This document shows, one piece after another, positions 1 to 33,024 of a stretch of 33,024 nt of DNA. The first letter of the stretch is position 1, and every line of letters starts with the position of its first letter. The stretch lies in assembly GCA_947459875.1 (NCBI GenBank), contig CANHFG010000019.1:1-33024 (forward strand), given 5' to 3'. The DNA comes from Ignavibacteria bacterium. Lineage in GTDB: Bacteria > Bacteroidota > Ignavibacteria > Kapaibacteriales > Kapaibacteriaceae. A model generated the notes under the pieces. The model saw nothing but the letters and a program-made list of their open reading frames with translations, did not search any database and was not told where the DNA came from. The translations under genes were made by a program, and so were the position numbers.

Positions 1-311
1 AGGAGTCGTGCACCATTGTGCAGGACGATGTGACTCAGGTCGCGCGTGGCGTGCGTCATAACGGGACGAAGGTGCGGAAGCCGGCGCATCACATACGGTA
101 CGCCTCCGATATGGTCCGTGTGGGCGTGAGTGACCACCAGAACGTCCGTTGGCCGGTCTCCCAGCGCATCCACGTCCGGAAAGGCCCGCACGGTTCGGTC
201 ACGAGGATGCAGACCGGCGTCGATCAGCACACCCGTACCATCGAGCTCGAGGTAGCAGCAGTTGGCGCCGATCTCCTCGGCCCCACCCAGCATGATGAGC
301 TCGGCGTTCAC
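1..311 (-). CDS. Metallo-beta-lactamase-fold hydrolase, N-terminal part only
   Basis: The reverse strand reads an open frame from a GTG at 311 to the window edge, about 103 residues, with the C-terminus outside the window. It begins VNAELIMLGGAEEIGANCCY and contains THAHTDHIGG near residues 72-81. This is the HxHxDH metal-binding signature of the metallo-beta-lactamase superfamily. The opening strand (LGGAEEIGANCCYLEL) followed by LIDAGLHP resembles beta-CASP RNA-processing exonucleases of the RNase J/CPSF group more than lactamases, but the beta-CASP domain would lie outside the window, so the subfamily is inference. The GTG start lies 10 bases after the stop of the upstream DUF2892 gene on the same strand, suggesting cotranscription. 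No ATG precedes it in frame; an internal ATG at codon 7 is an alternative start that would shorten the first beta strand. Confidence 0.85.
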   Translation of the reverse strand, partial: MNAELIMLGGAEEIGANCCYLELDGTGVLIDAGLHPRDRTVRAFPDVDALGDRPTDVLVVTHAHTDHIGGVPYVMRRLPHLRPVMTHATRDLSHIVLHNGARL

Positions 312-321
312 GGCTGACTTC

Positions 322-528
322 TTACTGGGAGGTCTTGCAGGTGGTAATACCCAGGATGGAGTACAGTCCGCAGAAGGAGAACAGCGCCGTCCCCGTCAGG
401 GCAACCGCCGCAATGCCCAGAACCAGGGCCAGGATGCCGGACACCGTTCCGGTAGCGATCGCTATGACGCAGGCGCCGGCGATCGAAAGACGCAGAACTT
501 TGTCGGTTGTGCCTATGTTTTTAGTCAT
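322..528 (-). CDS. DUF2892 (YgaP-like) inner-membrane protein
   Basis: This encodes 68 residues starting MTKNIGTTDKVLRLSIAG. That opening (a short polar stretch, then D-x-x-x-R-x) followed by two hydrophobic helices, roughly residues 13-30 and 33-50, and a glycine-rich LG.Y...G end is typical of the small DUF2892/YgaP membrane family. It ends with a cysteine-containing tail (GITTCKTSQ), as many family members do. The frame stays open upstream to an ATG at 579, but the extra 17 residues are unlike the family, so the ATG at 528 is preferred. The hydrolase gene follows after 10 bases. No specific biochemical role is established for this domain alone; related proteins pair with rhodanese or sulfur-handling enzymes. 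Confidence 0.8.
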   Translation of the reverse strand: MTKNIGTTDKVLRLSIAGACVIAIATGTVSGILALVLGIAAVALTGTALFSFCGLYSILGITTCKTSQ

Positions 529-648
529 GATTCGCTTAAGCAGGACGTGGCGGGAAAAGGACCTGATCGACCATGGCAATATGCGGACGATTCATCCGAA
601 TACCGTTGCGGTGCGACGTCCCCGACCACTTAAAGCCTATATCCTGTG

Positions 649-656
649 TAGTTTTG
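649..656 (+). promoter_or_regulatory. Candidate Bacteroidetes-type -7 element before the mutase operon
   Basis: TAGTTTTG matches the TAnnTTTG -7 consensus used by the primary sigma factor of Bacteroidetes. It lies 34 bases before the ATG at 691, inside the 162-base gap (529-690) that separates the minus-strand DUF2892 gene from the plus-strand mutase operon. I see no convincing -33 TTTG at the expected 19-21 base spacing, so this is a partial match. The identical octamer occurs before gatB. Nothing else recognisable is in the gap. Confidence 0.4.
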
Positions 657-690
657 CGACGTTGTCCACACCCATCTCGAGTCAATTCGG

Positions 691-2115
691 ATGCAATCCC
701 CAGCCCCCTACTCGCCCTCGACCATGGTTCGCGTTGTTACCGCGGCGTCACTTTTCGACGGACACGACGCTGCTATCAACGTCATGCGCCGCATTATCCA
801 GTCGACCGGATGCGAGGTTATACACCTTGGACACAACCGATCGGTTCGCGAAGTCGTTGACTGCGCGGTCCAGGAGGACGCCCAGGCCATTGCCATGACG
901 TCCTACCAGGGCGGTCATGTCGAATACCTCACCTACATGCGACGTCTGCTCGACGAGCAGGGGGCAAGCCACATCCGGATCTTTGCCGGAGGGGGTGGGA
1001 CGATCCTACCGAGCGAGATCGAAGAACTCCATGCAGCCGGCATCACACGGGTGTATTCACCCGATGATGGCAGGGCGATGGGGCTTCAGGGGATGATCAA
1101 CGACCTTGTTGCCAAGTCCGACTTTATACCCCCGATCGACGACCCTGAGCACCTGGCTGAGCGCGTCCGGATGCGTGATCCGAGGGCGATAGCCCAGGCG
1201 ATCTCGTGTGCCGAGCGAGGTCAGCACGACCTTATCGGCTTTGCCGCCGATGCCGTGCGGCGTCCGGTCCTTGGCATTACGGGAACCGGTGGAGCCGGAA
1301 AGTCCTCGCTTACGGACGAGATCGTACGGCGCTTTCTGCTCGACCAGCCAGACCGCTCGATAGCGGTTGTCAGTGTTGACCCATCAAAGCGCAAGACAGG
1401 CGGTGCCCTGCTCGGAGACAGGATTCGGATGAATGCGGTGAGCAACCAGCGCGTGTATATGCGTTCGTTTGCCACGCGCGAGGCCAATGTTGCTCTCAAT
1501 CCCCACGTGGCCGACGCGATCCGCATTCTTTCGTATGCCGAGTACGACCTGATCATCGTCGAAACGGCCGGCATCGGTCAGAGCGACAGCCAGATCACGG
1601 AAGTCTGTGACGTATCGATGTACGTCATGACGCCGGAATTCGGCGCCGCTACGCAGCTCGAGAAGATCGATATGATCGACTATGCGGACCTGATCGCCTT
1701 GAATAAGTTCGACAAACGCGGAGCTCTGGATGCCCTGCGCGATGTACGCAAACAATACCAGCGCAGCCGTCAGCGATTCGGTGAGCCCCTTGAGAACATG
1801 CCCGTGCACGGGACGATCGCCTCACAGTTCAACGACCCCGGAACGAACACGCTGTACCGGTCGATCGTGGACGCGCTCAAGCAGCGCTGCGCGCTCGACT
1901 GGGAGTCATCCTACTCGGTCAGCGATGAAATGAGCGAGAAGATCTACATCATCCCACCCGACAGAACACGCTACCTGGCCGAACTCGTCGAGGAAAACAA
2001 GCGCTACGATGCCCGGGTTGAAAAGCAGTCAGAGATCGCGCGTCGACTCTGGCAGGTCAACGGCACGATCGAGCAGTTGGAAGACCTGCATACGCAGGAG
2101 CGTAGGGGTCGATGA
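691..2115 (+). CDS. IcmF-type B12-binding domain plus MeaI/MeaB-like G-protein chaperone (N-terminal half of a split isobutyryl-CoA mutase)
   Basis: This is a 474-residue protein. Residues 13-140 form the cobalamin-binding Rossmann domain: [11 protein letters not shown] places the cobalt-ligating histidine at about residue 25, and a GGGG loop lies at about 100-103. Residues 185-400 are a G3E/MeaB-type GTPase with Walker A GTGGAGKS (198-205), DPSKRKTGG...[15 protein letters not shown] (291-299) and NKFD (338-341). This order matches the N-terminal half of IcmF, where the G domain guards AdoCbl loading and integrity. In canonical IcmF a mutase domain follows in the same chain; here the frame ends after the helical linker, and the mutase is encoded separately from 3487. 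The start could also be the ATG at 724 ([11 protein letters not shown]); neither has a clear ribosome site. The stop overlaps the next start (ATGA), which suggests translational coupling. Confidence 0.92.
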
Positions 2116-3482
2116 TGGTACTGATCCGTACGTGCATTGCCGCCATCGCGGCCCTCGTTCTGGTCTCCTGCGGTGAGAGCGAGCCAACTGCCCCCACGCC
2201 ACAGAAGACAACTGTTCGCCTGTACAACGGAATGGCTCCATCCAAGTCCGCGCGACTGAACGTCGCCGGCGTGCCGCTCGACGCGGCCGTGCCGGGCGGA
2301 ACGCGCAGCACGATACGTCAGATCGACGCCTCGGCCGAGCTGGTGGACGTGGTGGTGGATGGCGGCCAGGGTAGTCAGCCCTACGCCTCTACCCGTGCCG
2401 CATTCCCGGCGGCCGTGCCAAGCTCGGTGATTGTCTTTCCGGGAACGTCAGCGTTTGAGCCAACGCGCTATACCGATTCGGTTGTGGTCGTGCGCGATAC
2501 CGGAAGTCCGGCCCCGGGAAAGGCCCGGCTTCGTGTGATCAATGCCACGGATGCCGGAACGTGGACGCTCGGCGAGCTCAGCGTGTATGTTGACCAGAAC
2601 CGGGCATTCTCCATTACTGACCTTCCGCTGCGCACGGTTTCGAACTGGATACCGGTCGACCCCGGAGAGCGGCAGATACGAGTTGTTCGTGAGTGGCAGA
2701 TCCCTTATGACGCGGCAACGCGAGGTGTGACCTTTGTTCAGGGGGCTTCGTATACGCTGTTCCTGACAGGCACTCTCAATACGGGTGATGCGTGGGTTTT
2801 CACGGCGCGACTGTATTCCGACAACGACCAGAGTGCTGCCGTTGACCTTCTTATCCCGCCCGATGTTGGCAGTTTTCAGGTTGTCAATGCCGTTACGGGA
2901 ATTCGATCGATCGATGTGAAGATCGACGGGAAGATCATCCCGTCGATGTCACAACTACCATTTCCCAACGCGTCGGGATACCTCGAGCTGGATCTCGGCA
3001 CACATGCATTGGAGATCCTCACGAATGGCACGCCCCTTGTCGACAATGTCCGCACGGTCGCCACACTGCGAAGCCGCAAAACCATGTTTGTGACCGGTAC
3101 GCTGGTACCACCCAATATCGTTGGACTTGAACTGAGCGAGCCCGAACGTGCTCCCAACGTGTCGAAGGCATACATCCGTATGGGCAATCTCTGTCCCGAT
3201 GCGCCAACCATCGATATCGCCCTGAGGCAGGACACGACCGAGACTATCCCGGAACAATTCCGAAGTCTGGAGTTTCGGGAGTTCAGCGCCACTCCCGGTA
3301 GTCAGGAACAGTTTCTTGCTCTTACTCCCGGCATCTACACCGTCATCGGGTATCGGGCAGGAACAAAGACCATCGTTCTGCCGCCCTCGGACGTCCGGGT
3401 GAATGCCGGCGAAGTGCGCACCCTCTGGGCGGGCGGACTTCTTTCGAAGATCTCTCTTCAATCCGTAACACACGTAAAGTGA
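2112..3482 (+). CDS. DUF4397-like envelope lipoprotein inserted between the two mutase genes
   Basis: This encodes 456 residues. The N-terminus is a lipoprotein signal with lipobox LVSC and the acylated cysteine at residue 20, so it is probably anchored in the envelope facing the periplasm or outside. The remainder is beta-rich, with at least two segments resembling DUF4397: [12 protein letters not shown]...LSVYVD, and later [19 protein letters not shown]...[10 protein letters not shown]. Tandem DUF4397-like immunoglobulin-type folds of this kind are common in Bacteroidetes lipoproteins, but their ligands are unknown. No T9SS sorting domain is seen at the C-terminus. It starts on the ATG overlapping the previous stop and ends four bases before the mutase ATG, so it is cotranscribed with cytoplasmic B12 enzymes, an odd pairing. 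Function is unassigned; the family call rests on pattern similarity. Confidence 0.82.
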
Positions 3483-3486
3483 TCTC

Positions 3487-5511
3487 ATGGATATCGAAAA
3501 GACCACAGTGATAGGGGGCGAGCTGACGCAGGAAGAGATCCGGCGTCTGGCGATCGACGCGCTGCGTCAGACCGCTAAGGACCTCGAGGCACAGCTCGAC
3601 GCGGAGGTGCGCCAGCTCTTGACTTCCTGGGAGGAGAAGAAAGCCCTTTACCGCGGCGAGTTCTACACCTACAGGGTGCGCGGCCGCGAGATCAAGGTTG
3701 AGAACTTCACCGAATCGCTCTCACACACGCGCATTCCCAAGATCGCTCTTCCACAGTTCAAAGACTGGGGTGAGATCGTCCGCTGGTGCATGCAGGAAAA
3801 CGTACCCGGTGAGTTTCCCTACACGGCAGGCGTCTATCCGTTTAAGCGCACGAATGAAGATCCTACCCGGATGTTTGCCGGCGAGGGTGGACCGGAGCGA
3901 ACGAACCGACGGTTTCACTACCTATCGAAGAACATGCCGGCGGCGCGCCTATCGACGGCCTTCGATAGTGTGACGCTCTATGGCGAGGACCCTGATCACC
4001 GGCCTGATATCTATGGCAAGATCGGCAACTCGGGCGTGAGCATCGCCTCGCTGGATGATGCCAAGAAGCTCTACTCCGGTTTTGACCTGTGTGCCCCCTC
4101 CACATCCGTTTCCATGACGATCAACGGTCCGGCACCGATGCTGCTGGCGTTCTTCATGAATGCCGCCATCGATCAGGAGTGTGAGAAGTACATCCGCGAG
4201 AACGGACTTGAGCAGCAGGTCAATGCTACGATCGATGCGCACTTCGCAGGCAGGGGGCTTACCCGTCCCACCTACCGTCACGGCGACGGATCAACCGAGC
4301 TGCCGGAGGGCAGTGATGGTCTTGGTCTGATGCTTCTGGGCATCACTGGTGATAAGGTTCTTCCGGCGGATGTGTATGAGCAGTGCCGTCAGCGTGCGCT
4401 TACCAGCGTGCGCGGAACTGTGCAGGCGGACATCCTGAAAGAAGACCAGGCGCAGAACACCTGCATCTTCTCGACGGAGTTTGCCCTTCGCATGATGGGC
4501 GACGTGCAGGAGTACTTCATTCGTGAGAGCGTTCGCAACTTCTACTCTGTTTCGATCTCGGGCTATCATATCGCCGAAGCAGGTGCCAATCCGATAACGC
4601 AGCTGGCGTTCACGCTTGCCAACGGGTTCACGTACGTAGAGTATTACCTGTCACGGGGCATGAACATTGATGATTTTGCTCCGAACCTTTCCTTCTTTTT
4701 CTCAAACGGCGTAGACCCTGAGTACAGCGTGATTGGACGGGTTGCACGACGCATCTGGGCCAAGGCCATGAAGAACGTGTACGGTGGAAACGAGCGTTCA
4801 CAGATGCTGAAGTATCACATTCAGACGTCCGGACGTTCACTGCATGCACAAGAGATCGACTTCAACGACATTCGCACGACCCTGCAGGCGCTGTATGCGA
4901 TCTATGACAATTGTAATTCGCTCCATACCAACGCGTACGACGAGGCGATAACGACGCCAACGGAGGAGAGTGTGCGTCGTGCCGTTGCCATTCAGCTCAT
5001 CATCAATCGTGAACTGGGGCTGACCAAGAATGAAAATCCGATCCAAGGCTCATTCATCATCGAGGAGTTGACGGATCTTGTCGAAGAGGCCGTGCAGGCA
5101 GAATTCCGTCGGATCTCCGATCGTGGTGGTGTGCTTGGGGCGATGGAGAACATGTACCAGCGCAACAAGATCCAGGAAGAGTCACTGTACTACGAGACCT
5201 TGAAACATACCGGACAGTATCCGATCATCGGCGTCAACACATTTCTCAGTTCAAAGGGATCGCCAACGGTGATCCCAGACGAAGTGATCCGCTCGACGAC
5301 CGACGAGAAAGAGCAGCAGATTTCCAACGTTAACTCCGTGAAACTGCGCGGCGGGGATGATGCCGGGGTAGCCCTGGACGTTCTTCGACGGACGGCTGTG
5401 CGCAACGGAAACATCTTCGAAGCGCTCATGGAAGCGGCCAAGATCTGCTCACTCGGTCAGATGACCCGTGCTCTCTATGACGTCGGCGGTCAGTACCGGC
5501 GAAACATGTAG
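3487..5511 (+). CDS. Acyl-CoA mutase catalytic subunit, isobutyryl-CoA mutase (IcmF) type / methylmalonyl-CoA mutase family
   Basis: This encodes 674 residues of the methylmalonyl-CoA mutase TIM-barrel family without its own B12 domain. Characteristic IcmF-like stretches are [11 protein letters not shown] (111-121), [18 protein letters not shown] (128-145), [13 protein letters not shown] (154-166), [13 protein letters not shown] (206-218), [16 protein letters not shown] (310-325) and [21 protein letters not shown] glutamine (Q323) sits where methylmalonyl-CoA mutases carry the arginine that binds the substrate carboxylate, favouring an uncharged acyl-CoA such as isobutyryl-CoA. Y117 is at the other specificity position, where isobutyryl enzymes are expected to have Phe. 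The first 45 residues resemble the helical linker found between G and mutase domains in fused IcmF. It must act in trans with the 691-2115 product. It follows the lipoprotein gene by four bases. Confidence 0.93.
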
Positions 5512-5517
5512 CAAGCT

Positions 5518-6459
5518 GTGATCGGAATCCAAGACATCCTGCAGGCGGCAGAGCGCATAGCACCGCACATCCACCACACACCGATCATGACATCGCGCAC
5601 GATCAATGCGATGTTCGGTGCTGAGATCTTCTTTAAGTGTGAAAATCTGCAGAAGGTAGGCGCATTTAAGGCGCGTGGGGCGGTCAACGCCGTCATGCAG
5701 CTCGACGACAATACCGCCCGCCGCGGTGTGATCACGCACTCCAGCGGTAACCATGCGCAGGCTCTTGCCTATGCGGCCGGGCTTCGTGGGATTGCCTGCA
5801 CCATCATCATGCCCGATACGGCACCGGCCGTCAAGGCTGCCGCGGTGCGGGGCTATGGTGCGGAGATCATCTTTTGCAAGCCCACACTGGAGTCGCGGCT
5901 TCGCACCATGGAAGAAGTTGCCCAGCGGACGGGGGCGCACGTAGTGCCTCCGTCTGACGATGACCGCATTATGGCCGGTCAGGGAACCGCAGGACTTGAG
6001 CTTTGCGAACAGGTCGAGCGTCTGGACCTCGTCATGGCGCCTGTCGGTGGCGGTGGGCTGATGGGTGGTGTGGCCACGGCCGTGCGGGCTCTGCAGCCCG
6101 GAGCGTTGATCGTTGGTGCCGAACCAGCGATCGCAGACGATGCGAGGGAATCACTCCGGACAGGGGTGCTTCAGCCCCCTGCCGACCGCATGACCATTGC
6201 GGATGGTCTGCGCACGGGGCTGAGTGAGAGGACCTTTGCGCAGCTCCGCTCCATGGGTGTGGAGATCGAGACCGCCTCCGAGGAGAGTATTCGCAGCGGG
6301 ACGCTCCTCGTCATGTCTCGACTAAAAGTCGTTATCGAACCCAGCGCCGGTGTGAGCATTGGCGTATTGTTGGAACGACCTGATCTGGCGCGGGGTCGCA
6401 GGATCGGCATTGTGCTCTGCGGGGGGAACATAGACCTGGGCAGCCTTGTCTTTGGGTAA
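5518..6459 (+). CDS. PLP-dependent threonine/serine dehydratase (serine-racemase-like)
   Basis: This 313-residue fold-type II PLP enzyme has the Schiff-base lysine in KVGAFKARGA (K51), SSGNHAQALA (75-84) and the phosphate-binding glycine loop GGGG at 177-180. EPAIADD (E202, A206, D208) matches the divalent-metal site of serine racemases and eukaryotic-type serine/threonine dehydratases. There is no C-terminal ACT domain, so it is not the isoleucine-feedback-regulated biosynthetic IlvA; a catabolic threonine/serine dehydratase or a racemase fits better. Threonine deamination yields 2-oxobutyrate, which the branched-chain dehydrogenase encoded at 8984 could oxidise to propionyl-CoA. The start is a GTG six bases after the mutase stop, with no obvious ribosome site, implying operon expression. 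The two activities cannot be separated from sequence. Confidence 0.88.
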   Translation: MIGIQDILQAAERIAPHIHHTPIMTSRTINAMFGAEIFFKCENLQKVGAFKARGAVNAVMQLDDNTARRGVITHSSGNHAQALAYAAGLRGIACTIIMPDTAPAVKAAAVRGYGAEIIFCKPTLESRLRTMEEVAQRTGAHVVPPSDDDRIMAGQGTAGLELCEQVERLDLVMAPVGGGGLMGGVATAVRALQPGALIVGAEPAIADDARESLRTGVLQPPADRMTIADGLRTGLSERTFAQLRSMGVEIETASEESIRSGTLLVMSRLKVVIEPSAGVSIGVLLERPDLARGRRIGIVLCGGNIDLGSLVFG

Positions 6460-6497
6460 CAGAGGCGGAAAGCGCCCCCTTGGGAGCCGATTTTCCG

Positions 6498-6505
6498 TAG
6501 TTTTG
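6498..6505 (+). promoter_or_regulatory. Candidate -7 element giving a (near-)leaderless gatB transcript
   Basis: TAGTTTTG matches TAnnTTTG, with only seven bases between its last G and the TTG start of gatB. Initiation at the usual distance would put the start codon at or within a few bases of the mRNA 5' end. No good -33 TTTG is present. The 53-base gap after the dehydratase also holds a small GGCG/CGCC inverted repeat (about 6465-6480) that might terminate the upstream operon. Confidence 0.45.
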
Positions 6506-6512
6506 TGGTCCT

Positions 6513-7994
6513 TTGGACACCGCCGCACCATCTCAAAACAGCGCCTATGAGGCCGTGATTGGCCTCGAGGTTCACGCGCAGCTGACGACGGCGGCGAAGG
6601 CCTTTTGCAGTTGTTCGACCACCTTCGGGGCCCAGCCAAACGTTAACGTCTGCCCGATCTGCCTCGGTCACCCGGGGGTTCTACCCGTCCTGAACGAGAA
6701 CCTGGTGTCTTTTGCCGTACGCATGGGGCTTGCAACCAACTGCCAGATACGGCGTGTGTCGACGTTTTCGCGCAAGAACTACTACTATGCGGATCTGCCG
6801 AAGGGTTACCAGATCACACAGTATGCGGACCCGATCTGCCACGATGGATATGTTGAGATCGAGACTGAGCAGGGTACAAAACCCATTGGCATAACGCGTA
6901 TCCACATGGAAGAAGACTCGGGAAAGAGCATCCATGATCTTGATATCGATACGCTTGTCGACCTCAACCGTGCCGGCGTTCCCCTGATCGAGATCGTCAG
7001 CGAGCCGGACATCCGTACGCCGCAGGAGGCCTATCAGTATCTCCAGCAGATGCGGCAGATCCTGATCTATCTCGGCATCTGTGATGGGAATCTCGAGGAA
7101 GGAAGTATGCGCTGCGATGCCAACATCTCGGTGCGACGTCGCGGAGCGGCGGTCTTCGGGACAAAGCGAGAGGTGAAGAACCTCAACTCGTTCCGCAACG
7201 TCGAGAAGGCAATCGAATTCGAGATCAACGACCAGATCGCCCTTTTGGAAGGGGGCGAGCAGGTTGTGCAGCAGACCCGAATGTGGGATGCCGGTGCGCA
7301 GAAGACCAAGGTGATGCGCACCAAGGAGCAGGCCCACGACTACCGTTATTTTCCGGAGCCTGATCTGGGTCCGGTAGTGGTTGACCACGACCGTCTTGAA
7401 GAGCTCCGTGCGTCGATCCCCGAGCTATCGCTGGCCAAGAAGAGGCGCTTCATGGCCCAGTATCACCTGCCGGAGTATGATGCGGCTATTCTGGTTGACG
7501 AGCAGGACGTTGCCGTTTACTATGAAGACGCATGCGGGAGTCTTGCAAGCGGCACGCCGGACGCATTCAAGCTCGTGAGCAACTGGATCATGACCGAGAT
7601 CCTGCGCATTATGAGCGAGCGCAAGTGTGCGATCTCCGAAGTCGGCCTGACGTCACGTCAGCTCTCCTCGCTGATCGATGTGATCACCGACGGAACGATC
7701 AGTAGCAAGACCGCAAAAGAGATCTTCCCGGATATGCTCGCAAGTGGTCGCACGGCTCAAGAGGTGGTGGAAGAGCGTGGACTCAAGCAGGTTTCGGATC
7801 CTGCTGCCCTTTCGGCGCTGGTCGACGAAGTGGTCCGCGTCAATCCGGACAACGTTCAGAAGTATAAGTCGGGTAAGACCAACCTTCTTGGTTTCTTTGT
7901 TGGTCAGGTACTCAAGGCCTCCGGCGGAACGGCCAATCCGTCAATGGTCACGCAGTTGATGAAGGATGCATTGGAATCGGCCACAGCCCCCTGA
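6513..7994 (+). CDS. gatB: Aspartyl/glutamyl-tRNA(Asn/Gln) amidotransferase subunit B
   Basis: This encodes 493 residues, close to the usual GatB length of about 475-500. It opens with YEAVIGLEVHAQL and a zinc-type cysteine cluster (FCSCSTTFG...NVCPICLGHPG), followed by the family signature YYYADLPKGYQITQY. The C-terminal part (GTISSKTAKEIFPDM...YKSGKTNLLGFFVGQVLKAS) is the helical GatB/Yqey tRNA-recognition domain. The enzyme transamidates misacylated Glu-tRNA(Gln) and/or Asp-tRNA(Asn) in the cytoplasm with GatA and GatC, neither of which is in this window. The only in-frame start between the upstream TAG (6498-6500) and the conserved YEAVIG is the TTG at 6513, an uncommon initiator. The following aminotransferase starts 23 bases after the stop, so a gatB-aminotransferase-dehydrogenase transcript is likely. 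Confidence 0.96.
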   Translation: MDTAAPSQNSAYEAVIGLEVHAQLTTAAKAFCSCSTTFGAQPNVNVCPICLGHPGVLPVLNENLVSFAVRMGLATNCQIRRVSTFSRKNYYYADLPKGYQITQYADPICHDGYVEIETEQGTKPIGITRIHMEEDSGKSIHDLDIDTLVDLNRAGVPLIEIVSEPDIRTPQEAYQYLQQMRQILIYLGICDGNLEEGSMRCDANISVRRRGAAVFGTKREVKNLNSFRNVEKAIEFEINDQIALLEGGEQVVQQTRMWDAGAQKTKVMRTKEQAHDYRYFPEPDLGPVVVDHDRLEELRASIPELSLAKKRRFMAQYHLPEYDAAILVDEQDVAVYYEDACGSLASGTPDAFKLVSNWIMTEILRIMSERKCAISEVGLTSRQLSSLIDVITDGTISSKTAKEIFPDMLASGRTAQEVVEERGLKQVSDPAALSALVDEVVRVNPDNVQKYKSGKTNLLGFFVGQVLKASGGTANPSMVTQLMKDALESATAP

Positions 7995-8017
7995 CACGAA
8001 CTCGTCGGAGACACAGT

Positions 8018-8953
8018 ATGCCAATCACACCAACGAAGACGATCTGGAAGAACGGGAGCTTTGTTCCGTTCGAGAAGGCTTCCATTCACGTGCTCTCGCA
8101 TGTGGTGCATTATGGCTCTTCGTGGTTCGAGGGTATTCGCTGTTACGAGACCGAGCAGGGCACGGCGATCTTCAGGCTCCATGACCACATGCGTCGTCTG
8201 CACCAATCGCTCAAGGTGTACCGCACACAGCTGCCCTTTTCGGTTGACGAGCTTTCCGAGGCAGCCGTTGATCTTGTCCGCCGGAACAAACTGCGTCAGT
8301 GCTACATCCGCCCCTTTGCACTAAGGGGTTTCGGCGACATGGGTGTATACGGCCTGCGCTGTCCGGTGGAGGTGTACATCGCCGCCTGGGAGTGGGGTGC
8401 ATACCTTGGTGACGATGCGGCTTCGAATGGTGTGGACGTATGCATCTCCTCGTGGGACAGGATCTCGCCGAACTCTATGCCATCAATGGCCAAGGCGGGC
8501 GGGAACTATATGAATTCGCAGCTCGTAAAGATGGAGGCCGTAGAGAATGGCTATGCTGAAGGCATTTGTCTTGACGCATACGGGAACATTTCCGAAGGCT
8601 CGGGAGAGAATGTCTTCGTGGTTGTGAACAACGAATTGATCACGCCACCGGCGGCCAGTTCGCTGCTCCCCGGCATCACGCGTGACACGGTGATCGCGCT
8701 GGCTGAGGAGTTGGGAGTGACCGTACGAGAACAGAACATCCCACGGGCAATGCTCTACAGCTGTGACGAGATGTTTCTTACCGGAACAGCCGTCGAGATC
8801 ACCCCTGTCAAGTCTGTCGACCGCATCGCGGTGGGCCGTGGCAAGGTTGGCAACGTCACACGTGCATTGCAACAAGCGTTTCACCGGATCACCGTCAACG
8901 GCGAGGATCCTTATGGCTGGCTCACGCCTGTGCGTAAGACCGGTTCCAAGTAA
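8018..8953 (+). CDS. ilvE: Branched-chain amino acid aminotransferase
   Basis: This 311-residue fold-type IV PLP aminotransferase has family marks WKNGSFVPFEKASIHVLSH, YGSSWFEGIRCY, the catalytic lysine in MAKAGGNYMNSQ (K159), EGSGENVFVV and the cofactor-phosphate region LLPGITRDTVI. It interconverts valine, leucine and isoleucine with their 2-oxoacids using 2-oxoglutarate/glutamate. A GGAG at 8007-8010 sits seven bases before the ATG and supports this start. The oxoacid dehydrogenase gene begins 30 bases after the stop, so the two consecutive steps of branched-chain amino acid breakdown are adjacent. That order favours a degradative role or branched acyl-CoA supply, though the enzyme is reversible and could also serve biosynthesis. 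Confidence 0.95.
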   Translation: MPITPTKTIWKNGSFVPFEKASIHVLSHVVHYGSSWFEGIRCYETEQGTAIFRLHDHMRRLHQSLKVYRTQLPFSVDELSEAAVDLVRRNKLRQCYIRPFALRGFGDMGVYGLRCPVEVYIAAWEWGAYLGDDAASNGVDVCISSWDRISPNSMPSMAKAGGNYMNSQLVKMEAVENGYAEGICLDAYGNISEGSGENVFVVVNNELITPPAASSLLPGITRDTVIALAEELGVTVREQNIPRAMLYSCDEMFLTGTAVEITPVKSVDRIAVGRGKVGNVTRALQQAFHRITVNGEDPYGWLTPVRKTGSK

Positions 8954-8983
8954 TGACAGAAGAACACACAAGGATGAATTGAT

Positions 8984-11128
8984 ATGGCGAAGACGACAAA
9001 GGCATCACCACCGTCGAAAAAGTCAACCACCGCAGCCACTCCTGCAAAGAAGGGGGCTTCTGCTAACGGTGCGGCACCGGTACGAAAGGACCTGTTCGAC
9101 ATCAAGGGTTTTTCTAAGGAGACCCTTGTCGACTGGTATCGTACGCAGCACCTGGGGCGCCGACTGGACGAGAAGGCTGCCAACTACCTCAAGATGGCCA
9201 AGGGCTGGTCGTACCATGCCCCATTCGCCGGACATGACGGTATACAGCTGGCACTGGGCAAGGTGTTCCGTCCGGGTAAGGATTTCCTCTTTCCGTACTA
9301 TCGAGACATGCTGACCTCGCTTGCCGCCGGCGTGACCGTTGAGGAGATCATCGCCAACGGTCTTTCGAAGGACGTTGATGTTGCCGGTGGTGGACGCCAT
9401 ATGAGCAACCACTTTGCCAAGATCTCGATCAACCTTCAGAACTCATCTTCGTGCACGGGCAACCATTCCCAGCAGGCCGTCGGCACGGCCCGGTCGATCC
9501 GGAAGTTCAAGGGTGACGAAGTGGTGTATTGTTCAACGGGCGAGAGCACAACCTCAGAAGGCTATTACTACGAGGCCGTGAACGGCGCTGATCGTGAGAA
9601 GCTTCCGATCGTCTTTGTGATCCAGAACAACAAGTACGGCATCAGTGTGCCGGTGCGTGAGCAGACCGCTAACCCCGTGGTGGCGGAGAACTTCAGCGGC
9701 TTTACGAATCTGAAGATCATCTACTGTGACGGGCGCAACCCCATGGACTCGTTCCGGGCCATGGAAGAGGCGCGCGACTATGCCCTGAGTGGCAAGGGTC
9801 CGGTGATGGTCCATGCCGACTGTGACCGCATCGGTTCGCATTCCAACTCGGACAACCACGAGCTCTACCGCGAGCCCGAGGAACTTCAGGCCATGAAGGA
9901 CCGCGACCCTCTTCCGCGCATGCGTGCCACGCTGATTGCCAACGACATTGCAACGGAAGAAGAGCTGCTGGCGATCGAGGATGTGAACAAGAACGCCATT
10001 TTCGCGGCTGCGGATGCCATAGAGCCCCTTGCCGACCCTGATCCGGCCTCGTACACTGATTTCGTGATTCCCGACCCGGTCGTCGGGTACCACGACGAAA
10101 CTGAAGCGAAGTATACCCCTTCGCCAGACGCTCCGGTCGTAACCTTCCGTGAGGGCATCGTCAGTGCTATGCACGAGGAGTTTCGGCGTAATCCGGCGAC
10201 GTTTCTGTTCGGTCAGGATGTTGCCTCCTTCAAAAAGCAGGGCATTTTTAATGTCTGCAAGGGCATGCTGGACGAGTTTGGGAACGATCGGGTCTTTAAT
10301 GCTCCGATCGCCGAGGACTTCATTGTCGGGACGGCCAATGGCATGACTCGCTACCGCGACGACATTCGTGTTGTGGTGGAGGGGGCTGAGTTTGCCGATT
10401 ACTTCTGGCCAGCCATGGAGCAGTTGATCGAGTGTACGCACGACTACTGGCGTACGAAGGGTCAGTTTGCACCGGCTGTGGTGATCCGTCTCGCCTCGGG
10501 AGGCTACATTCAGGGCGGTCTGTACCACTCGCAGAATCTTGAGGGTACGTTCACGACCCTGCCTGGTTTGCGCGTTGTCTGCCCTTCCTTCGCCGATGAC
10601 GCTGTGGGTCTGATGCGAAATGCCATCCGTTCGCGCGGCACCACGATGTTTCTCGAGCCGAAGTTTCTCTACAACTATCGACCGACGTCGGCACCGATGC
10701 CGAGTGAGGACTTCATTATCCCATTCGGCAAGGCAAAGGTCCGCCGGGCCGGAACCCACCTTACGATCGTGACGTACGGCTCTGCCGTGCATTGGAGTCT
10801 GCAGGCTGCTGAGCAGCTTTCAGCCGAGGGTATCGACGTGGAGGTGATTGATCTGCGGTCACTGGCCCCTTGGGACAAGGAAATGGTCTTCCAGCATGTC
10901 CGCCGCACGGGGCGGTGTGTTGTAGCCCACGAGGACAAGAAGACCGGTGGCTTTGGCGGCGAGATCGCCTCCGCTATCGGCGAGGAGCTTTTCCGGTACC
11001 TTGACGCCCCGGTTGCACGTGTCGGGTCCAAGGACACCCCGGTAGGCTTTGCCAAGAGTCTTGAGCAGGCGATCCTTCTGAGCGTTTCGGACATCGCCGA
11101 GGCGGTGCGCACAACCATGAGGTTCTGA
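8984..11128 (+). CDS. Branched-chain 2-oxoacid dehydrogenase E1, alpha and beta subunits fused
   Basis: This is a 714-residue single-chain E1. Residues 1-36 form a Lys/Ala/Ser/Thr-rich tail. Residues 40-370 are the alpha part: thiamine-diphosphate binding runs through STGESTTSEG (184-193) to QNNKYGIS (214-221), and RIGSHSNSDN corresponds to the conserved loop that is phosphorylated in mammalian E1-alpha. Residues 386-714 are the beta part: FREGIVSAMHEEF, FNAPIAEDFIVGTA, RLASGGYIQGGLYHSQ, VIDLRSLAPWDKE and HEDKKTGGFGGEIA. It decarboxylates 2-oxoisovalerate, related oxoacids and possibly 2-oxobutyrate, passing the acyl group to an E2 that is not in this window. Alpha/beta fusion is common in Bacteroidetes-like bacteria. 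AAGGATG about seven bases before the ATG may serve as ribosome site. The stop is a tandem TGA-TAG. Confidence 0.93.
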   Translation: MAKTTKASPPSKKSTTAATPAKKGASANGAAPVRKDLFDIKGFSKETLVDWYRTQHLGRRLDEKAANYLKMAKGWSYHAPFAGHDGIQLALGKVFRPGKDFLFPYYRDMLTSLAAGVTVEEIIANGLSKDVDVAGGGRHMSNHFAKISINLQNSSSCTGNHSQQAVGTARSIRKFKGDEVVYCSTGESTTSEGYYYEAVNGADREKLPIVFVIQNNKYGISVPVREQTANPVVAENFSGFTNLKIIYCDGRNPMDSFRAMEEARDYALSGKGPVMVHADCDRIGSHSNSDNHELYREPEELQAMKDRDPLPRMRATLIANDIATEEELLAIEDVNKNAIFAAADAIEPLADPDPASYTDFVIPDPVVGYHDETEAKYTPSPDAPVVTFREGIVSAMHEEFRRNPATFLFGQDVASFKKQGIFNVCKGMLDEFGNDRVFNAPIAEDFIVGTANGMTRYRDDIRVVVEGAEFADYFWPAMEQLIECTHDYWRTKGQFAPAVVIRLASGGYIQGGLYHSQNLEGTFTTLPGLRVVCPSFADDAVGLMRNAIRSRGTTMFLEPKFLYNYRPTSAPMPSEDFIIPFGKAKVRRAGTHLTIVTYGSAVHWSLQAAEQLSAEGIDVEVIDLRSLAPWDKEMVFQHVRRTGRCVVAHEDKKTGGFGGEIASAIGEELFRYLDAPVARVGSKDTPVGFAKSLEQAILLSVSDIAEAVRTTMRF

Positions 11129-11178
11129 TAGCCACTACAGGGCTGTTGAAAACGACCCGGGTCGGGCTGTGGATATCG

Positions 11179-11194
11179 TCTGTAACTATACAGA
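11179..11194. repeat. Inverted repeat TCTGTA-ACTA-TACAGA
   Basis: Two perfect 6-base arms surround a 4-base centre. On the outer side a G-T wobble and a C-G pair extend it, and GGA (11171-11173) can pair with TCC (11197-11199) across a 3-base bulge. It lies about 40 bases upstream of the -33 element of the TPR-gene promoter, so it could be an activator or repressor site, or an RNA hairpin at the end of the upstream transcript. Confidence 0.5.
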
Positions 11195-11235
11195 TGTCCA
11201 AGGCTTAACCGCAAAGTTCCTGTTCATATTTCTTG

Positions 11236-11266
11236 TTGGTCAGATAGGCCAACATCGGTATATTTG
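11236..11266 (+). promoter_or_regulatory. Bacteroidetes-type promoter for the TPR gene
   Basis: TTG (11236-11238), 20 bases, then TATATTTG (11259-11266) closely match the TTTG-N19-21-TAnnTTTG consensus. This is the only place in the window where both boxes are present at correct spacing. It predicts a leader of roughly 120 bases before the ATG at 11392. Confidence 0.6.
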
Positions 11267-11286
11267 CAAGTCTGTTTCACTGGGCT

Positions 11287-11312
11287 CGGACCGCGCCACG
11301 TGCGTAGGTCCG
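11287..11312 (+). other. Hairpin in the 5' leader of the TPR gene
   Basis: CGGACC (11287-11292) pairs with GGTCCG (11307-11312), and an inner CGC/GCG stem closes a small loop. It lies in the predicted leader between promoter and start codon and is not followed by a T-run, so a regulatory or stabilising role is more likely than termination. Confidence 0.4.
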
Positions 11313-11391
11313 TTGTCCTGTGGTGCAGACCGTCTGTTTTGCGAAGCCCAAGTTGGGATGATCGCTTCTTTGTAGAACGCTTGAGGGGTGC

Positions 11392-12111
11392 ATGAGCACA
11401 GGCTTGCCACACGAGAGTTACAGTACTTCCGGAACATCCGATTCGTCGGCAGGTTCTGCGCAGAATGCCGTCGACTTTGTCACCAACCGCTGGCAGACCA
11501 TTGTTGGTGTAGTGGCGGTTCTGGCCTTGGTTATCGGTGGATACTTCTACTACGACTCTCAACAGCAGGAACTCAATGTTGAAGGTCTTACGCACCTGTC
11601 ACGGGTTCGTATGACATACGACATGGGTGCGTACGAACAGGCGCTGACCGGCAAGGGCATACCACCGATGGGCAATGAGGCCGTCAAGGGGCTCGTGGCA
11701 ATCAGCGAGGAGTATGATGGCACGCCGGCGGGACAGCAGGCCGCGCTGATGGCCGGCAACGCTTATGTAAACCTCGGCAAGGCATCGGAAGCTGAAGCAC
11801 AGTTCGGCCGCGCTGCCGGGTCGTCGTCGCAACTGATCCAAGTTGGCGCCAAGCAAGGACTTGCGGCCGTTCGAGAGATGCAGAAAAACTTCTCGGAAGC
11901 AGCAGCTCTTTATGAAGAAGCTGCTACGTTGGCTGACAAAACCGGCCTTGAAGATCGACTGACGTACAATGCGGCGGTCTGTTACGAAGAATCAAAGAAC
12001 ACAGCAAAAGCCCAGGAACTGTATCGTTTGGTCGTTAAGAAATTCGAAATGTCAGAAGTTGCCGCCTCCGCAAAGTCGGGGTTGGCGCGTCTTGGCACGG
12101 CAATTGATTAG
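11392..12111 (+). CDS. Membrane-anchored tetratricopeptide-repeat protein
   Basis: This encodes 239 residues: a polar Ser/Thr-rich N-terminal tail (1-25), one transmembrane helix (about 35-54, WQTIVGVVAVLALVIGGYFY), then a helical domain with TPR-like repeats. These include AALMAGNAYVNLGKASEAEAQF, then EMQKNFSEAAALYEEAATLA and TYNAAVCYEESKNTAKAQELY. This layout matches YfgM-like or YbgF-like proteins that hold periplasmic partners, but no specific partner can be read from sequence. It is the first gene after a good promoter and precedes the giant secreted protein by 92 bases, so it may help handle the cargo encoded downstream; that link is inference. The ATG at 11392 is the natural start because the tail-helix arrangement begins directly after it. 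Confidence 0.85.
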   Translation: MSTGLPHESYSTSGTSDSSAGSAQNAVDFVTNRWQTIVGVVAVLALVIGGYFYYDSQQQELNVEGLTHLSRVRMTYDMGAYEQALTGKGIPPMGNEAVKGLVAISEEYDGTPAGQQAALMAGNAYVNLGKASEAEAQFGRAAGSSSQLIQVGAKQGLAAVREMQKNFSEAAALYEEAATLADKTGLEDRLTYNAAVCYEESKNTAKAQELYRLVVKKFEMSEVAASAKSGLARLGTAID

Positions 12112-12194
12112 CGATTCGAGGCATTTTGCCACTTTTTCAACCGAAAGAGTCCAAACACGTGAAAAAAGAGCTAAAGAATAAGGTTTTTACAACT

Positions 12195-12200
12195 GGAGGT
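12195..12200 (+). promoter_or_regulatory. Strong ribosome binding site fixing the giant-gene start
   Basis: GGAGGT lies three bases before the ATG at 12204, the best Shine-Dalgarno match in the window. It is followed at once by a textbook signal peptide. This rules out the in-frame earlier start at 12126. Confidence 0.7.
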
Positions 12201-12203
12201 TGT

Positions 12204-15200
12204 ATGCAACGTTGGTTTCGTTTGGGCAGCTTGCTGCTCGCGTTAACCGCGATTTTCAACATTGTGCCCGCATTGGCGCAGCCATTCGTTGAGGTTCGCG
12301 GTAGTCTTCCACCCGGAGGCGTACGGATTTTTGTACGCGATACGACGTACCGTATCAGTGGTTCCTACACCATTGGCGGTACTCTTATCATTGAGCCGGG
12401 CACACGAGTTGAGTTTCTTCCGAACGGTCGTCTGATTGACTCGACCGGCGGTCGCATCATTGCCGATGGACGTGCATCAGCCACGTACAACCCAACGGCA
12501 GTGAATCCATTGGTCCCACCGTATACGGGCTACGACGACCTCAGCTACTTCGGTGCTCCAGGTGTCGTAACCTCAACGATTGAGACCGAACCAACGATCA
12601 ACCCTGCCAAGCACGGTCTGATTTTCCGCGTTAACCTTGGTACGAACGCGAACCTGCAGAATATCACGCCAGCTCAGGCGATCATGTATCGGGCAGCCCG
12701 ACTTGATCTCGGAGCCGTGATTTCAGCAATTCGTCTGAACCCTTGGTTCCGCGTCTCAGGACGGACCGTAAACGTGAACCCAGCACGCATCACCTTTACA
12801 TCAGATCGCGTGAACAACTTCTCGCGTGAATGGGGTCACATCGTCGTGCTCCCTGGTGCCCGTGCCGCTTTCTTCCGTGATGTTGACTTTGTCAATTTCC
12901 GCAAGGACACGACGGTTGATAACCGTCCGGTGTATCTGACAAACAATGCTGGTCAGGCATTCACAGCAGCCCAGGCAGAAACAGCCAACCAAACGCTTCT
13001 GAGTCAGTCTAATGGTTCGGGCGGTGCGATCACGACATTCTCGTCACGCACATGGATCGTGGGCTGTAACTTCCGCAACAACATGGCTCGCTATCGCGGG
13101 GGTGCTGTTCAGATCCTGCAAGCGCCAGTTGATGCATTTACCGGTTCGACGCTTCAGCTGTACCCGACGGTTCCACCAGCTACAATTGGTGCTCTGCCGA
13201 CGTATCAGCCTTCTGTCAACCCATTCCTCACAAGTCAGTTGAACGCAACACCGATTAACACCGGTCTGCGTGTCACAGACAACGTTCATGACGCTGGTGC
13301 AGAAACACTGACCGATTCGGACCGTCAGTCACTTGACGACGCCCGTCTTGCTGTCTATCTCGGACGCATTCGTCAGTCCCGCTTCACAGGCAACTATGCT
13401 CTCGTAGCCGATGTGGACACGATCCGTGTCGGATCAGTTCGCATTGTTGGCGACGTATCAAGCCGCGCGGCAACAGTCTTCGGAACGACAACACGATCAC
13501 AGCGCAACGAAGCTTTTGGTGGCGCTGTATTCATCAGTGGTCGTACACCAATGACGATCGGTATCGGCATCAATGATTTCCAGGGTAAGGACACGATGGA
13601 GTTCACCAGCAATTACGCTGAGAACCGTCAGTCTGCTACTCCAGTTGGAAACCAGGTGACGAGTGGTGCACGTGGTGGTGCTGTATATGTAGGCGACAAC
13701 ACTCGCGTGTTCTTTGCCGGACGCTATACGACCAACCGCACGGTCACTCCTTTCATCACGACACTCTCCAGTTCGAGCGCTGCATCGGTAGGCAACTTCT
13801 CTAAGGGTGGCGCTATCTATGCAAGCACTGGAGCTCTTCAGATCCAAGTGCGTGGCAATCTCGACAATAACCCACCAACACACTTCATCGGAAACGAGTC
13901 GGGTCGTGGTGGAGCAATCTTCGTTGAGCGCGGCACTACGGATCGCGATCTTTCACCATGGATCGGTGGATCTGACGGTGTGATCGAAGCACGCAATCTT
14001 GGTTTCAACATCAAGTTCCGCGACAACAAGGCCTCGGTCGAAGGGGGCGCAATCTATACGGCACGTAACATGTATGTCTACGGTGCAGGCGGCGCGTCCG
14101 GACCACTGTGGATCTACGGTGCCAACTATGGCGTAGAATTCAACAACAACACAGCTAGCTTCTCAGGTGGCGCCATCACGGTGAACGTCCCTGAAAATCT
14201 TCCGGTTGTTGAGCGTGGTCTGCGTTACGTCCGCGCACACTTCATTAACAACCGTGTTGGCCAGGTAACGGGTACTACGGTAAATGAAGTTCGCGGTGGT
14301 GGCGGTCTCTATGTGATCAACGCTGACCTGAACGTGGTCAAGGGTGTTGAGTTTCGCGCCAACAAGGTGTGGAACGGTAACGGTGGTGCCGTTGCGATTG
14401 TCACTCCAGACACCGTTACGCGCAAGCGCTTCATGGTTACGGACATGGACGATCTAACGTTCAACACAAACGCCATGGCAACGGGATACACGCCACGCAA
14501 TGACGTGTTCACATTCGGCACATCGAGCCCAAGCGCAGATGAACGGATGCTCACCCGTTTCTATGACAACGAAGTCTATCCAAACGCTGCACGTCAGGGA
14601 TCTGGTACCACCCAGCGCGGTGATATCAAGGTGACACACCCAGGAACGACGCTTCGTGAAAACGGTACTGGTCTTGGTGGTGCTATCTACATCCTGGACA
14701 GCATCCGTGTCCGTGTCGATACTTTTGCCTTTGACCGTGTTCGTTTCCAGAACAACATGGCATTCAGTGGCGCGGCTGTCTACTCTGACAACTATGATCT
14801 CAAGCTTGCTTTCGCTCGCTGTCTCGTAACGGGCAACAAGGCTACTTCGTCGATCGGTCGTCAGAACGACACTATCGAAGGCCCAATGGTCAACGCCGAA
14901 AATCCTGCATCAAGCGATCTCGCTGGCGCGGTTCTGTTTGGTGAGATCACGGGTCCACTTCCATGGAACACGTACAGCTCTGCAGCCAACAGCATCTATG
15001 ATAACGACGCCCGCTTCATCGTGCGTCTTCCAGATGCTCAGGACACGAAGGGCGTACTCGCAGGCACCACAGGTATCGGTTTCGGTGGTGTAGACACGCT
15101 CCGCGGTAACTACTGGGGTCGCACGGAAGCAAACGTTAACACGATCCTTCCGCTGTCGGCAGGTTCTACGTTTGCACGCGAGCAAGAGACGTTCTTCATC

Positions 15201-18200
15201 GCCGGTAACGGTAAGACGCACATGCGCTTTGTCCGCGGCACAACGTCGAACCCAACAAATCAGGGTCCATTCGAATCAGCATGGCGTTATGCTTACACGC
15301 CAATCCCTTCATGGCAGATCCCAGATACGCTCCTTATGCAAGGTCGTGTCTATGACATCTTCGACAAGGGAACTGACATTAAGACGGCCGACTATTCTAG
15401 CCGCCGTATGTCACCAATTGAAGATTTCGCTATCGGCATTCCGCCAACGCTCCGTCTTTATGCTGATCCGCTTCAGCCATCATTCAACAAGTATGTCAAG
15501 CGCATGACCCGTAATCCGTACGATGCAGATCGTTTCACGGATGTGGCTGCAGTGCAGACGGAATTTGTTGGTGATCATCCGATCGGCTATCCTCTGTTCC
15601 TCGAAGCTCGTGCCGACTATAATGGCACTGCCGAGATCGCGAACAACGATGCACGTGCTATCAACGAGACTGTGTTCTTCGTGATCAACGAACGCACGGG
15701 TGACTTCATCCGCGTGAACATGTCGCAGCGCACAAACACGGACACAATCTTCCGCGCTCGTGTTGACTTCGTTCCAGATTCATCGAACGGCGGTGATCCG
15801 AATATCCGTCGCGCGTACGAAGGTCTTGCGACGTATGGTACCGGAGCCACACTGCTGAGCAACATCGTCCGCAGCGCTATTGCGGAAGACTCAGCTGCTC
15901 TTGCAGGCCGTCGTTACGAGGCTTCGTCGACACTCGGAGAACTCGGCGGTTCGGACTTCCGTCTGACAAACCGTCCAACACTTCCGACATCGAATACAAT
16001 TGGTTCTGATGGTGGCAAGGAAACCTACTACGCTGGCGAGCGCTATCGTGCCCTGCCAGTCGTCAACGGTGACCCAATCACGATCATTTCACGTACCGCA
16101 CTTTGGAAAGACGGCGTTGTCAACGCAATCAACGGCGCTTTGACCTTTAACATTGGCAATAACACGGCTCCTCCGGTTTTCACGGGTTGTGCCGACACGC
16201 TGCCAACATCGCCACTGCTGCACCCAGAGTTTCGTAATCGCGTGTTTGTTACGGAGAACCGTCTCTATACGCCAATTACGGCTGCTCAGTCATCACGTGG
16301 TCCTGGTCGCGGAAGTTGGTTCAATGAGCCAGCTAGCTATCCAGCCGACATCCTCAATCAGCCGATCCCAGGTCGCGATGTCTTTGAGCGTGACTCAATC
16401 TTCTCGATTACAGCAGTTGACGTGAATCGCTTCTACGACCCACGTGTCGTTCGCGATCCAAACTTCAACGCGCAGTTGTCGTACTTCTGGTCGATTCGCA
16501 CTGGTAATTCAGGTCTGCAGTACTGGCTTCGTGACACGCTTGTGTTTGCCGGTTCGACAACGAACAACCCACGTTGGAGCGCTGTTGGATATCGCTTCTT
16601 CCGCGGACGTCCGATCAACCCATACATCGTTCCAGGCGGCGAGTTGGTCGAAGTTGTTGCAAAGAACTTCCCACCAAGCGTTGAGATTGTTGACACGCTT
16701 CGCAAGTCGGGATGGAGCGAATCAGACATTAGCCGCTGGTTCTACACGTATCCATCGTACTTCCACGCCGAAGAGTATGACAACAATGCTCTTCCACTGG
16801 CCCAACGCGATCCAAGCAACACAAATGCACGTTACCTGCAGCAGGATACTGTGAATTACGGCTGGCTCGACTCTGTGTCGTATCAGTTCCGCATTCACGT
16901 TGTCGACTCGATGCCGCGATTCCTGTGGAATCACCGTTCAACTGGTGCAAGCGCCTTTGCTAACGCCGGTATGTGGAAGGGCGACACAACGATCGTTCTC
17001 GATCCGACGACCACAGATCCTGATGCTTACGACAGGGCTACGCGTACGTACCTTGACACACTCCGCATGTTCAATACGACGAGTCGTGTAGCACGTCGTT
17101 TCGTTCCAGCTCCGCAGGCGACACCAAACAACATCCTTGATGAGGTGTACAACAACCCAACGTCAAGCCAGAACGACACGCTGAACATCCACTTTGTGGC
17201 CAACGTAACGGACTCGCTGCGTTTCCGCGCCGACATCAATACGGATGATGAGTTCGAGGACCTCGCGGCAATCGATCAGAATCGTGCGGTTGTCAAGCGT
17301 CTTGGCGCATGGGACTTCCGTTATGGACGCACATCGTATGGATTCCTCTCCACATCGATCCGTGAGACTCCAGCTGACACTTCGCTTGAAACAATCATTC
17401 AGGCACGCCCAAGCTGGATGGCTTCACGCTTCCTACGCAAGTATGAAGCCGCAGGTTCGTCTGACCAGTTTGCTCAGGACTTCACGACTCGCGGTCGCCT
17501 TGAAGTTCGGATCGCTCGCGATCTTGCTAACGAGCTGCTTCAGCCTATCAACGACTATGATCCGGGCCGTCCATTCAACGACGACCGCAACACGGACACG
17601 GTCATGACAGTGGTTGTAAATGATGGTCACGGTGGTATCAACACCCTGACACGTCGTCTCTTCGTGAACTTCCAGCCAAGCCTGCTTGATGCTACGCTTG
17701 CTGATGCCATTGAAGACGAAGACTACAACACACAACTCATCGATAGCGCCCGTCGCATCAAGGTCTATGATCCTAACTTTGGTCAAACACAGGCATTCGA
17801 ATTGATCTATGCTAGCGAGTCTCGCGACAGCATTCAGATCGACCCTTACTTTGCCGAAGCCGGTTTCATCAAGTTTGATGACTCACGCAAGACGACACCG
17901 AACTGGCTCAAGATCAATCCAACATCGGGCATCCTGTACGGAACGCCGCGTGTTACGGATGTCCCTTATCCAGATACGACCGTCCGCATTACGGTTCTCG
18001 TCACGGACGCCGGTGGTCTTCGTGACATCAAGACCTACGATCTGACAATCCGTGCGAAGAATCACAATCCTACGCTTCTTCAGTCACCAATCATTCGCTG
18101 CGTTGAGGCTGGCAAGCCATACACAGACACGATCCGCGTCACCGACGTTGATCTGCGTCGCAAGCAGGCTGCGAATGAAGAACTGACATTCGAAGTGACG

Positions 18201-19244
18201 GAGCCAGCTGGTACGTGGAAATTCACTCCAGAGAAGCTTTCGAGCCCAGTCGCCGACACGCAGCGTGTAGCGATCTCTACAGACAACCTTCAGGGCAACA
18301 TCGTCGACGGTCGTATTCGCATCGTTGTGATCGTAACAGATCGTCAAGGAGCAAAGGATACACTGACGTACTCAGTTGCTGTGTCGGATGAAACACGCTT
18401 CTCAGCTACGGTTCGCGTCGAAAACAACCTCGGAGCATTCCAGAACCTTACGTTCGGTGTCGGGGGCTCAACTATCGCCACTCGCGGTGACGAGGCAACA
18501 TCGTTCGGTAAGCTTGATTCGAACTACTGCGAGTATGAACTGCCGCCAGTTCCTTACATCGACGTATTCGACGCTCGCTGGACTGTTCCAACGCGTAACG
18601 GCACGGTCCGCAACATCCATCCATTCTCTAACTCAGCAGGACAGTCGATCTATCAAGGTCGCTTCCAGGCTGGTGGTGAAACAGGGCAGAGCTCGAACTA
18701 CTATCCAGTTCGTCTGACATGGTGTAAGGATCAGATTCCTGCAAAGGATGCAAACAACCCAGGCTCATACTACATCCGTGATGACCAGTCAAATGGTCAG
18801 CTGTTCGACTTCAACATGAAGACGGGCACCGGTAAGTCCATCCCAAGCGTACAGAAGCGCGATGGTGTGAACTCTGAGTGCGACACACTTCTCATTAACA
18901 TCACGTCGATTGAAGGATTCGTCATTGTGTACGACTTCACATCGCCGGTGAATGAAGAAGAGACAGCATCAACGTTTGCTATCACAGGTGTTGCTCCAAA
19001 CCCATTTGCAGGCACGACAACGATCACGTTCAACGTGGCAGCAGCTGCCAAGGTTGGCGTTGACATCTATGATGCAGTTGGGACACGCGTGGCGACGGTT
19101 GCCAATGAAGTGTACTCGGCAGGTAAGCACTCTGTGCAGTGGGACGGAACAACAAATGGTGTTGCTCTTGCTTCAGGTACATATACAGTGCGCATCAGTG
19201 ACGGAACAAATACTGCGACTCAGCAAGTCGTAGTGATCCGCTAA
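12204..19244 (+). CDS. Giant T9SS-exported surface protein with Pmp-like beta-helix repeats and Ig-like domains
   Basis: This encodes 2346 residues. A signal peptide (1-25, cleavage after PALA) is followed by a beta-rich opening (TLIIEPGTRVEF). Roughly residues 285-910 form a right-handed beta-helix with paired FxxN and GGA[I/V/L] motifs: FRNN...GGAVQI, FTSN...GGAVYV, FIGNESGRGGAIFV, FRDN...GGAIYT, FNNN...GGAITV, FRAN...GGAVAI and FQNN...GAAVYS. These are the hallmarks of chlamydial polymorphic outer membrane proteins. Near 1899-1918, NWLKINPTSGILYGTP marks a putative-Ig (He_PIG) domain, followed by a cadherin-like repeat. At about 2082-2127 lies an FGV...YELPPVPYIDVFDARW module shared with neighbouring proteins. 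The C-terminus (from about 2252; VAPNPFAGTTTITFNV to VVVIR) is a T9SS type A sorting domain. It is probably an adhesin or matrix protein on the outer surface; ligand unknown. Confidence 0.9.
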   Translation: MQRWFRLGSLLLALTAIFNIVPALAQPFVEVRGSLPPGGVRIFVRDTTYRISGSYTIGGTLIIEPGTRVEFLPNGRLIDSTGGRIIADGRASATYNPTAVNPLVPPYTGYDDLSYFGAPGVVTSTIETEPTINPAKHGLIFRVNLGTNANLQNITPAQAIMYRAARLDLGAVISAIRLNPWFRVSGRTVNVNPARITFTSDRVNNFSREWGHIVVLPGARAAFFRDVDFVNFRKDTTVDNRPVYLTNNAGQAFTAAQAETANQTLLSQSNGSGGAITTFSSRTWIVGCNFRNNMARYRGGAVQILQAPVDAFTGSTLQLYPTVPPATIGALPTYQPSVNPFLTSQLNATPINTGLRVTDNVHDAGAETLTDSDRQSLDDARLAVYLGRIRQSRFTGNYALVADVDTIRVGSVRIVGDVSSRAATVFGTTTRSQRNEAFGGAVFISGRTPMTIGIGINDFQGKDTMEFTSNYAENRQSATPVGNQVTSGARGGAVYVGDNTRVFFAGRYTTNRTVTPFITTLSSSSAASVGNFSKGGAIYASTGALQIQVRGNLDNNPPTHFIGNESGRGGAIFVERGTTDRDLSPWIGGSDGVIEARNLGFNIKFRDNKASVEGGAIYTARNMYVYGAGGASGPLWIYGANYGVEFNNNTASFSGGAITVNVPENLPVVERGLRYVRAHFINNRVGQVTGTTVNEVRGGGGLYVINADLNVVKGVEFRANKVWNGNGGAVAIVTPDTVTRKRFMVTDMDDLTFNTNAMATGYTPRNDVFTFGTSSPSADERMLTRFYDNEVYPNAARQGSGTTQRGDIKVTHPGTTLRENGTGLGGAIYILDSIRVRVDTFAFDRVRFQNNMAFSGAAVYSDNYDLKLAFARCLVTGNKATSSIGRQNDTIEGPMVNAENPASSDLAGAVLFGEITGPLPWNTYSSAANSIYDNDARFIVRLPDAQDTKGVLAGTTGIGFGGVDTLRGNYWGRTEANVNTILPLSAGSTFAREQETFFIAGNGKTHMRFVRGTTSNPTNQGPFESAWRYAYTPIPSWQIPDTLLMQGRVYDIFDKGTDIKTADYSSRRMSPIEDFAIGIPPTLRLYADPLQPSFNKYVKRMTRNPYDADRFTDVAAVQTEFVGDHPIGYPLFLEARADYNGTAEIANNDARAINETVFFVINERTGDFIRVNMSQRTNTDTIFRARVDFVPDSSNGGDPNIRRAYEGLATYGTGATLLSNIVRSAIAEDSAALAGRRYEASSTLGELGGSDFRLTNRPTLPTSNTIGSDGGKETYYAGERYRALPVVNGDPITIISRTALWKDGVVNAINGALTFNIGNNTAPPVFTGCADTLPTSPLLHPEFRNRVFVTENRLYTPITAAQSSRGPGRGSWFNEPASYPADILNQPIPGRDVFERDSIFSITAVDVNRFYDPRVVRDPNFNAQLSYFWSIRTGNSGLQYWLRDTLVFAGSTTNNPRWSAVGYRFFRGRPINPYIVPGGELVEVVAKNFPPSVEIVDTLRKSGWSESDISRWFYTYPSYFHAEEYDNNALPLAQRDPSNTNARYLQQDTVNYGWLDSVSYQFRIHVVDSMPRFLWNHRSTGASAFANAGMWKGDTTIVLDPTTTDPDAYDRATRTYLDTLRMFNTTSRVARRFVPAPQATPNNILDEVYNNPTSSQNDTLNIHFVANVTDSLRFRADINTDDEFEDLAAIDQNRAVVKRLGAWDFRYGRTSYGFLSTSIRETPADTSLETIIQARPSWMASRFLRKYEAAGSSDQFAQDFTTRGRLEVRIARDLANELLQPINDYDPGRPFNDDRNTDTVMTVVVNDGHGGINTLTRRLFVNFQPSLLDATLADAIEDEDYNTQLIDSARRIKVYDPNFGQTQAFELIYASESRDSIQIDPYFAEAGFIKFDDSRKTTPNWLKINPTSGILYGTPRVTDVPYPDTTVRITVLVTDAGGLRDIKTYDLTIRAKNHNPTLLQSPIIRCVEAGKPYTDTIRVTDVDLRRKQAANEELTFEVTEPAGTWKFTPEKLSSPVADTQRVAISTDNLQGNIVDGRIRIVVIVTDRQGAKDTLTYSVAVSDETRFSATVRVENNLGAFQNLTFGVGGSTIATRGDEATSFGKLDSNYCEYELPPVPYIDVFDARWTVPTRNGTVRNIHPFSNSAGQSIYQGRFQAGGETGQSSNYYPVRLTWCKDQIPAKDANNPGSYYIRDDQSNGQLFDFNMKTGTGKSIPSVQKRDGVNSECDTLLINITSIEGFVIVYDFTSPVNEEETASTFAITGVAPNPFAGTTTITFNVAAAAKVGVDIYDAVGTRVATVANEVYSAGKHSVQWDGTTNGVALASGTYTVRISDGTNTATQQVVVIR

Positions 19245-19254
19245 AGCAATCCAT

Positions 19255-19278
19255 GGGGCCGGACTTCGGTTCGGCCCC
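19255..19278 (+). terminator. UUCG-tetraloop hairpin after the giant gene
   Basis: GGGGCCGGAC-TTCG-GTTCGGCCCC forms a 10-base-pair stem (one G-T pair) with a C(UUCG)G tetraloop, 10 bases after the giant-gene stop. Only a short, interrupted T-stretch follows, so it may terminate weakly or mainly protect the 3' end of the upstream mRNA. Confidence 0.65.
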
Positions 19279-19325
19279 CTACTTAACCGACACGAAAACA
19301 AACAAAAGAATAACTTGGAGTCCCT

Positions 19326-21380
19326 ATGAAGAAGCAGGTATTAATTGCCTCGGCGATTGTACTCTGTTCATTCGCGATCGGTGCGGTTGAGGGCGTGGCT
19401 CAGCAGATCTTTAATCAGTTCCGCCAGCCCCAGCTCGTTGTTGGATTCCCTTATCGGGATCTCGACAACTGCCCCGGAGTGAGTGCAACGACAATCTCCC
19501 CAGCAGACTTTACGCTTCCGCCAACAAACGTCAACGACCTGGACGATGGCTACGCCTTCATCCAGTTCCCGGCAGGCGTGACCTACAACTACAACGGCAC
19601 TCTGTATTCAGGTGTGTACGTTAGTATCAATGGTTTCTTGACCTTCGAACGTACAAAGCTTGTTTCTGCAAAGAATCCAATTGGACTCTTTATCAACTCA
19701 AGCTCTTACCCGGATAATGTTCTCGCTCCATTCTGGGGTGACCACCGTTTCCGCACTGCAGCAGACATCGCCGGTGGCTTCATGCCATCGAAGATCTCGT
19801 GGGCGTTTGATTTTGACCGCGACGAAAGCTGTCAGATCATCCAGCCAGCTCGTCCTTGCATCGTCGTGCAATGGAAGAATCTGAACATCAATACGTCGCC
19901 TGTTGCCGTCAACTCATCGGTGGCAAACTTCCAGGCTCGTATCTACATTGGCGGTGCTACAAACAACAACCAGGGCGAAGTTGAATTCGCTTATGGTCAA
20001 GTTGGTGGCAACCCGAATACAACAAATACAACGGTCGTCACGCGCGGTGCTACTATCGGCATCAAGGGTAACGGCGGTTTTCCAGGGTTCCTCGCGGACT
20101 TCTGGAATGGTCTCGTGTGGCAGCCAGGTGTCGGTGGAAACACGCGCACCGATTCAACATCGGTTTGGCAGCCATCTGGTGGTCGCTCTGATGCTCGGAT
20201 CCGTTTTGGTTCAATCGTGTATTTGACGTTTAGCGATTGGGGTTACGGCGACGCTGACACATCTGGTGCTATCAACCAGCGTCACTTTGATCTTCCACAA
20301 AATCGTCGCGTGACGGCTAACGATGCTCGCGTTATCATGCGCTCAATCGTGACCAAGCGTCCGCTCGATTCGATCTGGAAGCGTCAAGCCTATCTGGCCG
20401 ACGTCAATCACTCCGGTCGTTACTACTTCACGAAGCTCAAGAGAGATTTTTCGGGTGACTCGCTTCAGCCGGGCACGAGCAACATTGTGATTTGGCGCCG
20501 TACTATCGACATTGAGCAGTTCTTCCCTGGACAGGGCGTAGGTCCAAACACCAACAAGCAAGTTGTGCGTGTCATGTTCGAAGGTGACGGGCTATACGGT
20601 CCAGGTGGCAAGGCACCAGATGTGAGCAGTCTCAATCAGATTTACTACGAAGCAACGGAATATGACGCAGGGCTGATCATGCGTTATCTCTCGGGTCGTC
20701 TGCCATATCTGCCTTGGATCTATGACATCGACACGACCGGTCCTGACTTTGGAAAGGTCACGTTGGACAACGTTGCGGACAATGTTCGTTTCGGTACACC
20801 GACAAATGTTGGCGGTGGTCTTGTGCAGGTTCCGGTATATCTGAACGGTAACCACGACGGTGCCTTCGGTGTACGGTTTGGCACCAACTCTGATATCGTT
20901 TCGGTGACGCCGGTTGTTGGCGAGTCTAACGTCGTCTCCAGCGACAATGGAACCGATGTGGCTGTTATTGCTGGCAACGGTTCATTCGATGGAAATCAAC
21001 CGGTAGCTCTCGTGACGATGAAGGAATCAGATGTGTTGACATTCAACGACATCCGCTTTAATGAAGCGTCTGTTCCGAATCACACGATTAGCATGGTCGA
21101 GAATGACGGCGCTAATGTCTCGGCTTATCCAAATCCAGTCACTGCAACAATGGCACTTGCTGTGAACGCACAAGCGAGTGGAAACCTAACTGTTCGTGTC
21201 TATGACATGTTTGGAAAGATCGTAAATACGATCCATGACGGCACGGTTTCTGCAGGCGCTTTCAGCACAACATGGAATACCACTGACATGGGCGGAGTAG
21301 CCGTGGCAGCCGGTTCATACATCGTGCGTATCGAAGGTGCTGGCGTGTCAGCTGTGAAGGTTGTCAACGTCGTTCGTTGA
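19326..21380 (+). CDS. T9SS-exported protein with nidogen-like, dockerin-like and cohesin-like regions
   Basis: This encodes 684 residues with a signal peptide ending near VEGVA (about 25). Residues 60-260 resemble a nidogen-like extracellular domain: GVYVSINGFLTF, APFWGDHRF and a GEVEFAYG strand. From about 308, GDADTSGAINQ...VTANDARVIMRSI and then ADVNHSGRYYF...YDAGLIMRYLSGRLP (to about 462) look like two dockerin calcium-binding repeats separated by long insertions. At 499-583, LVQVPVYLNGNHDGAFGVRF...VALVTMKE resembles a cohesin fold. The C-terminus (from about 598, VSAYPNPVTATMAL to VVNVVR) is a T9SS type A sorting domain. Cohesin and dockerin modules suggest protein-protein assembly outside the cell; no catalytic domain is visible. 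TTGGAG eight bases upstream supports the ATG. Domain calls are by pattern only. Confidence 0.85.
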   Translation: MKKQVLIASAIVLCSFAIGAVEGVAQQIFNQFRQPQLVVGFPYRDLDNCPGVSATTISPADFTLPPTNVNDLDDGYAFIQFPAGVTYNYNGTLYSGVYVSINGFLTFERTKLVSAKNPIGLFINSSSYPDNVLAPFWGDHRFRTAADIAGGFMPSKISWAFDFDRDESCQIIQPARPCIVVQWKNLNINTSPVAVNSSVANFQARIYIGGATNNNQGEVEFAYGQVGGNPNTTNTTVVTRGATIGIKGNGGFPGFLADFWNGLVWQPGVGGNTRTDSTSVWQPSGGRSDARIRFGSIVYLTFSDWGYGDADTSGAINQRHFDLPQNRRVTANDARVIMRSIVTKRPLDSIWKRQAYLADVNHSGRYYFTKLKRDFSGDSLQPGTSNIVIWRRTIDIEQFFPGQGVGPNTNKQVVRVMFEGDGLYGPGGKAPDVSSLNQIYYEATEYDAGLIMRYLSGRLPYLPWIYDIDTTGPDFGKVTLDNVADNVRFGTPTNVGGGLVQVPVYLNGNHDGAFGVRFGTNSDIVSVTPVVGESNVVSSDNGTDVAVIAGNGSFDGNQPVALVTMKESDVLTFNDIRFNEASVPNHTISMVENDGANVSAYPNPVTATMALAVNAQASGNLTVRVYDMFGKIVNTIHDGTVSAGAFSTTWNTTDMGGVAVAAGSYIVRIEGAGVSAVKVVNVVR

Positions 21381-21405
21381 TAAAAACCGAAGCGTTCTCT
21401 TGAAA

Positions 21406-22554
21406 ATGATTGTGCAAGTGATCGTGCTGATCGTCGGACTGACGATCAGCACGGTCAAGGCACAAGACACACTTCGAATCAACTCCCTAAAGGTAGTAGA
21501 TGTGTGTTCAGGTGAGAAGAGTTGGCTGATAAGCCTTTCGCTAGGCACGATCAACTTCTCCGACAGCTTGGAGTCCTTTGACATTTCAATCGGTTATGAT
21601 CGATCGATCATTCGCCCCTCAGCTGCCCTGAAAGAGGGAACTCTCTCTGCGCAGATGTCCAACGGTCCAATACTAAATGTTGTTGTTCCGAATGAGATGA
21701 GAATCTATGGATTCAACATTGCGAGGTCAGTCGCCGGCAGCCTTCCACTGTTCGCAGTATCTGGCGACTATCTTGGGGAATGCAACTCGATTGGGCAACT
21801 AACACTGCCGATAGAGCCAGACTTCAATGGTGAATTCAAGAGAAAGTTCACAGTTCGGCGCCTAGACTCTGTTACGGCGATCAACGTTCGCAAAAACAGT
21901 GTGTTCAGTGGTTGCGAGTTTGATAAGGAAGAGGCAATGATATCGGAGCTTGATGCCTCTACTTCGGTAGCTATGAAACTCAAGAATCTCAGCAGGGAAT
22001 CGACTGCCAAATACAGACTAACTCTCAGTTTTGAAAGACAATCGGACTCAACACTTATGGCATTTGACTCCATCTATGCTATCGGGTGCACGATCGAAGA
22101 CATAGAGATAGGGTCAACAAGAGTAGGAGTCACAATTTCTTCTTTAACACGCGACGCACCCGAAATCGTGTCTGTGGTAAAGCGACGGAGCTTGGAGTCG
22201 TCTGGAAGAGTGAATGTGAGTGCAAGTGTTATCGACAGAACACCATGTGGTTGTGTCCAACCCGCGCTGAACGATACTGTTGTAATAACGATCGATCGAC
22301 CGAATGTAAATGTCTCAACATCTACGGATGAGGACGCATGTACGATCTCACTTCGTTCTAACGAAGTGCACGGCATGTGTGGTCATTCGGGGATGAAAAA
22401 GCTGATACTGCGTGACCTTCTTGGTCAAACAGTTCAGCAGATCGAAACAGACAACTATCCGGTTGTCATGTCGACATCCAACTTGACTTCTGGCATGTAC
22501 TTTGTTGCGCTTTCGTGTAATGAAGATCATGCATTCAAACTGATTCTGAAATGA
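21406..22554 (+). CDS. Cysteine-rich secreted protein with degenerate T9SS sorting domain
   Basis: This encodes 382 residues, with a signal peptide MIVQVIVLIVGLTISTVKA and predicted cleavage after A19. A TTG two codons earlier (21400) would give a lysine at the N-terminus and is an alternative start. Residues about 40-80 (WLISLSLGTINFSDSLESFD, then GYDRSII) resemble the opening of a cohesin-like sandwich. Around ten cysteines are scattered through the mature part (VCSGE, GECN, GCEF, GCTIE, PCGCV, GMCGH, SCNED), suggesting disulfides. The last 50 residues (KKLILRDLLGQTVQQIE...LTSGMYFVALS...KLILK) fit a T9SS type A sorting domain. Base composition is visibly more AT-rich than the flanking genes, with AGA and ATA codons. 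The stop overlaps an unused ATG of the next frame. No specific function is recognised. Confidence 0.8.
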   Translation: MIVQVIVLIVGLTISTVKAQDTLRINSLKVVDVCSGEKSWLISLSLGTINFSDSLESFDISIGYDRSIIRPSAALKEGTLSAQMSNGPILNVVVPNEMRIYGFNIARSVAGSLPLFAVSGDYLGECNSIGQLTLPIEPDFNGEFKRKFTVRRLDSVTAINVRKNSVFSGCEFDKEEAMISELDASTSVAMKLKNLSRESTAKYRLTLSFERQSDSTLMAFDSIYAIGCTIEDIEIGSTRVGVTISSLTRDAPEIVSVVKRRSLESSGRVNVSASVIDRTPCGCVQPALNDTVVITIDRPNVNVSTSTDEDACTISLRSNEVHGMCGHSGMKKLILRDLLGQTVQQIETDNYPVVMSTSNLTSGMYFVALSCNEDHAFKLILK

Positions 22555-22577
22555 AAAATCAACTGATCAACTCATCT

Positions 22578-22583
22578 GAGGAG
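22578..22583 (+). promoter_or_regulatory. Ribosome binding site deciding the start of the 1037-residue protein
   Basis: GAGGAG lies six bases before the ATG at 22590. An in-frame ATG at 22551 overlapping the previous stop has no such site and would add 13 polar residues before the signal peptide. Confidence 0.6.
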
Positions 22584-22589
22584 TGTACT

Positions 22590-25500
22590 ATGAATCGTCG
22601 TTATGCTCTGTGGAGCGGCGGTACCAAGTTTGGTGTCGTTGCCCTCCTTGCGGCATTGATCGGACTTGGATCCGTCATGCTCCAGGCACAGAACAAGCCT
22701 GAGCTGCCGACGCTCTCGTTGACGGGAGACGGGGCAAGCTGGAACCGCAATATTTATCCTGATGGTCGCATCTGGTCGTCAAGCCGCGGACCAAATGGAG
22801 AGCGCACACTTCTGGTACCTGTGTTCGTGAAGAACTGCTGGAGGTCGACTGCGATCTATGAAGCATTCCCTATCTATAGCTTCAAGTTCAAGGTCCAGTT
22901 CGACAGCGCAGCTCTCGAATTCATCGGAATCGAAAAGAACGGACCCCTTCGCGGGCCACAGATGACTCCGGTCTCTTGCCTGGCAAAGGATTTTGAGTTT
23001 TCCGTAGCGGTATCGCGGGATACATCGTACCAGCGCGTGATCGCTGCTCCGATTCAGAACCGTCTTCGTGGTAAGCGCGCGATGATCACAGCTATTTCGT
23101 CAAAGCCACTCCCACAGACAGGCGATGTGACACTGCCTTGTGATCAGCGTCCTTACACAGAGTTGGTTTATCTCCGCTTCCGCGTGATTGCTAACACAGC
23201 GATCGATCCTGTGAGCGCTCGTACGCCACTTATCATCACGAACGACACTCTGTACTACAACGACTTTGCCATGGGCAAGCAGATCCCATTCCCTGGTGAT
23301 CCTGCGCCTGATGAATATGCGGGTCTCGGTGGTATCGACAACTACTTCGTTGACGCTTTCGGTGTGGACCAGATCCGCGATCCACTTCGTCCATCACGTC
23401 GCGGTATGATCTGGCTCGAAGTGACTGACGTTGCTCCACGCCTGTCTTTTACAAATGTCGCCAATCCTGCTTTCCGTCTGGCTGACTCTGTGAACGGCTC
23501 GCTCGGTTCACAGTGGTATGTTGTTGATCCGATCACAGTCGACTACGGAACACCATATGACGATCAAGCTGGTGGTATCGGTACTCGTGATGTTGACGTT
23601 ATCAATGCCGTTACTGGTTCACGCGCCTATGACATCATGGTTCAGTCAGACAACAAGTGGCTGAAGTTCAAGTCGTTTACCAAGGGTGGTGGCGGACAAA
23701 CTGAGTTGAATCCGTTCCCGAACCCGGTACGCGAAGGATACATCCAGTATATGGACAAGGGTATCCTTGGTAGCACGGTGGGTGTCGACCCACAGGGTAA
23801 TGCCACTGTCGGTCAGCGTGACCTCAACCTGCGTATCATCTGCGATCCAAATGAACTGCCGAATGGCGATGAACAAGAGGTAACAGGTACATACGTTGGA
23901 TATCTCACGTTCAAGTCGAATTCTCTTGATGTCGCACCTGTGCGTCTCAAGGTGACCTTCATCTACTTCCGCACTCCGTACGAGCCGAACGTTTTCGACG
24001 AAAATGAAAACTGGAAGCGTAGCCAGGAGTTTCTCGGCCGCGGTATCACACTCCAGGTTCGTAACTCGAACACGCCTAACGAGATCACGTATGTGACCTT
24101 CGGTGTCGGCAACCGCGCTACAGACAACATTGACACACTGTTTGGCGAAACGACATACGCGACAGACATCAACCCGACGCAGTTTGCAGCTCGCTTCTAT
24201 CCTAAGGATAACACAGGTAAGCTTCTTGTGCCGAACGGTCTTGGTGATCTGTGGGCTGGTACTGCTCAGCGCGCAAAGAGCGCTTCACGTGATATTCGTT
24301 CGATCTACAGCGACACGACACTCGCCTACACCTGTCGCTTCAGCGCAGGTGGAGATCTGAACTACCCAATCGTTGTCGCTTGGAACACAGATGAGTTTTC
24401 ACCAGGTTCAGAGCTGTTCATCCGTGACACGCTGAATGGATCACGTTTCAACGTCAACATGCGCGCCGGCACAGTACTTGGTGGAACACGCCAGTCATAC
24501 ACGATCCGTGACGCTGACATCAAGTCATTTGTCATCGAATACACGCTGCCGAAGGTTGCACGTTTCCCAGTCATCAATAAGGGCTGGAACCTCCTTTCGG
24601 TTCCTGTTAACCCATCGTCTAGCTACTGGAAGGACATCTTCAAGAACGCACTGAATATTCCAGTACGTTTCTCGCAGAACACCTACCAGACAAACGAAAC
24701 GAACCTGAACCCAGGCGTTGGCTACTTCGTTAAGTACAGTGACGAAGTCGACAAGACGATCGCAGGTTCACGTATTCGCCTGATCGATGACCTGACCTAC
24801 ACAACACGCTTGTTCGAAGGTTGGAACACCGTAGGCTCGCTCTCCTTCCCAACATCGATTGAGAACCTGTCGATCCTTCCGTACGGAACTGGCACGCTTC
24901 CTACGCGTCTCGGCGATGTCTATGGTTACGTAACAAACCGCGGTTATCAGGCCGTCACGGAGATCGAACCAGGTCTGGGTTACTGGATCAAGATCACGGG
25001 TCAGGGCTATCTGAAGCTCGGTCTGGCTCCAAAGGCATCTATCAACACGATGGTTGCTCGCGAAGCAGTCGAGACGAACTCAACACGAGTTTCGATCGCG
25101 GATGCATCGAATAACGTTGGAACCGTGTTTGTTGCACCTGCTGGTATCATTGACAGCAAGTCGATGTTCGAACTGCCTCCAACGCCACCACAAGGAATCT
25201 TTGACGTCCGCTTCACTTCGCAGACAAGCATTGAAGACGAGAAGAATCCAACGGTTGCGATCCAAGGCGTAACATTCCCAGTTACTGTGACGATCAACAA
25301 CCCACGTACAACGTACACGGTTGTTAACCCGATCTCGGGCGCCGTGCTCGGAACCGCAGTCGCAGGTCGTCCAAACGTGATCACGATCACCGATGCACGT
25401 ACACCGTACATCCGCCTTATGGGCGAAGAAGCACAAGCCGGCTCACTGAACGTCAACGTGACACCAAATCCTGTCAATGGCACGGGTCTTGTCAACGTGG

Positions 25501-25703
25501 TTGTTCCAGAAGCAGGTACGGTTTCTGTGACGGTATTCGATGCAGTCGGCCAAGCTGTTATGACACTTGCTAACAACGAGTTCAAGACAGCTGGCGTCTA
25601 TGGCTATGAGTTCAACTCAGCCGTGATCAGCCAAGGCAACTACATTGTCAAGGCAACTGTCAACGGTGTTTCGACAACGAGCTCGGTTTCCGTTGTCCGC
25701 TAA
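22590..25703 (+). CDS. Large T9SS-exported multidomain surface protein
   Basis: This encodes 1037 residues with a signal peptide of about 34 residues ending near MLQA. Residues about 96-215 begin YSFKFKVQFDSAALEFIGIE, reminiscent of cohesin or related carbohydrate-scaffold sandwiches. Around 502-540, VTFGVGNRATDNIDTLFGE and FAARF form one copy of a module shared with the giant protein; a second copy (about 841-877) contains VFVAPAGI...FELPPTPPQGIFDVRF. Between them are two GWN repeats (KGWNLLSVPVNP near 664, EGWNTVGSLSFP near 743), a motif often seen in Bacteroidetes secreted proteins. The C-terminus (from about 953, LNVNVTPNPVNGTGLVNVVV to SVSVVR) is a T9SS type A sorting domain. No enzyme motif is seen; a structural or adhesive role is likely. 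A strong terminator follows 17 bases after the stop. Confidence 0.87.
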   Translation: MNRRYALWSGGTKFGVVALLAALIGLGSVMLQAQNKPELPTLSLTGDGASWNRNIYPDGRIWSSSRGPNGERTLLVPVFVKNCWRSTAIYEAFPIYSFKFKVQFDSAALEFIGIEKNGPLRGPQMTPVSCLAKDFEFSVAVSRDTSYQRVIAAPIQNRLRGKRAMITAISSKPLPQTGDVTLPCDQRPYTELVYLRFRVIANTAIDPVSARTPLIITNDTLYYNDFAMGKQIPFPGDPAPDEYAGLGGIDNYFVDAFGVDQIRDPLRPSRRGMIWLEVTDVAPRLSFTNVANPAFRLADSVNGSLGSQWYVVDPITVDYGTPYDDQAGGIGTRDVDVINAVTGSRAYDIMVQSDNKWLKFKSFTKGGGGQTELNPFPNPVREGYIQYMDKGILGSTVGVDPQGNATVGQRDLNLRIICDPNELPNGDEQEVTGTYVGYLTFKSNSLDVAPVRLKVTFIYFRTPYEPNVFDENENWKRSQEFLGRGITLQVRNSNTPNEITYVTFGVGNRATDNIDTLFGETTYATDINPTQFAARFYPKDNTGKLLVPNGLGDLWAGTAQRAKSASRDIRSIYSDTTLAYTCRFSAGGDLNYPIVVAWNTDEFSPGSELFIRDTLNGSRFNVNMRAGTVLGGTRQSYTIRDADIKSFVIEYTLPKVARFPVINKGWNLLSVPVNPSSSYWKDIFKNALNIPVRFSQNTYQTNETNLNPGVGYFVKYSDEVDKTIAGSRIRLIDDLTYTTRLFEGWNTVGSLSFPTSIENLSILPYGTGTLPTRLGDVYGYVTNRGYQAVTEIEPGLGYWIKITGQGYLKLGLAPKASINTMVAREAVETNSTRVSIADASNNVGTVFVAPAGIIDSKSMFELPPTPPQGIFDVRFTSQTSIEDEKNPTVAIQGVTFPVTVTINNPRTTYTVVNPISGAVLGTAVAGRPNVITITDARTPYIRLMGEEAQAGSLNVNVTPNPVNGTGLVNVVVPEAGTVSVTVFDAVGQAVMTLANNEFKTAGVYGYEFNSAVISQGNYIVKATVNGVSTTSSVSVVR

Positions 25704-25720
25704 TTCATGAGAAATGGAGC

Positions 25721-25753
25721 AAAAAGGGCAGCAGGTAACTGCTGCCCTTTTTT
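25721..25753 (+). terminator. Strong intrinsic terminator
   Basis: AAAAAGGGCAGCAG (25721-25734), a GTAA loop and CTGCTGCCC followed by TTTTTT make a perfect stem with both an A-tract and a T-tract. It should terminate efficiently on the plus strand and could act in both directions. It ends the run of large secreted-protein genes. Confidence 0.9.
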
Positions 25754-25775
25754 GTTCGTTGTAGAAGGTCCGTCA

Positions 25776-26555
25776 ATGAAAATCATTTCCGCGCTTATCG
25801 CCATCTTTTTGATGGTATACACACTGTCTGCTCAGACTGTGCAGATCCCTCTGTCCTTTGCAAACGTGCTTCCTACGGGATTGTCGACGTTCAACTTTTC
25901 TGTTGGGGCACATCCGGCAGCAACGGACGGCGTTGACACGGTCCTTAAGGAACAGGAGATCCCATCGTTACCTCCTCCGGCCGGAGTGTTCATCGTCTAC
26001 TCCATACCACCGACACCTGACTTCATCTGGCTGAGCCCTCGTGACATCCGCGCCCTGAAGATTGGTGAAAAGCAACTGATCACTTATGAGATCGGAGTGA
26101 CGTGGAACGGCGGACGCCTGGAGATCGGGTGGGGCCAGATGCCGAAGTTTGTTGATAGCGCATACATCACCGACGTTATCACCGACTTTCCCGACAACTT
26201 CATTAAACAGAAGCTGCTCCCGGGAGTTGTGTACTCTACGACCAATTCGGCTATTACCAAGCTCAAGGTACTTGTCTGGTATAATGCAACGGAGTTCTCC
26301 TCTGTTGATATGGCATCGTCGACATCCCAATTGAACGTCTACCCCAACCCAAGCGATGGATTCGTCCGCGTTAAGGGGGCTGATCAGGGCTCGACGGTTA
26401 GCGTGCGCGACATGACGGGTAAGGTGTGCAGCGAAGCCGTGCTTGACTCGTCGGAGCATACCATAGACCTTTCTGCGTTCGGTCCGGGCATCTATTCGAT
26501 GTCAGTTTCCGATCAGAGGGGTCACTATCGGACGTGTATGATCGTCCGCCGTTGA
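25776..26555 (+). CDS. Small T9SS-exported protein
   Basis: This encodes 259 residues. The signal peptide MKIISALIAIFLMVYTLSA is followed by mature QTVQIPLSF. Residues about 36-75 (FNFSVGAHPAATDGVDTVLK, then PSLPPPAGVFIVYSIPP) are the clearest copy of the FGV...ATDG.D...LPPPP.G.F module that recurs in its neighbours. From about 186, LNVYPNPSDGFVRVKGADQ to GIYSMSVSDQRG is a compact T9SS type A sorting domain. An in-frame ATG at 25707 exists, but it would place the terminator hairpin inside the gene and bury the signal peptide; AGAAGG eight bases before 25776 supports the later start. The gene therefore probably has its own promoter or receives read-through. Function is unknown; the fold between module and sorting domain is beta-rich. 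Confidence 0.85.
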   Translation: MKIISALIAIFLMVYTLSAQTVQIPLSFANVLPTGLSTFNFSVGAHPAATDGVDTVLKEQEIPSLPPPAGVFIVYSIPPTPDFIWLSPRDIRALKIGEKQLITYEIGVTWNGGRLEIGWGQMPKFVDSAYITDVITDFPDNFIKQKLLPGVVYSTTNSAITKLKVLVWYNATEFSSVDMASSTSQLNVYPNPSDGFVRVKGADQGSTVSVRDMTGKVCSEAVLDSSEHTIDLSAFGPGIYSMSVSDQRGHYRTCMIVRR

Positions 26556-26576
26556 TTAACGAAGACCGAGAACACG

Positions 26577-27764
26577 ATGAGCGAAGAGACCGAACGACCA
26601 CGCCAGCAGCCAGCTCCGCGTCAACAGCAGGAGCCGCGTCAGCAGCAGGAGCCGCGTCAGCAGCAGCAACCTCGTCAGACGCCGCAATCATCTCAGCCAC
26701 AACAACAGCGCCAGGAGTCATCCCAGGGCGCTAATCGTCGGCAGGGGCAGCAACAGCGTCGACCTCATCCGCCACGACGTTTCGAGCGACGCGGACCGGA
26801 TATCAACCGGCAGGCACACAATAGAATCGCGGGGTCGATTTCTGTTGTGGTTCCTCTTCTGAACGAAGAAGAGTCACTCGTTGAACTTTCGAAGCAGCTC
26901 GAGACTGTACTGGAGCGCATAGCCCGAGGTCGCTATGAGGTCATCTTCATCGATGATGGATCGACGGATTCTTCCTTCTCGGTGATTCAAGGAATCAACG
27001 CATCCAATCCGCGATTCAAGGCTATTCGTTTTCGTACGAACCACGGAAAGTCAGCTGCTCTGGCAGTAGGGTTTGCCGAGGCAACGGGCGATTTCGTGAT
27101 CACCATGGATGCCGATCTTCAGGATGACCCTAACGAGATACCTGGAATGATCTCCAAGCTGGAGGAAGGGTTCGATCTGGTCTCCGGCTGGAAGCGCAAA
27201 CGGTACGACCCGTGGCATAAAACATTTCCGTCGAAACTCTTCAACGCCGTGACATCGAAGATGAGCGGTCTGAAGCTTCATGACTTTAACTGTGGACTTA
27301 AAGCGTATCGTGGCGATGTTGTCAAGACCGTTCAAGTCTATGGCGAGATGCACCGTTACATTCCTGCCCTTGCACACTGGGAGGGATTCCGCGTAACGGA
27401 GATGCCGGTTCAACACCGAGCGCGTCAATTCGGCGTGTCCAAGTTTGGAATGAGCCGCTTTCTGAAGGGCTACCTGGACCTGCTGACGGTGATGTTCACC
27501 ACTCGGTATGTGAAACGCCCGCTGCACTTCTTTGGCGCACTTGGAACCTTGTTTGCTTTGATCGGTTTCAGCGTTGACATGTACCTGGCCATCGAGAAGT
27601 GGGCATTTGACATCCCGTTAAGTCAGCGTCCATACTCGCTACTTTTCGGCATCGCCATGATCATCGTTGGAGTGCAGCTGATCTCCATCGGTCTGATCGG
27701 TGAGCTCATCGTGAAGAACAATCTGAGTGAACAGCGCTTCAGTATTCGAGAGAGACTCTCGTAA
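26577..27764 (+). CDS. DPM-synthase-like family 2 glycosyltransferase with Q/R-rich N-terminal extension
   Basis: This encodes 395 residues. Residues 1-80 are an unusual low-complexity tail rich in Gln, Arg and Pro, including three PRQQQE/Q repeats. The GT2 catalytic domain follows: ISVVVPLLNEEESL (88-101), IDDGSTDSS (125-133), MDADLQDDP (177-185) and FNCGLKAYR (237-245). Two C-terminal membrane helices (HFFGALGTLFALIGFSVDMYL and LLFGIAMIIVGVQLISIGLI) match bacterial GtrB/YkcC-like polyprenyl-phosphate glycosyltransferases. It probably transfers a sugar from a nucleotide donor to undecaprenyl phosphate at the inner membrane, for envelope glycan or protein glycosylation. It starts 21 bases after the small T9SS protein. 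The basic tail would sit in the cytoplasm and might bind RNA, membrane or a partner; this is inference. Confidence 0.92.
   Translation: MSEETERPRQQPAPRQQQEPRQQQEPRQQQQPRQTPQSSQPQQQRQESSQGANRRQGQQQRRPHPPRRFERRGPDINRQAHNRIAGSISVVVPLLNEEESLVELSKQLETVLERIARGRYEVIFIDDGSTDSSFSVIQGINASNPRFKAIRFRTNHGKSAALAVGFAEATGDFVITMDADLQDDPNEIPGMISKLEEGFDLVSGWKRKRYDPWHKTFPSKLFNAVTSKMSGLKLHDFNCGLKAYRGDVVKTVQVYGEMHRYIPALAHWEGFRVTEMPVQHRARQFGVSKFGMSRFLKGYLDLLTVMFTTRYVKRPLHFFGALGTLFALIGFSVDMYLAIEKWAFDIPLSQRPYSLLFGIAMIIVGVQLISIGLIGELIVKNNLSEQRFSIRERLS
26616..26669 (+). repeat. Three tandem 18-base repeats encoding PRQQQ[E/Q]
   Basis: The unit CCGCGTCAGCAGCAGGAG occurs three times head to tail (26616-26633, 26634-26651, 26652-26669) with one or two substitutions. 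It is in frame and encodes part of the glycosyltransferase tail. Copy number could vary by slippage without breaking the frame. Confidence 0.85.
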
Positions 27765-27817
27765 CATTGCCGCAGTCGAGTTGTTTCTTACGGCATTTCC
27801 CAGCTTGAGCCAAACAC

Positions 27818-28582
27818 ATGAACCGATCGATTCTCATCGTCAGCTTTGTTCTGTCAGCGATCCTTTCCACGGCGGTCGAGGCACAGATCCGTTTCCGCAT
27901 TGCTACCGGTCTATCGACCGACTGGATCACCAACGACAATCCCGCCGTTTATCAGCTTTCCGGCTCGCCGGATACGAGCAACCCTGACCGGCCTTATGGT
28001 GGGTCTTTTGATGGAGCTCAAGTGGGATGGGGCTTGCGGGGCTATGTCGATCTCGACAAGCAGAAAACCTTTCGGATCCCGGTCGGGGTCGACCTCTTTC
28101 TGTATCGGGGCACGCAGAGCATCAAGGGAATCGGGTATGACTTCCGGGTTGACCATAGCACCGATCTGGTGTCAGCCTTCACAGGCTTCGAGTGGTCATT
28201 CGTTGAGTTTCCTCTTGCTTTTGCCCGTGCCTATGTGGGCGCCGAGGCACGTTTCCTCTTCGTGGGCGAGAACACGATCACCAATACTGGTCGGACCTTC
28301 GTTGATGGAAAATGGATCAGTACGCAGGATCAATACACCGGCAAACCCTCGGCCTTCCGCATGGGCGCAATGGCACGCTTTGGCATCGAGGGTGAGATCT
28401 ACTACCCCGTATTCCTTAACACAAGTGTCGGCTACGGCGTGATGAATCTTGTTGGCCGCGACGACCGCCCAACGTGGAAAGAAGGAAGGGGCGAACTCCT
28501 TACGGCGCGTCCGCTAAACGAGCCGACAGAGGGATTGCTTTATCACCTGAACTTCTCGTTCATGGTCCAGGTGCGACTGTAA
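27818..28582 (+). CDS. Outer-membrane beta-barrel protein
   Basis: This encodes 254 residues with a signal peptide MNRSILIVSFVLSAILSTAVEA cleaved before QIRFRI. The mature part alternates polar and hydrophobic residues in many short strands rich in Gly, Tyr and Phe (GWGLRGYVDL, IPVGVDLFLY, GFEWSFVEFPLAFARAYVGA, FLNTSVGYGV) and ends in LYHLNFSFMVQVRL. The terminal strand is aromatic-hydrophobic, although the last residue is Leu rather than the usual Phe or Tyr. This is the pattern of a small outer-membrane barrel, perhaps 8-10 strands. No specific family is recognised. It lies 53 bases after the glycosyltransferase and converges on the minus-strand GT2, with only nine bases between the stops. 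Confidence 0.8.
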   Translation: MNRSILIVSFVLSAILSTAVEAQIRFRIATGLSTDWITNDNPAVYQLSGSPDTSNPDRPYGGSFDGAQVGWGLRGYVDLDKQKTFRIPVGVDLFLYRGTQSIKGIGYDFRVDHSTDLVSAFTGFEWSFVEFPLAFARAYVGAEARFLFVGENTITNTGRTFVDGKWISTQDQYTGKPSAFRMGAMARFGIEGEIYYPVFLNTSVGYGVMNLVGRDDRPTWKEGRGELLTARPLNEPTEGLLYHLNFSFMVQVRL

Positions 28583-28611
28583 AAAAGCCCCCTACGCGTA
28601 GAAGGTCTTTT
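28583..28611. terminator. Likely bidirectional terminator between convergent genes
   Basis: AAAAGCC (28583-28589) pairs with GGtCTTTT (28604-28611) around an inner perfect palindrome CTACGCGTAG (28592-28601). The A-tract and T-tract suit both converging genes. It overlaps the stop and last codons of the minus-strand glycosyltransferase. Confidence 0.5.
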
Positions 28612-29593
28612 CGAACGCGCCCTGCTCGGGTTTGTTGAGGATGATCCGCCAGATAATGCCGCGGATGAAGCCACTGCCGTATCCAAGAAGCTGCACGTAC
28701 GCAGCAACCACGCAACGCAGACCCAGCAAGGGATTACGGTACTTGAATGAGCTCTCAACAAGGAGCGCAACCGTGTATAGCGCAGGCAGCAACAGTGCCA
28801 GTGAACCAATCGGCTGCGTTAGCGCCGCAACGACGGACATCACGAGATAGGTTGTGAATGCGGCAGGAAAGAAGTGCGTTACCTTAAGCGTATGCGGATG
28901 ACGGAGAGTGATGTTAATGCGGGCTATGCCACTGTTGTGAACCTGCTTGAAGAACTTCTTGAAGTCCGTCCGGCGCTTGTGATACACCCATGCATCCGGG
29001 ATGAGCGCAACACGGTAACCACGCGACATCATGCGAATGCTGAACTCGACGTCCTCGCCGAAGCGCATTCCCGAGAACCCCTCCGTGTCATTGAACACAT
29101 CACGGGTGATACCCATGTTGAACGAGCGCGGGTGAAATGCGCCCCCTACGCGCACCTTTGCGCCGCGGATTCCTCCCGTGGTCAGCAACGATGTCATGGA
29201 GTAACTGATGGCCTTCTGCGTGGGCGTGAAGGAGGCATGCTCGCGATCAGGACCGCCAAAGGCATCAAGACCATCACGCACTACGGCTTTGTCGATCGCC
29301 TGCAGGTAGTCGTCGGGGACCGTGCAGTCCGAGTCGAGAAAGATGAAGATATCTCCCGTTGCCCGGCGGCAGCCGTAGTTCCTTGACGGACCTGGTCCGC
29401 TGTTGGGTTTGACGTAGTACGACAGCCTTAACTGGGAAGCGAAAGCATCACAGACGTCCTTCGAGGTCAGCGTCGAACCGTCCTCAACGATCACCACCTC
29501 AAAGTCGCGAAACGTCTGACGTGTGAGCGTCTCAAGCAGTTCCCGTAGCTCATCGGGACGGTTGTAGACCGCAACGATAATGGAGTACTTCAT
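28592..29593 (-). CDS. Family 2 glycosyltransferase, membrane-associated
   Basis: This encodes 333 residues starting MKYSIIVAVYNRPDELRELL. GT2 motifs are VVIVEDGS (33-40), SGPGPSRNYG (65-74) and IFLDSDCTVPDDY (84-96, DxD metal site). GFSGMRFGEDVEFSIRM is the acceptor-side ED region. The C-terminal third carries about two hydrophobic segments (FFPAAFTTYLVMSVVAAL and IGSLALLLPALYTVALLV). It probably adds a sugar to a lipid-linked or surface glycan at the inner membrane. The reverse-strand frame stays open far upstream to 30253, but that stretch lies over the divergent methyltransferase and has no glycosyltransferase features. The ATG at 29593, nine bases after a -7-like element, is chosen. It diverges from the methyltransferase group, sharing one short promoter region. 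Confidence 0.92.
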   Translation of the reverse strand: MKYSIIVAVYNRPDELRELLETLTRQTFRDFEVVIVEDGSTLTSKDVCDAFASQLRLSYYVKPNSGPGPSRNYGCRRATGDIFIFLDSDCTVPDDYLQAIDKAVVRDGLDAFGGPDREHASFTPTQKAISYSMTSLLTTGGIRGAKVRVGGAFHPRSFNMGITRDVFNDTEGFSGMRFGEDVEFSIRMMSRGYRVALIPDAWVYHKRRTDFKKFFKQVHNSGIARINITLRHPHTLKVTHFFPAAFTTYLVMSVVAALTQPIGSLALLLPALYTVALLVESSFKYRNPLLGLRCVVAAYVQLLGYGSGFIRGIIWRIILNKPEQGAFEKTFYA

Positions 29594-29602
29594 GCGTGGG
29601 CG

Positions 29603-29610
29603 CAAAGATA
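29603..29610 (-). promoter_or_regulatory. -7-like element for the minus-strand glycosyltransferase
   Basis: Read on the minus strand, TATCTTTG matches TAnnTTTG, with nine bases between it and the ATG at 29593. This predicts a transcript with almost no leader. No -33 box is evident. Confidence 0.5.
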
Positions 29611-29626
29611 CGCCCCTTGCCCGTGC

Positions 29627-29634
29627 TATTTTTG
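29627..29634 (+). promoter_or_regulatory. -7-like element for the methyltransferase operon
   Basis: TATTTTTG matches TAnnTTTG and ends seven bases before the ATG at 29642, the same spacing as at gatB. It lies 16 bases from the oppositely oriented element of the minus-strand gene, so the two promoters overlap and may compete. No -33 box is evident. Confidence 0.5.
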
Positions 29635-29641
29635 ACGCACA

Positions 29642-30463
29642 ATGACCCGTACCGATCCTGTGCTGGCTGTAGCGGGAATGGATCTGCATCCGCGGACCAT
29701 TCGCAATGTGCGCATGCAATACCGCCTGGCGGAGCACACGCTCATCCCATGGCTTTTGAAACTCGGCACGCTGCCGGCACATCCGGCCGTGTGCGAGATC
29801 GGTTGTGCTGAAGGGGGCGTACTGGCGGCCTTTGTGGACCGTGGAGCTGTGAATGCGCTTGGGACAGATATTCAAGCACCACTGCTTGATCTGGTGAGTC
29901 GGCCTGTCTGGACCTCGCTCGGTTACGACATCACGTTTACGCACCATGACGTGATCTACGACGATGTGCCGGACTCGTGGCGGAGTGCATTTGATGTTGT
30001 TCTGCTGCGCGATGTGATCGAACACCTCGATGATGCAGGTATTGCCCTGAAGAACATCGCACGTCTGCTCAAACCCGGCGGCGTGGTCGTGGTGACGTTT
30101 CCTCCGTACACCTCGCCGTTTGGCGGTCATCAGCAGTTGCTCGGCACAGCCGTCGGATCTCTGCCCTTCGTGCACATGTTGCCGTGGCCGTTGTTCCGTC
30201 GCATCATCAATGCCGGCGACCCGGTCAATCACGAGGAACTTGAACGCCTGCACACCATTCGCTGTTCGGCCGAAAAAGTAGCCGACGCATCACGTCGTGC
30301 CGGACTGACGATTCTCGATGAGCGTTACTTCGCTCTGCGTCCGGTCTTCCGCTGGAAGTATCAACGCAACATCCCCAGCTTCGAGGTCACCTCCTGGCGC
30401 TGGTTTCCGCCTGTTAAGCCCCTTGCCATGGAAGTGGCATTCGTTCTCCAGTTGCCCGCATGA
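29642..30463 (+). CDS. SAM-dependent class I methyltransferase
   Basis: This encodes 273 residues. Motif I is VCEIGCAEGGVLAAF (50-64), an acidic GTDIQ follows, and DVVLLRDVIEHLDD with LLKPGGVVVVTFPPY are the post-motif strands typical of Methyltransf_11/23 proteins. It would transfer a methyl group from S-adenosylmethionine in the cytoplasm. The substrate cannot be read, but the overlap with a GT4 glycosyltransferase (ATGA at 30460) and the divergent GT2 point to a sugar or glycan-lipid modification. An aromatic-rich C-terminal segment (FRWKYQRNIPSFEVTSWRWF) may contact acceptor or membrane. Confidence 0.88.
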   Translation: MTRTDPVLAVAGMDLHPRTIRNVRMQYRLAEHTLIPWLLKLGTLPAHPAVCEIGCAEGGVLAAFVDRGAVNALGTDIQAPLLDLVSRPVWTSLGYDITFTHHDVIYDDVPDSWRSAFDVVLLRDVIEHLDDAGIALKNIARLLKPGGVVVVTFPPYTSPFGGHQQLLGTAVGSLPFVHMLPWPLFRRIINAGDPVNHEELERLHTIRCSAEKVADASRRAGLTILDERYFALRPVFRWKYQRNIPSFEVTSWRWFPPVKPLAMEVAFVLQLPA

Positions 30464-31770
30464 AAAACGTCCTGGTCATCGCCTACCACTTCCCACCCGG
30501 TGGTGGTCCGGGCGTGCAGCGCGTGCTCAAGCACGTGACCTATCTGCGGGAGACCGGCTGGCAACCGATCGTGCTGACCGTGGAGAATGGTGACTTCCCG
30601 GCACGGGATGAGTCGCTGCTGTCGAAGATCCCGTCCGACGTAACGGTGGTGCGCGTGCCGATCATCGAACCCTACTCGCTCTATCGACGATTCATGGGCG
30701 GGAAGGGGGCTGCCATCGACGTCAACGTCAACAAATCTGGCGCACAGCGAACCGGATGGAAGGAGCGACTCGCCGAGTTTGTGAGGGCCACATTCTTCAT
30801 CCCCGATGCCCGCGTTGGATGGCTGTTGACGGCCGTCAAACAGGGTGAAGAGCTCATCCGACGTCACAACATCAAAGCCATCTACAGCTCGTCACCCCCG
30901 TACACCTGCGCGCTCATCGCACGGGCACTGAAGCGCCGTACCGGTCTGCCCTGGATCGCGGGATTCCGGGATCCGTGGACGCAGTTTCTGACAACTCCAG
31001 ACCGGTGGTTTCTTCCGGCCATGATAGACCGTTCACTTGAACGCTCGGTGTTTCAGGAGGCCGATGCGGTGGAGTGTGCCTGGACGGGCATCATTGATGA
31101 TGCGATTAAAAAGTATCCTCACCTTCCGCCTGAGAAGTTTCATCACGTGCCGAACGGGTACGATGCGACAGACTTTCCGCACGTGGCGTATGCGCGTAAC
31201 CAGCGGTTCACGATCACCTACACGGGTTCGATGTATGGTCGTCGCACGCCGAAAGAGTTTCTCAAGGCTCTCGATCTGCTGAAGGGGCGCGGCGTACTGG
31301 GCCCTGCTGACGTGCACCTTCGCTTTGTTGGTCGGTTCGGCGACGAGGTCCACGCCATGCTCGATGCGTCTGCTTTCGCCCCCTGCATCGAGAGGATCGG
31401 CTATGTAACGCATCAACAGAGTGTGGGATTTCTGATGCAGAGCGAGGCCTCGCTGCTGATCGTCGATGATGCAAAGGAGAGCGCGGAGATCGTGCCCGGC
31501 AAGGTCTACGAGTACCTCGGCGTCGGACGTCCGGTGATCGCCGTCGCCCCACGAGGAAGTGCCATTGATCGTCTTCTGCGCCAGACCGAGGCCGGACACA
31601 GTGCCCCTGCGGAAGAGATTGAGGAATTGGCCTCGATCATCGAGTCCTATTTTGTGCGCTGGCAAAGGGGCGAGCAGATTCTCACACCAAACACAGCCGA
31701 AGTTTTAAAGTACGAACGTCGAACAGCCGCCCATCAACTGGCCCACCTTTTGCATACGCTTACACCATGA
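30460..31770 (+). CDS. GT-B fold (GT4-type) glycosyltransferase
   Basis: This encodes 436 residues. It opens with VLVIAYHFPPGGGPGVQRVLKH, the glycine-rich N-terminal loop of GT4 enzymes that handle surface polysaccharides. The mid region has SSPPYTCALIA and IAGFRDPW. The C-terminal Rossmann half carries the donor-site pattern YTGSMYGRRTPKEFLKAL, IGYVTHQQSVGFLMQSEASLL and EIVPGKVYEYLGVGRPVIAV, where the glutamates and KVYEYLG loop bind the nucleotide sugar. It is probably a cytoplasmic, membrane-associated enzyme adding a sugar to a lipid-linked glycan. It starts on the ATG overlapping the methyltransferase stop, and its own stop overlaps the start of the small membrane protein, so the three are likely translationally coupled. 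Confidence 0.92.
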   Translation: MKNVLVIAYHFPPGGGPGVQRVLKHVTYLRETGWQPIVLTVENGDFPARDESLLSKIPSDVTVVRVPIIEPYSLYRRFMGGKGAAIDVNVNKSGAQRTGWKERLAEFVRATFFIPDARVGWLLTAVKQGEELIRRHNIKAIYSSSPPYTCALIARALKRRTGLPWIAGFRDPWTQFLTTPDRWFLPAMIDRSLERSVFQEADAVECAWTGIIDDAIKKYPHLPPEKFHHVPNGYDATDFPHVAYARNQRFTITYTGSMYGRRTPKEFLKALDLLKGRGVLGPADVHLRFVGRFGDEVHAMLDASAFAPCIERIGYVTHQQSVGFLMQSEASLLIVDDAKESAEIVPGKVYEYLGVGRPVIAVAPRGSAIDRLLRQTEAGHSAPAEEIEELASIIESYFVRWQRGEQILTPNTAEVLKYERRTAAHQLAHLLHTLTP

Positions 31771-31949
31771 ACGCACGAAACATCATCGCGATCCTCCTTG
31801 CCCTCGGCATCGGCTACGTCTTGTGGATCGTTCTGAAATGGGTGCTGGGTCTGATCTTTACCGTGACCTTCGCACTGCTGCAGATCGTTGCTGTTGCCGT
31901 GCTGGCACTTCCGCTGTACTTCTTTATCCGAAACCGTCTCAAGTCCTGA
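31767..31949 (+). CDS. Small two-helix membrane protein
   Basis: This encodes 60 residues, MNARNIIAILLALGIGYVLW onward. Two hydrophobic stretches (about 6-34 and 36-53) contain few charges, and a basic tail RNRLKS follows. It starts on an ATGA overlap with the glycosyltransferase stop and ends two bases before the next gene, which supports it as a real gene despite its size. No family is recognised. It could be a partner of the glycosyltransferases or an unrelated small membrane protein. Confidence 0.7.
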   Translation: MNARNIIAILLALGIGYVLWIVLKWVLGLIFTVTFALLQIVAVAVLALPLYFFIRNRLKS

Positions 31950-31951
31950 CC

Positions 31952-33024
31952 ATGAAGAATCTTCTACTGATCCTCGGGGTTGCCGCATTGCTGTCTTCTG
32001 CGCGTGCCCAGGACCAGCCGCCCCCTGCACCTCTTGCCGTCGATCTTACCCGCTCGATCATGAAGAGCGTCTTCGAGAGCAACGCCGTGCCGTTCGTACA
32101 GCCAATGGTCACCACGATCAACGCCACGTCGAACGCCCGCTTCTTTACAACTGCCTACGTTCCTGAAAAGGTCGATAAACCATACTTCCGCGTCAGCGTT
32201 AACGGTATGGCGGGCATCATCGCTGAGGAGCAGAAGTGGTTCGATCCGAGCCTTGATCTGGGTGCGCGGGAAAATCTCTATGATGCACTGGTCAAGCACG
32301 GAACAACCACCGGCGGTGTGTACAAGATCGGTCCACTCTACTCGGATACTCTGGGCCTGGCATCGGTGTTCATGCGCGAGCTTCTGCGTGATGCCCTTGC
32401 GGCCGGATACTTCGGCATTCCGGATCGGGCAGCTTCGCTGTTTGGGTTCCAGCCCGATAATCGTGTGGTGTTGCCGACCAAGGAGAACCTTGTCACTGTG
32501 CTTCGGCAGCGGCCAGAGTACCTGGCACTCTCCGCCGCAGGCCAGGCTGCCTTTCTCGACTCATTGATCACGCGCCTCACCCTTCCAACGTCGCTCACCC
32601 TCCCTCCGGGTGCGAACATGTCGTCGATCACCGCTGCGGTTCCACAGCTGGAGATCGGGTCGCTCTATGGCACTGAACTTCTTCTGCGTTTTGTGCCGCC
32701 GGTACGATTCAGCGAGAACGTGGGTGACTTCTCATTCTGGGGTGTGGGTCTTAAGCACAGCCTGTCGCAATACTTCCCGGAGCGGTGGTTTGATCTGTCC
32801 GTGCAGGGTGTGTATCAGGGAACGTCGCTGACCAACACCATTGGTCTGACGGAGTCGAAGCTCGATGCCAATGCGACGATCCGCAGCTTCAGTATTCAGG
32901 CCGGAAAACAGCTCTGGGATGTGATCGATATCTACGGTGCGTATGCCTACGAGCATATCGACGTTATCTCGTCGTACACCTATGTGCTGCCGCATGAGAC
33001 GCAGGTACAGCTTGGACTTCTTCC
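31952..33024 (+). CDS. Exported barrel-like protein (DUF6588-like), truncated by the window end
   Basis: The frame is open from the ATG at 31952 to the window edge, at least 357 residues, with the C-terminus missing. It begins with a signal peptide MKNLLLILGVAALLSSARA. A conserved-looking N-terminal domain (FFTTAYVPEKVDKPYFRVSV, then GIIAEEQKWF) precedes amphipathic strands typical of an outer-membrane barrel (LLLRFVPPVRFSENVGDFSF, FDLSVQGVYQGTSL, DVIDIYGAYAYEHIDV). The arrangement resembles the DUF6588 outer-membrane family found in Bacteroidetes, but that call is from general pattern. It follows the 60-residue gene by two bases. Function is unknown. Confidence 0.8.
   Translation, partial: MKNLLLILGVAALLSSARAQDQPPPAPLAVDLTRSIMKSVFESNAVPFVQPMVTTINATSNARFFTTAYVPEKVDKPYFRVSVNGMAGIIAEEQKWFDPSLDLGARENLYDALVKHGTTTGGVYKIGPLYSDTLGLASVFMRELLRDALAAGYFGIPDRAASLFGFQPDNRVVLPTKENLVTVLRQRPEYLALSAAGQAAFLDSLITRLTLPTSLTLPPGANMSSITAAVPQLEIGSLYGTELLLRFVPPVRFSENVGDFSFWGVGLKHSLSQYFPERWFDLSVQGVYQGTSLTNTIGLTESKLDANATIRSFSIQAGKQLWDVIDIYGAYAYEHIDVISSYTYVLPHETQVQLGLL

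Follow-up and report, generated by a model that had tools for sequence, protein, structure and literature searches.

The first gene of an apparent three-gene operon encodes a 684-aa protein which, on the evidence of its sequence and those of its homologues, contains a type I dockerin of divergent form, each of its two calcium loops being interrupted by an insertion. A cohesin-type domain is supported in all three products of the operon: structure and profile agree on it in the 684-aa protein, structure supports it in the 1050-aa protein, and profile alone does so in the ~382-aa middle protein. There is a slightly better than even chance that the dockerin joins the cohesin of a co-encoded product in trans, which would give one non-enzymatic surface complex, acting as scaffold or adhesin. 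The window, meaning the whole stretch of DNA that was analysed, comprises 33,024 nucleotides, and the following features were assigned in it.

11392..12111, + strand, gene of a 239-aa membrane-anchored TPR protein (PF09976/PF14559 matches), which opens the conserved cluster
12126..19244, + strand, gene of a 2372-aa beta-helix (PMP-repeat) protein of the type IX secretion system (T9SS) (PF02415, PF05345, T9SS tail)
19255..19278, + strand, hairpin separating the 2372-aa gene from the operon (10-bp stem, -21.1 kcal/mol, z -3.2, without T run)
19326..21380, + strand, gene of the 684-aa dockerin/cohesin/T9SS protein (ORF)
19431..20225, + strand, N-terminal all-beta domain of the 684-aa protein, residues 36-300 (model pLDDT about 80-95)
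20250..20324, + strand, predicted calcium loop 1 of the dockerin, with D309 at position 1 and D333 at position 12 (alignment, splice and decoy tests)
20400..20666, + strand, predicted calcium loop 2 of the dockerin, with D359 at position 1 and D447 at position 12 (alignment, splice and decoy tests)
20769..21107, + strand, cohesin-like domain spanning residues 482-594 of the 684-aa protein (structure and profile)
21114..21380, + strand, T9SS C-terminal sorting domain of the 684-aa protein (TIGR04183 33.9 bits; PorU CTD Z 11.7)
21406..22554, + strand, gene of the ~382-aa middle protein with cohesin-like N-terminus and T9SS tail (ORF, in-frame ATG at 21406)
21460..21888, + strand, cohesin-like domain of the middle protein (profile only; contains FDISIGYDRSII)
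22551..25703, + strand, gene of the 1050-aa cohesin/T9SS protein (ORF)
22701..23432, + strand, cohesin domain spanning residues 51-294 of the 1050-aa protein (structure; contains FKFKVQFDSAALEF)
25440..25703, + strand, T9SS sorting domain of the 1050-aa protein (TIGR04183 26.6 bits; PorU CTD Z 10.4)
25707..26555, + strand, gene of a 282-aa T9SS protein, the final member of the conserved cluster (T9SS tail; order in 43/43 loci)
25721..25752, + strand, intrinsic terminator closing the three-gene unit (14-bp stem and T run; -29.8 kcal/mol, z -8.0)

The 684-aa, ~382-aa and 1050-aa genes follow each other on the + strand with small gaps, and it is this close spacing together with the terminator that makes them an apparent operon. 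Among relatives, a terminator-like site was found 3' of the third gene in 23 of 70 loci and 3' of the first gene in 0 of 75. For the 1050-aa protein, M14 at 22590 is the more probable conserved start. The immediate upstream neighbour of the operon is the 2372-aa gene, with a likely start at about 12204, and the likely start of the 282-aa gene, at about 25776, is located 3' of the terminator. A sequence-only reading of this DNA had placed three adjacent T9SS genes at 19326-25703, and the ORFs as well as the strings it quoted were found there.

The three products look like predicted T9SS cargo without enzyme domains. Signal peptides were assessed by eye; TIGR04183, the model for type A sorting domains of the T9SS, recognised the 684-aa protein and the 1050-aa protein, and the tail of the ~382-aa protein scored 19.1 bits with this model, below the 23-bit cut-off. 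The earlier statement that a glycosidase motif is missing agrees with our searches, as only T9SS sorting tails were obtained above cut-off with Pfam and NCBIfam, and no enzyme domain, glycosidase included, was detected with these collections in the proteins of the cluster. Residues 36-300 of the 684-aa protein are possibly NIDO (nidogen)-like, PF06119 being weakly matched in homologues (E 7e-4, 0.02 and 0.12).

PF00404, the Pfam dockerin model, did not match the native 684-aa protein, and among its homologues none scored above the cut-off and one gave a sub-threshold match of 12.5 bits; the native sequences are missed by Pfam because the insertions interrupt both calcium loops. The insertions are also the reason why sorting tails were the only matches of the native proteins in Pfam, NCBIfam and PDB sequences. 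In a splice test, the insertions were removed in silico from ten homologues, which were then subjected to a Pfam scan. PF00404 was matched in 10/10 spliced homologues with 17.9-46.8 bits (best E 3.4e-12); seven of them lay above the curated cut-off of 22.9 bits and nine spanned nearly the whole model. When the cuts were displaced by 4-9 residues in the same ten proteins as a control, PF00404 scores did not exceed 13.7 bits. In a decoy test, 30 canonical dockerins taken from other class proteins served to build a profile, and the best legal splice was picked by a script. Scores of at least 26.5 bits (median 40.4) were obtained for 32/32 family sequences, versus a maximum of 11.5 bits for 600 decoy windows (781 versus 787 variants; any variant was possible in 53/600). 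The splice test was devised after the alignment had been seen, which is offset only partly by the decoy test. With a profile of the spliced sequences, the top matches in the PDB were solved dockerins (4fl4 7e-8, 1daq 3e-7, 2mte 3e-7). A phmmer search of the PDB with one unrelated canonical dockerin stretch gave no match and was hence uninformative. A PF00404 search recognised no other dockerin in this 2.4-Mb genome.

The dockerin-like stretches of the 684-aa protein are GDADTS...VTANDARVIMRS for loop 1 and DVNHSGR...TEYDAGLIMRYL for loop 2. In loop 1, a 13-residue insertion occupies about residues 315-327 and is followed by a helix at 331-342, while in loop 2 a 77-residue insertion covers about residues 366-442, with helices at 354-358 and 445-455 on either side. 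The two uninterrupted 12-residue calcium loops required of a type I dockerin (PF00404) are absent here. Ligand conservation was scored on an alignment of 63 homologues of the 684-aa protein. Asp was found at positions 1 and 12 of both loops in 63/63; position 3 was Asp/Asn in 62/63 in loop 1 and in 63/63 in loop 2, and position 5 was Ser/Thr in loop 1 and Asn/Ser/Asp/Thr in loop 2, each in 63/63. The calcium-ligand residues of both repeats (1, 3, 5 and 12) are thus kept in 62/63 to 63/63 per position. Across the family the insertions measure 11-16 residues in loop 1 and 33-88 in loop 2, so that positions 1 and 12, which lie 11 residues apart in canonical loops, are separated in loop 1 by 22-27 residues (by 24 in 49 sequences) and in loop 2 by 44-99. 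The distance from loop 1 position 12 to loop 2 position 1 is 26 residues in 58/63, and in some members of family f19 the loop 2 insertion is only about 12-15 residues long. An insertion of up to 88 residues in loop 2 could mask the usual cohesin-binding face, which counts against a complex in trans.

In the AlphaFold2 model of the whole 684-aa protein (mean pLDDT 82.9), helices 331-342, 354-358 and 445-455 appear in dockerin order with pLDDT mostly 83-95, and both position-12 Asp residues are the third residue of a helix. Dockerin chains were absent from the Foldseek/VIA lists shown for this model, but as these are filled by its other domains, the absence carries no weight. Taken together, the dockerin-like repeats with long insertions that had been noticed in the 684-aa protein are confirmed by the splice test (10/10), by the decoys (32/32 vs 0/600) and by ligand conservation. 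The PF00404/PF00963 search proposed at that time left the native proteins unmatched, though the spliced dockerin does match PF00404, so that a plain Pfam check would wrongly have spoken against the idea.

Cohesin-like segments had likewise been read in all three proteins, and here structure agrees for the 684-aa and 1050-aa proteins and profile only for the middle one. The most clear-cut is residues 51-294 of the 1050-aa protein (model pLDDT 83.9), which aligned with the cohesin 6kgc in VIA-align at Z 10.7 (rmsd 2.7, 134/144 cohesin residues), followed by 2xdh (Archaeoglobus, non-cellulosomal) at 10.6 and by 1g1k and 4dh2 at 10.3 each; cohesins were the leading family for this domain with about 19 of 50 rows. 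Residues 482-594 of the 684-aa protein gave Z 9.1 to 2jh2 (107/130 residues) and 8.4 to 3kcp, with Als adhesins and other Ig-like folds scoring about equally, and Foldseek ranked 2w1n, a cohesin-FN3 construct, second for the 684-aa model (E 1.2e-6). In profile comparisons with hhalign, where E-values are those of single comparisons, Pfam-confirmed class cohesins were matched by the 684-aa domain at 95.4%, and class cohesins by the N-terminal profile of the middle protein at 92.7% (E 4e-7) and by the 1050-aa domain at 63%; the middle profile matched the 1050-aa cohesin at 55%. A direct profile link between the 684-aa and ~382-aa domains was not found (0.1%), these two being joined only via class cohesins. 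PF00963 did not match the native proteins or the tested domains, a genome search giving 11.3 bits for the 1050-aa domain, and a profile search of the PDB with the three cohesin alignments gave nothing significant, though the 1050-aa alignment did list a cohesin, 4dh2, at E 0.16. Tandem cohesins were not seen. Since two further sorting-tail proteins of the genome, encoded on other contigs, also have cohesin-like stretches, the cohesin fold alone is weak evidence of a dockerin partner.

The three-gene operon is present in almost every Candidatus Kapabacteria genome examined and belongs to a core, single-copy, order-wide cluster, a fact overlooked in the sequence-only reading, as were the canonical tandems described below that point to an ancestral in-line module. 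The 684-aa gene was found in 98/119 relatives and the 1050-aa gene in 105/119, with one locus per genome and few exceptions. Both are lacking in ten genomes of family f7. Those f7 genomes that were sampled for sorting domains do have sorting-domain proteins without the cluster, and the T9SS is therefore independent of it. Some of the other absences are contig breaks, as in G001, where the contig starts at the 1050-aa gene. Among named loci, gene order was kept in 67/67 for the 2372-aa and 684-aa genes, 57/57 for the 684-aa and middle genes, 69/69 for the 684-aa and 1050-aa genes and 43/43 for the 1050-aa and 282-aa genes, and, on contigs that extend far enough, the TPR gene mostly lies 5' of the 2372-aa gene. 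Outside the order, full-length relatives with identical gene order occur in families f13 (5 genomes) and f19 (11 genomes), where a TPR gene of similar size is also found at the cluster.

Canonical dockerins were detected in 58 of 197 related genomes of the class (E <= 1e-6), and many of those that were read out are directly followed by one domain and then a T9SS tail. Compared with the Pfam cohesin model, six of eight such post-dockerin domains scored above the cut-off, one below it, and one gave no match; the cohesin profile from the window finds several of them (L187 1e-5, L173 9e-5, L175 1e-4). As this succession of dockerin, cohesin and T9SS tail ends many unrelated large proteins of the class, it represents a recurring C-terminal module. 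The tails of L173, L182, L187 and L189 share their domain order with the 684-aa protein at detectable homology, but their calcium loops are uninterrupted and the large proteins carrying them are varied. The 684-aa protein is thus probably a descendant of a canonical tandem whose dockerin loops gained insertions; that the tandem is ancestral is our reading of the direction of change.

We propose that the three operon products would leave the cell via the T9SS and be anchored to its surface through their C-terminal sorting domains. The 684-aa protein would then display its predicted dockerin, which would most likely bind one of the operon cohesins in a calcium-dependent manner. Among these cohesins, the N-terminal one of the 1050-aa protein is the leading candidate, since its cohesin fold is the most clear-cut and it is co-inherited with the dockerin. 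The expected product would be a calcium-dependent, enzyme-free surface complex of single-copy cluster proteins, possibly with the beta-helix 2372-aa protein held in it as well. A cohesin-dockerin assembly among the three proteins is plausible on these sequence data. Somewhat more speculative, and put forward tentatively, is the fuller proposal of a core, vertically inherited, non-cellulosomal T9SS cohesin-dockerin complex in which the split-loop insertions provide a second functional surface for ligand binding or specificity.

In view of the canonical in-line tandems in related T9SS proteins, a role of the dockerin within its own chain or in a self-polymer has to be taken seriously as a rival, one we regard as possible but on the unlikely side. 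The dockerin would here act in cis and pack on the adjacent cohesin-like domain of its own chain or of a second copy, giving a calcium-stiffened stalk before the T9SS tail or a homopolymer, with the cohesins of the neighbours used otherwise. Canonical dockerin, Pfam cohesin and T9SS tail occur in the same order on many unrelated class proteins, so that the pair travels as one module, and self-recognition has a precedent in the R. flavefaciens ScaH dockerin (PMC5301203). Yet the linker between the two domains was modelled with low confidence (pLDDT about 44 for residues 470-480), which by this measure does not indicate a fixed interface, and a cis arrangement leaves the co-inherited 1050-aa cohesin without explanation.

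Alternatively, the dockerin might be a relic, i.e. a calcium-folded structural spacer whose cohesin binding was abolished by the insertions. Both loops are interrupted, the distance from D1 to D12 in loop 2 lies anywhere between 44 and 99 residues, and the canonical dockerin signal is gone unless the sequence is spliced. We nevertheless judge a relic improbable: the ligands and many of the following helix residues are near invariant over many families, and natural dockerins with loop inserts still bind cohesin (PMC5934362). An accidental resemblance, with short Asp-rich motifs in an unrelated domain, would account for the negative Pfam results on unspliced sequences, but it is contradicted by the splice and decoy tests, by the PDB dockerin matches and by the context common to canonical dockerin-cohesin-CTD proteins, and can hardly be believed.

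Regarding the favored complex in trans, the suggestion that a matrix or surface scaffold rather than a cellulosome is built holds in so far as no enzymes and no other dockerin were recognised; the scaffold role itself is a proposal. Dockerins are usually detected by their compact calcium loops. Here the loops are broken and missed by family models while the ligands are kept across many families, and dockerins are therefore probably under-counted outside cellulosomes. Cohesin-dockerin chemistry is hereby tied to the T9SS, and for an uncultured lineage a small surface operon is described that is near-universal, free of enzymes and the source of a clear, testable prediction of binding.

The 684-aa dockerin has two predicted loop-helix calcium repeats with the ligand positions of type I dockerins (PF00404) and, in the whole-protein model, helices in their order; it differs from them by its two interrupted loops, its asymmetric repeats and the lack of an attached enzyme. 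The predicted fold of the 1050-aa and 684-aa domains is that of cohesins (PF00963; 6kgc, 1g1k, 2xdh), with a profile link via class cohesins, whereas their native sequences fall below the Pfam model and the 1050-aa domain is enlarged to about 240 residues. In a study of rumen Bacteroidetes no cohesins or dockerins were found, in line with other Bacteroidetes genomes (PMC5831590), and the cellulases of Melioribacter occur without either (PMC3534657). A cellulosome-like system with T9SS-type surface attachment was proposed for the Cloacimonadota (Ca. Stygibacter) (PMC8542988). It combines cohesins and dockerins with a C-terminal surface-attachment domain, as is the case here, but comprises several dockerin-bearing hydrolases and a tandem-cohesin scaffoldin, in contrast to one dockerin and no enzymes in a single-copy core cluster. 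A cellulosome was considered for the present cluster and ruled out by the lack of an enzyme domain in it, of another recognised dockerin and of tandem cohesins.

The closest precedent is given by Ruminococcus dockerins with one loop insert of 12-13 residues. In R. flavefaciens, the second calcium loop contains 12 inserted residues in the ScaA dockerin and 13 in the CttA XDoc, and both were crystallised with cohesin (PMC5934362); the CttA inserts brace the X module (PMC5301203, PMC4266597). That these inserts are compatible with cohesin binding (PMC5934362) speaks for the complex in trans. In CttA XDoc and ScaA the second loop alone is interrupted and the ligands are partly altered (PMC5934362), whereas in the 684-aa dockerin both loops are interrupted and the ligands are kept. 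In the mainly open-access literature we found no published description of this cluster, nor of any dockerin in which both loops are interrupted. Single-loop inserts are thus already known, and the new element is a dockerin split in both loops and encoded by a core surface operon that is single-copy and non-cellulosomal.

Both the 684-aa and the 1050-aa gene were absent throughout family f7 of the order (genomes G028, G036, G043, G049, G054, G059, G063, G067, G070 and G073), and T9SS sorting-domain proteins were present in the sampled members of this family. Family f7 is a natural knock-out group for the two genes. Two copies of the cluster were found in one assembled genome (L135 and L112, both on BPHJ01000001.1). 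The second copy harbors a shortened 684-aa gene and its scores resemble those of the cluster of another genome, G024, which points to either a recent transfer or a mis-assembly.

The N-terminal domain of the 684-aa protein (window 19431-20225) was among its most conserved parts, and weak signals for the nidogen-like domain PF06119 were obtained for this domain in homologues. It may represent the functional head. In one homologue from family f19 (L161, 8328-10604) the insertion in the second calcium loop is unusually long and Thr/Ser-rich.

Two further proteins that contain cohesin-like stretches are encoded in the genome of the window:

L192 949-3117, minus strand, contig C18: cohesin-like stretch, 22.1 bits, below the PF00963 cut-off
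L193 1-2154, plus strand, contig C4: cohesin-like stretch, 13.1 bits, below the PF00963 cut-off

In both, the cohesin-like stretch precedes what by appearance is a sorting tail. They are possible additional cohesin partners of the single dockerin.

Elsewhere in the window, at 691-2115, 2112-3482 and 3487-5511, the halves of a fused isobutyryl-CoA mutase (IcmF) seem to be encoded by two separate genes, and the 456-aa ORF between these genes had no NCBIfam match. In a pyruvate-dehydrogenase-type E1 component (8984-11128), the alpha and beta parts are encoded together by one 714-aa gene.

At six loci of the class (L173, L182, L187, L189, L164 and L176, around 1501), large, unrelated proteins end in a canonical Pfam dockerin, a Pfam cohesin immediately after it, and a T9SS sorting tail. 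This dockerin-cohesin-T9SS tail seems to be a C-terminal module that is widespread and little described.
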